Of a DNA stretch of 64,000 bases, positions 1 through 64,000 are shown piece after piece. The stretch covers positions 186,001 through 250,000 of the forward strand of contig JARLIY010000132.1 in NCBI GenBank assembly GCA_031291475.1, written 5' to 3'. Numbering within the stretch: the first letter of the stretch is position 1; every line of letters starts with the position of its first letter. Source of the DNA: Xanthobacteraceae bacterium. GTDB taxonomy: Bacteria > Pseudomonadota > Alphaproteobacteria > Rhizobiales > Xanthobacteraceae. The notes under the pieces were generated by a model, which saw nothing but the letters and a program-made list of their open reading frames with translations, made no database searches and had not been told where the DNA came from. The position numbers were made by a program, and so were the translations under genes.

Positions 1-461
<461 letters not shown>

Positions 462-464
<3 letters not shown>

Positions 465-541
465 AGGACACACGACAGAAGACGGATAGAAAGGACTTCT
501 TGTCCGTCCTCTGTCCTCCATCGTCTGTCGTCCTGTCGAAA
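462..541. repeat. phaA-phaB intercistronic inverted repeat
   Basis: The spacer between phaA and phaB is largely an imperfect palindrome built from GACGGA/TCCGTC and AGGACA/TGTCCT words, with an inner hairpin GGAC-ttctt-GTCC. It would form an RNA stem between the two cistrons. It resembles short palindromic intergenic elements common in Hyphomicrobiales; that family assignment is from memory. It could tune the phaB level or stabilise the upstream message. Confidence 0.45.
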
Positions 542-569
542 GAAGTGAAAAGACTCTGGGAGGGACACC

Positions 570-1295
570 ATGCCACGCGTCGCAGTCGTGACGGGGGGTA
601 CGCGCGGTATCGGCGCGGCTATCTCCAAGGCGCTCAAGGCGGCGGGCTACAACGTCGCCGCCGGTTACGCCGGCAATGACGAGGCGGCGCTGAAATTCAA
701 GGCCGAGACCGGCATCCCCGTCTACAAATGGAGCGTGGCGTCCTATGACGCCTGCGCCCAGGCCGTGAAACAGATCGAGGCGGATCTCGGCCCGATCGAC
801 GTGCTGGTCAACAATGCCGGCATCACCCGCGACGCCGTGCTCCATCGCATGAAGCCGGAGCAATGGGCGGAGGTCATGAACACCAACCTCAATTCGCTGT
901 TCAATATGTGCCGGCCGCTGATCGAGGGCATGCGTGCGCGCAAATTCGGCCGCATCATCAACATCTCCTCGATCAACGGCCAAAAGGGCCAAATGGGGCA
1001 GACGAATTATTCCGCCGCCAAGGCCGGCGAAATCGGCTTCACCAAGGCACTGGCGCTGGAAAGCGCCAAGAGCGGCATTACCGTCAACGCCATCGCGCCG
1101 GGCTATATCAACACCGAGATGGTGCAGGCGGTGCCGAAGGACGTGCTGGAGAAATCGATCCTGCCGACCATTCCGATCGGCCGGCTCGGCGAGCCGGAGG
1201 AGATCGCACGTTGCGTGGTGTTTCTTGCCTCCGACGACGCCGGCCTCATCACCGGCTCGACGCTCACCGCCAATGGCGGGCAATACATCACGTAG
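570..1295 (+). CDS. phaB: acetoacetyl-CoA reductase (NADPH), SDR family
   Basis: 241 residues, the usual PhaB length. Reduces acetoacetyl-CoA to (R)-3-hydroxybutyryl-CoA for PHB polymerisation in the cytosol. The N-terminal nucleotide-binding motif TGGTRGIG, the NNAG motif, the catalytic SSINGQKGQMGQTNYSAAK segment (Ser, Tyr-x3-Lys) and the PGYINTEM motif are all present; these are typical of PhaB rather than FabG. A GGGAGG ribosome-binding site lies a few bases upstream of the ATG. It ends 2 bp before the convergent PAP2 gene. Confidence 0.95.
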   Translation: MPRVAVVTGGTRGIGAAISKALKAAGYNVAAGYAGNDEAALKFKAETGIPVYKWSVASYDACAQAVKQIEADLGPIDVLVNNAGITRDAVLHRMKPEQWAEVMNTNLNSLFNMCRPLIEGMRARKFGRIINISSINGQKGQMGQTNYSAAKAGEIGFTKALALESAKSGITVNAIAPGYINTEMVQAVPKDVLEKSILPTIPIGRLGEPEEIARCVVFLASDDAGLITGSTLTANGGQYIT

Positions 1296-1297
1296 CT

Positions 1298-2329
1298 TTA
1301 CGTGGCTTTCATACTCGGCGCGGCCGCGGAAAGGTTTCCGCCGAACGAGGTCGTTCCCGCTTGGGGAGCGGCATCTTCCCGGATGGAAGACCTATGCGCA
1401 ACGAAGCGGTCTTTCGCCCCGATGACGCGCTTTGCCACGGCGTGAGCGAAAAACGCCATGCCGCCTCCCGCGAGGATGTCGCAAAAATAGTGCGCGCCCT
1501 CGGTGACGGTGCCGCCGAGCATGGCCGCATCCAGAATGAGCAAGACCGCAAAAATGCGGGGAAAACCGCGCAAGGTGAGCGGCGTCAAGACCGCGATGGT
1601 CGCATGGAATGAGGGAAAGGTGGCGATGCCGCCCGGAGCATCATCCATGACCAGCGATCCGGCCTCCCGCAGCCGCACGAGATGATCGAGCGGCGTTGCG
1701 CCGGTAAATTGCAAAAGGTGGAAGGCGGCGCGGTCGACGAAGGCGATCGGACCGGCCGCCGGCATCAGCGCGGATATGACAATCGTGAATGCGAAAGCGA
1801 TCACGAAGGCGAGCAGATAGGCGCGCAGTTCGCTGATCCGGCTTGCCACCGCCAAAACCACGAGCGGAAGAACGGTCTGGGGCAGGATGCTGTTGTAGGC
1901 CAGACGAAATACGGTTTGGACGGCGGGGTGGCGGTCGACCCAATGGGCATAATCGAGCCACTCGAAACCGAGCATCTTGTCGGCGCTGGCGATGAGCTGA
2001 TCTTGAAGTGGGAACGCCAAGCGTTGCATGGCGTAAGCTGCGAGCACGCCGCACACAATGGTAACCGCCAAATACAGGAAGCCGTAGAGAATGGTCTGGA
2101 TGGTTTCGATGACGCGGGTTTTGGGCGCAAGCTGGGTGAGAACGTCGAGCACCACGGCACCGATGACCAGCATGACGATATTGGGGAGCGACGCGAGGTG
2201 GAATTTCGTGGCAACCGAAGCGACAACGCCCACCGCCGCCAGCCCAAGCGTCAGGAAAAGCGCCGGGTGCGAAACCGGGCTGACGCGCGATCCGTGAGTT
2301 GCGCCGTGCACGGGCAGGGCAAGGTCCAT
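1298..2329 (-). CDS. PAP2-superfamily membrane phosphatase
   Basis: 343 residues from the chosen ATG. Several hydrophobic helices (about residues 20-40, 55-75, 80-110, 150-195, 260-300). The C-terminal third has FPSFHATIAV and, later, GTVTEGAHYFCDILAGG. These correspond to the PSxH and GxHYxxDxxxG catalytic motifs of the PAP2 family, in the variant of the inositolphosphotransferase/Aur1-like branch. Likely acts on a lipid phosphate or phosphoinositide-like substrate in the inner membrane; the substrate is unknown. The reading frame stays open 50 codons further upstream, but that part is Arg/Ser-rich and non-conserved in look. I chose the ATG at 2329, preceded by AGGA at short spacing; this start is uncertain. 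Confidence 0.75.
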   Translation of the reverse strand: MDLALPVHGATHGSRVSPVSHPALFLTLGLAAVGVVASVATKFHLASLPNIVMLVIGAVVLDVLTQLAPKTRVIETIQTILYGFLYLAVTIVCGVLAAYAMQRLAFPLQDQLIASADKMLGFEWLDYAHWVDRHPAVQTVFRLAYNSILPQTVLPLVVLAVASRISELRAYLLAFVIAFAFTIVISALMPAAGPIAFVDRAAFHLLQFTGATPLDHLVRLREAGSLVMDDAPGGIATFPSFHATIAVLTPLTLRGFPRIFAVLLILDAAMLGGTVTEGAHYFCDILAGGGMAFFAHAVAKRVIGAKDRFVAHRSSIREDAAPQAGTTSFGGNLSAAAPSMKAT

Positions 2330-2518
2330 TCCTGAATATCCCCAAAACGCCTCGAAAGACTGCGGCTGATTTTCTTTTGGATTGCTGCCGCCCGCGGAAT
2401 ACGCTGTTCGCCGACATTGAACTGCGGTGCTTAAAACACTCTTTCTGCAAATGGCGAAAAACCGACCGCCGCGCCTCATGGTAAATCGGTTGGGAACGTC
2501 AGCTCTTCCGGCAACCCC

Positions 2519-2956
2519 CTAATCGGCTGGCGTCCAGGCTTTCGGCGCCAGCTCGAACTTGGCAAATTCGAAGCCCGGCGCCACCGTGCAACCGACAAGC
2601 GTCCACGCACCGAGACTTTGCGCCGCCTGCCAGGCATGAGCCGGCACGATGGCTTGCGGCCGTTCGCCGGCGGCAAGATTGCCGCCGAGCGCGATGCGTT
2701 CGCGGCGCCCCTCGTCCGCGATTTCGAGTTCCAGCGGCGCGCCGGCGTGCCAATGCCAGATTTCGGCGGCATCGACCCGATGCCAGTGCGAACGCTCGCC
2801 GCGGGCCAGCAGGAAGTAGATCGCAGTCGATGCGGCGCGGCTGCCATCGACTTGCCGCGCATCGCGAAAAGTCTCGCGGAAATGGCCGCCCTCCGGATGC
2901 GGCTTGAGATCGAGCAACCGGATCACGTCGCGAGCGGTGAGTTCTTGCGCCGTCAA
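2519..2956 (-). CDS. cupin family protein (DUF985)
   Basis: 145 residues with the DUF985 cupin pattern: LKPHPEGGHFRETFRD near the N-terminus, TAIYFLLARGERSHWHRVDAAEIWHWHAG (the metal-binding His/Glu cupin motif 1), and LVGCTVAPGFEFAKFEL near the C-terminus. A small beta-barrel metalloprotein of unknown reaction. I start it at a TTG whose bases overlap the TGA stop of gloB (TTGA), which implies translational coupling; a GTG 30 bp further in is the alternative. It is the second gene of a gloB-cupin operon. Confidence 0.82.
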   Translation of the reverse strand: MTAQELTARDVIRLLDLKPHPEGGHFRETFRDARQVDGSRAASTAIYFLLARGERSHWHRVDAAEIWHWHAGAPLELEIADEGRRERIALGGNLAAGERPQAIVPAHAWQAAQSLGAWTLVGCTVAPGFEFAKFELAPKAWTPAD

Positions 2957-3720
2957 AATTTGTTTTTGCGCTCGCGGATTTCCGCGAACACTTTCCAGGC
3001 CGGACTGCCGGCGAGCCCGACGGCTTTGGCGACTTCGGGCAGGTCGGCGCGCAAGAATGGATTGTCGGCCTTCTCCGCGCCGATGGTTGCCGGAATGGTC
3101 GCCTTGCCGGCGGCCAGCAAACGCGCGACTTCGTCGGCGCGCGCGGCGAGCGCCTTGTTGTCCGGCTCGATGGTCTTGGCGAAGCGGATATTGGCCGCGG
3201 TGTACTCGTGGCCGCAATAAAACTTCGTGTCGTCGGGCAGGTTGCGCAGCTTGAGCAGCGATTGCCACATCATCTCCGGGTTGCCTTCGATGACGCGGCC
3301 GCAGCCGATGGAAAACAGCGTGTCGCCGACAAAGGCAAGCTTGTCGGCCGGAAAAAAATAAGAGATGTGGCCGGCAGTATGACCGGGCGTGTCGATTACT
3401 TTTCCCTCGATCCCGCCGACGCGTGCGGTCTCGCCCTCGCCGATTGTCGCGTCGACATGCGCGATGCGCTTTGCCTCGTTGCGCGGTGCGACCACGCGGC
3501 AATGATGATGCTCTTTTAATTCCGCAATGCCTTGCGTGTGATCGGCGTGATGGTGGGTGACCAGAATGTCGGTAAGCTTCCAGCCGGTCTTTTGCAGCGC
3601 CGCCTCCACCGCGGCGGCTTCCGGCGCGTCGATCGCGGCCGTCGCCCCGCTTTGCGGGTCGTGCAGTAAAACGCCGAAATTGTCTTTCAGACAGGGGAAG
3701 AGATAGGTTTGCGCCGGCAT
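2953..3720 (-). CDS. gloB: hydroxyacylglutathione hydrolase (glyoxalase II)
   Basis: 255 residues, normal for GloB. Hydrolyses S-D-lactoylglutathione to D-lactate and glutathione, the second step of methylglyoxal detoxification. The metallo-beta-lactamase metal motif THHHADH is present, followed by DTPGHTAGH, FVGDTLFSIGCGR and YCGHEYT, then the C-terminal glutathione-binding half ending in AEIRERKNKF. An in-frame ATG exists 15 bp upstream but lies inside the palindromic repeat; the ATG at 3720 has AGGA six bases before it, so I use that one. Confidence 0.94.
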   Translation of the reverse strand: MPAQTYLFPCLKDNFGVLLHDPQSGATAAIDAPEAAAVEAALQKTGWKLTDILVTHHHADHTQGIAELKEHHHCRVVAPRNEAKRIAHVDATIGEGETARVGGIEGKVIDTPGHTAGHISYFFPADKLAFVGDTLFSIGCGRVIEGNPEMMWQSLLKLRNLPDDTKFYCGHEYTAANIRFAKTIEPDNKALAARADEVARLLAAGKATIPATIGAEKADNPFLRADLPEVAKAVGLAGSPAWKVFAEIRERKNKF

Positions 3721-3730
3721 GGGTTTTCCT

Positions 3731-3869
3731 GTCATTCCGGGGCGCGGGCACGCCCGCGAGCCCGGAATCCATAGTCACTGCGGGTTAAAATAGGCACTGC
3801 GCATTATTAACCGCAAGGCCAGCGGTTATGGATTCCGGGTTCGCGCCATCGGCGCGCCCCGGAATGACG
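3731..3869. repeat. long palindromic intergenic repeat (MITE/RPE-like)
   Basis: A ~139-bp near-perfect palindrome between divergent gloB and the methyltransferase gene. The outer arms read GTCATTCCGGGGCGCG and CGCGCCCCGGAATGAC. The next arms are GCCCGGAATCCATA / TATGGATTCCGGGT, with TTAA-CCGC words at the centre. Such elements recur between genes in Bradyrhizobium/Rhodopseudomonas-type genomes (from memory). No coding capacity is apparent. Confidence 0.85.
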
Positions 3870-3884
3870 TGCTATTTTGCCGCC

Positions 3885-4673
3885 ATGGATGTCGTCGATC
3901 TCCGCAACTTCTATGCCCAGCGGCTTGGCGTCGTGGCCCGCCGCTTTATCGGCCGCGGTATTCGCGCGCGCTGGAGCGATACGACCTCCTTGCGCGTGCT
4001 TGGGATCGGCTATGCCACGCCCTATCTCGGACTGTTCCGCGAAGAGGCCGAGCGCTGTCTCGCCCTGATGCCGGCGCCGCAGGGGGTGGTGCGCTGGCCG
4101 TCGTCGAAGCCGGCGCTCGCCGCTTTGGTCGAAGAGGACGACTTGCCGCTCACCGATGCCGCCGTCGATCGCGTGCTCCTGGTGCACGCGCTGGAAAATT
4201 CCATCGACCCGGTCGGATTGCTGCGCGAAGTGTGGCGGGTGCTGGCCGGCGGCGGGCGGCTCCTGGCGGTCGTGCCGAACCGGCGCGGATTGTGGGCGCG
4301 CATGGATACGACGCCCTTCGGCCAGGGCCGACCCTATTCGCGCCCGCAGATCACCCATCTCCTGCGCGAGACCTGGTTCACGCCGACCGGCTGGGGGGAA
4401 GCGCTGTATGTCCCGCCGATCGCGCGCGGCTGGTTCCTGCGCTCGGCCGTGGCCTGGGAGCGCGCCGGCTCGACGATTTCGGCGCCGTTCGCCGGCGTGC
4501 ACATCGTCGAGGCAACCAAACAGGTCTATCGCGCGATCCCGGCGCGGCGTGAGCGGCACCGCCTGATGCCGGCGCTGCAGCCGGTGCTCGCCCCCTCGCC
4601 GGGCGCGGCCGCATTGTCGCCCTTCGGCGGCGAGCCGCTGGCTTCGCCGTCGCCGCGCTTACTGCGGCCATGA
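3885..4673 (+). CDS. class I SAM-dependent methyltransferase
   Basis: 262 residues. The N-terminal half contains a Rossmann methyltransferase core: LRVLGIGYATPYLG (SAM-binding motif I position), DDLPLTDAAVDRVLLVHALEN (the acidic motif followed by the typical methyltransferase strand), and LLREVWRVLAGGGRLLAVVPN. Matches the Methyltransf_11 layout; substrate unknown. I start at the ATG 3885 because the in-frame ATG at 3828 lies within the palindromic repeat. Divergent from gloB, a common arrangement in this order (from memory). Confidence 0.85.
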   Translation: MDVVDLRNFYAQRLGVVARRFIGRGIRARWSDTTSLRVLGIGYATPYLGLFREEAERCLALMPAPQGVVRWPSSKPALAALVEEDDLPLTDAAVDRVLLVHALENSIDPVGLLREVWRVLAGGGRLLAVVPNRRGLWARMDTTPFGQGRPYSRPQITHLLRETWFTPTGWGEALYVPPIARGWFLRSAVAWERAGSTISAPFAGVHIVEATKQVYRAIPARRERHRLMPALQPVLAPSPGAAALSPFGGEPLASPSPRLLRP

Positions 4674-4674
4674 T

Positions 4675-5766
4675 TTATTTGGGCCATGATTCCGCGGTGA
4701 CCGCGGCGGCGGCGGTGCCGACAATTTCACTCAGATTGTCGAGGCGCTCGCGTTCCAGCGCTTTGACCAGCGCCGCCTTGATCTCGCCGACGAGGCCGAG
4801 CCCACGGAACACCAAAGCCGAATAAAGCTGAACCAGGCTCGCGCCGGCGCGAAACTTGGCCAGCGCGGTAGAGCCGGAATCGATGCCGCCAGCGCCGATC
4901 AGCGGGAATGCCGCTTCGACCCGCACATAGGTCTCTGCCAGCATGCGGGTCGCCAAATGGAACAGCGGGCGTCCCGACAGGCCGCCGGCTTCCCTGGCGG
5001 CGCCGGCGCGCAGACTCGGCGGCCGCGACAGCGTGGTATTGCCGACGATCATGCCGTCGATGCGTCGCGCGCGGGCGATGCCGACAATATCGTCCAGCTC
5101 GCCGAGCGAAACATCCGGCGCGATCTTGAGCAGCACCGGCGTCGGGCCGGCAAGCGGCGCCACGCGTTCGCGCGCCTCGACCACGCGGGCCAGCAGGTCA
5201 TCGAGCGCGCCGGCCTGCTGCAGGTTGCGCAAGCCCGGGGTGTTGGGAGAAGACACGTTGACGGTGACGTAGCTCGCTACCGCGGCGAAGCGTTCGATCA
5301 GCCGCACATAATCGGCGGCGCGATCAGGCGCGTCCTTGTTGGCGCCGATATTGATGCCGACGATTCCTCCTGCATTCGCCCGTGCAGCCAGCCGCTTGAG
5401 CACGGCGTCGGCGCCTTGCGAATTAAAGCCGAGCCGGTTGATCACGGCGCCGTCGGCATCGAGGCGGAATACGCGCGGGCGCGGGTTGCCCGCTTGCGGC
5501 AGCGGCGTGATGGTGCCGACCTCGACAAAGCCGAAGCCGAGCCGCAACAGCGCGTCGGGCACGTCCGCGTTCTTGTCGAAGCCCGCCGCCATTCCGACCG
5601 GATTGGGAAAATTCAGCCCGAAGGCGCGGACGGCAAGCCGCGCTTCGTCGCGCACGCGTCCGAGCGGCGGCGCCAGTTTGAGCATCCTGATCGTGAGCCG
5701 ATGGGCGTCTTCCGGGTCGAGCGCGCGCAGCAGCGGCCGCACCAGACGCTCGAACGATCCGATCAC
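4675..5766 (-). CDS. pyrD: dihydroorotate dehydrogenase (quinone), class 2
   Basis: 363 residues. Oxidises dihydroorotate to orotate with quinone as acceptor at the inner membrane, in pyrimidine synthesis. Motifs: GMAAGFDKNADVPDALL, GFVEVGTITPLPQ, VINRLGFNSQG, the catalytic-Ser segment VNVSSPNTPGLRNLQ, and the FMN-phosphate region LIGAGGIDSG. The GTG start overlaps the TGA of the upstream DUF952 gene (GTGA), so the two are translationally coupled. The reading frame is open further upstream but that stretch only shadows the DUF952 gene. Confidence 0.95.
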   Translation of the reverse strand: MIGSFERLVRPLLRALDPEDAHRLTIRMLKLAPPLGRVRDEARLAVRAFGLNFPNPVGMAAGFDKNADVPDALLRLGFGFVEVGTITPLPQAGNPRPRVFRLDADGAVINRLGFNSQGADAVLKRLAARANAGGIVGINIGANKDAPDRAADYVRLIERFAAVASYVTVNVSSPNTPGLRNLQQAGALDDLLARVVEARERVAPLAGPTPVLLKIAPDVSLGELDDIVGIARARRIDGMIVGNTTLSRPPSLRAGAAREAGGLSGRPLFHLATRMLAETYVRVEAAFPLIGAGGIDSGSTALAKFRAGASLVQLYSALVFRGLGLVGEIKAALVKALERERLDNLSEIVGTAAAAVTAESWPK

Positions 5767-6107
5767 GATGTCAGCTCCGGAAGGACCCGCCGGCCGTCGA
5801 CTTCGTCGGGCAGCGGCTTCGCCCAGCGCACCGCCGCAAGCGGCAACGGCGCGTAGAGATGAGGGAAAAGCTCGCCGTTGCGCGAAACTTCCCACTTCAG
5901 CGCCCCGTCGAGCGCCTCGGCATCGACCGCGACGAGAATCAGATCCGCGGCGCCGGCAAAATGCTTCGCCGCCGTCTCGGCAAGCTGGGCGGCGGTGGAG
6001 AAATGGATGAAGCCGTCGCGCGCATCGGCTGGTGCGCCGCGAAGCCACCCCTCGGTTTCGGCCGCACGCCACGCGGTTCGCTGGCAGATTTTGTAGATCA
6101 TTGTCAC
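5763..6107 (-). CDS. DUF952 family protein
   Basis: 114 residues. Contains the DUF952 signature pattern IYKI...W...GW.GAPADARDGFIHFSTAAQLAETAAKHF, then LILVAVD...LKWE.SR.GELFPHLYAPL. A small cytosolic protein often found beside pyrD in alphaproteobacteria; its biochemical role is not known to me. The second Met (6101) is an equally good start. First gene of a DUF952-pyrD operon, divergent from the S24 regulator. Confidence 0.88.
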   Translation of the reverse strand: MTMIYKICQRTAWRAAETEGWLRGAPADARDGFIHFSTAAQLAETAAKHFAGAADLILVAVDAEALDGALKWEVSRNGELFPHLYAPLPLAAVRWAKPLPDEVDGRRVLPELTS

Positions 6108-6142
6108 GGCGGGCGACCCTAGCCGGACTTGAGCCTACAGGC

Positions 6143-6168
6143 AATAATTCCTATCATCGCGAATTATT
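6143..6168. promoter_or_regulatory. candidate operator of the S24 regulator
   Basis: A perfect inverted repeat, AATAATTC then 10 bases then GAATTATT, sits in the spacer between DUF952-pyrD and the divergent S24-type regulator. The spacing of the half-site centres (~18 bp) suits a dimeric HTH repressor. It is AT-rich in a GC-rich neighbourhood and lies just before the regulator start, so autoregulation is the natural reading; this is inference. Confidence 0.5.
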
Positions 6169-6180
6169 TGCGGGGCATGG

Positions 6181-6810
6181 ATGCTTACCCACGCGCAGGT
6201 CTGGTCGGCGATCGATCGTCTGGCGGCCCGTGCCGGATTGTCCGCTTCGGGGCTTGCCAAGCGCGCCGGCCTCGACCCGACCACCTTCAACAAATCCAAA
6301 CGCGTCACTGCCGAAGGCCGCGCCCGCTGGCCCTCGACCGAGTCGATCGCCAAGGCGCTCGCCGCGACCGGCACGACGATCGAGATCTTCGTCGCATTGA
6401 TCGGCTCCGGCGGCGGGCCGGCGACGCGGGCGGTGCCGCTGCTCGGCTTCGCCGAGGCCGGCGCCGGCGGCTATTTCGACGACGGCGGCTTCCCGGTCGG
6501 CGAAGGCTGGGACGAGATTGCCTTTCCCGCGGTCAGCGACACGCACGCCTACGCGCTCGAAGTCTCCGGCCACTCGATGGAGCCGGCCTACCGCGACGGC
6601 GATGTGATCCTGGTATCGCCGGCGGCGCCGATCCGTCGCGGCGACCGCGTCGTGGTCAAGACCAGTAGCGGCGAGATGATGGCGAAAGAGCTCAAGCGCC
6701 GGACCGCGAAATCGATCGAGCTGTCCTCGCTCAATGCCGAGCATGCCGACCGCACCGTCGCTGCCGCCGACGTGCTCTGGATCGCGCGCATTTTGTGGGC
6801 GAGTCAGTGA
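6181..6810 (+). CDS. S24-family (LexA/CI-like) transcriptional regulator
   Basis: 209 residues. The N-terminal ~65 residues hold an HTH of phage-repressor type (AGLSASGLAKRAGLDPTTFNKSK). The C-terminal half is a peptidase S24 domain: the VSGHSMEPAYRDGD motif with nucleophile Ser132, and the general-base Lys169 in GEMMAKELKRR. An AGAG stretch near residues 93-96 could be the self-cleavage site. Probably a repressor that autocleaves under DNA damage or another stress, or a phage-derived repressor domesticated in the core genome. The likely operator is just upstream. Confidence 0.88.
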   Translation: MLTHAQVWSAIDRLAARAGLSASGLAKRAGLDPTTFNKSKRVTAEGRARWPSTESIAKALAATGTTIEIFVALIGSGGGPATRAVPLLGFAEAGAGGYFDDGGFPVGEGWDEIAFPAVSDTHAYALEVSGHSMEPAYRDGDVILVSPAAPIRRGDRVVVKTSSGEMMAKELKRRTAKSIELSSLNAEHADRTVAAADVLWIARILWASQ

Positions 6811-6812
6811 TC

Positions 6813-6962
6813 TTATCCTCCCCCGCGAAGCGGGGGAGGGGGACCGCGCGTTAGCGCGGTGGAAGGGGCGTGAATCGCAACCCTTGCCCCCAGCGCCGCA
6901 CGCCCCCTCCACCATGCTTCGCATGGTCCCCCTCCCCCGCACTCCGTGCAGGGAGGATAAGG
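6813..6962. repeat. palindromic intergenic repeat between convergent genes
   Basis: About 150 bp between the S24 gene and lysK. The arms TATCCTCCCCCGC and GCGGGGGAGG...AGGGAGGATAAG face each other, with nested GGGGGACCGCG / GGTCCCCCTCCC and ATGCTTCGCAT stems. It is non-coding, and a strong RNA structure would form on either transcript. It may end both converging transcripts. Confidence 0.75.
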
Positions 6963-6968
6963 ATTGCG

Positions 6969-8609
6969 TCATGCGCTCCGCGCCAGCGCGCCGTCGATCA
7001 TGTCGATGGTGTTCTGGATGCCGTAGGCGGCGACGAAAGAGCCGAAGCGCGGGCCTTTCTCCTGGCCGAGCAGCACCTGATAGAGCATGTTGAACCAGTC
7101 GAGCGACACGCCGGGCTTGCCGTCCTTGGCTTTTTTCTTCTCGTCCAAAAACGGCTCGCGGCGGCCGACCTCGTAGACCACGTCCTGGATCGCTTGCGCG
7201 GAGGCGTCCGCGGGCAGCTGCGACAGCGCATCGCGCAGATCGATCAGCGCCGCGCGCTCGATCGCGCTCGGCTCGCGGAATTTTTTCGCCGGCAGCACGA
7301 AATCGCGGAAATAGTGGATGGCGTAATTGACCAGCGCCTGGAGATGCGGATGCGTCTGCCGGGTCACGCCCGCGCGGTAACAGCCGATGAAGCCCCAAAG
7401 CGTATCGGCATTTTCCGCATTCGAGGCGGTGACCAGCGAAATGAGCATGCCGAAGGTCACCGGATGATCGATCTGCGGCGGCGCGCCGCCGTGGATGTGC
7501 CAGACCGGATTGGCGAGCCGCTCCTTCCAGCTCTGCCGCTGATAGGCGTCGAGGAATTGTTGATACTCGTCGACGTGGCGCGGGATGACGTCGAAATAGA
7601 GCCGCTTCGCCGCCCTCGGCTCGCGATACATGAACAACGCCAGACTCTCCGGGCTGGCATAGCGCAGCCACTCCTCGATGGTGAGCCCGTTGCCTTTCGA
7701 CTTGGAGATTTTCTGGCCGTTCTCGTCGAGGAAGAGCTCGTAGTTGAACCCTTCCGGCGGCACACCGCCCAGCGTCCGGCAAATCTGCCCCGACAGCTTG
7801 ACCGAATCGATCAGGTCCTTGCCGGCCATCTCGTAATCGACGCCGAGCGCCACCCAGCGCATCGCCCAATCCGGTTTCCATTGCAATTTGCAACGCCCGC
7901 CGGTGACCGGCGTGGTGACGGGCTTTTGCGTATCGGGATCCTGGTAGGTGATGGTTCCCGCTTGCGCATCATGCGCCACAACCGGCACCTGCAGCACCGC
8001 GCCGGTTTGCGGCGAGATCGGCAAAAACGGCGAATAAGTTTCGGCGCGCTCTTCGCGGAGCGACGGCAGCATGATCGCCATCACCTTATCGAAATGCGCG
8101 AGCACGTTGAGCAGCGCCGCGTCGAAACGCCCGGACGTGTAGCAGGCGGTCGACGACATGAATTCGTAGTCGAAGCCGAATTGATCGAGAAAGGCGCGCA
8201 GCCGCGCGTTGTTGTGCGCGGCGAAGCTTTCATGCGTGCCGAACGGATCGGGCACCCCGGTCAGCGGCTGGCCGAGATGCTTTCCAACCATCTCCTTGTT
8301 GGGGATGTTGTCGGGCACTTTGCGTAAAGCGTCCATGTCGTCGGAGAACGCGATCAGCCGCGTCTTGATCTTGTCCGTGGTGAGCACGCGGAAGGCGTGA
8401 CGCACCATGGTCGTGCGCAAGACCTCGCCGAAGGTGCCGATATGCGGCAGGCCGGAGGGGCCGTAGCCGGTCTCGAAAATCACCTCGTCCTTCGGCTTCT
8501 GCTTTAGTCGCGCGACGATCTTGCGCGCCTCCTCGAACGGCCAGGCGTGCGACTGTTCCGCGAACTCGCGCAATTGCGCCGGATTTTCATTGGAATCGGC
8601 CGTCATCAT
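6969..8609 (-). CDS. lysK: lysyl-tRNA synthetase, class I
   Basis: 546 residues. Charges tRNA-Lys; class I LysRS replaces the usual class II enzyme in many alphaproteobacteria and archaea. The class I signatures are visible: [15 protein letters not shown] (HIGH-like) near residue 50 and [10 protein letters not shown] (KMSKS-like) near residue 300. The C-terminal helical cage domain ends in [18 protein letters not shown]. The adjacent start codons at 8609/8606 cannot be separated. The gene is monocistronic. Confidence 0.95.
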
Positions 8610-8643
8610 TCAAATCCATAGACCCCTATCGGTCGTCATGGAA

Positions 8644-9552
8644 TCAAAACGGGCTGATCGGGAAATAACGCAGCCACAAATCGGTGAAGCTTCCCTTCTC
8701 CCATAGCTGGAACAAGGCCCAGTTCAGGGACAGCCGTAACAGATCGTTGCCGCGCTTGACCGCAATGCCGACGCCTTCGCCGAAATAGCGGCTCTCCAGA
8801 AACGGTCCGCCGCGGAAGGCGCAGCAGCCCGCTGAATCGCTGCCGTTGAGCCAGAAGGCGAGCGCGATGCCGTCGCCGAACAAAAGATCGACGTCCTTGC
8901 GGCGCAGCGCTTCGCGCGCAGCTTCCGCGTTGGGATAGGGCCGCAACTCGGCCTCGGTGAACATCGCCTTGAGAAAGGCTTCGTGCGCGGTGCCGGCGAT
9001 CACCGCGATCTTCATGCCTTCGAGCCGTTCCGGCAGCACGTCGCCGATCGGGCTGTCGACCCGCGCCACGAAGCGCGCGGGCGTGCGGTAATAGGGATCG
9101 CTGAAATCGGCGCGGCGGCGCGTCTCGGCGGTCGGCGCGATCGAAGCGATCACGGCGTCGCCGCGATTATCGTTGAGCGCGTCGATCAGCGTGCCGAACG
9201 GCCGCGCCTGGATGGTGCAGCTCACCTTGATCTCGTCGCAAATCAGCCGCGCCAGCTCGACGTTGAATCCGGCCGGATTGCCGTCGGCGCCGGGATAATC
9301 GAATGGCGGGTAATCGAGATCGGTGAGGAAGCGGATCGTGCCGATGCGCGACAGATCGGGCCGTTCCGGCCGCCGCCGCGGGTCCCAGAAACCCGGCACG
9401 GCGACGGCGCGCGGCGGCGTGGCCGTCTCGCCGGCGGCGACCGCCACCCGCTCGCCGGCCGCAAACCAAACAAGCGCGCCGATAAGACAGGCCAAGAGCG
9501 CTTGCGCCGGCAAGCGGTAACAGCCGCGGCATGATGTCGGGACAATTCGCAT
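8644..9552 (-). CDS. periplasmic solute-binding protein, family 3 (amino-acid type)
   Basis: 302 residues. A signal peptide is visible (Arg-containing start, hydrophobic AQALLACLIGALVWFAAG, then Ala-rich AVAAGETA). The mature part has the family 3 fold: IRFLTDLDYPPFDY, NPAGFNVELARLICDEI, DAVIASIAPTAETRRRADFSDPYY and GTAHEAFLKAMF. It ends with FGEGVGIAVKRGNDLL...ALFQLWEKGSFTDLWLRYFP. No permease or ATPase genes are adjacent, so it is an orphan binding protein or a periplasmic sensor-type protein. Confidence 0.87.
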   Translation of the reverse strand: MRIVPTSCRGCYRLPAQALLACLIGALVWFAAGERVAVAAGETATPPRAVAVPGFWDPRRRPERPDLSRIGTIRFLTDLDYPPFDYPGADGNPAGFNVELARLICDEIKVSCTIQARPFGTLIDALNDNRGDAVIASIAPTAETRRRADFSDPYYRTPARFVARVDSPIGDVLPERLEGMKIAVIAGTAHEAFLKAMFTEAELRPYPNAEAAREALRRKDVDLLFGDGIALAFWLNGSDSAGCCAFRGGPFLESRYFGEGVGIAVKRGNDLLRLSLNWALFQLWEKGSFTDLWLRYFPISPF

Positions 9553-9713
9553 GGATCGCGATCAGCACCTTGCACCGGAGCGGCCCGCTTACCGGGATCG
9601 CGGCGAAAAGTCGAGACGAAGGCGCATCTTCGCCGGGTTTGACCCCTCGCGGAGCGCGGTGCTACCAAGCCATGTAGCCGTTGTTGTTGCCGCAATCCGG
9701 GACGTTGGCGGCC

Positions 9714-10562
9714 ATGAAGCTACCGCCCTTGGACTATGCCCGCCCGGCGACCGTCGCCGAAGCGGTCGCGCTTTTAGCGGCGCATGGCGGCGAGGCGAAG
9801 CCGCTCGCCGGCGGCCAAAGCCTCTTGCCGATGCTGGCGTTCCGCGTTGCCGCGCCGTCCTTGATCGTCGACCTCGGCAAACTCAACGAGCTGCGGCAGA
9901 TCAAGATAGCGGACGAAGGCGTCACGCTCGGCGCCATGGTCCGCTGGTGCGACATCCTCGACGATGCCCGCTTGCGCGCGGCACATCCGCTCCTGGTGGC
10001 GGCCGTCAGCCATGTGGCGCATTATCAGATCCGCAATCGCGGCACCGTCGGCGGCAGCATCGCGCATGCCGATCCCGCCGCGGAAATGCCGGGCATCGCC
10101 GTCACCTGCGAGGCCGAGATGACCGCCGTCGGCAAGGCCGGCGCCCGCACCATCGCGGCCGCGGACTTCTTCCTCGGCACGTTGACGACGGCGCTCACGC
10201 CCGCCGAGGTCATGACCGAAATCCGGCTGCCGCCGTGGCCCGCGGGGCGGCGCTTCGGCTTTGTTGAGTTCGCCCGCCGCCAGGGCGATTTCGCCCTCGC
10301 CGGCGTGGCCGCATTCTACGACCGCGACAACGGCGGCAAGGCGCGCAACACCCATATCGGCGTCATCGGCGTCGCCGACCGGCCGCTCCGCCTTCGCGCC
10401 GCCGAGAACGCCCTCAACGGCAACGCGATCGACGAGACAACGATCGCCGCGGCCGCGGCCGCCGCGCGTAGCGCGATCGATCCGCCGGACGACATTCACG
10501 CCAGCGGCGCGTATCGCCGCAGCCTCGTCGGCACCTTGCTCGAACGCGCGCTCAAGGCGTGA
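9714..10562 (+). CDS. FAD-binding (medium) subunit of a xanthine dehydrogenase/CO dehydrogenase-type molybdoenzyme
   Basis: 282 residues, the normal length of CoxM/CutM-type subunits. It starts with the typical MKLPPLDYARPATVAEAVALL and carries the FAD-binding motif PLAGGQSLLPMLAFR near residue 35. The second FAD loop RNRGTVGGSIAHADPAAEMP lies near residue 110, with the CO-deh_flav_C part at the end. It passes electrons from the [2Fe-2S]/Mo subunits to FAD. The small Fe-S and large Mo subunits are not in this window, which is unusual for the family. Confidence 0.88.
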   Translation: MKLPPLDYARPATVAEAVALLAAHGGEAKPLAGGQSLLPMLAFRVAAPSLIVDLGKLNELRQIKIADEGVTLGAMVRWCDILDDARLRAAHPLLVAAVSHVAHYQIRNRGTVGGSIAHADPAAEMPGIAVTCEAEMTAVGKAGARTIAAADFFLGTLTTALTPAEVMTEIRLPPWPAGRRFGFVEFARRQGDFALAGVAAFYDRDNGGKARNTHIGVIGVADRPLRLRAAENALNGNAIDETTIAAAAAAARSAIDPPDDIHASGAYRRSLVGTLLERALKA

Positions 10563-10801
10563 TCGCGGACAGCGGCGCCGAAAATTCAAGGCTGAGTCAA
10601 GCTCAAGTCATTACGCTTATGTCATTTCAAGTTTACCGGTCTGCCTGTTAACGGCATAATGCCCAAAAAAAAGAGACGCGTTCCGTCAATTGGACAATCA
10701 CACCGCTGAACAAAAAACAGTCCGCTGCAGGTCGAATGCGCACCGCGCATCTCCCGGGCGCCGCCCAATTAAGGCCAATCGTTTGAGTGGGAGAGAAGGT
10801 C

Positions 10802-11980
10802 ATGAACGATATTTACGTCGAACATAAACCCGCGGGCGCGGTGAAAGAGCCGCCCAAGCTGCCGGGCCAGGTGGTGCTGGTGTTTCAGGGCGGCGGCGCG
10901 CTCGGCGCCTATCAGGGCGGCGTCTATCAGGCGCTGCACGAAGCCGGCATAGAGCCGAACTGGGTCGTCGGCACCTCGATCGGCGCCATCAACGGCGCCA
11001 TCATCGCCGGCAACGAAATCGGTTCGCGACTCGATCGCCTGCGGGAATTCTGGGACCGGCTGGAGCGGAAACCGCAGTGGCACGAAACCTTGTTCGGCGA
11101 ACAGGCCGCCGCCACCAGCGCCTATATGGCGACCCTCATTCAAGGCATCTCCGGCTATTACGCGCCCAATCACGCTATCACTTTCGGCGGCCTCAACGCA
11201 TCGGTCGGCATCGAGCAGGCGGCGTTCTATACGATCAAGGATTTCCGCAAGACCGTGAGCAGCGTGGTCGATTTCGAGCGCATCAATTCCAAGCAGCTGC
11301 GCCTGACCGTGGGCGCGGTCAATGTACGGACCGGCAAGATGCACTATTTCGACAGCCGCAACCTACCGATCACGCTCGATCACGTCCTTGCCTCCGGCGC
11401 ATTGCCGCCGGGATTCCCGGCGATCCGCATCGACGGCGATCCTTACTGGGACGGCGGGCTCTACTCCAATACGCCGATCGAAGTGGTGTTCGACGACAAT
11501 CCGCGGCTAGACTCGGTCGTGTTCTCCGTCCAGATATTCCCGATCGCCGGACCGGAGCCGGATTCGGTCCTGCAGGTGATGAGCCGGCAGATCGACATTC
11601 AGTATGCCAGCCGCGCCGACAGTCACATTCCGCGTCAGGAGCATATCCACCAGCTCCGGCACATGGTGCGCGAACTGGTGCGCATGCTGCCGGAGGAGCA
11701 GCGCAACACTCCGGAAGTCAAAGAGATGGCCGGCTATGGCTGCGGCACGTTCATGCACATCGTGCGCATCAACGCCGCGTCGGCCGGAAATGAAGACATG
11801 CTCCGCGAGATCGATTTCACCACCTCGGGCATTCACCGGCGCTGGAAAGCCGGCTACGAAGACACGTTGCGCACGCTCGAGCGGCGGCCGTGGGAGGCAT
11901 CGATCGACCCGATGGTCGGCGTCGCGGTGCACGATTCCGACGCGCCGGATCTTCCCAGCAGTCTGGAAAAAGCGAGGTGA
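10802..11980 (+). CDS. patatin-like phospholipase with C-terminal DUF3734
   Basis: 392 residues. Patatin catalytic elements: the oxyanion loop VFQGGGALGAYQGGVYQAL near residue 30, the nucleophile elbow VVGTSIGAINGA (GxSxG), and the Asp of YWDGGLYSNTPIEVV (DGG). Ser-Asp dyad lipid acyl hydrolase. The C-terminal region (IDIQYASR...HRRWKAGYEDTLRTL) matches the DUF3734 extension found in rhizobial patatins linked to PHB or lipid metabolism (from memory). The ATG at 10802 has GAGAAGG upstream; the in-frame ATG 15 bp earlier lacks a site. The 238 bp before it hold nothing I can identify. Confidence 0.9.
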   Translation: MNDIYVEHKPAGAVKEPPKLPGQVVLVFQGGGALGAYQGGVYQALHEAGIEPNWVVGTSIGAINGAIIAGNEIGSRLDRLREFWDRLERKPQWHETLFGEQAAATSAYMATLIQGISGYYAPNHAITFGGLNASVGIEQAAFYTIKDFRKTVSSVVDFERINSKQLRLTVGAVNVRTGKMHYFDSRNLPITLDHVLASGALPPGFPAIRIDGDPYWDGGLYSNTPIEVVFDDNPRLDSVVFSVQIFPIAGPEPDSVLQVMSRQIDIQYASRADSHIPRQEHIHQLRHMVRELVRMLPEEQRNTPEVKEMAGYGCGTFMHIVRINAASAGNEDMLREIDFTTSGIHRRWKAGYEDTLRTLERRPWEASIDPMVGVAVHDSDAPDLPSSLEKAR

Positions 11981-12088
11981 CGGCCGAGCCCGGATTAGGC
12001 GCGCCTCTGATGCTGCCGTAGCAAGCGACGGAACCAAAGCGGCGTTTGCCTATTTTTATTCGTGTTCGGCGTTGCAAGGAATTTCCCC

Positions 12089-12433
12089 ATGGCCCCGACA
12101 GCGGCCAGGCGCAAGGCGACCGCGCAAAAATTGCGCCGCGCCAAGACGTCCCGGCGCAAGACGACGCGCTATTGGTCCGGCCGCGTGACCAAAGAGAGCG
12201 ACGCCCTCGATCTCGAAAGCGGCGTTTTCAGCTTGCAGGACCCCAAACGCATCGCCGCTTCGCTCAAGCGTTCGGCGGAGCGGAGCCGGCGGCGCAAGGC
12301 GGAGCCCTACCGCTCGGCGCTGTCGATGCTGGTGTTCTACATCAATCGCGCCGGCAGGAATTTGTCCGCCGGACGGCGCCGAACGCTCGAACAGGCGAAA
12401 ACCGAGCTGCGCCGGCAGTTCGGCCGGGACTGA
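12089..12433 (+). CDS. DUF3175 domain protein
   Basis: 114 residues, very basic. The body matches DUF3175 closely: YWSGRVTKESDALDLESGVFSL, DPKRIAASLKRSAERSRRRK, PYRSALSMLVFYINRAGRNLS and RRTLEQAKTELRR. The first 25 residues are a Lys/Arg/Ala/Thr-rich tail of histone-like look, so binding to nucleic acid is plausible but unproven. The start at 12089 is favoured by AAGGA eight bases upstream; the frame is open 27 bp further. Confidence 0.87.
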   Translation: MAPTAARRKATAQKLRRAKTSRRKTTRYWSGRVTKESDALDLESGVFSLQDPKRIAASLKRSAERSRRRKAEPYRSALSMLVFYINRAGRNLSAGRRRTLEQAKTELRRQFGRD

Positions 12434-12613
12434 CCATCCGCTCGACGCGCCTTTAGCCCCGCGCCGGTCGCTCCGCCCGCGCCCCGCGAAATCACCGGTT
12501 GGGCTCATTTTCCGTGCGCGACAAACGATTTTACCATGCCGGGCCGCATCATTTTACCGCGAATTAACCAACCGGCCGCATCAATCAAGCCGCGACTGCC
12601 ACAGAGCCGCCCG

Positions 12614-14290
12614 ATGGCCGCCTACGACTTCTCCATTCGCACCAAGCTTGCCATCTGGGCCGGCGTCGGCGTGCTCCTGGTGGCCGCAATGCTGGCCCAT
12701 CAACAATACGGCGACTACGCCGCCGGACGGCAGCGGATCGCCGCCGACAACAGGCAGCTTGCCGCCATCGAAGCCCTGCGCGCCGCCGACGATCTGCGCA
12801 GCATGCAACTGGAGGCGCGCGAAATCCGCCTTGCCATCGCGCCAAGCGAGATCGAGCGAGCGCTCAACAGATTGATCGCCGACGAGACGGCGGCGGCCGG
12901 ACACATCGAGATCGCGCTCGAAATCATCGACGATCCGACCGACAAGAGGCCGCTGGAGAAGCTCGCCGGGCTGGTCAAAAGCTATGTCGGCGTCGTCGGC
13001 GATCTCGCCGCCGCGGCGAAGGATTACGGCGACACGGTAGAGCAAATCAAACGCAGCGGCGACCTCGGCAACGACATAAATGCGTTGATCGAGACCATGA
13101 CCGTCGCATTGATCGGAGCGGCCGAGCAACGCAAGGCGCAAGCCGATGCGCAGATGAGGGATGTCAGCCGCCTCAATCTCAGCATGGGCCTGTTCGTCAT
13201 CCTCGTCCTCGGCGGCGTCGCTTTGTTCGGCGGGGTGGCCATCAGCCGGCCGATCCGGCGCATCGGCGAGGTGCTGATGGAGCTCGCCCGCGGCAACAAG
13301 GAAATCGAGGTCCCCTACATCGGCCGCCGCGACGAGGTCGGCGGCAACGCGCGTGCGGCGCAAACCTTCAAGGAGAAGCTGATCCGCATCGAGCAACTGG
13401 AGGCCGCGGAGAAGGAAACGGCGCGGCGGACGGCCGAGCAGCGCAAAGCCGACATGCACGCGCTCGCCAGCGCCTTCGAGACCACCGTGGCCAGCGTCGT
13501 CCGCTCGGTTTCCGCCTCATCGACCGAGCTCGAAGCGGCCGCGGAGGGCTTGAGCGCGACCGCGGGAGCGACGCGGGATTTGTCGGGCAAGGTTCTGTCG
13601 GCCTCCACGCGCGCTTCGGAGAATGTGCAGTCGGTCTCGTTTGCCACCGAGCGGCTGATCGCCTCGCTCGGCGAAATTAGCGCCCAGGTCCAAGACTCGA
13701 CGCGGATCGCGCTCGAAGCGGTGGCGCAGGCGGAAAAAACCGACGCGCGGATCGCCGAGTTGACGCGGGCGGCCGGCCGCATCGGCGACGTCGTCAATCT
13801 GATCACCGCCATTGCCGAACAGACCAACCTCCTGGCGCTCAATGCCACCATCGAGGCGGCGCGGGCGGGCGACGCCGGCCGGGGCTTCGCCGTGGTGGCG
13901 CAGGAGGTCAAGGCGCTCGCGGCGCAGACCGCGAAGGCGACCGAAGAGATCGGCGTGCAGATCGCCGGCGTGCAGGCGGCTACGCAGGATTCCGTCGCCA
14001 TCATCAAGGAAATCGGCGCGACGATCGGGCGCATCTCGCACATCGCGGCGGCAATCACGTCGGCCGTAGAGCAGCAGGCGACGACCACGGCGCAGATCGC
14101 GCAAAACGTCCAGGCCGCCGCCGGCAGCGCCGCCCACGTCACTGCCAACATCGCCGAAGTCAACGACAGCGCCGCCGAAATCACCGCGGCGTCCGCGCAG
14201 GTGCTCACCTCGGCGCAGACGCTCTCGCAGGACGGCAGCCGCCTCTCGGCGGAAATGGAAAAGTTCCTCGCCGCCGTCGTCGCGGCTTAA
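12614..14290 (+). CDS. methyl-accepting chemotaxis protein
   Basis: 558 residues from the ATG at 12614; a second ATG 78 bp upstream is possible. TM1 is at about residues 12-28. A periplasmic helical sensor region follows up to ~195, then TM2 ([20 protein letters not shown]). A HAMP domain ([24 protein letters not shown]) leads to the long cytoplasmic signalling coiled coil. The conserved hairpin tip region reads [37 protein letters not shown]. Couples an unknown signal to CheA/CheW. It is the last core gene before the island. Confidence 0.93.
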
Positions 14291-14333
14291 AAAGCGCCTC
14301 GCTCCCTCGCGCCTATCGATCCCGTTTGCGCCC

Positions 14334-14363
14334 TTGCCGGGCGTCGTTGCGCTTCGCTATGCT
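14334..14363 (+). promoter_or_regulatory. native promoter of the interrupted tRNA-Gly
   Basis: TTGCCG, an 18-base spacer and TATGCT lie 10 bp before the left tRNA-Gly fragment. This is the expected place for the original promoter of the tRNA. It now drives only the broken 5' half. Called by eye against the -35/-10 consensus. Confidence 0.4.
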
Positions 14364-14373
14364 GATGACGTTG

Positions 14374-14410
14374 GCGGGCGTAGTTCAGTGGTAGAACATC
14401 AGCTTCCCAA
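14374..14410 (+). other. left attachment site: 5' half of tRNA-Gly(CCC)
   Basis: These 37 bases are identical to the first 37 bases (acceptor 5' strand, D-arm, anticodon stem and loop ending in TTCCCAA) of the complete tRNA-Gly gene at 56,339. Identity begins at tRNA base 1 and stops at the last base of the anticodon loop, after which the sequence diverges. Together with the adjacent integrase this marks the left end of the ~42-kb island. Confidence 0.9.
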
Positions 14411-14531
14411 TCAAATTTAGCTAACCCGGTTTACCAAGAAATCCAACATTTCCAACACTTACCCTTGAAAATAGCCCGTAAACAAAAGACGTACAGAGAC
14501 GATATTGCGCAGCTAAATCGCAGGTCGTTTC

Positions 14532-15902
14532 GTGCGTACCAAACACTGGCCTCACCCTCTCCTCGAAGATGGTCCCGGCGTTGCTCCGGAAATCGAGCCG
14601 CTCGGGCCGCCGATTCCGGATGAGCCTTTCAAGCTCAAGCCGCTTAAGGCGGACTTCCCCATCAACAAGGTTGGAACGGACGCCACCCTCGACAGCTTCA
14701 TCGAGGCGGTGCTCGAATTCGAGCGCGAGCGCGTCATCGTCTACGCCGATCCGACCACCGATGGCCTACAGCTTCGATTAGGAAGGCACAGGGCGACGTG
14801 GTTGTTTTATTGGGATGACCGCCGTCATCGCCGCCGCAAGATCACCAGCAAGCGGCTCGGCTTCTTTCCGGCCATGCGTACGGCGGATGCTCGCGACGCC
14901 GCGCGGATCGAGCGCGGCAGAGTCGCGGCCGGCGATGTCGGCCCGGGCAAGCGCGAGGCGGTCAAGGTCGAAACGTCGCTCGCCGAATATGTGGCCCATT
15001 TGGAGCGTAAGGCCGCCGCCAAGCATAAACCGGCGCGTTGGGCCTATAACGTCCGGCATTTGGTGAAGTCGATTATAGCGCCACGGTGGGGCCAATGGAG
15101 CCTTGCCGATGTGGCGATGCACCCCGGTGCAGTCGCTGACTGGCACCGCGATGTGACGGAGGCCAACGGCCCCGTGTCGGCGAACCACTGTTCCCGGGTG
15201 TTGCGGGCGGCATACAAGAGGAGCGCCAAGCGCGATGTAAGCCTACCGCAGCGCGACCCGTGCTCGGCTGTCGAGTACAACATCGAGACGCCTGCGCAGA
15301 AGGCCATGGCCTTCCGCGACTTCCCGAAGTGGCTCAAGGCTTGGCAGGCCATCGAAGTCGGGCCGAAGGCACCGGCCCGCAAAGAGTACCATCTGTTTTG
15401 CCTTCTTACTGGTATGCGGCCCGGCGAGGCCGCGCGCATCCGCTGGCGCGACGTGAAGCCAGCCCTTCGCGTTGTCGAGATACCCGGCGCGAAGGCGAGC
15501 AACACAATCCAGATCGTCATGAGTGCACCGATTGCCCGCGTCCTCAAGCGGGCGAGGGACCTCGGCAAGCCAAAGGATCGGGATGCGTTCGTGTTCGCGC
15601 ATTGCGGACAAGTCGGTCAGCGTGAGGATTTACCGGCTCGGGGCCATGCCCTTAGACATACGTGGCGCACTGTCGCTGCGGACTGCGGCGTTGATGAACT
15701 ACTCGCGCATTTTATGCTCGGGCACGTTCCGCAGAATATCAGCCAAGCCTACATCACGCGCCTTGTGCTCTCCGCCGGGCCAGCCCTTCGCCAAGCGCAG
15801 CGCAAGGTGTCAAAGCGTATTTTGCATTTGCTCGGTTCCGATCCGACGCGTGCGCTATCGGCTGCACAAACTGACGCGCTGTTGTGGTCTAGTCGGTCTT
15901 GA
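14532..15902 (+). CDS. tyrosine-type site-specific integrase of the island
   Basis: 456 residues, GTG start. An N-terminal Arm/DUF4102-like DNA-binding region includes GLQLRLGRHRATWLFYWDDRRHRRRKITSKRLGFFPAM. A SAM-like core-binding domain spans ~145-250. The catalytic domain follows, with Arg296 in TGMRPGEAARIRW, the HxxR box at His372/Arg375 (HALRHTWRT), His398 (MLGH) and the nucleophile Tyr407 (SQAYI). All catalytic residues are present, so the enzyme should be active. It lies 121 bp from the tRNA-Gly att site, pointing into the island. Confidence 0.95.
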   Translation: MRTKHWPHPLLEDGPGVAPEIEPLGPPIPDEPFKLKPLKADFPINKVGTDATLDSFIEAVLEFERERVIVYADPTTDGLQLRLGRHRATWLFYWDDRRHRRRKITSKRLGFFPAMRTADARDAARIERGRVAAGDVGPGKREAVKVETSLAEYVAHLERKAAAKHKPARWAYNVRHLVKSIIAPRWGQWSLADVAMHPGAVADWHRDVTEANGPVSANHCSRVLRAAYKRSAKRDVSLPQRDPCSAVEYNIETPAQKAMAFRDFPKWLKAWQAIEVGPKAPARKEYHLFCLLTGMRPGEAARIRWRDVKPALRVVEIPGAKASNTIQIVMSAPIARVLKRARDLGKPKDRDAFVFAHCGQVGQREDLPARGHALRHTWRTVAADCGVDELLAHFMLGHVPQNISQAYITRLVLSAGPALRQAQRKVSKRILHLLGSDPTRALSAAQTDALLWSSRS

Positions 15903-15956
15903 CCCACCCGTTTCGTTCAAAATCTTCCACCATCGCCGCGCAATTATACGCACGCT

Positions 15957-16180
15957 TACGACGCTCCGCAGAGATGCCGTTATTTTTTTTCTGAAACGGT
16001 TTTTTGAATCTTCAATGCAGGCTCCTTTTTTTTTGGGGGAATCTCTTTTTCGTTTTTTGGCAAAGCGAGGGGAGCGAAGCCCCCCATCACGTTTTGCGAA
16101 TTGCCCCACGCGTCCGACCGTACCCCATACCTCGTCGAGCTCCGAAGCGGCGCGCCTCGCGCGCGCGTCTCTCGGTCCAC
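15957..16180. repeat. dispersed island repeat, copy 1
   Basis: First of three copies of a ~150-225-bp sequence. Landmarks: GATGCCGTTATT, a T-rich stretch, ATCTCTTTTTCGTTTTTTGGCA, GCGAGGGG-agcgaAGCCCCCC, then ATCACGTTTTGCGAAT and CCTCGTCGAGCTCCGAAGC. Indels between copies shift every reading frame, so it is probably non-coding. It directly follows the integrase gene. The stretch from here to 16,331 shows nothing else. Confidence 0.8.
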
Positions 16181-16331
16181 CGATGATTTTTCCCGGCTCT
16201 GAAGATACTGCGGGGTCGCGGCAAGCTGTCCGGTTCACCTACTTTGAAGTAGCCGCCTTTCTTAAGACGATCTCCTCATCGGATTTTGCCACAGGAATTA
16301 TCAAGAGTGAGCGGGATGAACTAGGACGACG

Positions 16332-16721
16332 TTGCGCCATCTGGAACAGCCATTTTTGGACAAGCTGTCCTCAACCATTCGTACAGCGGCAACTCAACTT
16401 TTGGCCTTCGACAAAGACTTGACCAGGCCGCGCACCGTGTATGTGGTTTTCAATTTCGATGATCGCATTCACGAATACGCGTACGAGTATCAAAAGCAAA
16501 TTGAAGCTTTCCTTGCGGTTGTCTCGTTGCCCGACGTTGAGAGCCTTCTCGAAATAAAACCGGCGTTCCACTCGGTCGTGCGATTTGGCCTTCTAGTTAT
16601 TTGGTGGTCAAGGGACCCGTTAGCGCCGGGCGTGCACGTCATCCATTCCATCGCGCGGCGGCTCCGGCTCGGTCGTAGTCTTTGTTTCCGCGACCGTCAC
16701 CGCAGTGCCCGGCCGAAGTAG
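16332..16721 (+). CDS. doubtful hypothetical ORF
   Basis: 129 codons from a TTG, with an in-frame stop five codons upstream. The first ~90 residues look protein-like (a stretch reading RTVYVVFNFDDRIHEYAYEY and an amphipathic region QKQIEAFLAVV). The last ~35 codons overlap, on the opposite strand, a small gene that is better supported. It may be a truncated gene whose true C-terminus was lost. No family recognised. Confidence 0.25.
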   Translation: MRHLEQPFLDKLSSTIRTAATQLLAFDKDLTRPRTVYVVFNFDDRIHEYAYEYQKQIEAFLAVVSLPDVESLLEIKPAFHSVVRFGLLVIWWSRDPLAPGVHVIHSIARRLRLGRSLCFRDRHRSARPK

Positions 16722-16805
16722 CAACGTGACTTGCACGCGCGTTCGGTCAACTGTCACGTCTACAGTGAACGGGATCGGCGCGGGCTTGTCGTCATCGTCG
16801 GCCAT
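16620..16805 (-). CDS. small acidic-N-terminus protein, paralogue A
   Basis: 61 residues beginning MADDDDKPAPIPFTVDVTVD and continuing with a Val/Thr-rich beta-like core (RVQVTLLLRPGTAVTVAETKTTTE). A paralogue with the same layout and ~80% identity lies at 27,167-27,343. Conservation of the reading frame in both copies supports coding. Function unknown; the alternating Thr/Val pattern suggests a small beta-sheet protein. Confidence 0.6.
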   Translation of the reverse strand: MADDDDKPAPIPFTVDVTVDRTRVQVTLLLRPGTAVTVAETKTTTEPEPPRDGMDDVHARR

Positions 16806-17039
16806 GTCGTCGCCGAGCGTAGCAGAGACGGGGGGTCCTTTTTAAGGCCGTCTACTCATAAAACAAGTTGCCGAAAGGCGGCTCTTTCTGTGTCCGCTCT
16901 TCCCCCTCCAAAGCAGATATTTGCCAGCCCGATTGGCAAGTCTGCTTAGGCCATGAGCCGACATTGCACGGTGCACCCTTTCTCGACGGAACCGGATGAC
17001 GGTGCCAGAGTTACTGCAATCGGGCGCTGGAGGGGAGCG

Positions 17040-17411
17040 GTGGCAGTAGTGCTGATCGTCGAGGACGACCCCCAAGTTTTGACACTGACGGAGTCGGTCC
17101 TGCAAGAGTTCGGGTACAAGACCATATCCGCAGCCACAGTCGCGGAGGCGCAGGCCATTATTCATTCAGGTCAAGAGTTCGATCTGCTCTTTACCGACAT
17201 TGACCTGAATAACCATCGGGAAGGTGGCGTAACTGTTGGCCAAGTTCTAGTGCAGTCCCGGAAGGATGTGCCGGTCCTCTATACCAGTGGGCGTGGCCTT
17301 ACTGACGGAATGCAGGCGCTTTTTGTAGATCGTAGTAGCTTCCTGCCGAAGCCTTATAGAGCCGAGCAGTTGGCCGAAGCGGTGGCCGAATTGCTAAGTT
17401 CTCCGTCTTGA
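17040..17411 (+). CDS. single-domain response regulator (receiver only)
   Basis: 123 residues with one receiver domain and no output domain. VVLIVEDDPQVL carries the acidic pocket, LLFTDIDLNN the phospho-acceptor Asp, VPVLYTSGR the Thr/Ser switch, and FLPKPYR the conserved Lys. The GTG at 17040 is chosen because GGAGG lies six bases upstream and the receiver fold begins at once. No kinase is on the same strand; the HK/RR pair lies convergent, 16 bp away. Confidence 0.85.
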   Translation: MAVVLIVEDDPQVLTLTESVLQEFGYKTISAATVAEAQAIIHSGQEFDLLFTDIDLNNHREGGVTVGQVLVQSRKDVPVLYTSGRGLTDGMQALFVDRSSFLPKPYRAEQLAEAVAELLSSPS

Positions 17412-17427
17412 TCGTCCGACATGGCGC

Positions 17428-18821
17428 CTATTCCGCCCCGTTCAGTGCTTTCGGCAACGTCACCACGACTCGCACCCCGCCCGCAGGCGATTTCTGAAAT
17501 TCCAGCGATCCGCCATAAAGTTCGGCAAGCTCGCGGGTAATCGATAATCCGAATCCAAATCCCGGTGCATGTTCGTCGAGCCGCTGGCCCGGTTGCAAGA
17601 CCTGCGGGACCTGTTCCAAGTCAAGGCCCGGTCCATCGTCCTCAATGCTGAGAACGACGCTATTTGCGTCCTTCACGCCGGCGTAGACATCGACTTTCTT
17701 GCGCGTCCATTGGAACGCATTGTCGAGCAGATTGCCGGCCATTTCATCAAAATCCTGCTCCTCGCAAGCCACAGCGAGGTCGCCAGCAATGTCGACGTTG
17801 AAGTCGACGTGCTTGTCGTGGACCTTGCCGAGCACGGCGCCAAGATCAGTGATATGCGGTCCCAACACGGTGCGCGCGCGCGTAGGGCCGTTTAGCGCTG
17901 CGGCGCGCGCACGGCCGAGATGGTGGCGGATATGCCGCTCCATAAGTTCAACAAGTCCGTGCATTTCGGTGCCACGCTCGTCTTTCGGAAGCGCCACTGC
18001 GAGGGTTGCCAGCGGTGTTTTTAGACCGTGCGCTAGGTTAGCCACATGACGTCGTGCCCGATCGAGATTTAGGGCATTTTGCTCCAGAAGACTGTTCAAC
18101 TCTGAAACGAGCGGCTGCACTTCGCGCGGCTGAACTTCGGCTATTCGGTCGCTGCGTCCCGCGCGCACTTCGGCGATGGAGCGGCGTAGCCGCTCAAGCG
18201 GCTGCAGGCCCAGCCGAACCTGGAAGATCATGGCGAGAACGAGCGCAATCGCGAGCGCGAAAAGCGAAATCGCCAGAGTGGTCATCGCCTCCCGAAGCGG
18301 GCCCAAGACCGCCGCACGCGGCGCGGTTGCGACGATTGTTAGCGGCATGCCGGATACCGTCGTGCGCAGTATTCGGAAAAGGAGCCATTGTTGGTCTGGC
18401 CCGATGTCGTCGCCGGGTGCGGGTCGTGACCCAGGTGGAGGTGGTCTGTCCTCACCGGCCGGCGGCGGTGGTGGTGGAGGCGGTGGCGGGCGAATGGCGA
18501 TTTTGGATATATCCAAGTCTCTGTTGCCAAGCGCCCGGGAGCGCAGCGTGTTGTTGGGTCCGATTGCCTCCCAATACCAGCCGCGCGGATGGCCATCGAA
18601 TGGCGGGCCGTCGGCGTTCCCCGCCAGCGTCAGTGTGCCATTCTGAGACCTTAGCATCGAGGAGAGGAAAGCGATTTGCGTATCGAGCCGCTGGTCGATT
18701 TGCCCCTGCACAAACCGGTGCAGGACGAAAAAAAGCACCACTCCTGCGATGATCAGCGCAGCGCCGATGAATACGCTGGCCGCCAGCAGAAGCCTTCGGC
18801 TAAGCGATGTAGCGTGAAGCA

Positions 18822-18822
<1 letters not shown>
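17428..18822 (-). CDS. sensor histidine kinase with proline-rich periplasmic domain
   Basis: 464 residues. TM1 is ~10-35 and TM2 ~180-205. Between them the periplasmic sensor region contains a run of about ten prolines followed by PPPPGSRPAPG. Then come a HAMP-like segment, the H-box ARRHVANLAHGLKTPLATL (phospho-His), an N-box (GNLLDNAFQWT), G1 (IEDDGPGL) and G2 (GFGFGLSITRELAELYGGSLEF). Layout is like PhoQ/QseC. The start overlaps the regulator's stop by one base (TGATG). The partner is the regulator just upstream. Confidence 0.93.
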
Positions 18823-19487
<665 letters not shown>

Positions 19488-19582
19488 TCATGTTTCCAGA
19501 ACGGTCGCCACCGAGATGCTCCGGGGTGATGGCACCGTGTTCGGAACCCCCGCGCGCGTCGTATCGGCGGCAGCAGATCAAC

Positions 19583-19627
19583 AGCTAGGCGGCCTAGCTT
19601 AACTCAGCCTGAACGGATCCGTTCAGG
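19583..19627. promoter_or_regulatory. two near-adjacent perfect palindromes, candidate operators
   Basis: At 19,583-19,599 AGCTAGGC-g-GCCTAGCT. At 19,608-19,627 the fully perfect 20-mer whose halves are CCTGAACGGA and TCCGTTCAGG. They sit in the divergent region between the two-component operon and the secreted OB-like protein, with their centres about 26-27 bp apart. OmpR-family regulators usually bind direct repeats, so perfect palindromes point rather to a TetR/MarR-like repressor, or to a terminator/antiterminator hairpin. Confidence 0.6.
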
Positions 19628-19718
19628 GTGAATTGGGCTACGTTTCGTATGCTCCAGCCGATGCAAGAACAGTGGATTCCAAGAACGTGGAGCAGGGGCA
19701 CTCGAAAGGAGATTGAAT

Positions 19719-20483
19719 ATGAGACAGCTGATCGTTCCGAGCGTTTGCCTCGCCCTTCTTGCGACGACGGCGCTCGCCCAAACGCCACCGCCGCCGCCGG
19801 CGATTGGCGTGACCGCACCCACCGCCTGGGGTCAGCAGGCCGATATTCAGGGAATCGTGAAGGCGTTCAAGATGACGCCCGTCGGCGATCTCGAAGGCAT
19901 GATCTTGACGGACGGCACCGAGGTTCACGTCCCGCCGCATCTGTCGTCGCTGCTCGCGACAGTCGTGCGTCCAGGCGAAGCGGTTCGGGTGCTCGGCTGG
20001 CGCGGCAGCGTACCGAACTTCATTGTGGCGACTTCGTTGACTGGCCAGCGCGGCCAGAGCGTTGTCGACCAAGGTCCGCCACCTCCCGGCACAATGCCTC
20101 CTCCACCACCTCCCGGCCAACCGGCGCCGGGTGCACAACAGGCTACAGTCCAAGGGCGGGTCCAGCAGGTCCTCCACGGGCCAGCCGGGGATGTGAACGG
20201 CGCACTGCTCGACGATGGGACCACCATCAAGGTCCCCCCGCCGCTCAGATGGCAGGCTTCGTCCGGTTTGCAGCCTGGCCAAGTTGTCACCGTCCAAGGA
20301 TGGGTCTTGTCCAACGCCTACGGGCGCGTGGTCGATGCACAGACGATCGGCGCGGGCCCAATGCAGTTGACCCAAGCGCCGAGGCCGGATGGCGCTCCGC
20401 CGCCGCCACCTGGAATGGCACCGCCTCCCGCTCCGCCTACGGTCGGCGCCGCGCCGCCTCCGCCGCCCGCGGCTGCGCAATGA
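19719..20483 (+). CDS. secreted protein with two tandem OB-like repeats and proline-rich linkers
   Basis: 254 residues. Signal peptide MRQLIVPSVCLALLATTALA. Two copies of a ~70-residue unit follow: GIVKAF...GDLEGMILTDGTEVHVPPHL...VRPGEAVRVLGWR, and GRVQQVL...GDVNGALLDDGTTIKVPPPL...LQPGQVVTVQGWV. The pattern (D-G-T-x-hydrophobic-P, then PGxxVxVxGW) suggests an OB-fold or SH3-like barrel. The units are separated and flanked by Pro/Gly-rich linkers. AAAGGAG lies seven bases before the ATG. The paired histidine kinase also has a proline-rich extracytoplasmic part. Confidence 0.8.
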   Translation: MRQLIVPSVCLALLATTALAQTPPPPPAIGVTAPTAWGQQADIQGIVKAFKMTPVGDLEGMILTDGTEVHVPPHLSSLLATVVRPGEAVRVLGWRGSVPNFIVATSLTGQRGQSVVDQGPPPPGTMPPPPPPGQPAPGAQQATVQGRVQQVLHGPAGDVNGALLDDGTTIKVPPPLRWQASSGLQPGQVVTVQGWVLSNAYGRVVDAQTIGAGPMQLTQAPRPDGAPPPPPGMAPPPAPPTVGAAPPPPPAAAQ

Positions 20484-20657
20484 TCCTCCGATGATGCCGG
20501 CACTGCGACCGCGAGGGCGCGGACCAATGAGGCGCCTGCAATAGTTCGCGGAACTTCGCTCAGCAACCCGAGTTCAGTTTGCGCGAATTGGTGCAGGCGG
20601 CCGGACGCCCTCCGTTGACATTAGTCACGTCGAAACCATTCCAGACGAATTGATGAG

Positions 20658-21929
20658 GTGCCTGAGGTGCCGGCGAATTCAGATGGAAAGTCCCGCGCAA
20701 TTTGGCCCTTGCAGTCGTTGAATTTCTTCATGGCCGACATGCAGGCGGGGATTGGACCCTTCCTGGGCGTGTTCTTGCTGGCGCACGGCTGGCAGAGCGG
20801 TCTCATCGGATCGGTGATGTCCATCGGCGGCGTCGCCGGCATGGTGATGACCGGGCCGGCCGGGGCGCTGATCGATGCAACATCGCATAAGCGCAATTAC
20901 GTCATCATCCCTGGCGTCTGTACGGTGCTCGCGTCCGCCGTCATCCTGCTCTCTCAGAATTTTTGGTTGATTGCCGTTTCCCAGATCGCGACCGCGATTG
21001 CCGGAGCGGCGATCGGACCGGCGGTGAGCGGGATCACGCTCGGCATCGTGCGTCAGTCCGGCTTCAATAGGCAAGTCGGACATAACCAGGCCTTCAATCA
21101 CGCCGGCAACATGGTAGGCGCGGGATTATCAGGACTGCTGGGCTGGATGTTTGGCTTGACCGCGGTTTTTTGGCTCGCCGCTGTCTTTGCCGTGCTTTCC
21201 ATCATCTCGGTATTGATGATTCCCGGCGATGCCATCGACAACCGGGTGGCTCGCGGGATGAAAGAAGGCGAGTCCGATGATCAGGCGAGCGGATACCGCG
21301 TACTCATCGAGTGCAAGCCGCTGCTAGTCCTCGCCGCGGCGCTGGCCTTGTTCCACTTGGGCAATGCCGCGATGCTGCCGCTGTACGGGTTGGCCGTCGT
21401 CGCCGACAAACAAAGCGACCCCGCCGGTTTTGTAGCCCTTACCATTGTCGTCGCTCAGGGTGTCATGATCGTCGTGTCTCTGATCGCGATGCGGATGGCC
21501 GAGAAGGAAGGGTTGTGGCTTGTTCTGCTTGTCTCGTTTGTTGCCCTCCCGATCCGGGGCCTGATTGCTGCATTTGTGATCAATCGCTGGGGCGTCTATC
21601 CGGTGCAAATCCTCGACGGTGTCGGGGCGGGTTTGCAGAGTGTTGCGGTTCCTGCCTTGGTGGCGCGAATCCTGAACGGCACCGGGCGGGTCAACGTCGG
21701 CCAGGGTGCGGTCATGACGATGCAAGGTCTTGGCGCGTCTCTGAGCCCGGCACTCGGCGGCTGGATCGCGCAGGAGATCGGTTACAGCGCCATGTTCGTC
21801 ATCCTGGGCAGCTTCGCCCTGGGCTCCGTGGCTCTTTGGATCGGATTTGCATCGATCCTCAAGCCGGCTTGCGCGGAAACACCGGATCAAAGTTCTCCGG
21901 CTGCCGATCCCCTCGGAGCAGCGGCATGA
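20658..21929 (+). CDS. major facilitator superfamily transporter
   Basis: ~423 residues with about 12 hydrophobic segments. The loop between TM2 and TM3 reads GPAGALIDATSHKR, close to the MFS motif A pattern (G-x3-D-x2-x-R/K-R/K). A central hydrophilic loop (MKEGESDDQASGY) separates the two halves. GTG at 20,658 or 20,667 are both possible starts. It is followed 72 bp downstream by the ArsB-like gene on the same strand, so export of a toxic ion or drug is plausible; substrate unknown. The 174 bp before it hold no recognisable feature. Confidence 0.87.
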   Translation: MPEVPANSDGKSRAIWPLQSLNFFMADMQAGIGPFLGVFLLAHGWQSGLIGSVMSIGGVAGMVMTGPAGALIDATSHKRNYVIIPGVCTVLASAVILLSQNFWLIAVSQIATAIAGAAIGPAVSGITLGIVRQSGFNRQVGHNQAFNHAGNMVGAGLSGLLGWMFGLTAVFWLAAVFAVLSIISVLMIPGDAIDNRVARGMKEGESDDQASGYRVLIECKPLLVLAAALALFHLGNAAMLPLYGLAVVADKQSDPAGFVALTIVVAQGVMIVVSLIAMRMAEKEGLWLVLLVSFVALPIRGLIAAFVINRWGVYPVQILDGVGAGLQSVAVPALVARILNGTGRVNVGQGAVMTMQGLGASLSPALGGWIAQEIGYSAMFVILGSFALGSVALWIGFASILKPACAETPDQSSPAADPLGAAA

Positions 21930-22001
21930 CATGATGCGCGCAGATCAGCTTTCGCAGATCAAGAGCCGTCCGATCGCGCCACCAAACAGATTTTACTTTG
22001 A

Positions 22002-23288
22002 ATGATTACTTCACCTGCATTCGGGCTTCCCGATATGTCGCCTCAGTTGATGACCTGGACCATCGCAGCGCTCGCAACAGCCGGCGTCATTCTGCGGCCC
22101 TTCAATCTGCCTGAAGCGATCTGGGCGGTGGCCGGCGCGGTCCTGCTTATTGTCCTGGGGCTGATCTCGATCCCGGATGCGCTGACAGGCGTCGCCAAAG
22201 GCACCGACGTTTATCTTTTCCTCTTCGGCATGATGATCCTGGCCGAGATTGCGCGCGAGGTAGGTCTCTTTGACTGGCTGGCAGCAGTCGCAACCCGCCA
22301 AGCCAAAGGCTCTGCGCGACGATTATTCGTGCTAACCTATGGGGTCGGCACGCTAGTAACGATCTTTCTGTCAAATGACGCGACAGCGGTCGTGCTGACG
22401 CCGGCAGTCGCCGCGGCCGTAAATACTGCCAAGGCCAAGGAGCCTCTGCCCTATTTGTTGATCTGCGCCTTCATCGCCAACGCGGCCTCGTTCGTCCTGC
22501 CGATCTCGAACCCCGCCAATCTCGTCATCTACGGCAATCATATGCCGCGGCTGTTGCAGTGGCTGCCCGCATATTTGCTGCCTTCGGCGTTGTCCATCGC
22601 TGCAATCTACTTGGTGCTGAGATGGACCCAGCGGGTCGCCCTTCATCAACAGATTGCCAAGGACGTGCCGGTTCCGTCCCTTTCGGGAGGAGGCAAGACG
22701 GCCGCTCTTGGAATTGCGTCGACGGCCGTCGCACTCCTCGTTGCGTCCGCCCTCGACATTCAGCTCGGAATGCCTACTGCGATCGCAGGGACTGTCACGG
22801 CGACGGTCGTGCTGATCCGCGACCGGAAGGGCCCGTGGGACATCGTCAAGGATATTTCCTGGGGCGTACTGCCGCTCGTCGCCGGGCTTTTCGTGTTGGT
22901 CGAGGCACTCGATAAGACCGGTGTCATCGGCATGATCACTGCGCTCCTGCATCAAGGAGCGGAGTTCTCAGCAACTTGGACTGCTTGGAGCGTCGGCATC
23001 ATCGTCGCTATTGCCAGCAACCTTATCAACAATCTGCCGACAGGATTGATCGCCGGCAGCGCGGTCCAAAGCGCTCAAACGCCGGATCACATTACGCGCG
23101 CCGTCCTGATTGGCGTGGACCTTGGGCCGAACCTGTCAGTCACCGGCTCGCTCGCCACCATTCTGTGGCTCGTAGCGCTGCGCCGCGAAGGTCAGACTGT
23201 CGGCGTTGGCTCGTTCCTGAAGCTCGGCATTGTGATTATGCCGCCCGCTCTGCTGCTGGCGATCGGGGCAGCATTGCTTGTCCCGTGA
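22002..23288 (+). CDS. ArsB-like ion transporter (IT superfamily)
   Basis: 428 residues, about 11-12 TM segments. Typical ArsB/SLC13-type signatures occur twice, in inverted order: FLSNDATAVVLTPAV (first half) and SNLINNLPTGL (second half). The family-typical GVDLGPNLSVTGSLATILWLV lies near the C-terminus. Likely arsenite/antimonite or another anion efflux. No arsR or arsC is nearby, so arsenite specificity is inferred from the family only. Confidence 0.83.
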   Translation: MITSPAFGLPDMSPQLMTWTIAALATAGVILRPFNLPEAIWAVAGAVLLIVLGLISIPDALTGVAKGTDVYLFLFGMMILAEIAREVGLFDWLAAVATRQAKGSARRLFVLTYGVGTLVTIFLSNDATAVVLTPAVAAAVNTAKAKEPLPYLLICAFIANAASFVLPISNPANLVIYGNHMPRLLQWLPAYLLPSALSIAAIYLVLRWTQRVALHQQIAKDVPVPSLSGGGKTAALGIASTAVALLVASALDIQLGMPTAIAGTVTATVVLIRDRKGPWDIVKDISWGVLPLVAGLFVLVEALDKTGVIGMITALLHQGAEFSATWTAWSVGIIVAIASNLINNLPTGLIAGSAVQSAQTPDHITRAVLIGVDLGPNLSVTGSLATILWLVALRREGQTVGVGSFLKLGIVIMPPALLLAIGAALLVP

Positions 23289-23307
23289 ACAAACCGGAGG
23301 ATCAATT

Positions 23308-23763
23308 ATGCAAGATTTGAGCGCCGCCTGGCTCTATCCCATCATCCTCGTAGCTGGAGCGTTGCAGGCTTGGGGGCCGCCGATGAATGGCGCGTTGCGT
23401 AATGCGCTGACAAATCCGTGGCTCGCCAGCCTTGTCTCCTTCCTGCCAATCGTCGCGTTTCTCGCTTGCCTGGTTCTGTGTCAGCCCCGCCCGTTACCGA
23501 CCCTCGCGGGAGTCACCACAATGCCCTGGTGGGCTCCGCTCGGCGGTCTGGTCGGCGCATTCGCTGTCGTTGCGGGCTTGTTGTTCGTCAACAAGGTCGG
23601 CGCCGGCCCGTTTGCCGGATTGACGATCACCGCGAACATTCTCATGTCACTGGTGATCGACAAATTCGGTTGGTTCGGCATGGACACTCATCCGCTTAAC
23701 GGGTGGCGGATGCTCGGGGCAGCTTTGATGGTGGCGGGCATTGCACTGATCGCAAGGTTCTAG
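23308..23763 (+). CDS. DMT-type small membrane transporter (DUF606/YdcZ family)
   Basis: 151 residues with five hydrophobic helices. The DUF606 look is clear: PIILVAGALQAWGPPMNGALRNALTNPWLASLVSF, then WWAPLGGLVGAF...FVNKVGAGPFAGLTITANILMSLVIDKFGWFG and the C-terminal GWRMLGAALMVAGIALI. GGAGG stands before the ATG at 23,308, 20 bp after the stop of the ArsB-like gene, so they form one operon. Substrate unknown. The 220 bp after it contain nothing identified before repeat copy 2. Confidence 0.85.
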   Translation: MQDLSAAWLYPIILVAGALQAWGPPMNGALRNALTNPWLASLVSFLPIVAFLACLVLCQPRPLPTLAGVTTMPWWAPLGGLVGAFAVVAGLLFVNKVGAGPFAGLTITANILMSLVIDKFGWFGMDTHPLNGWRMLGAALMVAGIALIARF

Positions 23764-23982
23764 AAGACGTGGGCGTAAGCCGTTAGGCAAGGGCCGAAGA
23801 CTTGGAGATGTCTGATGTGGGGTCAATCGCGTCGCTTTAGCGATGTCCGCTTCATGTCCGGGTGGTACCCCGGTGGCCGGACAATGTAGAGCCCAGCTCC
23901 GGGAAGCGGATAACTTTTTCATTAGCGCCATCAGAGCGCCGGACGCGAGCTCTTTCTCCGTCCAAAAATTCGGCAGCGCGGC

Positions 23983-24208
23983 TACGTCGCTCCGCGTAGA
24001 TGCCGTTATTCTTTTCTGAAACGGTGTTTTTTAAATTTTCAATGCAGGCTTTTTTTTGGGAATCTCTTTTTCGTTTTTTGGCAAAGCGAGGGGTGCGAAA
24101 GCCCCCATCACGTTTTGCGAATTGCCCCCGCGCGGCCGATCGTACCCCCTACCTCGTCGAGCTCCGAAGCGCCGCGCCAGGCGCGAGCCTATTGGTCGGG
24201 CACGTCTA
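23983..24208. repeat. dispersed island repeat, copy 2
   Basis: Aligns with copy 1 from CGCTCCGC and GATGCCGTTATT through the T-rich tract, CTTTTTCGTTTTTTGGCA, CCCCATCACGTTTTGCGAA and CTCGTCGAGCTCCGAAGC. Same orientation as copies 1 and 3. Its right end runs into the 3' end of the DUF2235 gene, so the last codons of that gene may come from the repeat. Confidence 0.8.
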
Positions 24209-25490
24209 CGCGAGGATCGTCAGCCCGAACGGAAGTTTGCAACTGCGCGGGATCAACCTTCTTGCGCTGTGCCCACTCGGCAAGGTTAGCCGGGCGATAC
24301 GTTGGATCAGCGCGCCACCGCTGGAACACGCTGACGTCGATCGTTTCGTTGACGTTGATGTGGCTTCCGTCTTCTCGAACATCCGGCTCTCGGCCGATGG
24401 TGCGATAAAGAGGCGAAGAAACCACAGCGTACAATCCATAGCCAAATGACTTGTAGGAGTCTGCGATCGGCGCCCTCAGAGCGTCACCATCCAGATCGAC
24501 CTCCGATCGGAATGAAAGTCCCTGCGATTCCGCCTTCTTCATCATCCAGCGCAGCGGAGCCTGAGCAAGAAGATCGGTCTGATAGCCGCCTCCCACATTG
24601 GCATGGGCGCCTACAAACCAGCGCTGCTCGACGCTAGAGAGTGGCCGCGGCTGCGCGATGACGGCGTTCGGGTCTTTCGGATGGCGAACGTCCCAGAGGG
24701 TCGGCGCGAAGTCGTTCCGGTGCTCATCGAGCGCAAGCGCGTGATACCCATTCAGGATGTGGATGCGTAGCCCCGTCTGGAGATAATCGAACTGGGACCG
24801 GCTAATGCCCGGAATATCGCCAACCTCGAGGCCGACAGAGCCGACGGTGTCCCACACGCCGATGACCTTCACGTTCGCGGGTTGGGAGTATTTGAGCAGC
24901 CACTTTTCCTGCTCGGTCAGCTTGCTGGTGTCTCCCGACGCTTCCATTTCCTTCAATGTCCAGATGCTTTCCTCGTTTCCCTTCTTGTAGCGATCAAAGA
25001 GTTCCGACACGCCGATCGGCGCGCCTGCTTTCAGGATGCCATCGATGGCGATCAATCCTGCCAGGCTTCTGGCCGTAAACGCGCCCCGGCTGAAACCGAA
25101 AATGAAGATTTCGTCGCCGTCGTTATAATTTTCGATAAGCCAATCGTAAGCCAGACGGATGTTGTCATCGAGCCCCTGGCCGAACACACCGCCCAGAAAC
25201 CCATTGACCCCGACCTCGTAGTAGACGAGCTGAGGCTTGCCATCCTTGCTTTTCGAGGCAGCGAGCGCCCGCATGCGCCAGACGTTCGTGTTGCTGTCGA
25301 CGCTGTTCCACGTGCCATCGAGGAAAAGAGCGAGGCGCTTTTGTTTCTGCTCTGCGCCTGCAAAGTTCCGATCGGTGCCACTTTTTTCCGAAGGACGGCT
25401 AGCAACCACCGCGATCGCGACGATGACCCCGATCGCAAAAAGAAGGATGACCCAGTGCGCGATCCGCTCGATCCATCGCAGAACCTTCAC
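24189..25490 (-). CDS. DUF2235 alpha/beta-hydrolase, membrane-anchored
   Basis: 433 residues, GTG start. An N-terminal TM anchor (ahead of residue 32) is followed by a DUF2235 hydrolase: RLALFLDGTWNS, YYEVGVNG, the nucleophile elbow FIFGFSRGAFTARSLAGL (GFSRG) and WDTVGSVGL, then HALALDEHRNDFAPTLW and WFVGAHANVGGGYQTD. DUF2235 includes Tle1-type phospholipase effectors of type VI secretion and housekeeping hydrolases; nothing here points to T6SS. The start overlaps the stop of a 76-codon upstream ORF (GTGA). Confidence 0.88.
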   Translation of the reverse strand: MKVLRWIERIAHWVILLFAIGVIVAIAVVASRPSEKSGTDRNFAGAEQKQKRLALFLDGTWNSVDSNTNVWRMRALAASKSKDGKPQLVYYEVGVNGFLGGVFGQGLDDNIRLAYDWLIENYNDGDEIFIFGFSRGAFTARSLAGLIAIDGILKAGAPIGVSELFDRYKKGNEESIWTLKEMEASGDTSKLTEQEKWLLKYSQPANVKVIGVWDTVGSVGLEVGDIPGISRSQFDYLQTGLRIHILNGYHALALDEHRNDFAPTLWDVRHPKDPNAVIAQPRPLSSVEQRWFVGAHANVGGGYQTDLLAQAPLRWMMKKAESQGLSFRSEVDLDGDALRAPIADSYKSFGYGLYAVVSSPLYRTIGREPDVREDGSHINVNETIDVSVFQRWRADPTYRPANLAEWAQRKKVDPAQLQTSVRADDPRVDVPDQ

Positions 25491-25717
25491 AGCGTGGCTC
25501 CCAGCTGCATGGCATCGGCCGACTCACGAGAGAATCGGCGAGCTTGGCGTAGAATAAGCCGTCTGCTGATTCGGTGCACGTCGCGCTCAAATAACGCGCC
25601 TTCTACTTGGTGCTCCTTAGCGTATCTAGCGGCTATCCAGATTGATGAGTTCACTTCACGCCCGGGATTTCGCCGCAGTCCGCTACGATCACCGGGATCG
25701 CCATTCGAGCAGCGCAA
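25487..25717 (-). CDS. small hypothetical protein coupled to the DUF2235 gene
   Basis: 76 residues, charged, with an amphipathic Arg/Glu-rich C-terminal half (FERDVHRISRRLILRQARRFSRESADAM). Its TGA overlaps the GTG of the DUF2235 gene, the kind of junction used by real translationally coupled pairs; this is the main support. A GTG at 25,654 is an alternative start. No family recognised. It could be a chaperone or immunity partner of the hydrolase, which is inference from position only. Confidence 0.4.
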   Translation of the reverse strand: MRCSNGDPGDRSGLRRNPGREVNSSIWIAARYAKEHQVEGALFERDVHRISRRLILRQARRFSRESADAMQLGATL

Positions 25718-25798
25718 GTCGGCGGCGGCGCGCTGCCAACTGCGGCGGCCTAGCGCAACGCAATCTGATTCACCCCTGTTTTGTCGGTCAGCTACGGC

Positions 25799-26677
25799 TT
25801 ACCGGCTCGTGAGTTGCGTTAGGTTCACGGGGTCCAGTTCGTGGAATCTTTCACCGTCATCATAATAGTTCGCACCGTCGCGGCGTAGGCACGTTACCCA
25901 CCACGGATTCGGCCGAATGGTGCTGACAAGGAAAATTTCATCGGGAGTATCGTGTCGTCCGGCTTCGGCGCGTGCCATAGCTTCCGCAACAAGTTGATGA
26001 TTGGTCGAGGACAGGTCGTTCTCTTCCATGACGAGAATGCTGCGCGCGCCTTCGTCCCGTTTCCACTTCGCGAGCTTTGCGAATTTGTCGTCGCAGACTC
26101 TTTCAAGGCGCGATCGCCGCGCGTCCTCCAGATTCCCCGAGATGCCCTCGCGCCGCCAGAATACACCGCTCAATCCGCAATCCGGCACGGACGAACGATA
26201 AAGCGCAAAGCGAAACGGCACGCCGGGCGTCGATTCTTTTTGTGCAGAATAAGGGTATCGGTCGCCGAACCGCGTCACGGGTAGCGCGCTCGCGTTCGCC
26301 GTTATCCAGCCGATCAACGCGTTTTGCACCTGCTTGATCTTGCCGCCGCTTATTCCAACCGACGCCTCCACCGGGGAATGAAGCTCCCAATATTCCCGTG
26401 CCGGCACCTTATTGGCAAAATGCGCCACGACCGGCTCGAATAGGTTCCGGTTGTGCACTTCCATCTCTATTTGGTTCTCGAAAGGCTCAATGCCTGTATG
26501 CTCGAACGCGTATAGTTGATCGCCTATCGTGCAAACATAATCGACTCGCCGATCCTTATCAGGGTCGCTTTGATCGTCTGGCGACCAACCATCACCACGG
26601 CGCAACTCCGCGACGCGCGCTTCGATGCGACGGAGCACGGCGTCGATTGCTTTTCCTTCATTGTATCCCGCGGCCAT
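25799..26677 (-). CDS. hypothetical protein, possibly nuclease-like
   Basis: 292 residues from MAAGYNEGKAIDAVLRRIEAR. Contains DRRVDYVCTIGDQLYAFEHTGIEPFENQ, which has the spacing of a PD-(D/E)xK-like core (Asp, then E-H-T at the end of a strand) seen in restriction-type proteins. The rest includes SILVMEENDLSSTNHQLV and DEIFLVSTIRPNPWWVTCL. I do not recognise a family. It is divergent from the ParB-like gene with a 76-bp spacer. An upstream in-frame ATG at 26,701 is possible. Confidence 0.65.
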   Translation of the reverse strand: MAAGYNEGKAIDAVLRRIEARVAELRRGDGWSPDDQSDPDKDRRVDYVCTIGDQLYAFEHTGIEPFENQIEMEVHNRNLFEPVVAHFANKVPAREYWELHSPVEASVGISGGKIKQVQNALIGWITANASALPVTRFGDRYPYSAQKESTPGVPFRFALYRSSVPDCGLSGVFWRREGISGNLEDARRSRLERVCDDKFAKLAKWKRDEGARSILVMEENDLSSTNHQLVAEAMARAEAGRHDTPDEIFLVSTIRPNPWWVTCLRRDGANYYDDGERFHELDPVNLTQLTSR

Positions 26678-26753
26678 TTGGCTTCGTTCCGAATCACGCA
26701 TACACCGCGATTGTAGAACGCGGCGCTTGCGCGCGTACAGTGCACGCTACACC

Positions 26754-27113
26754 ATGCCGGCCATGGATCAGTCAATGCAGATTCCGGCCGAGTGGCTACG
26801 CGAAGCGGGCGTGCAATCGTTTGCGCCGAAGGCATCAAGCTTCCGCTGCCCCGAACCACACGACCTTATCGCGCTCGCCTACATAGAACCCGTAATTCGC
26901 ACGGTACCGCTCGACTGCAACGGCTTCGCGCATGACCGAATGATCCGCGTCTTGGTGGGCATCCGCATCGGTTGCGCGTTTCAACCTATTCCAATCGAAC
27001 GGATCGAACACGGCGCACACCTTTACCGCTTGCGCGACGGCACGCATCGCTTCTATGCCTCGCGCACTCTCGGATTTTCTCACGTGCCGGCGGAGATATG
27101 TGAGGTGTACTGA
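26754..27113 (+). CDS. ParB/sulfiredoxin-fold-like small protein
   Basis: 119 residues. The C-terminal part VGIRIGCAFQPIPIERIEHGAHLYRLRDGTHRFYASRTLGFSHVPAEI follows the ParB N-terminal pattern (...I..V...DG-HR-x-A-S-x-x-LGF..IP). A lone ParB-like domain of this size is typical of mobile elements, where it may act as a nuclease or CTP-binding switch. A second ATG three codons later is an alternative start. Divergent from the 25,799 gene. Confidence 0.6.
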   Translation: MPAMDQSMQIPAEWLREAGVQSFAPKASSFRCPEPHDLIALAYIEPVIRTVPLDCNGFAHDRMIRVLVGIRIGCAFQPIPIERIEHGAHLYRLRDGTHRFYASRTLGFSHVPAEICEVY

Positions 27114-27166
27114 TTAATGAAGCCGGACACTACACCCAGCTTTGGCCTTTGGGCGCGCGGTGACCG

Positions 27167-27343
27167 TTAACGCAGGATGTCCGGCTCCGGCGGTTTTTTC
27201 TCCAGCTCGGTCGTGGTCTTTGTTTCCGCGACCGTCACCGCAGTGCCCGGCTTTAGCAGCAACGTGACTTGCACGCGCGTTCGGTCAACTGTCACGTCTA
27301 CAGTGAACGGGATCGGCTCGGGCTTGTCGTCATCGTCGGGCAT
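27167..27343 (-). CDS. small acidic-N-terminus protein, paralogue B
   Basis: 58 residues: MPDDDDKPEPIPFTVDVTVD, then a core nearly identical to paralogue A (RVQVTLLL-K-PGTAVTVAETKTTTE), ending EPDILR. Differences from the 16,620-16,805 copy are largely at the two ends. Too short to be picked up by simple length filters. Function unknown. Confidence 0.6.
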   Translation of the reverse strand: MPDDDDKPEPIPFTVDVTVDRTRVQVTLLLKPGTAVTVAETKTTTELEKKPPEPDILR

Positions 27344-27361
27344 CAGCGCGAGCGTAGCATG

Positions 27362-27694
27362 TCATCGCGGCGCGTGAAACGCTCCGCTTAAGGGGAAGGT
27401 GATCTTGTCCAGCGGGATCGTACCGAGATAGATGCACCAGTCCGCTAGCGGCGCGAAGTCATCCGGGTCATCACCTAAATGCACATCGGAAGCGTCTATG
27501 TGCACCGTGAGCATGACCGCGCCGGACTCGCAACGCCCGGCATCCGGTCCCGGCTTCCGCATAAGCCATACGGCCTTTGCGCCTTTGCCCATTTGCGGAC
27601 AGGCCCGAAGCGGGCGAGGTACTAACCCGCGCTTGCGAATGCTCGGCAGATTTTTGGGGTCCGTGAAATGGTACAGCGTCAAAGGTTCGCGCAA
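27362..27694 (-). CDS. small ADP-ribosyltransferase-like protein
   Basis: 110 residues. The start LTLYHFTDPKNLPSIRKRGLVPRPL has the H-x-T...NL-x-x-I-x-x-x-GL pattern of the DarT/KptA/ART-like superfamily. Then come AVWLMRKPGP and VMLTVHIDASDVHLGDDPDDFAPLADWCIYLGTIPLDKI, which fits the strand order of such folds. It is short for a full DarT. It may be a toxin without a visible antitoxin, or an immunity/sensor protein. The family call is by eye. Confidence 0.5.
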   Translation of the reverse strand: MREPLTLYHFTDPKNLPSIRKRGLVPRPLRACPQMGKGAKAVWLMRKPGPDAGRCESGAVMLTVHIDASDVHLGDDPDDFAPLADWCIYLGTIPLDKITFPLSGAFHAPR

Positions 27695-28167
27695 GCCAGC
27701 CTGCCTTCGGAGTCAGCCCCGCCGCTTCAAGATGGCGTCCGGGTGCGCGTCGAAGATGAGTCCGGGCGCGGGCGAAGGCAAGGGAGCGGCGATCTATTTG
27801 ATGCGGAGGGTGACGCGTTGACGTAAAGACGGGAGTTCGGGTTTCGAGCGCACGGTATTACCGCGGCTGCGATGCTTAAGCGCGTCCGAAAGTTCGGCTG
27901 GGCCGTCGCGATGACCATGCCAAAGCGGTCATCTGATTTTCGCGAAAAAGGAGATTGGTCGATGACATTAAGGCAAAAGCGGAGTAAGGACCCTCGCGGC
28001 CTCCGTTCTCGGAGCCTCGCTTGCCAGCGGTGCCATTCGGTACTGCGTAAGTGCGCGAAAACATCCTGAAACGAAAAAGCGATCCCCGCTAGGACCGCTT
28101 TCCGTAACCGTCTGGACCGATCTGCGGATCGTCCCGACACTACTGAGCGATGGAGGTCGCGTCAGCC
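27695..28167. other. 473-bp stretch without a supported gene
   Basis: Reading frames exist on both strands, but none has a ribosome-binding site, a recognisable domain or a partner. I see no repeat or RNA gene here. Confidence 0.5.
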
Positions 28168-28479
28168 ATGACAGAATCCCACAACACTGAATCGCCGTCA
28201 ATCCTCGATAAGATTCGCGAGGCGTGCAAAGATGGAATGAAGCCGTGCCCCTGCGTCACGTGCAAAAGGATCACGCCGCTGTATCTGCGGACGAGCCGGG
28301 GACCTGTCGCCTACTGCCATGAATGCTTCATGGCCGAGTTAGAAGCGAGCCACCGAAGGTTGCTCCGCCAAGCTAAGGCGGCGGGTTTCAAAACCGTTAG
28401 TGCTTGGCAGGACTGGCTGGAGCAGCAGGCCTGCCAAGCAGTGCAAGCAGGCTCTCTCCCAAAGGGCGATTGGGAGTAG
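28168..28479 (+). CDS. small zinc-finger-like hypothetical protein
   Basis: 103 residues. CPCVTCKRITPLYLRTSRGPVAYCHECFMAEL has the C-x-C-x2-C...C-x2-C spacing of a zinc ribbon, followed by an amphipathic helix (EASHRRLLRQAKAAGFKTVSAWQDWLEQQACQAV). I start at the ATG 28,168 (GGAGG about 11 bases upstream); an ATG at 28,150 is in frame. Probably DNA- or protein-binding; no partner. Confidence 0.55.
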   Translation: MTESHNTESPSILDKIREACKDGMKPCPCVTCKRITPLYLRTSRGPVAYCHECFMAELEASHRRLLRQAKAAGFKTVSAWQDWLEQQACQAVQAGSLPKGDWE

Positions 28480-28568
28480 CCATGACCTGAGATTTGGGGG
28501 CGCGCTGCAACCTCTACCCCGTAGCTCGATCACGCGGCCCGCCGGCGGAGGGTCCCACGGTCACCGTC

Positions 28569-28599
28569 CTTAAGCGCCGGTGGGGGCGCTGGGCTTAAG
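28569..28599. terminator. nested stem-loop downstream of the zinc-finger gene
   Basis: CTTAAGC ... GCTTAAG form the outer stem and GCGCC ... GGCGC an inner one, overall 31 bases. No U-tract follows, so intrinsic termination is uncertain. It could equally be a boundary hairpin of a former insertion, since a tRNA fragment lies 200 bp further on. Confidence 0.35.
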
Positions 28600-28792
28600 C
28601 TCAATTCACCATGCAGCGCAGGCAAATCGTGCAGCGTCCGCGATCTTAACCAACCAAGTGTTTGTTCGCTCGTTGTTTGTTTGATGACAACGACAGTTGC
28701 CGAGGCTTATTTGGTGCGCGCACGATCGGGCGACGCAACCGGCCGGCAAACCCGCACCGCTTGGTGAACAGAGTGCACGGATGCCACGCGAC

Positions 28793-28828
28793 TTGCCAAG
28801 GTTGGGGTCGAGGGTTCGAATCCCTTCG
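28793..28828 (+). other. internal tRNA-Gly(GCC) 3'-half remnant (old att site)
   Basis: The segment starts exactly at an anticodon loop TTGCCAA, continues with the 3' anticodon strand GGTTGG and variable region, and has the T-arm GAGGG-TTCGAAT-CCCTT. It reads like the 3' half of an alphaproteobacterial tRNA-Gly(GCC) (from memory). The acceptor strand that should follow is altered (GGCCGCCC instead of a CCCGCTCCA-like end). No D-arm or 5' half precedes it. Best read as the scar of a second integration event. Apart from this and the hairpin, 28,480-28,949 holds nothing identified. Confidence 0.6.
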
Positions 28829-28949
28829 GCCGCCCAAGGCAAATTCAAAGACTTAGCCAGTCCTCAAAAAAGGCGCTTCTGCGTCGGGGTAACACAGGGT
28901 AGCGGCGACGCGTTGCCGGCAGAACCAGCTACCGCCACGGAGTTTCGCA

Positions 28950-29714
28950 TCAAAATCCATGTCGGGCGCGATGGGCGGCGAGGTTCGCACGGTGCGCGTC
29001 GCGCAAGCCACCGAGCGCGGGCGCGGCGTCGATGGCGAGCGCCTGGCGTGCGGCGGCACTTAGCGATGAGCTGGCGCGCGAGGTGCCGTCGTCGGCAAAA
29101 CTGACCAGGCCACAATCAAATGCCGCGTCCCATAATGCCGAGAGCAGGAGGCCATTGTGAACGTTGAGACGTTGCTCATCGTTGCAGTCAGCCCATGGCA
29201 CGATGTGCGAGGCGCGCAGGAGCGCTGGCTCGGTGATGCCCGTGAGCGGACAACGGCCGCCCCAATAGTCCATGAGGGCGTCGCGGAACAGATTCTGACC
29301 GATGCGTGGTACGACGAGGCGTTCGGCCTCAGTTGTTCGCGGCAGCTTCGCGGTTTCAGCGCGAAAACGCAGGAGCGGCGCGTCCGGCAAACTCATAGCG
29401 AGTTTGTAAACGCGATCGAGGGCGGCATGGAGTTGGGTCAGCGTCTCGTAGATGAAGGTGGCCGTGCCAGGACCGGGAACGGTTGATGCTATGGCAGCGC
29501 CAATCTCCGCAACGACGCCGGGATGGTCGATCGAGAGCAGCCAGGGGCCGCGTTGCGAAGCGCCAGCGACCCACACCGAGCCGGGTGCTGTCGTAGACGC
29601 ATAGTGCAGCCAGCTCCCTTCCACACCGCGGTCAAGCCGGAACCCATTGTCCCAAGCTGCCTTCTGCGCTTCCGTTCGCACGACAAACCCGGGAGGGTTC
29701 TCCAGCGCGATCAT
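28950..29714 (-). CDS. HNH endonuclease (HNH_2 type), last gene of the DISARM-like operon
   Basis: 254 residues. The C-terminal half is an HNH_2 nuclease: RIGQNLFRDALMDYWGGRCPLTGI, LLRASHIVPWADC (first His), RLNVHNGLLLSALWDAAFDCGLVSF (Asn-Gly-Leu-Leu-Leu and the Asp-x-x-Phe-Asp motif). The N-terminal ~110 residues are an uncharacterised domain. The ATG overlaps the methylase stop (ATGA), so it is coupled. Likely the DNA-cutting partner of the methylase, occupying the place where DISARM has its PLD nuclease; that is inference. Confidence 0.88.
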   Translation of the reverse strand: MIALENPPGFVVRTEAQKAAWDNGFRLDRGVEGSWLHYASTTAPGSVWVAGASQRGPWLLSIDHPGVVAEIGAAIASTVPGPGTATFIYETLTQLHAALDRVYKLAMSLPDAPLLRFRAETAKLPRTTEAERLVVPRIGQNLFRDALMDYWGGRCPLTGITEPALLRASHIVPWADCNDEQRLNVHNGLLLSALWDAAFDCGLVSFADDGTSRASSSLSAAARQALAIDAAPALGGLRDAHRANLAAHRARHGF

Positions 29715-32700
29715 TCGGCGGCAATGGGCTGGCTTGAGAGCTGGTCGTAGGCGGCGAGCACGAGGCGAGCCGTCCGATACTCACCGAAGCGCGCAATTTC
29801 ATTCTTCTTCAGCACCCGGAAGGTCTCGGAGGGGTAATCCGGTCCCTTCGCGTCAGCGGGATCGAGTATGTAGCGCAGCTCATCGCGCGTGAGGCCGTAG
29901 GCGCGCGCGTACCAGGCATCGAGTTCGGCGCGCAGTTGTACGCGGCGGTCCTCGTCCCAGGCAAAGGGCGAGCCGTTGTAACCGAGATCGCGCGCGAATG
30001 GCGCCATGGAATGGCTCGTGTAGGTAAGTTCGAGCACGCGCGGGACGATGAAGGCGAGGTTGGATTGGTCGTAGGCGGAGGGCGGAAGGAGAGGAAACTG
30101 GAACAAAATAAAGAAATTGAGCGTCGTGCCGCCGATCTTCTGTCGCGCGCAATAGTCTAATACTAGCGAAGACAAGCAGCCAATCAACGCCGCTGAATAA
30201 TGCGGGGAAACTGACTGCGCGGGAAACATAAGCGGAATTTTGTTTCCCACACTCAGTCGCGGGAAAGCGGCGGCAATCACCGTCCGCTCGTTTGTCGCGT
30301 TAGTTATATCCCGCCAGCCCATCAGCCAGCCTCGCGACCAGCCTTTCGAGGCGAGGCGGTCGGCGACCTCGCGCTCGGGAACCCAATAACGCGGCGAGGG
30401 CTCGAAGGAAGTATTACGCTTCTCCTCCTCCGTTGCCCCGCGACTGGCGTCATCCCCCGTCGCGCCCGCATCATAGGTCGCCCAGCGATGATCAAAATGG
30501 TGGATCATCTTGGCTTCATAGAGCGGCACATACCGTTCAGAACGGCGGCCCGGTGTCCCTCCATGCAGTGTCAGGCTTCGGTCGTCATGACCGCCCGCAA
30601 GAGCCAACGCAGCCTGTCGCGGAGCTGTGCCTTGCGGCATCGTCCAATCGCCACCTTCGTAGATAAAGCCCGCTTCGCGCAGCTGCGCGGCGGTGCGGAA
30701 GAGACCGCTGTCGTTCGACATGTGTAACATTGTCATAAACGACACGCCCCACGGATTGCCGGCCACGCCTTTCCCCTCGTCGATTAACACTGGGACGCGA
30801 GCATAAATTTTGGCAGTCAGGTCCGCGTCAGCGGAAGTACGGAAAATCGGCGCGGTGATCGTATTTGGGTTTATGAGGGCAATGGCAGCCCGAGAGAGAA
30901 CGAAATGACGCCGACGATCCTGGAACTCTTCCATCGTTCGGGAGAAGAAGCTAAAGGCCGGCGTCTCAGGCCCAGCGCCCTTGCTCCCGACCGTCAAGAG
31001 AGAGAATTTGAATCGAGCATGTCCGATCCGGTCGAAATAGCCCATGCCAGTCTGGAAATCGTGTAAACTAAAAAGTCGCCTCTCTTCGAGCAAAGCCCCA
31101 AAGTACGACGCTGTCGTCGCATCAGTAGCGATACCGGTCGGCACAATTACGCCAGCGCGGGCCCGCGAGCCTGCAAGAGTCGCGAACAGTTCGGCGAACA
31201 GCGCATAAGTGTTGACGTCGCCACGTCCAGTGAGCGGAAAGCGGCCACCGTTCTCAGCCGCAATGCGAGCAAATACCGACGATGCCTCAGCCGTGTGTTT
31301 GGCAGCCTCGAACTCATCATAAAGCGCTCGCTCTCGCGTGCCCGCCGCGGCTTCCTTGAGTCTTGCTATCAACCGGCCACGCGCCGCTGCGTTCGGCGCT
31401 TCTGCGATCTCACGATCCCGGGAAGCGAAGAACTCCTGTTCTAGCAGCTTGATTCTTTCCCATGGCGGATTCCCGAGCACCACATCAAACCCTCCGGCCG
31501 CTATCACGTCGGGAAATTCTAGCGGCCAGTGGAAGGCGCGCGCCGTCCCAACTAGGTCCTGCGCGCGACCGACCAGTGGGCCGTATAGCGTGCGGCCGGC
31601 AAGCGCATCGAACACATGCGCCGTGGTCGGGATCGCCACGATATTGCGGTTCGCCGGAACGCCCCCGGTCTTCGGCGACAGGAATGCCGCAATGTAGAGA
31701 TCCGCTGCGATGCGCAGATTCCAGCGCAGCGGGTCGGCACGGGTGGCTTCGAACTGCTTGCGCTTCGCTGCAATTTCTTCGGGGCTGTCTTCCGGCATCG
31801 CTCGCAGCGCCCGTGCCTCGCCCGCCATCGGCACGACGGGCGGCAAACGCCCGCTGCCGGCGGCGAAGTCGAGGTTGCCCTGACCTTCGCGCTCGGCCTT
31901 GTTGCGCTTGCCGAAATGTTTCGCCGTCTCTTTGTCGTCGCCCGAAAGGGGCCTGTACGCGGCATCAGGGATACCCTGTTCCAACGCTTTTAGGTTGAAG
32001 AGGCCAAAGAGCGAGTCGCCGCAGCGGATATTGGCATCGAAGAAGCCGAGTGGTTTGCCTGGCTCGACCGTCTCGATCCACAGAGCGACCTTGGTGAGTT
32101 CGACCGCCATCGGGTTTCGGTCGACGCCATGAATGCAGGCCCGCGCAATATCGCGCAACGCATGGCGGTAGTCGACCGGCGATGCGACGCCGCCGGTGCG
32201 CGCGCGCGCGAGTCGTGTTGCGATGCGTCGCGCGGCGGCCAACAGGAAATGTCCGGAGCCGCAAGCGGGATCGAGAACTGTTACCGACAAAAGCGCCGCG
32301 GCCGGGTCATCGGCCTCCGCTTCGATGCGGTCGAGCACCGGGTCGAGCGCGCTATCGAGCAGCGCCTGTACGAGACTATCGGGCGTGTAATAGCTGCCGC
32401 TTATCTTGCGGGCGTGGCCCTTTGCTTCGCCGCCTTCAGCAAAAGCGAAACCGCGCCCATCGTCGGTCAGTTGCGGGGTGAGTTCCAACAGGCTTTCGTA
32501 GACCGAACCCAGTTCCTCGGTTTCCATGTCGCGCCAATTCACCGGCACGAGACCCGAATGCTCCTTCAGCCAGGCGAGGCGGTAGATCGCCTCCATAAGG
32601 CTACGATTGGCGAGCTTGGCCGTCTCCAAATCCGGCACCGACCCTTGTGCGAAAAGCCCATCGAGCGCCGGCAGTCCTAGCCGCGACTCGCCGCGAGCAA

Positions 32701-33772
32701 GCCCACCGAAAGTAATAAGCAATCCTTCCCAGCGATCGTGGTGCCGATCCCAGGCGGCGCGCCGCACGGCGCGGTCTCGCAACGCGCCCACGGAATAGCC
32801 TTCGGTATAGAGCTTCCGTGCCGTTGCCGACGCATCCGGCACATGTAGTAGATTTCGATCCTCTGCGGCGAGGAGGAAGATGAGCCGGTAAACGAGGCGG
32901 AGAAGCTGTCCGAAGAAATCAGGCAGCGGCAGTGTCCCGGTACGCAGCCGATCACGCACGGCGGCATTTTCGGAATGCGAGAGAAACCCGTTGCCCAAGC
33001 TCAGCAGTGCCGCCTCGACGCCGTCGCGCAAACGATCGCGTGCAGCGAGCCCTTCGCGCTGCCCCGCTTCGCGCCAGTGTTCCAACGCGCAATCTGATGG
33101 CGGCGAGCCGACGAGGCCGAAACGGCTGGAATGGATCAGCAGCCACAGCACCGCGAAATCCGCGAAGGCTTCGCCCTCGAAAATGCGGCGCAAGTCGGCC
33201 TCGATATAGGCGGGACGCGTGAGGCTGGCATTGCCGCGCACTAGGCGAAGGAGGCTTCCGTTCAAGCAAAGGCCCCAGAGAGCGCCTTCACCGGCATTGA
33301 GCCGGTCCTGAACAGCCGATGCGGCGGAACGCCGGCGGCCATCTGCCAGCAGATGACTGCTCGGATGATCGAGATCGTCGGTCAGCGGCACGACTACGAT
33401 CGGTACGCGCCCGTCGAGACCCTCAAGCGTCACCGCAAACTGCCGCTCGTCGTTGGCATGGGAGCCGACGTAGCGCACGTCAGCGAAGCCGAAGACGCCG
33501 CGCAGGAGTTTCTCGACGAAGGCAACCGTCGCGGCGTGAGACGGGGTTTTGCTTGCGGTCAACTCGGAAAAGAGCGCCTGGCCGATACGGAAATAGCGCG
33601 CGATCTCCTCGCGCAGGGAGAGGCCCTTCGGTACGGCGTAGTCCGCCTCAGATTGTGCGCCGGCCCGATGCTGCGCGATGCGGGTGAGCATCGCGGGCGC
33701 AATCAGCGCGCCTTCGACCGTGACGGCATCGAAGGCGAGCGTGGTCGTGTGGCGGGTCCGGTTGCGCGCCAT
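29711..33772 (-). CDS. Eco57I/PglX-type N6-adenine DNA methyltransferase (DrmMI-like)
   Basis: 1,353 residues. A long helical N-terminal region (~1-480) comes before the SAM motif I VLDPACGSGHFLLAAARRIA (~515). The catalytic motif IV is VVLGNPPWERIKLLEQEFF (NPPW), followed by a large target-recognition part with GMGYFDRIGHARFKFSLLTVG and FEPSPRYWVPEREVADRL. Related to PglX of BREX and DrmMI of DISARM; it presumably marks host DNA. The frame is open much further upstream but there only mirrors the SNF2 gene; the ATG at 33,772 lies 7 bp after the SNF2 stop. Confidence 0.92.
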   Translation of the reverse strand: MARNRTRHTTTLAFDAVTVEGALIAPAMLTRIAQHRAGAQSEADYAVPKGLSLREEIARYFRIGQALFSELTASKTPSHAATVAFVEKLLRGVFGFADVRYVGSHANDERQFAVTLEGLDGRVPIVVVPLTDDLDHPSSHLLADGRRRSAASAVQDRLNAGEGALWGLCLNGSLLRLVRGNASLTRPAYIEADLRRIFEGEAFADFAVLWLLIHSSRFGLVGSPPSDCALEHWREAGQREGLAARDRLRDGVEAALLSLGNGFLSHSENAAVRDRLRTGTLPLPDFFGQLLRLVYRLIFLLAAEDRNLLHVPDASATARKLYTEGYSVGALRDRAVRRAAWDRHHDRWEGLLITFGGLARGESRLGLPALDGLFAQGSVPDLETAKLANRSLMEAIYRLAWLKEHSGLVPVNWRDMETEELGSVYESLLELTPQLTDDGRGFAFAEGGEAKGHARKISGSYYTPDSLVQALLDSALDPVLDRIEAEADDPAAALLSVTVLDPACGSGHFLLAAARRIATRLARARTGGVASPVDYRHALRDIARACIHGVDRNPMAVELTKVALWIETVEPGKPLGFFDANIRCGDSLFGLFNLKALEQGIPDAAYRPLSGDDKETAKHFGKRNKAEREGQGNLDFAAGSGRLPPVVPMAGEARALRAMPEDSPEEIAAKRKQFEATRADPLRWNLRIAADLYIAAFLSPKTGGVPANRNIVAIPTTAHVFDALAGRTLYGPLVGRAQDLVGTARAFHWPLEFPDVIAAGGFDVVLGNPPWERIKLLEQEFFASRDREIAEAPNAAARGRLIARLKEAAAGTRERALYDEFEAAKHTAEASSVFARIAAENGGRFPLTGRGDVNTYALFAELFATLAGSRARAGVIVPTGIATDATTASYFGALLEERRLFSLHDFQTGMGYFDRIGHARFKFSLLTVGSKGAGPETPAFSFFSRTMEEFQDRRRHFVLSRAAIALINPNTITAPIFRTSADADLTAKIYARVPVLIDEGKGVAGNPWGVSFMTMLHMSNDSGLFRTAAQLREAGFIYEGGDWTMPQGTAPRQAALALAGGHDDRSLTLHGGTPGRRSERYVPLYEAKMIHHFDHRWATYDAGATGDDASRGATEEEKRNTSFEPSPRYWVPEREVADRLASKGWSRGWLMGWRDITNATNERTVIAAAFPRLSVGNKIPLMFPAQSVSPHYSAALIGCLSSLVLDYCARQKIGGTTLNFFILFQFPLLPPSAYDQSNLAFIVPRVLELTYTSHSMAPFARDLGYNGSPFAWDEDRRVQLRAELDAWYARAYGLTRDELRYILDPADAKGPDYPSETFRVLKKNEIARFGEYRTARLVLAAYDQLSSQPIAAE

Positions 33773-33779
33773 GTATGGG

Positions 33780-36539
33780 TCAGACTCCGGCGGGGACCAG
33801 GACGTATAGGCCAATGATGTCCGGGGGCAGAACCGGCTCGACGGTGACGCGGGCGCTACCGGAAGCAGCGGCGCGCACTCGGGCGTGATCCTCGGCCAAT
33901 GCACGCGCACGCTCGCGAGCATGAGCGGCAATCGATGCTTCGAGCGCGGCTCCGATTCGCTCGATCGCTCCCTGCAGCAAACGCTGGCGCGCGACAGAAG
34001 CAAGATCGCCACTCGCAGAGTGTTCGAGCAAAGCTCGCACTTCGTTGTCCATAAACACTGGTTCGATCGAGGCTGGCTGCCATGCGAGTGCGGCGGCTTC
34101 CTCCGCCAGCAGCAGGCGCTCCTGCTTGCCGCGGACAGTAAGCTTAAAGCGTAGCCGCAACAGAGCGACGGTAGTCGCGACCTTGACTGCGCCTGTCGGC
34201 CAAGCACCAGCACGTCCCAGGGATGGAACCGGGCTGGCGCCGGGATCGAGCGCGCCTTCGAGCAAAGTCTCAGCGAGAATCGCGGGTAGCGGATGGCTGC
34301 GTCCGACCATCTCCGTTCCGGCCGGCGGCGGCTCCTCGAAAGCGAGGCGCACGGTGCCATCCAATCCGCGCGCCGCAAGCCGCTCCGCCACCGCGGTCGG
34401 CAACGCGGCAAGATGTGCGCGCACGGTGACCCCTTTGTGCATCTCCAACGGCGCATTGAGACGGCTCATGGCGCGGTCCACAAAGCGATGCACCTGATCG
34501 GGGCTCCCCAGTAACTCGCGCCAGCGCTGCCATTCCGGGATCACCTCTTCCGGCTTAAGCGTGTTCTGTGCGAAGCGCGCGCGCGAGCGGCGCTCGCCTT
34601 CCTCGGCATCACGCCAACACGTTTCCATAATGGCGGCGTCGGCGCCCAATCCGAAATCGAGGCTGAGCTGCTGTGAGCGGCCCTTGCGGAGAAGGACGGC
34701 GTTCATAAGCGCGCCGGTGACGGCGCCCCGCTCGTCCGGAAGCGGAACGGTCACGCCGGTTGCCTTCCTTATTGCTTCGGCCTTGCGGAGGATCACGTCC
34801 AGGACAGCGCCATCGATCGCGCTGTCCGGCGAGAAGAGCAGCACAGAGCGCACGAGCGCGCATGGCTGGCCGAACCGATCGACGCGACCCTCACGCTGCT
34901 GGTGCCGGGTCGGGTTCCAGGACAGATCGTAATGGATCACCATATCGAACAGGTTCTGCAGGTTGATGCCTTCCGACAAGCAGTCGGTTGCGACCAGGAG
35001 CCGCTGGTTAGCATCGGCCATTGCATCAACGCGCGCGCGGCGTTCGTCCGGCGGAAGATCGCCGGTTACGGTCTCGATGCGCAGCTTCGGAAACGCCTTG
35101 CGGAGGCCGACCGCGACATGATCGGCTGTGGCGATGAACCGGCAGAACACCACCGGGTTGGCCCCTTCGGCAACGAGGGGCTTGAGCACCTTTACCGCGG
35201 CGTCGAGCTTTGGGTCGGGGGCTGTGGCAAGGTGCTCAGCTTGCTTCACAAGCGCGGAAAGCAGATCGCGCTCGTCGAGCCCGGATGCAGGCTCGACATC
35301 GACCGCGTCCGCCTCATCGGCATCGTCATCGAACACTTGCTCTTCGAGCCGGTCGGGATCGGCAGCGAGACGGTTGCGCAACGCGCTCGCGGCGGCCGGG
35401 GGCGATGAGCCGACGCAGCGCATCAAAGCGAGTGTGCCCCAGAATGCGAGCCGACGCCGGCGCTGGTCGGGGCCGGCGCCCTCGACGACGCCGAGACAGT
35501 AATCAAGCACGGCATCGTGGAAGGATCGTTGGTCAGAAGAGAACTTGTAGGAACGCTCGGTGGTTTCATGGCGCGGGAACACGCGGTCCTCGCCCCACTC
35601 CCGTGCAATGATGTCGATGCGGCGACGCTGGACGTAGTGCCGGGCCAGCCGAGCGCGCCCGGCGTCACTGTCGAGCGTGCCGGCGGCAAACTCCACATCG
35701 ATCAGGCTTAGCAGCCGCTCGAATGCCGCCTCGTCACCACTGTGAGGCGTGGCAGTGAGGAGCACGAGATGCCGCTCGCGATCGTGCGCAAGGCGTTTCA
35801 ACAGCTCGAAACGCTGTTGCCGGCTTTGATGCGTGCCGACGCAGGCATGAGCCTCGTCGACGACGACCAGTGCCGGGCAGGCCCGCGCGAAGCTTTCGCG
35901 GCGACGATCAGCTTTGATGTAGTCGAGACTAACGACCGTGTATGGATAGGCGTCGAATAGGGTCTGCGAAGCCGCCAGATCGCGCTCCAGGCGAGATGCC
36001 GAGGTTGCAGTGATTGAAACAGCATCCAGGTCGAACTTCAATTTCAGCTCGCCCGTCCATTGCTCGACGAGATGCGGCGGGCAAAGGACCGCGAAACGAT
36101 CCGCCTCACCGCGATCGATCAGCTCGCGCAAGATGAGACCACCTTCAATTGTCTTGCCGATACCGACGTCGTCGGCGATGAGCAGTCGGACGACGGGAAG
36201 CCGCAGCGCCATCAGTAGCGGCACCAGCTGATAGGCGCGCGGCTCGAAGCCCAACCGCGCGGCGGACCGGAACGGCCCCGCCCCGCGCCGGAGCGACAGC
36301 CGCAATGCGTCGGACAAAAGACGCGCGCCTTCCTGGGTGGCGATCTCCTCTGTCTTGGGCGCCGAGAAACGTGCAGGCCGCACCGGTTCGCGTTCGAGTG
36401 CGGGATAAATGACCTGCACGTCGGCTTCGGTGCCCGAGAGGGGCCTGAGGCACAGGGTCTCCTCATCCGACGAAGGAAGCGCCACCCATTCCCGCCCCCG
36501 CGCAAAAACTAGATCGCCAGGGGTGAACGTTGCAGTCAC
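33780..36539 (-). CDS. SNF2-family helicase/translocase (DrmD-like)
   Basis: 919 residues, GTG start overlapping the stop of the upstream helicase (GTGA). Helicase motifs in order: Q-like YQLVPLLMAL, motif I LLIADDVGIGKTIEGGLI, Ia LCPPHLVEQW, II VVVDEAHACVG (DEAH), III LLTATPHSGD, then the C-terminal RecA lobe with NPVVFCRFIATADHVA, LLVATDCLSEGINLQ and QREGRVDRFGQ. The arrangement is RapA/DrmD-like. A helical C-terminal third follows. Probably translocates on DNA in the defence complex. Confidence 0.93.
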   Translation of the reverse strand: MTATFTPGDLVFARGREWVALPSSDEETLCLRPLSGTEADVQVIYPALEREPVRPARFSAPKTEEIATQEGARLLSDALRLSLRRGAGPFRSAARLGFEPRAYQLVPLLMALRLPVVRLLIADDVGIGKTIEGGLILRELIDRGEADRFAVLCPPHLVEQWTGELKLKFDLDAVSITATSASRLERDLAASQTLFDAYPYTVVSLDYIKADRRRESFARACPALVVVDEAHACVGTHQSRQQRFELLKRLAHDRERHLVLLTATPHSGDEAAFERLLSLIDVEFAAGTLDSDAGRARLARHYVQRRRIDIIAREWGEDRVFPRHETTERSYKFSSDQRSFHDAVLDYCLGVVEGAGPDQRRRRLAFWGTLALMRCVGSSPPAAASALRNRLAADPDRLEEQVFDDDADEADAVDVEPASGLDERDLLSALVKQAEHLATAPDPKLDAAVKVLKPLVAEGANPVVFCRFIATADHVAVGLRKAFPKLRIETVTGDLPPDERRARVDAMADANQRLLVATDCLSEGINLQNLFDMVIHYDLSWNPTRHQQREGRVDRFGQPCALVRSVLLFSPDSAIDGAVLDVILRKAEAIRKATGVTVPLPDERGAVTGALMNAVLLRKGRSQQLSLDFGLGADAAIMETCWRDAEEGERRSRARFAQNTLKPEEVIPEWQRWRELLGSPDQVHRFVDRAMSRLNAPLEMHKGVTVRAHLAALPTAVAERLAARGLDGTVRLAFEEPPPAGTEMVGRSHPLPAILAETLLEGALDPGASPVPSLGRAGAWPTGAVKVATTVALLRLRFKLTVRGKQERLLLAEEAAALAWQPASIEPVFMDNEVRALLEHSASGDLASVARQRLLQGAIERIGAALEASIAAHARERARALAEDHARVRAAASGSARVTVEPVLPPDIIGLYVLVPAGV

Positions 36540-39500
36540 GAGCTTTGTCCCAAGAGGTCAACGAGTTGCGGCGGCGGTGCATCGCCGGGGACTTCCGGAA
36601 GAATCGCGACAGCGAAGCCGAGCGCCTCGGCCGCTTCGCGCGCCTTATCGTCCACCGATCCGACCGCCGCTGCGGCTAAGCGCGTGCGCCAGGCGAGCGG
36701 CAGCGTTATTCCGTCGAGGCTTAGCGGCGCTGCGTCGGGGCTCGGAAGCCCCCAACGCGCCAGCGCGGCGCGCCAGTCGCCGTTTTGTTCAGTATCGGAT
36801 TGCGGGATTGCCGCAGCAACGCGACCCCGCGCTAGGCGCAGTAGAATAGTTTTCACCTCTCGATCGGTACGGTCGATCAATTCGTGATCCGGCTGGTTGT
36901 AGTAGGATAGTAAACAGCGATAGCAGCCGTTGACGCAGCGGGCATCGGGAACCTCGGTCAGGGCATCCGCAGCTGCCTCGGCCCTGGCGGCGTCAATGTT
37001 GTCAAAGTGCATAAGCTTCAGCGCCGCTTGCGCGACTTGCGAGAGCGCCGACGCATCGCTCGTCAGTCGACCCAGCACTCCAGCGCCGCCTTCGGTGGCC
37101 TCGAACAGAAGAATGCCGCGCCGCCGGTCGCGAGCCGGAACTGGCTCAGTCAGGATTTCACCCTCTTCGAGCTGGAAGACCACTTCGAGCCCGCGCGCCA
37201 GCGCGTGCTGGAGGGTGGCCATTGATGTTTCCGACTGCGCCGGCCCGGGCAATTGGAGCAACAGGGCGTTCTTGTTGTCCTGGACGATCGGGACGACCCG
37301 TTGCGTTGCTGGTCTGTCGGGCTCGTCGTCCCCTTCCTCTTTGCTGCCGGTCCAGCGACCGGTGGTGGGATCGATGACAAAACCGAAAATGCTCTTGTCC
37401 TTGCGCCGCCGCAGGCCCTTATTGAGCCGGCTGATAGTCGCGCCGGGCGCGTAGGCAAGGGACAAGATCGGGCCGTCGGCATCGCCGGCGACGCTTGCAG
37501 AGAAATCGATCTTGCCGTCGCGCCAGGGCCAAGCAAAAACCGTCTGAATATCGAAGCCCTGCCGCTGTCGATCCTCGTCATTCGCCGTGATCCGTTCGGC
37601 CGGCAGCGTCTCCACATTGTCGATGCGCAACACATTGCGAATGGGATGAATGCCGCCCATGGGGGCGTGGCAAACGTGGCAACGCTCAGGCTCCATGCGC
37701 TGATGCGCGGCGCCACACTCGTCACATATATAAAAAATGTCGGTAGCAAGCCGATCGCCTTCTTCCGCTCGAATGTTGGGTGGCAGCTTGGCCTTGTAGA
37801 CCCGATATGCGCGGCCCTCGTGATAGATCAGGCTGCGCGGTCCGAACTCGGCGATGGCAATGAAACGCGCGCGTTGCAAATAGGCTGCTTTCGGTCCGCC
37901 GCCGCCGACTGCCGGCACATACGCGTAGAGAGGAAGCCGTGGGAAATTGTAGCCGGGCAGAAAGCCCTCGGTCGCAAGGTAGCGATAAGTGGAAAAATCC
38001 GATCCTCCGGTCGCCGTTCCCCGTTCGAGCAAGGCGATCTGCTCGTTAGCTTGTGCTTGCTGACGCTTGGCCTCTCTGCGCTCAGCAGCGGAGAGGCCGT
38101 GCATTTCCGAGCGACGATTCGCGTCCATCAGCTGTGTTCGGGCGCCGTCATAGAGCTGACGCCAACGGCCGAATGCGTTCGAAAACTCCGAGGCGGCCTT
38201 GGTCGCAATAGCATCCGCGAATTTCTGTCGATCGGTTGCCCAAGGCGCCCCCGCAGGCGTGAGCTCGGCATCGATACTGTCGAGGATGCGGCGCATCGAT
38301 TGCGCCGACCCGGCGGCCAACTTCGCATCTGCAAAGACTTCGGCAATGTCTTTCTGTACCGGCAAACCCGGATTGGTGAGATCGAGGATATGCGGAATAT
38401 CCGATGCCAGCTCCCTTGCGGAATCGGCAAGCCAGACCGCGTGGAGATGGGCTACGACGAGGTCACGGTTCGCGAGCTCAAGCGCTGGCGGCCGCACTAT
38501 GCCTCTTACCATCGCCTCGGGTTGTCCGAAATAATATTGGTCCTGTGGACTTTGCGCGGCGCAATAGGTCACAACCAATGCGGCCTGACCGGACCGCCCC
38601 GCGCGCCCGGAACGTTGCGCGTAGTTAGCCGGGGTCGGCGGCATGTTGCGCATGTAGACGGCATTGAGCGCCGAGATATCGACGCCCAGTTCCATGGTCG
38701 GCGAACAGAACAAAACAGGAAGAAAGACGTTGGGCTCGCCGACGAGGCGCAGCTGTTCTTTAGCTTCGGCGAGATGGTTTCGATCCTCGTCACCCCAGCG
38801 GAATCGCCACTCGCGCCACTCGCGTCTAATCGGATCGACTTGCGCGGTGTGCTCGCGGCTTTCGAGCCCGAACAGTCCTTCGCCTCCGCTCGCAAGTGTG
38901 TCGGCGAGGGTGCGGTAGAGTTCCGCGAAATACGGGTTGGCGGCTCGCCCATCGGGGCGGCCTTCGCCGACGACGAGACGTACAGCATTGGCGGCAAGAC
39001 GCCAGCCTTCAACATCGAAGGCAGTCGGTACCTGCCTCACCAGTTGGTACTGGGCGGCAGCCGCGAGAAGCGCTGTGATCACCTCGCGATAAGTATTGCC
39101 ATCGAGCCGACTGCCCCAGATGCTTCCGTGTCCGAGCCGGCGAGCCAGGAGGCTGCGCGAGCCGCCGCGCACGATCAGTGGTTCGCCGCGCAGCCCCGTC
39201 TCTTCGCGCCTCGGCGCGTCGATAATGAGGGCTGCGGCAACTCGCGGGCTCTCCTGCTGCGAAATGGACCAGGGCTCGCGCAAGCTCTGACGCGAAGCGT
39301 TCGCGAGCGCTTCGACGTTGGTGGGTTCGAGCGCATCTGTTGTGATTGCCAGACCGTGACGGAGATGGTCCAGTAGGATTTGCAGCGCGTCGCGGCGCGT
39401 CGCAGGGTCTGCGCTGCGCAACTCAGACGGAGCATTTGCGAACGCGCTATCGTCGGCGGCAAGCTCGTTGAGAGCGACATAATCGGCACGGACCAAGCCC

Positions 39501-41719
39501 AATTCTTCGAGATTCGGATTGGTAAAGCGCCACCCCCGGCGCTGATCCACCCACGCGCGGTGCGCGAGCACGCGGGCGAGCGTGCGCTCCGCCTCGACCT
39601 GGCCAACTCCCTTAAGCTCAGGGTCGACCATCCACTCCTGCCGCCGGCCGCGATTGGCGGCGATGAAGCCCAGGGCCCTTTGCAACTGTCGACCAAATTC
39701 ATCCTCGGACAGACCATCCGGTCCAGCCGCGCGAATAGCGGCGAGCGTCGCGGCGCGCAGCAGCGCGACGAACAGAAAGTCATTGAAGTGGCCGGCCTGG
39801 AGCGCAGCATCCTGTCGATTGTCGGTGAAGCCGAGCAGCTTGCGCCGATCGGGCGGCAGCGCCGCGCCGATCTTGTTCATCCAACGGAGCGCGCTCGATA
39901 CGAGTAGCGTGGTAGCCGAGCTACGGCCTTCGGCTGACAGGCTCGCAAGTTTATTGATCTCACGTGCTTGTGCTGCCGGCTGATGGCCGCACGCTGGGCA
40001 CAAACGAAACTTGCCCGGCAGGAACCAAGCTCGACGTCCGGTAGTCCCAACCGTCCCGGCTGCGTCGACCGTGAGCTCTTGCGCGGCATAGGGACGCCGA
40101 TCCGCGCGAAGCCGAATGGTTCCGTTGCGCGCCGCTTCAACCCATTCTTCGGGATAATCCTCCGGCGCTCCAGTAAACGAGAAAATTGCGTCGTTGTCTG
40201 GCTCCGGCATCAAGTAGCCCGGTTTCTCGCCCGAGTCGGGATCGTCGAGCGGCGTTTCATCGATATCGCGCGGCAAGACGCGCCGCCCTCCGCCCTCCTC
40301 CACGAGGACAACGGGGTGGTGCTCCTGTCCGCAATTGCGGCAGAAGAACGTGGCATAGAGCCTAGCGTCAGGATCGTCTGGGTCGAAAAGCTGGCCGTCG
40401 AGGGTAATCAGCCTATGGGGTGTTGTGCGGAGCGTCGCATAGACGCGGCCGGCGCCCGAGAGAAATCGGTGCAGCTTAAACGCCATGAAAGCGCGATCGC
40501 CGTTGCCACCGCGTTCGTTCGCTGGCCGGTTCATGAGAATCAACATGGCCTGAAGCTGTGATCGGCAGCGCGCTTCGTCTCGCCCTGTCTGCTTCGCGAG
40601 GCGCTCAGCGGCTTCCTTTATCGTGGTTGGGGTGCGGCGCGACAGCCGTTGCCTATCTTCGAGGCCGATCTCAAGCTCGATCCAGATCGCGAGCGGGTGA
40701 ATGCGCAAGGCGTCGTCGTCGAGCGAATCCGGCACGTCGGCATCGACGGCGGCCACAAGGCGTTGGCCGAGCTTCGTCGACGTGAGCGAAGGGTCAGTAG
40801 CTCGTGCAAGCGATTCGTCGATCACGCCATCCGGAGCGATCGTCGTTCCGAAAAGACGCGATGCAACGCTGGCCATCGCGGCCGCGCGAACGGCGTCGCT
40901 GCCCTCGCTCGCCATAGTCGCCGAGGTTCCAATGCAGATCGGTTCGCGATCGCGACAGAGGCGGTCGCGCACGCGGCGCACCAACATCGCAACATCGGCG
41001 CCCTGGCGCCCCCGATAGGTGTGAAGCTCGTCGAGCACGAGAAAATCGAGGCCGTGCGCGTTGTCCATGACAGCACGATCAAGCGCGTTCTGCCGGGTCA
41101 TCAGCAATTCGAGCATCATGAAATTCGTGAGCAGGATGTCCGGCTTGGCCTGACGGATACGCTCCCGTTCGTCCGCGCTCTCTTGGCCGGTATAACGCGC
41201 ATAGGTTGGACGCAGCTGGTTCGATAATTCGGACTGATCGATGAATTTCTCAAGCTCCTTCATCTGACTGTTGGCGAGTGCATTCATCGGATAAATAATG
41301 ATGGCGCGCGTTCGAGCCGCGTCTCCAGCGACGCGTGCCCGAATCGCTGCGTCAATGATCGGCACGAAGAAGCAGAGCGACTTGCCAGAGCCCGTTCCCG
41401 TCGTCACCGCAAAACTTTGTCGCCGGGTGGCCCTTGCGATCGCTTGGGTTTGGTGGCGATGAAACCTGATCGGCTGCCCGTCGACACGGAATACGCGCGC
41501 CGTATCGGGGTGCAACGAACCGTCGGCCGCTAAATCCGCGACCGATGCCCCGCGCTCGAAATTCGGGTTGATGCTAATGAGCGGCTCGGGCCAGAAACGG
41601 TTTGTCGCATAGATTTTTTCGACCTGCGAACGAATGTCGAGCGCCCGAATCTGCGTGAAAGAACGAGCAAAGCGCTCGTAGTCGCTTACGACGGCGCGAT
41701 CCAGGTCGAATACGTTCAT
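36536..41719 (-). CDS. DEAD/DEAH helicase with C-terminal DUF1998 (MrfA-like; possible DrmA-DrmB fusion)
   Basis: 1,727 residues. Walker A VTTGTGSGKSLCFFVP (~110), NMLANSQMKE-like Ia, motif II VLDELHTYRGRQGADVAM (DELH), SATMAS, and in lobe 2 FCSPTMELGVDISALNAVYMRN and [14 protein letters not shown]. Zn-ribbon pairs occur at CRNCG, CPACG and CDECG...CHVCH. The C-terminal DUF1998/MrfA cysteine cluster is CVNGCYRCLLSYYNQPDHELIDR. In DISARM the helicase (DrmA) and DUF1998 protein (DrmB) are separate; here both features are in one chain. I start at 41,719 (MNVFDLD); the frame is open 51 bp more. Confidence 0.9.
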   Translation of the reverse strand: MNVFDLDRAVVSDYERFARSFTQIRALDIRSQVEKIYATNRFWPEPLISINPNFERGASVADLAADGSLHPDTARVFRVDGQPIRFHRHQTQAIARATRRQSFAVTTGTGSGKSLCFFVPIIDAAIRARVAGDAARTRAIIIYPMNALANSQMKELEKFIDQSELSNQLRPTYARYTGQESADERERIRQAKPDILLTNFMMLELLMTRQNALDRAVMDNAHGLDFLVLDELHTYRGRQGADVAMLVRRVRDRLCRDREPICIGTSATMASEGSDAVRAAAMASVASRLFGTTIAPDGVIDESLARATDPSLTSTKLGQRLVAAVDADVPDSLDDDALRIHPLAIWIELEIGLEDRQRLSRRTPTTIKEAAERLAKQTGRDEARCRSQLQAMLILMNRPANERGGNGDRAFMAFKLHRFLSGAGRVYATLRTTPHRLITLDGQLFDPDDPDARLYATFFCRNCGQEHHPVVLVEEGGGRRVLPRDIDETPLDDPDSGEKPGYLMPEPDNDAIFSFTGAPEDYPEEWVEAARNGTIRLRADRRPYAAQELTVDAAGTVGTTGRRAWFLPGKFRLCPACGHQPAAQAREINKLASLSAEGRSSATTLLVSSALRWMNKIGAALPPDRRKLLGFTDNRQDAALQAGHFNDFLFVALLRAATLAAIRAAGPDGLSEDEFGRQLQRALGFIAANRGRRQEWMVDPELKGVGQVEAERTLARVLAHRAWVDQRRGWRFTNPNLEELGLVRADYVALNELAADDSAFANAPSELRSADPATRRDALQILLDHLRHGLAITTDALEPTNVEALANASRQSLREPWSISQQESPRVAAALIIDAPRREETGLRGEPLIVRGGSRSLLARRLGHGSIWGSRLDGNTYREVITALLAAAAQYQLVRQVPTAFDVEGWRLAANAVRLVVGEGRPDGRAANPYFAELYRTLADTLASGGEGLFGLESREHTAQVDPIRREWREWRFRWGDEDRNHLAEAKEQLRLVGEPNVFLPVLFCSPTMELGVDISALNAVYMRNMPPTPANYAQRSGRAGRSGQAALVVTYCAAQSPQDQYYFGQPEAMVRGIVRPPALELANRDLVVAHLHAVWLADSARELASDIPHILDLTNPGLPVQKDIAEVFADAKLAAGSAQSMRRILDSIDAELTPAGAPWATDRQKFADAIATKAASEFSNAFGRWRQLYDGARTQLMDANRRSEMHGLSAAERREAKRQQAQANEQIALLERGTATGGSDFSTYRYLATEGFLPGYNFPRLPLYAYVPAVGGGGPKAAYLQRARFIAIAEFGPRSLIYHEGRAYRVYKAKLPPNIRAEEGDRLATDIFYICDECGAAHQRMEPERCHVCHAPMGGIHPIRNVLRIDNVETLPAERITANDEDRQRQGFDIQTVFAWPWRDGKIDFSASVAGDADGPILSLAYAPGATISRLNKGLRRRKDKSIFGFVIDPTTGRWTGSKEEGDDEPDRPATQRVVPIVQDNKNALLLQLPGPAQSETSMATLQHALARGLEVVFQLEEGEILTEPVPARDRRRGILLFEATEGGAGVLGRLTSDASALSQVAQAALKLMHFDNIDAARAEAAADALTEVPDARCVNGCYRCLLSYYNQPDHELIDRTDREVKTILLRLARGRVAAAIPQSDTEQNGDWRAALARWGLPSPDAAPLSLDGITLPLAWRTRLAAAAVGSVDDKAREAAEALGFAVAILPEVPGDAPPPQLVDLLGQSS

Positions 41720-41812
41720 GGCAAACTTCCCGACCAAGCACGCATATCTTGATGCTACATGGTCAAACAACTAACCGCAAAGCGGAAGATGAATTCTTGC
41801 ACGGACGGCGGG

Positions 41813-42577
41813 CTACCCTAATCCTTCCTCGGGAACGGTGAGTACCGTAAGAACCTCGTCGTTCGGAAGTGGAAACGACTGCTCGAGCACCTCGTACCTG
41901 TCAACATTGCGAAACTCGAACCACGCGCCGGCTCCATTTTTGCGGGGAAAAGTATCTTCGCCGTTGCCAGCATGCAAAATTCCAAATGCGAAGGAGTCCG
42001 CGTCTAGGTCTTCGCGGGGAAACCACCAATCAGGCACCATTTGTGCGCGCCTGAACCAGCGTCGCTTATTTTTCCCATGACATACGAGAAGGATAGGGAA
42101 GCGATCCTCGTTCAATATCTTGATAAGTGTTGCTGTCGTACTTGTGTTAAATTCGTTGGCGACGTCGCGGACAAACGCAAGCGTTAGCTTCTTCAGCTTG
42201 TTAATGTAAGGACGAATTAAGTAACTCGGTAGGATGAGGTCAGAAGCGAAAGCGTCTGCTTGGCGCTCCGGATCAAGCGGTCCGCCGGCAAGATTGCCAA
42301 TGTCAGACGCGCCGCAAAAGAGAATTTGCCCGCGATGATGGTGCCAATGGCCCAGCTCATGTGCGAGGGAGAAGCGGCGCCGGGCCGGACTTGTCGAAGT
42401 ATTGACGGCGATCACGGCGTGCGTAAGCGAGCCAATTATCGTCGCATCGGCATTGTCTATATGCCGATACTTAACGAGCGCTCCGACGTGCCAGGCGATC
42501 GCGTCAAGATCAATTTCATTTGGCTGAGAAATGCCGAGGCTCATTAACAAGCGCTCGGCCGCCGTAACGCCGCTCAT
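41813..42577 (-). CDS. ImmA/IrrE-family metallo-endopeptidase
   Basis: 254 residues. The zinc-protease motif RRRFSLAHELGHWHHHRG (HExxH) is near residue 72, and the third ligand region PERQADAFASDLILPSYLI follows. Members of this family cleave or inactivate repressors of mobile elements (ImmA/ImmR, IrrE/DdrO). Its ATG overlaps the preceding gene by four bases (ATGA), and the helicase starts 93 bp further on. It may be the switch that relieves repression of the operon on infection; that is inference. Confidence 0.92.
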   Translation of the reverse strand: MSGVTAAERLLMSLGISQPNEIDLDAIAWHVGALVKYRHIDNADATIIGSLTHAVIAVNTSTSPARRRFSLAHELGHWHHHRGQILFCGASDIGNLAGGPLDPERQADAFASDLILPSYLIRPYINKLKKLTLAFVRDVANEFNTSTTATLIKILNEDRFPILLVCHGKNKRRWFRRAQMVPDWWFPREDLDADSFAFGILHAGNGEDTFPRKNGAGAWFEFRNVDRYEVLEQSFPLPNDEVLTVLTVPEEGLG

Positions 42578-42987
42578 TCCGGGTCGCCCTCACCATCAAG
42601 TCGCTTGAGGTCAGCCCAATCGTCGATTAGCCCTTCAACATCTGTGTCGGTCGGAGCTTTACCCTTTCGTGCAGCTATTAGCATCTTCCGATTCAAGTCT
42701 GGATCCCCGCGCCGAAGCTGCTCGAATTCCGCGCGCGAAAATGATCGGCCGATAGCAACGACACGGGTTGATAGGGACACGGACCACGCCTCGTGTTCTG
42801 CCTTCGCCTTGGAAAGTGCACGCTTCGCGAGGTCTGCCTTAGCTTCGATCAGCATTGTTCGCACGCGGGCAATGCGTTCTTGATCGACCTCGGCAAGTAT
42901 TTCGTCATCGGGCGTCGCCAAGATATCCTGCATGAAGGCCTCCGCAAGCCGCTCAAGCTTGATCCGGTCATCATGGTCCCGGCTCAT
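42574..42987 (-). CDS. helical protein of unknown function, between sigma-like and ImmA/IrrE genes
   Basis: 137 residues, acidic and mostly helical: ERLAEAFMQDILATPDDEILAEVDQERIARVRTMLIEAKADLAKRALSKAKAEHEAW, then FSRAEFEQLRRGDPDLNRKMLIAARKGKAPTDTDVEGLIDDWADL. No family recognised. The ATGA overlaps on both sides place it firmly in the operon. As the protein next to an ImmA-like protease it may be the protease substrate (a repressor or anti-sigma); that is a guess from context. Confidence 0.8.
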   Translation of the reverse strand: MSRDHDDRIKLERLAEAFMQDILATPDDEILAEVDQERIARVRTMLIEAKADLAKRALSKAKAEHEAWSVSLSTRVVAIGRSFSRAEFEQLRRGDPDLNRKMLIAARKGKAPTDTDVEGLIDDWADLKRLDGEGDPE

Positions 42988-43571
42988 GATGCAATCCTCG
43001 TTTTTAGTCCTAACAGCAGGCGCGAGAATCTCTTGCGCACTGCGGCCAGGCCTTTCTCATCAACGTCGAGTAGCTGTTGGAGTTCGGCGCCACGCATTTT
43101 GTCGTAAATACCCTCGATCAGGAGCTGTACTTTTTCGTCACCAACGGCGGCGGTCTCGATCGTGGTCAAGGTCGCCCTATGGTCGATGGCTGAGATGGCA
43201 GCCCGCTCCGGCGACGGATTGCCCGTCGGAGCGTCTGGGAGGATCGGCTCGCCATTGCGAAGCACAGTGGTCGGTCGCAAGCCCTTTTTGCGCGCCTCGA
43301 TCTCTTCAGATACGAGGCTCTTCATCACGCCGCAAATGAAGGACACCAGCGGCACGCCGCGTTTGCAGGTTCGTTCACCTTCGAGTGTGCGCGTAATGGC
43401 TTCTTGGAGCAGGTCGTCCGCCTCGACGCCGCGAATACGAGAGAAGCCCTGAGCGGCCTTTTCGAGCCGAGCCATATCGGCCTCGGAGATTGTCTCGATA
43501 GAATCGTGCATTTCGGCGACCGTTAGCCGGTCGCCGGCTGGTATTCCCGTGTCGTCGCCCTCTGCCCTCAT
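42984..43571 (-). CDS. sigma-70-like RNA polymerase factor, first gene of the operon
   Basis: 195 residues from the ATG at 43,571. The region 2-like segment FSRIRGVEADDLLQEAITRTLEGERTCKRGVPLVSFICGVMKSLVSEEIEARKKG matches the sigma-70 region 2 layout (DLLQEA...FxxGVMKS). The C-terminal QLLIEGIYDKMRGAELQQLLDVDEKGLAAVRKRFSRLL is a divergent region 4-like HTH. The frame stays open through the inverted repeat to 43,664, which argues against using that start. ATG 43,598 directly abuts the repeat; AGGAGG lies 15 bases before 43,571, so the start is unsettled. Confidence 0.75.
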   Translation of the reverse strand: MRAEGDDTGIPAGDRLTVAEMHDSIETISEADMARLEKAAQGFSRIRGVEADDLLQEAITRTLEGERTCKRGVPLVSFICGVMKSLVSEEIEARKKGLRPTTVLRNGEPILPDAPTGNPSPERAAISAIDHRATLTTIETAAVGDEKVQLLIEGIYDKMRGAELQQLLDVDEKGLAAVRKRFSRLLLGLKTRIAS

Positions 43572-43598
43572 GGTGCGTTGGCGCCGCCTCCTACTCAT

Positions 43599-43666
43599 AC
43601 ATGCGGACGGCCACGGATATTCGGACACAAAAATTTCTGTCCGAATCCCGCGGCTGGACCGCATGT
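43599..43666. promoter_or_regulatory. nested inverted repeat in the divergent promoter of the two defence operons
   Basis: The outer arms ACATGCGG (43,599-43,606) and CCGCATGT (43,659-43,666) enclose the inner arms ATTCGGACA (43,619-43,627) and TGTCCGAAT (43,638-43,646). A 10-base AT-rich centre CAAAAATTTC separates the inner arms. The inner arms are perfect; further partial matches lie between. The element is between the sigma-like gene (minus) and DUF3892 (plus) and looks like a two-dimer operator, or a large hairpin in the RNA of either operon. Confidence 0.7.
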
Positions 43667-43741
43667 ACTGTTAGGACCCCGGCGATGCCATTTCCGGCCG
43701 CCTGTGGAAGTCGATTCGTAGCATAGCACAGGAGGCCCGGC

Positions 43742-44008
43742 ATGGCCGACGTACAGGTGACCTGCATCAACAAACAGCCGCGGAACAACCCGCACGAGGG
43801 CATTACGCATCTGGGCGGCGCGACGTGGAAGTGGACGCGGCAGCAGGTGATCGATTCGATCAACGTCGGCTCGAACACGTTCTACACGCTGGTCAACGCC
43901 ATGCGGGCCAACGTCGGCGTCGTTGATGGCCCGAATGGCCAATATGTTCGGACCCACGCCGACGGCTACTGGAACGACAACCTGCTCGCCCTGCCTGAGT
44001 GCGGGTGA
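43742..44008 (+). CDS. DUF3892 domain protein
   Basis: 88 residues. The whole protein matches the DUF3892 pattern: VQVTCINKQPRNNPHEGITHLGG, WKWTRQQVIDSINVGSNTFYTLV, VGVVDGPNGQYVRTHADGYWNDNLLALPEC. AGGAGG lies seven bases before the ATG. DUF3892 proteins are widespread small proteins of unknown function. Here it opens the ubiquitin-like operon, 49 bp ahead of the multiubiquitin gene. Confidence 0.92.
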   Translation: MADVQVTCINKQPRNNPHEGITHLGGATWKWTRQQVIDSINVGSNTFYTLVNAMRANVGVVDGPNGQYVRTHADGYWNDNLLALPECG

Positions 44009-44057
44009 TCAGCGGGCACGTGGTATAATCGAGATTACAGCAGGAGGAACAAATAAT

Positions 44058-44516
44058 ATGGCAGGAGAACATAAAGTTCGTCTGCACATTGATGAACGCG
44101 AGTGCCACTCGCCGAACCCGACAACGGGCGCGGCGCTGTATGAACTCGGCGGCGTTCGCGCCGGCTACGAGCTCTACCGCGAGGTATCCGGCGATCGGGA
44201 AGATGTGCCGGTCGCAAATGATGCAGCGCCAGTGCATCTCAAGGAGGACGAACACTTCCACAGCTCGGAGCGCAGACCGAAAGAATACAGGATCATCGTC
44301 AATGGCACCGAGCACACGGTGACGAACGACGTGGTTACATTCGATCAGCTGACCGAGATCGCCTTCCCCGGCCACCCGAACAATCCGGACATTGTCTTCT
44401 CTGTCACATTCGACAGGGCGGCGAGCAAGCCGCACCACGGTACTCTGGCTAAGGATGGGACCGTGACGGTCAAGAACGGCACGATCTTCGATGTCACACA
44501 AACTAATCGATCTTAA
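44058..44516 (+). CDS. two-domain multiubiquitin protein (ubiquitin-like modifier)
   Basis: 152 residues, GGAGG before the ATG. Two tandem beta-grasp units of the Multiubiquitin family: KVRLHIDERECHSPNPTTGAALYELGGVRAGYELYREV...VHLKEDEHF (~5-65), and EYRIIVNGTEHTVTNDVVTFDQLTEIAFPG...FSVTFDRA...GTLAKDGTVTVKNGTIFDVT (~75-147). The C-terminus is TNRS with no terminal di-glycine, so either it is processed or the tail chemistry differs from ubiquitin. Overlaps the E1-like gene by 26 bases, hence coupled. Confidence 0.9.
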   Translation: MAGEHKVRLHIDERECHSPNPTTGAALYELGGVRAGYELYREVSGDREDVPVANDAAPVHLKEDEHFHSSERRPKEYRIIVNGTEHTVTNDVVTFDQLTEIAFPGHPNNPDIVFSVTFDRAASKPHHGTLAKDGTVTVKNGTIFDVTQTNRS

Positions 44517-45678
44517 CGATGATCTGCGTCGACTGCGCGATGAAGGCTTCAACGTTGACATCGATGCTGGCCATCTGATCGTCAGGGACATTCCGTATGT
44601 GACGGATGCGCGGCTGATCCGCCGCGGCACGCTCGCTACCAGTCTCACTCTGAACGGCGATCACACGATTCGTCCGTCTGACCATACAATCAAATTCACG
44701 GGCGAATATCCGTGCGCGAGCTCCGGGGAGCCGATTGTCGGGATCAGGCACGGAAACGCCGTGTCGAAGATAAGCGAACGAATTACCACGCAACGTTCAT
44801 TCTCGAGCAAGCCAACGCGTGGCTACTACGAAAATTACTACGAGAAGATAAAGACGTACGTGGCCATTTTGTCCGGGCCGGCGGCGGTCATGGACCCGAA
44901 CATAACCGCGCAGACCTACGAGGTCGTCGAGCCGCACGACGAGAACACGCCATTCGCCTACATCGATACTGCATCGGCGCGGGCCGACATCAACATGGCG
45001 ACCAATAAACTTGCGGTCGAGAAGTTGGCGATTGTCGGTTTGGGAGGTTCTGGGTCGTACGTTCTAGACTTGCTGGCGAAAACTCCCGCGAAGGAAATAC
45101 ACCTTTGGGACGGCGACAAGCTATCGTCGCACAATGCCTTCCGGGCGCCTGGCGCGGCGTCGAAGGACGAACTGCACAAGCAGCCGCTTAAGGTCGATTA
45201 CTTCAAGGAAATATACTCGCACATGCACTTGGGCATTGTTGCTCATGGAGAATATGCGACCGCAAGTAATATCGAGCAGCTCCGGGGGATAGCGTGCGTG
45301 TTCCTGTGCCTCGACTCCGGCGCAGCGAAGAGATTGATCGTCGAAAAGCTGGAAGAGTTCGGTGTTCTGTTCATCGACGTTGGGATGGGATTGTACGTCA
45401 AGAACGACACCGTCGGCGGGATCCTGCGAGTAACCGCAAGTGATCCCGCCGACCGCGCCACAGCTCGGGCGCGTATCTCATTCGCCGAGAGTGAAGGGAT
45501 CGACGAATACGATAAGAATATCCAGATTGCCGATCTCAATGCACTGAACGCGACATTAGCCGTCATTCGGTGGAAGAAGATGCGCGGCTTCTACTTCGAC
45601 TTCATGCAGGAGCGCTTTAGCAGCTATACGATCGGCCGTAACATGCTTTTAAGCGAAGATGTTTATGAGCCGCATTGA
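44491..45678 (+). CDS. ThiF/E1-like adenylyltransferase with N-terminal E2-like (DUF6791-type) region
   Basis: 395 residues. The N-terminal ~150 residues (LIDLNDDLRRLRDEGFNVDIDAGHLIVRDIPYVT...) form the domain that typically precedes ThiF in bacterial multiubiquitin operons (DUF6791 as I recall it). The E1 Rossmann domain starts at LAIVGLGGSGSYVLDLLAKTP (~181-195). It continues with the adenylation-site region LWDGDKLSSHNAFRAPGA, FLCLDSGAAKRLI and VLFIDVGMGLYV. Should activate the C-terminus of the multiubiquitin protein with ATP. No separate E2 gene is seen. Confidence 0.88.
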   Translation: MSHKLIDLNDDLRRLRDEGFNVDIDAGHLIVRDIPYVTDARLIRRGTLATSLTLNGDHTIRPSDHTIKFTGEYPCASSGEPIVGIRHGNAVSKISERITTQRSFSSKPTRGYYENYYEKIKTYVAILSGPAAVMDPNITAQTYEVVEPHDENTPFAYIDTASARADINMATNKLAVEKLAIVGLGGSGSYVLDLLAKTPAKEIHLWDGDKLSSHNAFRAPGAASKDELHKQPLKVDYFKEIYSHMHLGIVAHGEYATASNIEQLRGIACVFLCLDSGAAKRLIVEKLEEFGVLFIDVGMGLYVKNDTVGGILRVTASDPADRATARARISFAESEGIDEYDKNIQIADLNALNATLAVIRWKKMRGFYFDFMQERFSSYTIGRNMLLSEDVYEPH

Positions 45679-46084
45679 GACGCTTCGGCCTGAATTCGTC
45701 GAATTCATCCCCGGCACGCTTCAGGGCGGAATTCTTTATATTTCGCAGAAATACAAAACCGCATCGCACCTGTGCTGCTGCGGCTGCGGCTGTAAAGTTG
45801 TGACACCGCTAAATCCAAGTGGTTGGCAACTGACCGAAAAGCGCGGTCGTGTCTCATTGTCCCCCTCAATTGGAAACTGGAGCTTTCCGTGTCAGTCCCA
45901 TTACTGGATACGCGGCGGAAGGGTCGAGTGGGCTGCCAAGTGGTCACGGGAAGAAATCGAAGCCGGCCGACGAAGCGATCTTCGGGCGCGTCAGATTCAC
46001 TTCGACACCCCGCGCCAGACACCGTCGATCGGCCAGCGTTTCGTGGATTGGCTGAAAGGCCTTGTGCAGCGCATATGGCCATAA
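45659..46084 (+). CDS. DUF6527-type zinc protein, terminal gene of the ubiquitin-like operon
   Basis: 141 residues. FIPGTLQGGILYISQKYKTASHLCCCGCGCKVVTPLNPSGW carries a dense cysteine cluster (C-C-C-G-C-G-C), and SLSPSIGNWSFPCQSHYWIRGGRVEWA adds the C-x-x-H pair. This is the pattern of the DUF6527 family that accompanies multiubiquitin/ThiF genes. It binds zinc and may be the isopeptidase/protease of the pathway. The start overlaps the E1-like gene by 20 bases. A Met two codons later is equally possible. Confidence 0.85.
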   Translation: MFMSRIETLRPEFVEFIPGTLQGGILYISQKYKTASHLCCCGCGCKVVTPLNPSGWQLTEKRGRVSLSPSIGNWSFPCQSHYWIRGGRVEWAAKWSREEIEAGRRSDLRARQIHFDTPRQTPSIGQRFVDWLKGLVQRIWP

Positions 46085-46227
46085 GAGAATCGCCGCCGAG
46101 GCACTTCCGCAGTATTGGAATGAACATGGCACACTAGGCCGCAACGTTTCCAGCGGAAGCGCGCTTATGCGTCTGATTTTTCTTGCGTACGCGGGTGCTG
46201 TTTTGGACTCGACTGCGCCTCCCACGA

Positions 46228-46431
46228 TCAAGAGTCCAGCTTGAACCAGCCGCGACGTACGCAGTGAGCGCAGCGACCGAATTCGTCAAGCGTTGCCGGT
46301 ATGTCGCCGGCGTGCTCGTGCAGATGTCTCAGATGGTCGCCAAACGTGAACTCTCCGGTGCCCTTGGGCACGAGGATCGGCGCTGCTTCTTCCTCCGCAT
46401 CGGGGGCGGGCTTTTTGGGCAAGCGGGTCAT
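46228..46431 (-). CDS. small CxxC hypothetical protein
   Basis: 67 residues from MTRLPKKPAPDAEEEAAPILVPKG, then GEFTFGDHLRHLHEHAGDIPATLDEFGRCAHCVRRGWFKLDS. GGAG lies seven bases before the ATG at 46,431. The His-rich segment plus CAHC could bind a metal. Convergent with the ubiquitin-like operon. No family recognised. Confidence 0.5.
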   Translation of the reverse strand: MTRLPKKPAPDAEEEAAPILVPKGTGEFTFGDHLRHLHEHAGDIPATLDEFGRCAHCVRRGWFKLDS

Positions 46432-46939
46432 TGAATTTCTCCGTTTGTTTGCGACGCCGAAGCGCCACCTCGTCTGTGCGAACCACCTTGCGCGGAGACG
46501 CAGGCTGGCGTCGGGCCGATCTCGCTGAAGCCCGAACTCTGGACGATAAGCTGAGCGTATGACGACAGCTCGGAGAGTGCAAGATTTCAGCCGAACGCGG
46601 CGAGCGAGCAATCAACCCAGGCGGTTAACGCGGTGTCGACAGCTACGGACATATTTTTTTAGCGGTGTCTTTCTTATTTTTCCAGCGAGGCGTCGGCGGA
46701 GATCATCCGGCGCCGGCGATCGCAACCTTTGCGCCGTTAAGCATCCGTCAGATTTATTCCAGCATCGCTCTTGCGAAAGTGGGAAGCCAGCACAGATTCC
46801 GCGCAAGCCTGCCACCGGATCTCCCTAGCAGGCGCGCCGCCGGTCTCACCCGATCACCAGATCGGGGCCGCTCTCGGTAGACCGGGTGATGAGCGAACCG
46901 TTGTGGGTCCTACTCCTCGATCGAGGAAAGGACTCAGAC
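46432..46939. other. 508-bp non-coding stretch
   Basis: No reading frame with a credible start or domain. Near the right end TCACCCG and CGGGTGA face each other across ~40 bases just before the AlpA-like gene and could be an operator. Otherwise I see nothing. Confidence 0.4.
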
Positions 46940-47191
46940 GTGCGTGCTATCTCAACCATCAAAGATCGGATCCGAATTTCGGACGAGGCGCGGTATTTGA
47001 CGATCGGTCAGATCCGTGAGCGCTTCTCCGTGTCCGACATGTGGGTGTGGCGCCACATGCGCTGGCACGGGTATCCGAAGCCGGTGCAATTCGGCGGCCT
47101 GACATCGGCCCGCCACTGGCTTCTCACAGAGATCGGCGAATGGGAACCGGAGCACGCCAAGCGCGGTGCTGTGAGTTTGGTGAAGCCGTGA
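46940..47191 (+). CDS. AlpA/MerR-like HTH regulator
   Basis: 83 residues from a GTG with AGGAAAGGA upstream. YLTIGQIRERFSVSDMWVWRHMRWHGYPKPVQFGGLTSARHWLLTEIGEWE is the winged-HTH pattern of AlpA/excisionase proteins (RxxxSxxxxxRxxxxxxFPxPxxxGxxxxxW). Its stop overlaps the GTG of the endonuclease VII gene, so the two are coupled. Probably a mobile-element regulator. Confidence 0.8.
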   Translation: MRAISTIKDRIRISDEARYLTIGQIRERFSVSDMWVWRHMRWHGYPKPVQFGGLTSARHWLLTEIGEWEPEHAKRGAVSLVKP

Positions 47192-47703
47192 CAGAATACA
47201 AAACCGCAAAGAAGCCCTGCAAACGATGCGGCGACACGCGGCGCTACGCTCTCTCTGGCAAATGTCCAACCTGTAAAGCTGCAAGTTCAAAGGCATGGAG
47301 CGCTTCGAACGTGATGCGCGTCCGTGATATCTGCCGCGCAACAAACGCGCGAAGGGGTGGTTACAAGCCACCGCCGCCGGAAGCCGATTGCCCTCCGCGG
47401 CCAAGTGATAAACGCTGCCAGCTTTGTGGTCGTATCACAGGAGATAGACCGCGCGGTCCGAGCCTCACGATGACGCCCGGACTTGATCTCGACCACTGTC
47501 ACGATACCGGCAGGTTCCGCGGCTGGATTTGCTATAGCTGCAACGGGTCGATCGGGAAAATCGAAAAATATGTTGGGATCGCGCGCCTCGAAAATTATTT
47601 GCTTGGCGGTGCGGCGGCAGTGGCCTTCTATAACGAACTTGACGGATCAACACCTGAAGAGGAGCGGGCGAGTCTTGAGCGGCGGAGACAAGGAATAGGT
47701 TAA
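47188..47703 (+). CDS. endonuclease VII-like HNH nuclease
   Basis: 171 residues. PCKRCGDTRRYALSGKCPTC is an N-terminal zinc ribbon. CQLCGRITGD...MTPGLDLDHCHDTGRFRGWICYSCNGSIGKIEKYVG is the recombination endonuclease VII core (DHCHxTGxxRGxxCxxCN). Such enzymes resolve branched DNA in phages. The GTG start overlaps the AlpA-like stop (GTGA). Phage or plasmid origin is likely. The 184 bp after it hold nothing identified. Confidence 0.9.
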   Translation: MTEYKTAKKPCKRCGDTRRYALSGKCPTCKAASSKAWSASNVMRVRDICRATNARRGGYKPPPPEADCPPRPSDKRCQLCGRITGDRPRGPSLTMTPGLDLDHCHDTGRFRGWICYSCNGSIGKIEKYVGIARLENYLLGGAAAVAFYNELDGSTPEEERASLERRRQGIG

Positions 47704-47887
47704 CAAGCCACACGTCGCGAACGGCGTTGGCTGCTTCGTATCACCACGCATTGCTGGACTACATCCACCAACTATCCGCGCTCAATGGGGCACGTGCGGC
47801 TATACTGCTTGAGTCTGCGGTATGTGGCTAAGCTTCCGCGCGATAGGGCTTCATCTTAATATTAGGATAGTCACAAGGGCGCTTTTG

Positions 47888-49852
47888 TCAGCGCCTGTAC
47901 CATTCCTCAGGTACAAGTCCGCGGCCACGCCACTCTTCCGTCAGGCCGACAGAATCCAGCGCGCCCCACACGTCTTCGCCGGCGTGGTCGAGGACGATAA
48001 TCTGCAGTCGCCCATTCGCAGCCCGCGCCTCCGTTCCTAGCAACGCGAAGACCTTGCGAACGGCCTCGACATCCTGGTCGCGCCACTCGACCTCGGCGCT
48101 ATCTGACTCGTCGTCGCCCGCGGCCCTCTTCGGAAAATACACTTGGCTCGGCTGATCGTAGATAAGGAAACCTGGCACATAGTGGTGAGGCTCGGTGAGA
48201 AAGAACTTCTGCAGGGCCAGTGTCATCGCGACGTGGTAGGCGAGCCAATTCGCACCACTTCCAATCTCCCAGAGATAATCGTCGCGGCTTCCGCGAACGA
48301 CCTTGATAGTCAGATCGTTGATGATCAGGCGCACCGGCGCATCAGGCCATTCGGCGTCTAGCTGCGGCACGAACTGGTTGGCCGAGGCTTCGATTCGGCT
48401 GAGCGCATTGCGGAGCCTCCGCTGGATTTCCCCCTCCGAGATGACCGCCTGGAGACGTCCTATTTCCGCTCGCACACCTGAGATCTCGTCGCGAAGCGCC
48501 GACGACTGGTCAGCACGGTCGTAGAGCCGAAGGGCATGCTCAAGCCGTCCGAGGAAACGCTCGGTACGGTCGAAGTGGCTCGCCAGCTCGCTTGCCTCCT
48601 CCGAATCCCTCTCAAGGCCAGAGATCTCGGTGCGGATCTCGTTCAGCCGGACGAGCACTTCCTCAGTCGCTGCGCGTTGTCGCAAAGTCTCCCTGTCGAG
48701 CGTATCGGAAACCGTTGGATGTGACCGGACCTTCACCTCCACAGCGTCGAGGGCCTCGCACAGCGTCAACAGCTGTTTGCGGTCGCCTCTGCCGAGTTTG
48801 GCTGCCGGATCGCCGGAATCTCCGTCCATCATGTCTCGCAACCAGTCGGCGAGGGCGAGGCGGTCGCGCTGGATGTGCATGGCGCCGCCATAGGCGTCGC
48901 TGCTTTCGCGTAGCCGCCGCAGTTCGTTGAGGCGCTGACGATGCTCGGTCAGCTGCCGCGCAGTCTCCTCCTCATCACGGCGAAGTTGTTCGAGACGCGT
49001 TAATGTGACGTCGATGCCCGCGAGGCTCGGCCGAGCGTCGCGCGCGTGAGAAGCCACGACTCCCCTCAGCAGATCCACAATGATCGGCCAGTCTGCTGGG
49101 ATCAGCTGGTCCGGCGGCAACAGGCCGAGTTCGATGCCCTGTCTCAGCCAACCTTGGGCTTCGAGCCGCCACGCGTCCGTCACCGAAACGACCTCACGCA
49201 ATTCCGCCTCCTTGCGGCGGAGGGTGCGGCTAAGGCGATCCACTTCGTACCTTGCCTGCAGCACAGCCCCAGTGATGGCGCCCAGGATGTACGGAAAGAT
49301 CGTCTTCAGTTTCTCGCGGTGCTCAGTCGTATCGGCTTTGAAGAACAGCACATTCGGGTTCGCCACGATGTTCTGCGGTTGGAAGGTGAAAGCCATCAGA
49401 TCCCGAAAGCTCGGGTGTGATCTGAAGGTCCCTTCTGCCCCGGGCTCAAAGTCCAGATTGCTCAGGCCCGCCAGGCGATTGAGCTTGTCCTTCACCTCGT
49501 CGGCATTGGTCGTCTTGTTTTCGATCCTTTGCGGAATTTGGAGATCCGGTCCTTCGATCAAAACCATGTCGCCTGTGCTCTGCTGTTCGCCTGGCTCGCG
49601 CCTAGCGAGAAGTTTCTGGCCCTCGATGGTATCGACGAGGATGCCGAACCAGCTGCAGTTCTCACGGATGATGCCGACCGGAATCGTGCACTTGTCGGCG
49701 CCGAGGCAGTAGTCGATGATCGGGATCACGGCCGACTTGCCAGTTTTCGACGCACCGCTGATCACGTTCACGTCTCCGGGCCGGAATGACAGCACGCGCG
49801 GCGCCGCGTCGATACGCGGCCATAGGATCAGTTTGCGAAGCTGGAAGAACAT
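47888..49852 (-). CDS. SMC-like ATPase with DUF3732, ABC-3C system
   Basis: 654 residues. Walker A in VNVISGASKTGKSAVIPIIDYCLG (~30-50), long coiled-coil stretches (~205-245, 295-330, 400-490), and a C-terminal ATPase half with LAYHVAMTLALQKFF...GFLIYDQPSQVYFP (the ABC signature/Walker B area typical of DUF3732) and IIVLDHAGEDVWG. Acts as the DNA- or ring-sensing ATPase of a three-component system. The ATG overlaps the middle-component stop by one base. The frame is open upstream but only shadows that gene. Confidence 0.9.
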   Translation of the reverse strand: MFFQLRKLILWPRIDAAPRVLSFRPGDVNVISGASKTGKSAVIPIIDYCLGADKCTIPVGIIRENCSWFGILVDTIEGQKLLARREPGEQQSTGDMVLIEGPDLQIPQRIENKTTNADEVKDKLNRLAGLSNLDFEPGAEGTFRSHPSFRDLMAFTFQPQNIVANPNVLFFKADTTEHREKLKTIFPYILGAITGAVLQARYEVDRLSRTLRRKEAELREVVSVTDAWRLEAQGWLRQGIELGLLPPDQLIPADWPIIVDLLRGVVASHARDARPSLAGIDVTLTRLEQLRRDEEETARQLTEHRQRLNELRRLRESSDAYGGAMHIQRDRLALADWLRDMMDGDSGDPAAKLGRGDRKQLLTLCEALDAVEVKVRSHPTVSDTLDRETLRQRAATEEVLVRLNEIRTEISGLERDSEEASELASHFDRTERFLGRLEHALRLYDRADQSSALRDEISGVRAEIGRLQAVISEGEIQRRLRNALSRIEASANQFVPQLDAEWPDAPVRLIINDLTIKVVRGSRDDYLWEIGSGANWLAYHVAMTLALQKFFLTEPHHYVPGFLIYDQPSQVYFPKRAAGDDESDSAEVEWRDQDVEAVRKVFALLGTEARAANGRLQIIVLDHAGEDVWGALDSVGLTEEWRGRGLVPEEWYRR

Positions 49853-50367
49853 CAGAACTCCAGTGCAAGCGTCGACGCCACCTGGTTCAAGGTGACTTTG
49901 GAAAACCAGTAGCCGATCTTTTCCGCGGCACCGGACAAGCTCCTGATGCGCTCGGGTAACTTCGGCTTTGGGGCGTCGGGTTCGGGAGTGTTCGCGCGCA
50001 GCGTCGCGACGTCGTAGTCCAGCGTCAGCAGACCGCTGGCAACGCCCATGCCGATCGATTGGAGGGTCAAGTGCCGCAACGCGAGGGCGCGCTCGTGCAC
50101 GGCGAACAGCAACTCGCGCTGTTCGCCTAGTTTGGCTGCGAACAGAGCGAGGCCAGAAGCCTTCCGCGTCGAGTTGATCATCTCCAATGTCGGACGATGG
50201 AGTACAAGCGGTAGGAGGAGGAAGGCGAGCGGCAGGATCGCCGGGCGGCCGTCTTCGCTCTGGAAGCCGAGCCCGAACCGCCACAGAGCAAAGGCACAGA
50301 GCGCCGGGTTCTGGACGATCTCAATCTCGCTCAGCGGCGAGGGGCCGGATGCCTCCGTTAAACTCAT
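49852..50367 (-). CDS. ABC-3C middle component
   Basis: 171 residues. EIVQNPALCAFALWRFGLGFQSEDGRPAILPLAFLLLPLVLHRPTLEMINSTRKASGLALFAAKLGEQRELLFAVHERAL is the pattern of the three-component ABC system middle component (MC). The C-terminal IGYWFSKVTLNQVASTLAL probably docks onto the SMC-like ATPase. ATGA/TGATG junctions on both sides make a tight three-gene operon. Confidence 0.87.
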   Translation of the reverse strand: MSLTEASGPSPLSEIEIVQNPALCAFALWRFGLGFQSEDGRPAILPLAFLLLPLVLHRPTLEMINSTRKASGLALFAAKLGEQRELLFAVHERALALRHLTLQSIGMGVASGLLTLDYDVATLRANTPEPDAPKPKLPERIRSLSGAAEKIGYWFSKVTLNQVASTLALEF

Positions 50368-51530
50368 CCGTTACTCCCGTTCAGCAGCAATTTGTAGTCC
50401 GGGTGCCACCCCAATCGCATGAGATCGGCCAAGTTGTTGAAGCAGCCATTGACGAAATGCCCCGGAACTTCGCGGCCATCCAGCGGGGCCTGCAGTAAGG
50501 CGCAGCGGCGATACGCCAAACGGCCGCGGAGAAGAGCTGCTTTGTCCGAATGCACATCGGCGATCTCGCCGCAGATCAGACCGTGGCGACCGATCAGATT
50601 GTCGTCCAAATCCTCAAGGCTTCCTTCGTGGATCAGGCCCGCTTCCGCCCATTTGGACTTGTCCGCCGAAGTGCGCAGGAAATCACTGACTGCACGCACC
50701 CGTTCATCCTCGCTCACCTCGATGATTTCCAGCTGGCGGATAAACATTGGGCGCGTCGAAAGAAGTGCCGTGACTTCGCCCTCCGCGGGCACCGGTGCGA
50801 ACGACGAGAGCAGGCCCGGAATGTTTGTCTTCTGAATGAATCTGATGAAGTCTGCTCGAAACGCATCGGCATCGACGACCCCCGGCTTTTCGGCTCGAAT
50901 GAGCGCATCCACGCGCTCTTTGGCCCTGCCGATCGCCGACTCGCAGAGCAGATCGATCAGGTCGGGCGCGACCGTCTTCCGCAAGAGCTCGCGCAGCGGG
51001 TCAAGCGGATTGGCATCCACGCTGAGAAGTTTGAACTGCGTCACCATCGCGGCCTGGCGGTCCGCCGGTGCTGCCAGGAAAGTCTGCAGGTACGGCTCGC
51101 AGGCCTTCGGCTTTTTCAGGTTCGCGCACTTCGACTTCACCAGCTCGACAAATGCAGCCGCGTCGGCAGGCGTCGACGTGTCGCTCATCGCCTGTGCGAG
51201 TTCGCCTTGATGTGGCGGCGTGACGTAGAGGCGGAATTTGGATCCTGAAGGAATTTTGTTGGCCGATAGCGCATCGATCCAGTTCGCGACCGCCTTCCAG
51301 AAATCTTCCGACCAGTCGCTGAGCGGATTGCTTTTCAGCGCGCTCTTCGTCTGCTCGAGCATCAGCGATCCGTCGGCGTAATGCACGGCCACGTCGTCAA
51401 GGTGCTCTAGCGAGACCTTTGCGCCCTTCGGGCTATCGAGCAGGTGGAAGCACAAACGCACCGGCTGCAGGGCGAAGCCGAGATACGGCCCCGGCGCGGC
51501 GTGCTTCACCCCTTTGACTGCGATGTTCAT
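50364..51530 (-). CDS. ABC-3C effector/C-terminal-domain component
   Basis: 388 residues from MNIAVKGVKH (GAGG upstream). The N-terminal half has the segment AKVSLEHLDDVAVHYADGSLMLEQTKSAL, reminiscent of a restriction-endonuclease-like (Cap4/dsDNA-type) fold with an E-x-T-K strand. The C-terminal half ends with VPGHFVNGCFNNLADLMRLGWHPDYKLLL, the ABC-3C C-terminal domain pattern. Likely the effector activated by the ATPase. First gene of the operon. Confidence 0.82.
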   Translation of the reverse strand: MNIAVKGVKHAAPGPYLGFALQPVRLCFHLLDSPKGAKVSLEHLDDVAVHYADGSLMLEQTKSALKSNPLSDWSEDFWKAVANWIDALSANKIPSGSKFRLYVTPPHQGELAQAMSDTSTPADAAAFVELVKSKCANLKKPKACEPYLQTFLAAPADRQAAMVTQFKLLSVDANPLDPLRELLRKTVAPDLIDLLCESAIGRAKERVDALIRAEKPGVVDADAFRADFIRFIQKTNIPGLLSSFAPVPAEGEVTALLSTRPMFIRQLEIIEVSEDERVRAVSDFLRTSADKSKWAEAGLIHEGSLEDLDDNLIGRHGLICGEIADVHSDKAALLRGRLAYRRCALLQAPLDGREVPGHFVNGCFNNLADLMRLGWHPDYKLLLNGSNG

Positions 51531-51719
51531 TTCCGGCCTCGACCGGTTCTGCGGGCAAAAGATATGAGCTACCACTAGCGGGTGGCCGCGGTTGTCCTTT
51601 CGTTCCGCCAAAATCAATAGCCATACGATTCCGGGGCCGGTAGCAAGGGTGCCACCCCCTGTCTATCCACCGACGTCGCGTGAAATGGAATAAATCGAGA
51701 ACATGCCGCTTCTTAAAGG

Positions 51720-51905
51720 TTTACCGCTCCACGAAACCGCTCGCTCTCATCGTCGCCTGGCAGGGCGAGCCATCGGGCATGTTCTGCATGACGGGTTCGA
51801 ATGGCGTTGGATGCCCGTTACGAGAAGCGGGCCCACCCTGATCCGGCGTTCCACTTCATCCTGTCGCTAGTACCAGAAGGCTGGTTGGAGTCGGTGCCCA
51901 AGGAC
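51720..51905 (+). pseudogene. decayed gene fragment (HipA-N-like, weak)
   Basis: Two frames must be joined to read RLAGRAIGHVLHDGFEWR followed by ALDARYEKRAHPDPAFHFILSLVPEGW. The joined text looks like protein and faintly like the N-terminal beta domain of HipA kinases. A frameshift separates the parts and repeat copy 3 truncates the end. The 190 bp before it back to 51,531 hold nothing identified. Confidence 0.3.
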
Positions 51906-52060
51906 TTTTTTTGAAAATTTCTTTTTCTGTTTTCGGGGAAGTGAGGGGAGCGAAGCCCCCCATCACGTTTTGCGAATGGCACCGCGCGACCGATCGTACC
52001 CCCTACCTCGTCGAGATCCGGAGTCGGCGTGGCTCACGCGCGTGCCGGGCTGACGCGCAG
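51906..52060. repeat. dispersed island repeat, copy 3
   Basis: Shares with copies 1 and 2 the T-rich tract, TTTCTTTTTCTGTTTTC, GAGGGGAGCGAAGCCCCCCA, CACGTTTTGCGAAT and TACCTCGTCGAG. It lacks the left third of copies 1 and 2. Same orientation. The following 275 bp to 52,335 show no gene or structure I can support. Confidence 0.75.
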
Positions 52061-52335
52061 CTCTACAAAGGATATGCGCGACGCTCAGAGCGTTTTGCGC
52101 TCGGCGCAGAGCGGATTCCATAATTGGCATTATGCGAATGGGCGTTCACCAAAGAAAATCGACTGCGCCGCGGCGGTTTCTGTGGTGGACGAACAGTTAA
52201 GCGCGGCAAATTCGTGCACTCAACCTGCGCGGGCGGCCATCACGTCTGAGAACGTGGTCAATGTCGAGTAAGCTGGGCTTAGCAATGTTGGGGTCGTGGC
52301 GGCTATTTGCTCGCGCTAGCTGCGGCACCAGCGTG

Positions 52336-53022
52336 CTAGACCGGCGTTGCCAACTGCGGCCCTTTGTTCCTCACGTTGCCTACTCTCTTGTCGACGGGCC
52401 AAATTTTCAGTGCTTCGTCAGGACACGGCTTGAGCATTGCTAGCAGTTCTTCTTCCGTAGCCGGCTCCTCGCCAAGCCACTTCGGCCAGTCACTCTCGGC
52501 AACAATAACCGGCATACGGTTGTGCAGCTTGCCCATGATGCTGTTCGTGCCGCAGGTCAGGATGGTGCAGCTTTGTATCTCTTCGCCGCTTGGCGAATTC
52601 CATCTGGCCCAAAGTCCCGCCATTACCATCGGAGCAGCGTCCGCCATCGCGATGGCGTAGGGTTGTTTATCCTTGCCCTTGGGGTCGAGCTTTTTCCATT
52701 CGTAGAATCCGTCCGTAACGATCAAACAGCGCTGACCGCGGTCCCATGCATCCCGGAACGCTGGTTTTGTCGTGAACTCCTCCGCTCGGGCGTTGAACGT
52801 CGAAAAGGAGATCTTTTCGTCCTTCGCCCAATGCGGCAGAAGTCCCCAACGCATCATCTTCGGCGTGCGCTTGCCGTCGACCGAGCGGATCGCAACGAGC
52901 ACCCGTTCGGTCGGCGGCAGATTCCATTCGCGCTCGAAATTCGGCGCCAGAGAATCCGGGTCAAACTTCAGCTTAATCCTGATTTCGGAATAGTCCGAGG
53001 AAAGGCGCACGCGACCGCACAT
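52336..53022 (-). CDS. SOS response-associated peptidase (SRAP/YedK family)
   Basis: 228 residues. Starts MCGRV, so Cys2 becomes the catalytic N-terminal cysteine that crosslinks to abasic sites in single-stranded DNA. Other SRAP marks: WNLPPTERVLVAI, MRWGLLPHWAKD, NARAEEFTTKPAFRDAW, GQRCLIVTDGFYEWKK, CTILTCGTNSIMGKLHNRMPVI (with the catalytic Glu in FYEW and the His in HNRMP). Protects or processes damaged ssDNA; common on islands and phages. Confidence 0.94.
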   Translation of the reverse strand: MCGRVRLSSDYSEIRIKLKFDPDSLAPNFEREWNLPPTERVLVAIRSVDGKRTPKMMRWGLLPHWAKDEKISFSTFNARAEEFTTKPAFRDAWDRGQRCLIVTDGFYEWKKLDPKGKDKQPYAIAMADAAPMVMAGLWARWNSPSGEEIQSCTILTCGTNSIMGKLHNRMPVIVAESDWPKWLGEEPATEEELLAMLKPCPDEALKIWPVDKRVGNVRNKGPQLATPV

Positions 53023-53031
53023 GACCGATAT

Positions 53032-53331
53032 CTAGGGAGCCCGGCGCCTATGCCAATGCGCCCAGCTGCTGCCTCTCCCCTGTTGGCTCGGATCGAACGT
53101 CTCGCCGCCGAAGCGTTGCTTGAATTTCTCGGCTTCGGCTGCTTCGGAGAAACAATACACATGAAACCACTCGCGCTCGTACACAGCATGGCCGCGGGAG
53201 CAGAGCGTGAGGTCCTTGCAGAACTCGTGAATCACTCGGTAGCCGCCGCCTTCACACAAGCGCGCCGGCAGGACGACCTGATGGGGCCAACCGTCAATGG
53301 CCGCCGGCGACAGCTCGCCTTTGCGCCGCAT
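53032..53331 (-). CDS. small hypothetical protein, paralogue of its upstream neighbour
   Basis: 99 residues from MRRKGELSPAAIDGWPHQVVLPARL, then EFCKDLTLCSRGHAVYEREWFHVYCFSEAAEAEKFKQRFGGETFD. The end (Y-C-F-x...A-x-x-F-K-x-R-F-G) repeats the end of the preceding gene at 53,294-53,530, which reads YCFRTVGDAAAFKRRFGN. The two overlap by 38 bases. Function unknown. Confidence 0.65.
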   Translation of the reverse strand: MRRKGELSPAAIDGWPHQVVLPARLCEGGGYRVIHEFCKDLTLCSRGHAVYEREWFHVYCFSEAAEAEKFKQRFGGETFDPSQQGRGSSWAHWHRRRAP

Positions 53332-53530
53332 TTCCGAACCGCCGCTTGAATGCCGCCGCGTCGCCCACGGTGCGGAAGCAGTACCGCACCGTGTTCTCGG
53401 GCAGATCGACATACATGTCCCATTCGAAGTCGCACTCTTCGAGCCAATCCAAAACGTCCATTGCCGCCTCATCGAATGACAGCGCGACCTGGTACGGGAA
53501 ATCCCGGTTTATCTCGAATAGCACGCTCAT
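53294..53530 (-). CDS. small hypothetical protein, tandem paralogue
   Basis: 78 residues: MSVLFEINRDFPYQVALSFDEAAMDVLDWLEECDFEWDMYVDLPENTVRYCF and then AAFKRRFGNA. The ferredoxin-like beta-alpha-beta look and the F-K-R-R-F-G ending are shared with the downstream gene. The frame continues upstream but without a conserved feel; the ATG at 53,530 is used. Confidence 0.65.
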   Translation of the reverse strand: MSVLFEINRDFPYQVALSFDEAAMDVLDWLEECDFEWDMYVDLPENTVRYCFRTVGDAAAFKRRFGNAAQRRAVAGGH

Positions 53531-53707
53531 CGTCCTATTGAGAACAAAATAAGAACAATAGTCAATACGACGAGCGCTGGGAGGGCCTTGGCCGAACGGA
53601 ATACCAGATGTCGTTGCCGCGAGAGAAAATCCGCGTCCGCCGGCCGGATACACTTCCGCCGGTGTTCCTGTCGAGCGAATCGTACTAGCCCCCTAGAGCG
53701 CGACATC

Positions 53708-53948
53708 ATGCGGAGCCCGGAGGCGCAAGCCTTGCAAGACGCAATCGCTAGAGGCGTCTCGGCGTATGCCGACTACCTCGAGCGCAGCGACCTGGTGTTC
53801 AATGAACCCGGACAGCGCGATCGGCTGGCGCGACGATCGGCCGAAGTCCCTAGTCGTGCGGTGGGAGTTTAATCAAGGCATGGTGATAACGCTCGACGGC
53901 GACTCGGATCACCCGGAGCCTAGTCACCCCGACGAATTTTTCCGCTGA
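53708..53948 (+). pseudogene. small gene with a frameshift
   Basis: The first frame gives MRSPEAQALQDAIARGVSAYADYLERSDLVFNEPG and soon ends at 53,872. The overlapping frame carries SAIGWRDDRPKSLVVRWEFNQG, then MVITLDGDSDHPEPSHP, and ends at 53,948. The joined reading looks like one ~80-residue protein broken near 53,800-53,825. Either a decayed gene or a sequencing error. Confidence 0.4.
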
Positions 53949-53998
53949 CCAACAGAACGTGACTCTTCGGCGAAGAGGACCCGATTGAGGGCACCGCC

Positions 53999-54238
53999 AT
54001 GAGTAAGAAGGTCAGCGACCTCGAGGCCGCGCACACCGCTCGGAATTTCGCTAAAAAGGATTTTCATTCGAAGTCAGCGACCCCTCGCGTGCGCGTAAGG
54101 GCAGCCAATACCGCTAACGCGGAAATTTCGCTAAAAAGGAATTTTCATTCGAAGTCAGCGACCCCTCGCGCGCGCGTGAGTGCAGCTAATATGGCTAACG
54201 CAGCGGATTTCTTGAATCCAATCAGACGTAGTGTTTGA
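53999..54238 (+). repeat. tandem duplication of an ~80-bp unit (with a marginal ORF through it)
   Basis: AATTTCGCTAAAAAGGA...TTTTCATTCGAAGTCAGCGACCCCTCGCG occurs at 54,044 and again at 54,124, period 80-81 bp. A partial GTCAGCGACC copy lies ahead at 54,011. An ATG-initiated frame (79 codons) spans it and stays open in spite of a one-base indel between copies, since that shift changes the repeated peptide only locally (NFAKKDFHSKSATPR / ISLKRNFHSKSATPR). Coding status uncertain. Confidence 0.6.
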
Positions 54239-54563
54239 GCCACCGTCGAGACACCGCGCGAGCCAATTATGGGTTGGGTGTGGCGACACTGGGCCACCAC
54301 CGTTCGCGCAGACCGTTGAATACAAACAAAAAAGCCGGTGGGTCTTAAGGGTTGCACACAAATCCGCGGTTTCAGTCAGCGCACGATATCGGTGGGCGCG
54401 AACCGCACACTTCCCCGCTGCGCTGTATCTCTCTCTGTTATTTTATTAGCTAACCTACACACAGCTAAATACACAAACACACCAACAACAAAGTACTTGA
54501 TCGAACAAAGGATTTTTCCCCTTAAAGGGTTGCGCCTTAACGCTTCACCCCATCAATCATGAC
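54239..54563. other. AT-rich intergenic stretch
   Basis: The part 54,420-54,540 is much more AT-rich than the rest of the window (TTATTTTATTAGC, ACACAAACACACC, CTTGATCGAACAAAGG). No gene is seen. It could hold an origin, a promoter cluster or a recombination site of the former mobile element. Confidence 0.35.
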
Positions 54564-55031
54564 CTAACCATAGAGGAATCGCCGGACGAGCGCTCTTTCG
54601 GTCAGCGATATCGGGCAAAGTTCGAGCACCAAGCGCCCTTCTTTTACTGCCTTGGCGGTCGCCAGGAGGCGTGGCGACAGTACCACCGCCGGCTTTGGCT
54701 TTGCTCGCGCACGGCGCGCTCGTAGAGCCTTCGCAATGCAGGCGCGCTCGATTAGCGAGAAGTCACCGCGGCCGTCCTCGATGGCGCGGGCAAGCCGCTC
54801 GCGCATCGAACGGTGGGTATGCGTCGACGGTCGCGAACCGGCGTCACGCTCGACCACCGTTCGGCCCTCGGCGCGGCGATCCCGTCGCCATGCCTCGGCT
54901 TCGTCCGCATCATTCGTCGAAATCCCCACGAGGCCGTGCGAGCGCCAATCTACGCGGAATCGAACAGACAGCTCGTCGTCGGTCGGACGAGCGTAGACAG
55001 CGGGGCGATGGCGAAACTGTATCCGGTTCAT
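54564..55031 (-). CDS. hypothetical protein of the right-end module
   Basis: 155 residues from MNRIQFRHRPAVYARPTDDELSVRFRVDWRSHG, GGAGGAC before the ATG. The N-terminal half looks like a small beta-sheet domain. The C-terminal half is basic and helical (ERLARAIEDGRGDFSLIERACIAKALRARRARAKPKP). No family recognised. It follows an excisionase-like gene by 10 bp, so it is probably part of the excision/regulation unit. Confidence 0.65.
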   Translation of the reverse strand: MNRIQFRHRPAVYARPTDDELSVRFRVDWRSHGLVGISTNDADEAEAWRRDRRAEGRTVVERDAGSRPSTHTHRSMRERLARAIEDGRGDFSLIERACIAKALRARRARAKPKPAVVLSPRLLATAKAVKEGRLVLELCPISLTERALVRRFLYG

Positions 55032-55041
55032 GCTGTCCTCC

Positions 55042-55230
55042 CTACGCAGCTTGCTGCTGATCGAGGAAGCGTTCGAGCTCGGCGCCACGAACGATCGTGC
55101 GCTTGCCGATCTTGACCGTCTGGATGCGGCCTTGTCGGATCAACTTATAGAGAAGTGCTCGGGAGATACGTAGGTAGTCAGCCGCTTCACAGACCGCGAA
55201 GCACAGCTGCGGGTGGGACACATCACTCAT
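55042..55230 (-). CDS. excisionase-type helix-turn-helix protein
   Basis: 62 residues. CFAVCEAADYLRISRALLYKLIRQGRIQTVKIGKRTIVRGAELERFLDQQ is the classic HTH_17/excisionase (Xis-like) winged-helix pattern. Small proteins of this kind direct integrase towards excision or regulate element genes. Located ~1.1 kb from the right att site. Operon with the gene that follows. Confidence 0.88.
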   Translation of the reverse strand: MSDVSHPQLCFAVCEAADYLRISRALLYKLIRQGRIQTVKIGKRTIVRGAELERFLDQQQAA

Positions 55231-55396
55231 AGAGCGACCTCCTCTTGGCCACCCGTCTCAGAGGCGCGTGCCTCAGCCGTGATGCGTTCTTTATTATGTA
55301 TGGATGGAGACGGCTACGATCAATGGCGATCGCCAATAAGCGTCCGGAGATTCCGGTGGATGGTACATGCCTGTGACGGCGCAAGATTAATTGCGT

Positions 55397-55696
55397 TTAG
55401 TACTTGCGATGTTGCGTGCGAAGTTTGCGAATGCTGTGACCGCCGTATCGCCGGCGTGATACAGCGGCCATGCGCTCGCGGGCTCGCCGCCAGCGCTGCG
55501 CGGCCTCCACCGAGATCAGGGTCCGCGTGCCACACTTCATGATGCGCGGACCTTCGCCCGCCTCGAGCATGTAGTAGAGCTTGCGCCGTGACAGCCCATG
55601 GGCGAGGCAGAACCCGTAGACGCTGTATGCCCCGAGCTCGTAGACCGGCGGCAAGGCGCGGCGTGCGCATGCACGCTTGCGAATCTGTTTGGTCAT
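55397..55696 (-). CDS. small HTH-like hypothetical protein
   Basis: 99 residues with GGAGG before the ATG at 55,696. The central YELGAYSVYGFCLAHGLSRRKLYYMLEAGEGPRIMKCGTRTLISVEAAQRWRRARE resembles a HTH_17/AlpA-like fold (GLSRRKLYYML...G...GTRTLIS...A..W). Strongly basic ends. Probably a DNA-binding protein of the excision module. The 113 bp before it and the 166 bp after it hold nothing identified. Confidence 0.7.
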   Translation of the reverse strand: MTKQIRKRACARRALPPVYELGAYSVYGFCLAHGLSRRKLYYMLEAGEGPRIMKCGTRTLISVEAAQRWRRARERMAAVSRRRYGGHSIRKLRTQHRKY

Positions 55697-55809
55697 GATC
55701 GACCTCCATAAGCCGCATCGGCGCCAGGGCGCACGCGCAAGCTCCGCCTGCGCATCGCCTAGCAACTCCGCACTGTCATTCTCGGGCACCAACATCAAGC
55801 AATGCGTCG

Positions 55810-56037
55810 TTAAGCTCCGCGCCGCCACCATAGCTTGATGCCTCGCCGTTCTAGCTCGCGCTCACCTTCGGGCGACGCGGCCCTAAGCGTCATCCACTCG
55901 CGCCATAGCCTGTCACGCCGTCGTCGGAGCCTGCGCCATTCGTCGTCATCGCCGCGCACACTGGCGATGGCGGCGGCCACGTCGGCGAGCAACGCGTTAA
56001 GATTTTCGAGAGTACGGGGGGACTTTGTTGCGACCAT
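55810..56037 (-). CDS. small helical hypothetical protein
   Basis: 75 residues from MVATKSPRTLENLNALLADVAAAIASVRGDDDEWRRLRRRRDRLWREWMTLRAASPEGERELERRGIKLW. Leucine/arginine-rich, probably a coiled coil. First gene from the right end of the island. No family recognised. The 225 bp between it and the promoter-like site below hold no gene. Confidence 0.5.
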   Translation of the reverse strand: MVATKSPRTLENLNALLADVAAAIASVRGDDDEWRRLRRRRDRLWREWMTLRAASPEGERELERRGIKLWWRRGA

Positions 56038-56263
56038 GACTCGCCTCGTATAGTTCCGGCCATCATGTGGCCGGCCCATCCCTGGTTTGGACCACCTTGC
56101 CCGAGGTCGGGCAGGTTGGTGGGGAGCACTGCTCCCGCTCTATGGATGGTCGATCGAAATGTATGGTCGTAGACGGCTGCAAGCAACGGCAATCGCCGGC
56201 TGCGAAGATGGTAGTGACGGAGAGTTGGCGCCTCCCGCCGCTGAGCTTACAATGCGTCCTAGA

Positions 56264-56293
56264 ATTTACCTGCGCATTTTCTGAGGCTATAGT
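56264..56293 (+). promoter_or_regulatory. candidate island-borne promoter for the restored tRNA-Gly
   Basis: TTTACC, 18-base spacer, TATAGT (4/6 and 5/6 matches to the -35 and -10 consensus) lie 45 bp before the intact tRNA-Gly. Because the native promoter stays at the left end of the island, the right copy needs one from within the island; this is the best candidate I see. Confidence 0.4.
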
Positions 56294-56338
56294 TCAGCAG
56301 GCAAATAGCAGGTAAAAGAACGAGCAAACATAAGTTTT

Positions 56339-56375
56339 GCGGGCGTAGTTCAGTGGTAGAACATCAGCTTCCCAA
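56339..56375 (+). other. right attachment site (37-bp direct repeat)
   Basis: Identical to 14,374-14,410. Together the two copies frame 41,965 bp from the end of the left copy to the end of the right copy. The crossover must lie within the 37 bases, that is, in the 5' half of the tRNA up to the anticodon loop. Confidence 0.9.
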
Positions 56376-56413
56376 GCTGAGTGTCGTGGGTTCGATTCCC
56401 ATCGCCCGCTCCA
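56339..56413 (+). tRNA. tRNA-Gly (anticodon CCC)
   Basis: Full cloverleaf: acceptor GCGGGCG/CGCCCGC, D-stem GTTC/GAAC, anticodon stem TCAGC/GCTGA with loop TTCCCAA (anticodon CCC), T-arm GTGGG-TTCGATT-CCCAT, discriminator T and encoded CCA. Its first 37 bases come from the island; the rest is native. Confidence 0.95.
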
Positions 56414-56455
56414 GAGGTCTGCGAAACTGACCGACAACCTCGAGGAGGGAACGCC

Positions 56456-56662
56456 ATGAACCAGCCAAGCGAGCGGCGGAGCGGATGGAGCTGGTGGTAC
56501 CTGCTCTTCCTCATTCAATTCATCGCGGTGCTTTGGCCGCCTTTCTACAATAAGGTCGAGCCGTCCTTCATCGGCATGCCGTTCTTCTATTGGTATCAGC
56601 TCGGTTGCGTGATCGTCGCGGCCATTCTCACGGCCATCGTGTATTTCGCCACCGACGACTAG
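56456..56662 (+). CDS. DUF3311 small membrane protein
   Basis: 68 residues, two TM helices: WWYLLFLIQFIAVLWPPFYNKVEPSFIGMPFFYWYQLGCVIVAAILTAIVYF. Matches DUF3311, the small subunit that accompanies sodium:solute symporters. GAGGAGGG before the ATG. The symporter follows 55 bp downstream. Confidence 0.9.
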   Translation: MNQPSERRSGWSWWYLLFLIQFIAVLWPPFYNKVEPSFIGMPFFYWYQLGCVIVAAILTAIVYFATDD

Positions 56663-56717
56663 CGGCACTGCACGTCGACAAACCAAGAGATCGCAGGGAA
56701 AAAATCGGGGGGATATC

Positions 56718-58256
56718 GTGCAGGACGTGAACTGGACCGCGCTGATCATATTCATCCTGCTGTTCGCGTTCATCACCTGGCTGGGGTTTATCGCCGCCCA
56801 TTGGCGCAAGGGCGACCTCGATCAGCTGCACGAATGGGGCCTTGGCGGGCGCCGCTTCGGCACGATCATCACCTGGTTCCTGGTCGGTGGCGACCTCTAC
56901 ACGGCCTATACCTTCATCGCCGTCCCGGCACTCGCCTTCGGCGCCGGCGCGATAGCGTTCTTCGCGGTTCCCTACACCATCATGATCTATCCGATCTTGT
57001 TTCTGGTCTTCCCGCGACTGTGGCATGTCTGCCGCAAGCACAATTACATCACGCCGGCGGACTTCGTGCGCGGCCGTTTCGGCAACCGCTGGCTGGCGCT
57101 GGCGGTGGCGGTCACCGGCATCGTCGCGACCATGCCCTACATCGCCCTGCAACTGGTCGGCTTGCAGGTCGTCATCGGCGCACTCGGCGTGCCAAGCTCG
57201 GGTTATATCGGCGATCTGCCGCTGATCATCGCTTTCATCATTCTCGCGGCCTTCACCTATTCGAGCGGCCTGCGCGCGCCGGCCTCGATTGCCATCGTCA
57301 AGGATATCTTGATCTACATCACCGCCTTCGCCGCCGTTATCTTCGTGCCGATCCAGCTCGGCGGCTTCGGCAAGATCTTTGCAGCGGTACCGGAAGCGAA
57401 ACGGTTGCTCGCGGCGCCCGGCGTCCACAGCACGGGCGCCTACGGCTATTACGCGACGCTAGCGCTCGGATCGGCGCTTGCGCTGTTCCTCTATCCTCAC
57501 TCCATCACCGGCATTTTGAGTGCGAGCAGCGGCCACGCCATCCGCCGCAACGCGGCGCTCTTGCCGGGCTACTCGTTCATGCTCGGCTTATTGGCGCTGG
57601 TCGGCTTCTTTGCGCTTGCCGCGGGCGTCGGCGCGCTGCCCGAATACGCCGCCGGTTTCAAACAGTTCGGCCCTAACTTCGCCGTGCCGGCTTTGTACTT
57701 GCACAGCTTCCCGTCATGGTTCGTCGGCATCGCCTTTGCCGCCATCGGCATCGGCGCGCTGGTGCCGGCGGCGATCATGTCGATCGCCGCGGCCAACCTC
57801 TACACCCGCAATATCCACCGCGAGTTCATCAACGCCCATCCGACGGATCGGCAGGAATCGCAGATCGCCAAATGGGTGTCGCTGATCGTCAAATTCGGCG
57901 CGCTCATCTTCATCATTTTTGTACCGACGCAATTCGCAATCTACCTGCAACTCCTCGGCGGCATTCTGATTATTCAGACGCTGCCGTCACTCATGCTCGG
58001 CGTTTATACGCGCTGGTTCAACGATTGGGCGCTGTTCGTCGGTTGGGCCGTAGGGATCGCCGCAGGCACCGCGATGTTCGTCGCCGTGAATTCTCCGAAC
58101 TACCCGCTTAAGATCGGCGACTTCACCTTCCCAGGTTACACCGCGCTTTACACTGTCGTTCTTAACCTCGCGATCGCGATCGTGTTGACGCCGCTGTTCA
58201 ACGCCGCCGGCGGCAAACGCATCGATGAGACCGCGGCGGCGGATTATCACGCCTGA
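56718..58256 (+). CDS. sodium:solute symporter (monocarboxylate MctP-like)
   Basis: 512 residues, GTG start, about 13 TM helices. Family marks: WGLGGRRFGTIITWFLVGGDLYTAYTF near the start, ITPADFVRGRFGNRWLALAV, LYPHSITGILSASSGHAIRRNAALLPGYSFML, and AIMSIAAANLYTRNIHREFI. This is the SSS layout of rhizobial MctP, which takes up monocarboxylates and alanine (from memory). Operon with DUF3311; substrate otherwise not certain. Confidence 0.92.
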   Translation: MQDVNWTALIIFILLFAFITWLGFIAAHWRKGDLDQLHEWGLGGRRFGTIITWFLVGGDLYTAYTFIAVPALAFGAGAIAFFAVPYTIMIYPILFLVFPRLWHVCRKHNYITPADFVRGRFGNRWLALAVAVTGIVATMPYIALQLVGLQVVIGALGVPSSGYIGDLPLIIAFIILAAFTYSSGLRAPASIAIVKDILIYITAFAAVIFVPIQLGGFGKIFAAVPEAKRLLAAPGVHSTGAYGYYATLALGSALALFLYPHSITGILSASSGHAIRRNAALLPGYSFMLGLLALVGFFALAAGVGALPEYAAGFKQFGPNFAVPALYLHSFPSWFVGIAFAAIGIGALVPAAIMSIAAANLYTRNIHREFINAHPTDRQESQIAKWVSLIVKFGALIFIIFVPTQFAIYLQLLGGILIIQTLPSLMLGVYTRWFNDWALFVGWAVGIAAGTAMFVAVNSPNYPLKIGDFTFPGYTALYTVVLNLAIAIVLTPLFNAAGGKRIDETAAADYHA

Positions 58257-58281
58257 AGCGCGTCACCGCCGGGCAACCGCG

Positions 58282-60027
58282 TCACATCCGCGTGACGCGG
58301 ACGTGGAGCAGCGCGGAGCGGCCGCCGCGGACTTCCTTGGCGCAACGCGCGATCGCGGCCGGAACCTCGGCGGGGTCGCAGATCTTTTCTCCGTAGGCGC
58401 CGAAGGCCTCGGCGACTTTGCTGAACTCGGCCACCGTGGCGAGCTCGGCCTCGAATTCGTTGGCGGAATTGGCGTCGCCCTTGGGGAAAACGCGCAGCGT
58501 CGATTGCTTCACGGCCGACCAGCCCGAATTGTCGAGCACAATGGCAAAGATCGGCAGGCGGTATTGCTGCGAGACCGCAAAGACCGAGCACGGATTGCAA
58601 AAATAGAAGCTGCCGTCGCCGGCGATCTGCACCATCGTGCGGTTCGGGGCGGCAAGCTTGGCGCCGAGCGCCATGGCGCCCGACCAGCCGAGCCCGGCGC
58701 CGTTGGTGTTGAAGGCGGTATTGGGCCGCCGGCGCGGTATCTGCATCAGCACCGCCGGCGTGTTGGTGACCGCTTCGTTGAAAATGATGTCCTCGTCATC
58801 GAGCACCTTGCCGAGCTCGGCCATCAGATAATGCGGATTGATCGCGCCGGGCTTGCCCCGGTCCGCCGCGAGCGCGGCCGCGTGCTCGCGCCGCGCCGCG
58901 CCAGCGGCTTGCAGACGTTGCAGGCGCGCCGCGGCGGCGGCCTTGAAGCGCGGCGTCGCCTTGTCCTTCAGCTCCGTCAGCAACTGATCGAGGATGCGGC
59001 CGCTGTTGCCCTGCAGGCGTAAATGCCCCGGGAACGTCCACATCGGCGAGCCGAGCTTGAGGACGTCGACGTCGATGTGGACCCAGAACGAGTTTTCGTT
59101 CGGTTGCACTTCGGCGGGGAACCACGGCACCTCGACGTCCACGAGCATGCCGAAATCGGCGTCGGGCAAGGAATCGTCGGGCGAAAAGCCGGCGAAGCAC
59201 GGGCTCTCGTATGAGATGTTGCTTTTCGAGTTCGCTTCGAAGACGGCCATGCCGGCGAATTGCCCGAGCTCGTCGATCTTCTGCGCGCCAAGCGCGTCGA
59301 GGCCGCCATAGCCGGTGATCAGGATCGGATTTTCCGCCGCGAGCAACCGGTCGGCGAGCGCGGTAATGAGCTTGGGATCGGCGCCGCCGCTTGCGGTCGC
59401 GCCGTAGCGGTCGCCGGGATAACGGTGAATCTCGTCCGCACCCCAATACTCGGTGAGCGTCTCGCGCTGCATCATCAGATAGACCGGCCCGCGCGGCTCG
59501 CTTTGCATGATCGAATAGGCGCGCTGCAGCGCCTCCTTGACGACGACGCCGGACGGCAGCGTCCACTCCCACTTGGTATAGGGCCGCACCAGGCTCCCCT
59601 GATCGAACGGCTCCTGCACGAAATGCACGTGCGTGTCGCGCGTGCCGACCAATTCCCCGTGCGAGGTGTAGGGCGCCTTGCCGGCCATCAGCAGCACCGG
59701 CAGCCGGCTGCGGTAAAGATTGTGCATGGCGTTCGCGGCATTGGCGGTGCCGACATCGACATGCACGAGCACACCCTGGCCTCGGCCGGTGACCAGCGCA
59801 TAGCCTCCGGCCATATGGGCGGCGGTGTTCTCGTGCGGGCAGCGCAGGACTTTCGGCATCGCCTCGCCGCGCGAGCGACGATGCGCCATTTCCTCGATGA
59901 TCGGTGCGTGGTCGGTGCCGAGATTACAGAAGAGATAGTCGATGCCGATTTCTTTCAGGCCTTCGAGCAAATAGTAAGCTGTGGAGAAATCGGTGACGTT
60001 GGTTTTTCGCGAAACTGACGTGTCCAT
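58282..60027 (-). CDS. thiamine-pyrophosphate-dependent enzyme (acetolactate synthase-like)
   Basis: 581 residues. The N-terminal Pyr domain has the catalytic Glu in LRCPHENTAAHMAGGYALVTGRGQGVLVHVDVGTANAANAMHN. A middle FAD/NAD-like domain includes NPILITGYGGLDALGAQKI. The C-terminal PP domain carries the TPP motif VQIAGDGSFYFCNPCSVFAVSQQYRLPIFAIVLDNSGW. Probably a non-canonical carboligase or decarboxylase; substrate unknown. I use the ATG at 60,027; the frame is open further but low quality. Confidence 0.9.
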   Translation of the reverse strand: MDTSVSRKTNVTDFSTAYYLLEGLKEIGIDYLFCNLGTDHAPIIEEMAHRRSRGEAMPKVLRCPHENTAAHMAGGYALVTGRGQGVLVHVDVGTANAANAMHNLYRSRLPVLLMAGKAPYTSHGELVGTRDTHVHFVQEPFDQGSLVRPYTKWEWTLPSGVVVKEALQRAYSIMQSEPRGPVYLMMQRETLTEYWGADEIHRYPGDRYGATASGGADPKLITALADRLLAAENPILITGYGGLDALGAQKIDELGQFAGMAVFEANSKSNISYESPCFAGFSPDDSLPDADFGMLVDVEVPWFPAEVQPNENSFWVHIDVDVLKLGSPMWTFPGHLRLQGNSGRILDQLLTELKDKATPRFKAAAAARLQRLQAAGAARREHAAALAADRGKPGAINPHYLMAELGKVLDDEDIIFNEAVTNTPAVLMQIPRRRPNTAFNTNGAGLGWSGAMALGAKLAAPNRTMVQIAGDGSFYFCNPCSVFAVSQQYRLPIFAIVLDNSGWSAVKQSTLRVFPKGDANSANEFEAELATVAEFSKVAEAFGAYGEKICDPAEVPAAIARCAKEVRGGRSALLHVRVTRM

Positions 60028-60262
60028 GAATCCGGCCGATCGTTCCCTGGGTTTCAATCGAGTCACTATAGCATTACCGCGGCAAGGCGCGCCTATCCGC
60101 TCCGGCCGAGGCCCCCGATCGCGCAGGGTTACGCCGTCAAATCCAATTGGCAGAGTTCCCGAAAGCGAAAAAAGCAGGCCATGACAAGATGGAAGGCACG
60201 CCTTTCCGAACTCTCGCCACAATGGCAAAGGATGGTCGGCGCAACGGGGAAAGGACGTCAAC

Positions 60263-60697
60263 ATGAAATGGCAGGCAGCTTTGGCCGGCGCGCTCGCGTC
60301 GGCCCTCGTCACTACCTTGGCTTTTGCCGACGTGCGCGTCACCAACGATCCGGGGGGCGAAATCACCGCCTATCTTCGCAAGTTCCACGACATGCGCGCC
60401 TCCGGCGAACGTCTGATCATCGACGGGCCATGCCTTTCGGCATGCACCTTATTCACCGCCTTCATTCCGCGCGACCGGGTTTGCGTGACGCAACGTGCCG
60501 TGCTTGGGTTCCACGCCGCCTCCTATTACGATGACGCCCGGCGTTCTCTGGTGCCGACGCGGGCCGGCACGCGGCTGGTGATGCGGATCTACCCGCCGCA
60601 AATCCGGAGCTGGATCGAGCGGCATGGCGGTCTGACGCCGCAGATCATCGCGCTTCGCGGCCGCGAACTCGCCGCGCTCTACAATACCTGCCGGTAA
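60263..60697 (+). CDS. periplasmic protein with ClpP-like (COG3904-type) pattern
   Basis: 144 residues, signal peptide MKWQAALAGALASALVTTLAFA. The mature part DVRVTNDPGGEITAYLRKFHDMRASGERLIIDGPCLSACTLFTAFIPRDRVCVTQRAVLGFHAASYY resembles the ClpP/crotonase-like periplasmic family: an SACT segment in the position of the nucleophile Ser and FHAA in that of the His. Two cysteines (PCLSAC) are close together. AAAGGA before the ATG. The 235 bp upstream show nothing else. Confidence 0.7.
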   Translation: MKWQAALAGALASALVTTLAFADVRVTNDPGGEITAYLRKFHDMRASGERLIIDGPCLSACTLFTAFIPRDRVCVTQRAVLGFHAASYYDDARRSLVPTRAGTRLVMRIYPPQIRSWIERHGGLTPQIIALRGRELAALYNTCR

Positions 60698-60755
60698 ACA
60701 ACCCAGGGACCTAGCGCAGTTGTCGGCGGCAGCGTTGCGGCCTATCTAGCGGGGA

Positions 60756-60917
60756 ATGCGCGAGACTGTCGCACCTCGCCTGATGTCGCGGCCGCTCTTT
60801 CTGGCGGGCGCAGCCGTTATAATTGCGCTTGCAGGCACTCTCTGGCTCTGGGCCTCTTACGGCACGGCGGTGTTCTTCGAGACCATCCGCGCCGGCTTCG
60901 TTGCCTGCTTCGGCTGA
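60756..60917 (+). CDS. small single-pass membrane protein before SCO1
   Basis: 53 residues: MRETVAPRLMSRPLFLAGAAVIIALAGTLWLWASYGTAVFFETIRAGFVACFG. One TM helix (~14-34) and an amphipathic C-terminus. Ends 11 bp before the SCO1 start and its GGAGG, so it is most likely co-transcribed. An alternative Met lies nine codons in. It is short, but the length, hydrophobicity and spacing support it. Confidence 0.6.
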   Translation: MRETVAPRLMSRPLFLAGAAVIIALAGTLWLWASYGTAVFFETIRAGFVACFG

Positions 60918-60928
60918 CGGAGGATAGT

Positions 60929-61534
60929 GTGAGCGCGAGACTGCGACCCGCCAGCGTCTTGCCGATCCTGGCCGCGTTCGTCTGCGGGCTGGTTCTGGTA
61001 TTCGGCGCCATCGTCTACTTCACCGCACGCTCGGGATCGTCGGTCGGGCCGGCGATCGCCGCCGTCGGCGGCCCGTTCCACCTGACGGACCAGACCGGCA
61101 AGCCGGTCAGCGACCAGGACTTCAAGGGACGGCCGTTCCTGGTCTTTTTCGGCTACACCCACTGCCCCGACATCTGCCCGACGACCCTCTTCGAGATTTC
61201 CGAAGTCATCAAGAAGCTCGGCAGCGACGCCGATCGCACCGGCGCCATTTTCATCACCGTCGATCCGGAACGCGATACACCGGCGGCGCTCAAGGATTAC
61301 CTTTCGAACTTCGATCCGCATCTGCGCGGGCTGACCGGCGATCCGGCAGCCGTTGAAGCGGCGATCAAAGCCTATCGGGTCTACGCCAAGAAGGTTCCGC
61401 TGAAGGACGGCGACTACACGATGGACCACACGGCCGTCGTCTACCTGATGGACAAGGACGGCCACTTCGTCGCACCATTCAACCTGAAGCAGACGCCCGA
61501 GGCTGCGGCCGAGCAATTGCGCCGCTATCTCTGA
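60929..61534 (+). CDS. SCO1/SenC family copper chaperone
   Basis: 201 residues, GTG start with GGAGG. An N-terminal TM anchor (LPILAAFVCGLVLVFGAIVYF) is followed by a periplasmic thioredoxin fold. The copper-binding motif is FFGYTHCPDICPTTL (CxxxC), ITVDPERDTPAALKDYLSNF follows, and the distal His ligand is in YTMDHTAVVYLMD. Delivers Cu to the CuA centre of cytochrome c oxidase. Confidence 0.95.
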   Translation: MSARLRPASVLPILAAFVCGLVLVFGAIVYFTARSGSSVGPAIAAVGGPFHLTDQTGKPVSDQDFKGRPFLVFFGYTHCPDICPTTLFEISEVIKKLGSDADRTGAIFITVDPERDTPAALKDYLSNFDPHLRGLTGDPAAVEAAIKAYRVYAKKVPLKDGDYTMDHTAVVYLMDKDGHFVAPFNLKQTPEAAAEQLRRYL

Positions 61535-61573
61535 TGCGGCTATGCAGCCGGAACTACCGGCCGCTTCCGGACC

Positions 61574-61675
61574 TAGAGCGCAATCGCTTCAGATTGAATC
61601 GATTTGTGCTCTATCATTTTGGTGGCGCATGATCTTTTCGGAAAACCGGTTCCCACTTTTCCGGATCATGCGCTA
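61574..61675. repeat. intergenic palindromic repeat
   Basis: About 100 bp. GCGCATGATC...GGAAAACCGG...TTTTCC...GATCATGCGC (61,625-61,673) is a near-perfect palindrome preceded by GAGCGCAATCGCTTCAGATTGAATC. This element family is very common in intergenic regions of Bradyrhizobium- and Mesorhizobium-like genomes (from memory). Confidence 0.85.
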
Positions 61676-61748
61676 GGCACGGCCCTGCCTTCGTAGCGGC
61701 TGAACTCCATCGGCGGAGCGCTCGCTCGCTGCATCAGGTTCATCGGTC

Positions 61749-61771
61749 CGATGGGCGACGGATGCCCATCG
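61749..61771. other. short perfect hairpin upstream of rpsT
   Basis: CGATGGGC - gacggat - GCCCATCG, an eight-pair stem with a 7-base loop, ~170 bp before rpsT. There is no U-tract. Could be part of the rpsT leader or a terminator of the SCO1 operon. The rest of 61,535-61,943 contains only the palindromic repeat. Confidence 0.4.
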
Positions 61772-61943
61772 CGCGGACGTACGCCGGAAAGGCGCCGACG
61801 TCTGCGGATGGCAATATATGCGCCGGCAGCAGCACCGTCGTTCCTTGGGGCGCCGGCGGCGGGACCGGTCCCCCGGCGGCGTTGACGTGGGCCCTGCCCG
61901 CCCCTATAAGCGCCGCTTCACAAAGCTTTCGAACGCAAGACGC

Positions 61944-62213
61944 ATGGCCAATACAAAATCAGCCAAGAAGGCCGCACGACAAAGCGCGCGACGGACCGTG
62001 GTCAACCGGACGCGCCGCACGCGCCTACGCAGAGCTGTACGTAAGGTCGAGGAAGCGATCGCCGCCGGCGATCGATCCCGCGCGCTCGCCGCCATGGCCG
62101 AAGCCGAACCGGTGATCATTCGCGCGGCGCAAAAAAATATCGTGCACCGCAATGCAGCGCGCCGCAAAGTCTCGCGGCTCGCTCATCGGATCGCCGAACT
62201 CGGCAAATCGTAG
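61944..62213 (+). CDS. rpsT: 30S ribosomal protein S20
   Basis: 89 residues, highly basic: [39 protein letters not shown]...[22 protein letters not shown]. All S20 features are present (N-terminal MANxxSAKK, and KGIIHKNAAARKKSRL-like C-terminus). It binds 16S rRNA in the small subunit. rpsT immediately before dnaA is the usual order in this bacterial order. The start is set by homology; upstream codons are in frame but non-conserved. Confidence 0.96.
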
Positions 62214-63289
62214 CCGTTGCCGCCGGCTTGCATCGACGCAAGCCCCTCACTGCACATGTGACGTACCGCGCCGCCGCGCCGCATTGAAATCCGGCGCGCG
62301 CGGCATCACGTTGGGTTCGCAAGCGCACGCTTGTGGCGAGACGCCGTCAATCTGTTGCAGAATTGTCACGGCAAACTGCAAAATTGCCTGTCGCAGTATC
62401 CCGCTACATTCCGCGTGTCGGACATGTGAAGTTTTTATTTGCTCCGTGTGAACGACCGCGGGGCTACCCTTGAAACTTGCGCAAAAGAATTGATGCGCGA
62501 TGAAAGGGTTATAACTCATACGAAGCGATGGGCTTTGAGTCCGCGGCAAATTCGATGTGTGCAATTTTATTTGCTCCGGTGCGCGATTTTGTCGATTTGA
62601 GACTGGGTGCGATTGTCACAGAATTGTGAATCGGCCCGTTGAGTCAAAGTCTTGTACAGCGGCTCGTGCACCGCGCGGCCCCCGCAGCTTGTGAAAGCCC
62701 AATGTTGGCGAGGTTTTTTTGCGGTTGCGGGCCGGAAACAGCGTGATAGCGTTTTAATTCTTCGGTCTCCGAAGGGTTTTCAAAAATCGGTCCTGACCAA
62801 ACTCATCGACGTATGGGTGCAGGAGAGTCGTGTCCAATAAAGTGTCGCGCGGGTCATCAACGTCGCGATTGGGGTGGGAAGAACCTGCCGAGGATTTGGC
62901 AGGGCGCGTGAAGCAGAAACGCAAATAGCAGGCCTGGCGCAGTCTCGCGGGAAGCGGGCGGCACAGCAGCGATCACCATCGAGTGGGAGCGGTGGAAGTG
63001 GGGCAAATGACAATGATAATCCGCCAACCGATACGAAGAACTACGGTTTCTTCATCAAGAGTCGCCCGGCGCATGGGATTCGTCCCTGCACCGGCGCCGT
63101 GCCGCGATCGTCGAGCAACGATCACCTCCAGCGGTTGAACGGCTCCCGACGGCGTCTGCATTTCATTTGCCGCATACGCCGCCAACCTCACCACGCGATG
63201 CACAAGTTGCGTTTCCCCGATGGGGGGCATGGTGAGCGTATCGCGCCCGAGTTGCTCGCTTTCAGTCTTTCCCCCGGATAAGCAGACCC
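62214..63289. promoter_or_regulatory. dnaA upstream region, candidate oriC/control region
   Basis: 1,076 bp with stretches of low GC (62,340-62,640). The word TTTTATTTGCTCCG occurs twice (about 62,432 and 62,563) and AGAATTGTSA twice (62,355 and 62,620). GATTGTCACA-gaa-TTGTGAATC at 62,611-62,632 is an imperfect palindrome. I could not find a perfect TTATCCACA box, so calling this the replication origin is tentative. Confidence 0.35.
62830..62928 (+). CDS. 32-residue small ORF upstream of dnaA
   Basis: GTG start with AGGAGA five bases before it. The product begins MSNKVSRGSSTSRLGWEEP and ends AEDLAGRVKQKRK. The good ribosome-binding site, the clean stop and the balanced composition make this a credible small protein or a leader peptide for dnaA, 361 bp ahead of the dnaA start. 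Function unknown. Confidence 0.45.
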   Translation: MSNKVSRGSSTSRLGWEEPAEDLAGRVKQKRK

Positions 63290-64000
63290 ATGACGAGCAT
63301 GGACCAGGAGCGCTGGCAGCGGGTGAAGAGCCGCCTTCGCGTTGAACTCGGCGATGACGTGTTCACCAGCTGGTTCGCGCGCATGGAACTCGAGGCCATC
63401 GAGAACGGCGGCGTGCGGCTGTCGGTGCCGACGCGCTTTCTGCGCAATTGGATTCAATCGCATTACAGCGAGCGCGTGCTGAGCAACTGGCAGTCGGAAG
63501 AGCCCGCGATCACTCGCCTTGAACTGAGCGTCCGGTCAGCAGCGATCCGCCCGCTGGCGATCAAGCCCAAGCCGCCGGAGGCCCCGCTGCCCCAGCGCGC
63601 GGCGCACGACACGGCGCAAAACGGCGCCGGCCTGCGCGGGAGCGTGCCCTTTATGTCGGTGCACGAAGCCCTCAGCGGGTCGCCGCTCGACCCGCGGCTT
63701 GCCTTCGAGACCTTCATCGTCGGCCGATCGAACACGCTCGCCCATGCCGCGGCGAAGCAGGTGGCGACCACCCGGCACGGCGACGCGCTGATGTTCAATC
63801 CGCTCTACGTTCATGCTGGCGTCGGACTCGGCAAGACCCACCTGTTGCAGGCGATCACCTGGGCCGGCAATGGCAGCGATCGCAAATTGCTCTATCTGAC
63901 GGCCGAACGGTTCATGTACGGCTTCGTTTCGGCGCTCCGCAGCCAGACGACGTTGGCTTTCAAGGAGGCGGTGCGCGCCATCGATGTCCTGATCATCGAC
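63290..64000 (+). CDS. dnaA: chromosomal replication initiator DnaA, N-terminal part
   Basis: 237 residues to the right edge; the frame remains open, so the gene is cut by the window. Domain I ([55 protein letters not shown]) is followed by a Pro/Ala-rich linker (~85-120) and the AAA+ domain. The latter has [21 protein letters not shown], Walker [18 protein letters not shown] (~173-189) and the start of Walker B at DVLIID. Opens the origin as an ATP-DnaA oligomer. ATG at 63,290 fits the family start; a Met three codons on is an alternative. Confidence 0.95.

Follow-up and report, generated by a model that had tools for sequence, protein, structure and literature searches.

An ARMADA Type I-related defence locus with a separate HNH gene adjoins a probable sigma factor/protease controller of immune operons in a Xanthobacteraceae bacterium

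The seven genes at positions 28950-43571 of the window (the 64-kb stretch of Xanthobacteraceae DNA analysed here) are best explained, with reasonable confidence, as two adjacent and separable antiviral modules: an ARMADA-type defence and a controller built around a sigma factor and a protease. On balance, we lean slightly towards the view that the controller belongs to a new, positively acting class that responds to DNA damage and in which sigma factor and promoter evolve together as an exchangeable plug-in, and that one ARMADA branch has moved its nuclease to an HNH protein. Open reading frames, Pfam and PADLOC matches and motifs confirm seven consecutive minus-strand genes with the domains given in the preliminary description, where the gene set was right but its reading as a single system probably was not. 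By their coordinates, neighbouring genes overlap by 4 bases at four junctions, a gap of 7 bases separates the SNF2 and methylase genes, and a gap of 93 bases separates the protease and helicase genes. The methylase is taken to start at 33772 and not at 34456, the helicase at the ATG at 41719 and the sigma factor at 43571; with the alternative sigma start at 43664, most of the promoter-like element described below would lie downstream of the start.

Judged by gene order and domains, the genes at 28950-41719 form a defence related to ARMADA Type I, the core of which has already been described, and not DISARM; the helicase tree is our own, separate from that of PMC12458937. The first gene of this module (36536..41719) encodes a 1727-residue YprA/Druantia-like DEAD/H helicase resembling ArmC, with Pfam matches to DEAD, Helicase_C and MZB and with TTGTGSGKS at residue 106 and DELH at residue 230. 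MZB is named in Pfam as the MrfA Zn-binding domain and is presumably equivalent to DUF1998, and the claim that helicase and DUF1998 zinc region form one chain was borne out. The second gene (33780..36539, 919 residues) encodes an ArmA-like SNF2/RapA-like helicase with the motifs GIGKT and DEAH, which matches the PADLOC DpdE model PDLC02853 with 642 bits over residues 1-917 and NCBIfam DrmD with 300 bits, under the family cut-off of 610. The third (29711..33772, 1353 residues) encodes an ArmB-like, PglX/DrmMI-like N6-adenine methylase (Eco57I 53 bits, DrmMI 224 bits) with DPACGSGHF at residue 501 and NPPW at residue 768. The ATPase, SAM and NPPW motifs of the module are all intact.

The published ARMADA Type I core consists of helicase, SNF2 protein and methylase in that order, with a helicase nearer to that of Druantia (Bell et al. 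2025 preprint, PMC12458937). The window has the same order, with the YprA/Druantia-like helicase first, the BrxHII/RapA-like protein second and the PglX-like methylase third, and has no GajB-like gene among the seven; in four relatives (L011, L012, L117 and L126) the methylase precedes the helicase. ARMADA Type II was rejected, as the gene expected next would be ArmD (RelE-GajB-like) but the one after the methylase encodes HNH; no helicase-sized minus-strand reading frame lies between 25799 and 28950. The locus had been called DISARM-like, and a relationship does hold through the SNF2 (DrmD-like) and methylase (DrmMI-like) proteins that it shares with class 1 DISARM. The core itself, however, is that of ARMADA Type I: the helicase is nearer to Druantia than to DISARM (PADLOC DruE 270 bits vs DrmA 49 bits), it is a single fused chain and not a split DrmA and DrmB, and Pfam finds no PLD family, and hence no DrmC, among the seven. 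Druantia was also rejected, because the partners of the DruE-like helicase are an SNF2 protein and a methylase, and no Dru partner genes occur among the matches listed for the other six genes (the best 25 of 56 for the methylase and the best 25 of 48 for the SNF2 protein). The combination had been considered without an established name, which does not hold for the already published core.

Compared with published ARMADA, what is new on alignment is the lost D-G-x-x-H loop together with an HNH gene behind the methylase. PMC12458937 describes a predicted active C-terminal Vsr nuclease, though not as the naming criterion of Type I, and in its main text the word HNH is found only in the reference list. 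The helicase tail in the window (36536..36925) is a degenerate Vsr/DUF559-like region in which this active-site loop is deleted in the alignment, and the tail has no Pfam match. DUF559 matches above the cut-off were obtained for all four intact tails of relatives that were scanned, but for none of three degenerate tails. The HNH_2 nuclease (28950..29714, 254 residues; Pfam HNH_2 41 bits) is the last gene of this ARMADA variant, and about 120 residues at its N-terminus have no assignment. Its motif ASHIVPW belongs to a conserved RASHxxPW, which with an NGLLL region is found across 15 aligned homologues. The HNH profile matches the HNH endonuclease 6yex in PDB (E 2e-30), which we take to be the modification-dependent enzyme VcaM4I.

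With tail states called by eye from alignments, and among loci with a downstream view, HNH follows the methylase in 25 of 26 degenerate loci (window included) but in none of 13 intact ones (Fisher 1.7e-9; 10/10 vs 0/6 in 60%-identity clusters, p 1.2e-4), p-values that overstate independence because no more than one or two origins of the degenerate state with HNH can be read from the tree (the AU test, with p 0.51, does not reject a single degenerate clade). Even with E values of up to 10 allowed, the HNH family profile matched nothing in the 13 intact loci, within downstream views of 1.5-14 kb; those of L124 (1.5 kb) and L040 (2.0 kb) are short, given that a distance of 2 kb from methylase to HNH does occur. 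The exception is the degenerate L035, which has IS21 at the expected place and no HNH found on its plasmid. This ARMADA branch appears to have exchanged the nuclease built into the helicase for a separate HNH nuclease. The suggestion that HNH replaces the PLD protein of DISARM was thus right about a nuclease slot but not about the nuclease lost, which is the helicase's own Vsr-like domain. It is unlikely that HNH is instead a passenger, or a type IV-like restriction gene in its own right that descent has linked to one ARMADA branch, beside a tail that is only structural and without any exchange of nucleases. The small number of origins and the likeness to 6yex would suit such a gene, as would the nine loci with a distance of about 2 kb from methylase to HNH, where an SMC-annotated gene intervenes in the two that are annotated. 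Against it stand its retention across Alphaproteobacteria, Acidobacteriota, Acidithiobacillia and Campylobacterota and the 4-base overlap with the methylase in seven loci, including the window.

The boundary between the genes at 28950-41719 and those at 41813-43571 lies, quite probably, at the 93-base gap, the only wide gap in the cluster, which coincides with the edge of the three-gene cassette. Among 34 helicase loci whose visible upstream flank measures at least 2 kb, none has any gene of this trio, which probably does not belong to the ARMADA-type system. Read-through from the cassette into the ARMADA genes is possible in this genome because they are on the same strand, 93 bases apart, with no terminator-like site found in the gap. 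This arrangement would also suit a single seven-gene operon in which a captured cassette serves as the induction switch of ARMADA while still driving the divergent operon, as would a weak minus-strand half-site at 41807, within the gap (about 0.02 expected by chance), and L047, where same-strand genes for an AAA ATPase and an ATP-dependent helicase come 1.5 kb after the cassette. A single operon is nevertheless doubtful, as the 34 helicase loci, the place of the gap and a strong promoter pair aimed at the sigma gene and the divergent operon all argue for two modules.

The first gene of the cassette (42984..43571) encodes a 195-residue ECF-like sigma factor whose Sigma70_r2 match (E 0.005) falls short of the Pfam cut-off; five of 17 family members match this domain at E up to 0.01, and the profile of all 17 best matches ECF sigma structures (ECF SigH, E 9e-4). 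The second (42574..42987) encodes a small helical protein of 137 residues with homologues in the trio loci and without a Pfam family. Pfam recognises no helix-turn-helix family among its 17 members, apart from two stray single-member matches, and its profile has only weak matches in PDB, one of them to the regulator SkgA at E 0.02; the structural model is all-helical but of low confidence (pLDDT 61). We propose that it is an anti-sigma factor and the substrate of the protease. The third gene (41813..42577) encodes a 254-residue M78 (ImmA/IrrE) zinc protease with HELGH at residue 73 (PADLOC capP 202 bits), and the family profile matches CapP 7t5t (E 6e-20) and IrrE 3dte. We infer a homologue of CapP, which is activated by ssDNA, and predict the same activation here.

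The trio is complete in all 19 other loci examined, which with the window make up the 17 of 17 loci of a first set and three more (L118/L064, L065 and L066). Of the 19, 18 were found by the CapP-like protein and L118 by the helical protein; the count leaves out nine sigma-matching plasmid records without a CapP match (H70 and H75-H82; eight Bradyrhizobium) and 17 of 29 plasmid CapP matches. No description of the trio was found in the literature among the matches listed. In ten of 19 loci with an upstream view (window included) a recognised immune operon is divergent from it: CBASS cyclase operons in L048, L052 and L058, Pycsar operons in L049 and L061, a Bil-like operon in L118 and multiubiquitin operons in L054, L056, L066 and the window. 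No immune system was recognised on eight of the 19 divergent sides, nor in the ThiF/patatin operon of L047. The plus-strand operon in the window encodes a DUF3892 protein (43742..44008; Pfam 58 bits), a multiubiquitin protein (43923..44516; Multi_ubiq 67 bits; true start probably internal), an E1-like DUF6791-ThiF protein (44491..45678; 180 and 42 bits) and a DUF6527 protein (45659..46084; 89 bits). The first three genes had been proposed as an induction switch, and they do look like one, but a neighbourhood survey with these partners and no trio at the helicase loci speaks against a switch for this helicase system.

Between the two operons lies a bidirectional promoter-like element (43598..43667), with -35 at 43627-43621 and -10 at 43604-43598 on the minus strand, and -35 at 43638-43644 and -10 at 43661-43667 on the plus strand. 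Back-to-back pairs of TGTCCG-N16/17-G[CT][ACT]T, a motif defined on the same sequences in which it was counted, occur in 15 of 19 divergent regions compared with 27 of 11,224 control windows; 11 of the 15 are exact, compared with 9 of the 27. Read by eye, the -35 of L047 and L118 differs and is TTTCTGA; in L054 and L066 no pair passes the back-to-back test, and that of L058 is accepted only if two mismatches are allowed. The -10 tetramer is common to both halves in 14 of 15 pairs (permutation p 1e-4). Around 33 exact TGTCCG sites there are 26 matches to the second element at spacings of 16 or 17 and 10 at the 23 other spacings taken together, while the gap between halves varies from 1 to 29, a pattern more in keeping with two promoters than with a single dimer operator. 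It is quite improbable that the element is an operator, bound by the sigma-like or the helical protein as a dimeric repressor, with CapH+CapP-like derepression and no working sigma factor, since the inverted repeats, the Pfam match below cut-off and the repressor nature of CapH, the partner of CapP in the account of PMC13373217, are opposed by this spacing, by the 17-member ECF profile and by a helical protein without a recognised family.

The trio is probably a controller that switches on immune operons upon DNA damage, and by analogy is best read as a sigma/anti-sigma/ssDNA-activated-protease device working like CRISPR-Calp. The helical protein would hold the sigma factor until cleaved by the CapP-like protease, which would be activated by ssDNA arising in phage infection or through DNA damage; the freed sigma factor would fire its own promoter and the divergent operon, here DUF3892-multiubiquitin-ThiF-DUF6527. 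In the ARMADA module the methylase would protect host DNA, both helicases would load onto unprotected phage DNA and move along it, and the HNH protein would cut this DNA in trans in place of the lost helicase domain. In CRISPR-Calp, as outlined in PMC12751052, CalpL cleaves the anti-sigma factor CalpT and CalpS is freed. The logic is similar, with the helical protein as putative anti-sigma factor, but the protease of the trio is M78/IrrE-like and not Lon-SAVED, and the trio is paired with several kinds of operon and not tied to CRISPR. It resembles CapH+CapP in having a CapP-like M78 protease adjoining immune operons, but the window has an ECF-like sigma factor and a helical protein instead of a recognised CapH-like helix-turn-helix gene. 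CapK+CapS and CapW, as presented in PMC13373217, are likewise cassettes that respond to DNA damage and adjoin immune operons of diverse kinds, but they use a kinase with a STAS repressor or a WYL repressor where the trio has a sigma factor.

The locus illustrates that neighbours in defence islands need testing against relatives before they are called one system. The ARMADA branch with HNH sets up a natural experiment on the role of the helicase-borne nuclease, because one branch keeps this nuclease and the other replaces it. In CapW, CapH+CapP and CapK+CapS, the immune-operon controllers described in PMC13373217, control is exerted by repressors. If true, a sigma factor dedicated to this task and equipped with a promoter of its own would be an activator-type alternative common to chemically unrelated immune systems, and its promoter signature allows other genomes to be searched for such controllers, which could then be tested there.

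The seven minus-strand genes of the preliminary description are present in the window with their starts corrected. They encode a sigma-like protein (43571-42984, from the corrected start), a helical protein (42987-42574), a CapP-like protease (42577-41813; 202 bits with the CapP model), a helicase with Pfam DEAD, Helicase_C and MZB domains (41719-36536; DruE models nearest, 270 bits), an SNF2 protein (36539-33780) that is nearest to one DpdE model (residues 1-917, 642 bits) and under the NCBIfam DrmD cut-off, a methylase (33772-29711; DrmMI nearest, 224 bits) and an HNH_2 protein (29714-28950). Adjacent genes overlap by 4 bases at four junctions and are 7 bases apart at a fifth; 93 bases separate the CapP-like gene from the helicase gene. 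A methylase start at 34456 was dropped because it gives an overlap of about 0.7 kb with the SNF2 gene; the ATG chosen, at 33772, comes after the SNF2 stop. A sigma start at 43664 was dropped because most of the promoter-like element lies downstream of it.

The observation of these genes stood, and its interpretation as one DISARM-like system was borne out in part only. The front end of three genes is a separate, putative controller cassette, complete in 17 of 17 loci (the window counted) and then in three more, reached by plasmid searches with each of its three proteins and by genome searches. That the cassette drives the helicase module in this genome seems rather unlikely; in favour of such control, no terminator-like site was found between the CapP-like and helicase genes, and a weak sigma half-site lies in this gap at 41807, where about 0.02 are expected (16 such sites per 64 kb on that strand). 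A single seven-gene system was rejected on the evidence of other helicase loci: no homologue of the sigma, helical or CapP-like protein was found in any of 40 (phmmer, E up to 1e-3; 34 with at least 2 kb upstream).

The trio sample comprises 12 of 29 plasmid CapP matches, four of four genome matches outside the own genome and two strong ones of 41 viral loci; L118, a locus reached through the helical protein, is the same place as L064. Because trio loci were found mostly via the CapP-like protein, what they establish is that members of this CapP subfamily are accompanied by the other two proteins, not that every such sigma is. Nine plasmid matches (H70, H75-H82; eight Bradyrhizobium and one Microvirga) carry sigma homologues on records without a CapP-like match, and this sigma may have different partners elsewhere. 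The helical-protein profile matched two of 372 genomes, the own genome included, which says little on frequency because at most ten candidates were scored per genome.

The remaining four genes are ARMADA-like. Membership in DISARM is ruled out by the fused helicase and the absence of a PLD protein, and membership in Druantia by the absence of Dru partners among the matches listed. For the three core genes, the earlier view that the combination is no established system is answered by the description of ARMADA in the available text of PMC12458937, where anti-phage activity of a Type II cluster is also reported. On a Nocardioides plasmid (L115), an ARMADA core with an intact tail loop has DISARM drmA/drmB a few kb upstream, and genes for an AAA ATPase and a McrC family protein come after the core. 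In three related genomes (L024, L026, L027) the ARMADA methylase consists of two main ORFs separated by about 0.7 kb, for which an insertion, an intein-like element or a separate subunit are candidates.

Helicase relatives comprised 40 loci collected first and more added later. They came from all six genome-contig loci, from 23 of the 24 other genomes with a match (all but G743), from 16 of 67 plasmid records and from all 12 viral loci inspected. Their aligned C-terminal tails, judged by eye, fall into two states: intact, with D-G-P-H-H or similar at the Vsr/DUF559 position, and degenerate, with this stretch deleted and its flanks kept. DUF559 scored above the cut-off in all four intact tails scanned and in no degenerate tail of the three scanned, one of which is the window's. 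A PDB profile search with the helicase C-terminus gave a single match, to the entry a-iTHR-201, which was put down to chance.

The tail state goes with the HNH gene. Among loci with a downstream view, 25 of 26 with a degenerate tail (the window counted) have a homologue of the window HNH behind the methylase, against none of 13 with an intact tail. In these 13 the HNH family profile finds no match at E up to 10 within the 1.5-14 kb past the methylase (past the helicase in loci where that gene is last). In the sole degenerate exception (L035), IS21 lies behind the methylase and HNH is absent from the plasmid. The association is strong per locus (Fisher p 1.7e-9), but the loci are not independent trials, because a tree built without the tail puts the degenerate state at two changes and does not reject a single degenerate clade (AU p 0.51). 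With one vote per 60%-identity cluster, HNH is found in 10/10 degenerate versus 0/6 intact clusters (p 1.2e-4). The tree and cluster counts leave out L006, L018, L124 and L129. Excluded from the HNH count were loci where the contig ends first (degenerate L004, L005 and L008; intact L029 and L030) and loci with a partial, missing, unextracted or remote tail (L013, L019, L037, L117, L125-L128, L130-L135), and L137, L138 and L142, with a methylase before HNH and the helicase outside the view, were uncounted.

The 4-base overlap between HNH and methylase occurs in seven loci including the window, and nine others have a gap of about 1.8-2.1 kb, which in both annotated cases (L031 and L038) holds a gene annotated SMC. 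L003, L014, L017, L018, L021, L022 and L039 are grouped with these two by gap size, and an SMC-like gene between the ARMADA methylase and HNH is a possible extra component. The HNH profile matches PDB 6yex, which we take to be VcaM4I, a modification-dependent EVE-HNH enzyme.

In family profile searches of the PDB, the protease is best matched by CapP (7t5t) and IrrE and the sigma by ECF SigH; the single-sequence search with the sigma gave no sigma match. The sigma gene is followed by the helical-protein gene with a 4-base overlap, an arrangement often shown by sigma/anti-sigma pairs. The helical protein, whose fold was predicted from three sequences with a pLDDT of 61, has a conserved AAR at residues 105-107 (A105 and R107 invariant), a candidate cleavage site. 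These matches, and the precedent of CalpL, which cleaves the anti-sigma CalpT and frees the sigma CalpS (available text of PMC12751052), make a sigma/anti-sigma/ssDNA-activated protease switch the most likely mode of action of the trio. As in Calp, the protease would cut the anti-sigma and release the sigma: ssDNA would activate the CapP-like protease, and the helical protein would be both anti-sigma and substrate.

A symmetric element recurs upstream of the sigma gene across the trio loci. Back-to-back halves, each TGTCCG (at most one mismatch)-N16/17-G[CT][ACT]T, were found in 15 of 19 regions (11 exact) compared with 27 of 11,224 control windows from the same loci (9 exact), counts that describe rather than prove since the motif was defined on the same sequences. 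For 33 exact TGTCCG sites, the second element matched 26 times at 16 or 17 bases and 10 times in all at 23 other spacings. Within a locus, both halves have the same -10 tetramer in 14/15 cases (permutation p 1e-4) and the same spacing in 13/15 (p 0.006). The distance between halves varies from 1 to 29, which is hard to reconcile with one dimer operator. By eye, TTTCTGA stands in place of TGTCCGA in L047 and L118. In the own genome TGTCCGA-N15/18-GCATG occurs six times, two being the window pair; the other four lie outside the window (contigs C65, C98, C140 and C162) and are possible further sigma targets.

Of 19 loci where this side is in view, 10 have a recognised immune operon opposite the sigma gene: CBASS cyclases (L048, L052, L058), a Pycsar cyclase with a TIR effector (L049, L061), multiubiquitin-ThiF operons (L054, L056, L066 and the window, there in the order DUF3892, multiubiquitin, DUF6791-ThiF, DUF6527) and a Ubl/JAB/ThiF operon (L118). 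The remaining divergent sides are a ThiF/patatin operon in L047 and eight not recognised as an immune system. A short ORF beginning YAINYDL or YSINYDL recurs opposite sigma in L055, L060 and L062, the last matching no Pfam family, and similar coding-like sequence lies upstream of sigma in L051, L052 and L059. The L047 cassette is followed on the same strand by two genes, one annotated AAA ATPase and the other ATP-dependent helicase, which may be Gabija-like.

Elsewhere in the island (47888-51617, minus strand), a DUF3732 gene and a gene whose product carries the CTD7 domain of ABC-three-component systems are likely another defence operon. The minus strand also carries an SRAP (SOS-associated peptidase) gene (52336-53022) and a gene for a Tle1-like phospholipase domain protein (24189-25490).

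No description of the sigma/CapP-like cassette was found among the matches listed in literature searches (titles and abstract starts of open-licence papers). The helicase system is a new ARMADA variant whose nuclease has apparently been exchanged, and the controller cassette may be the more novel part.
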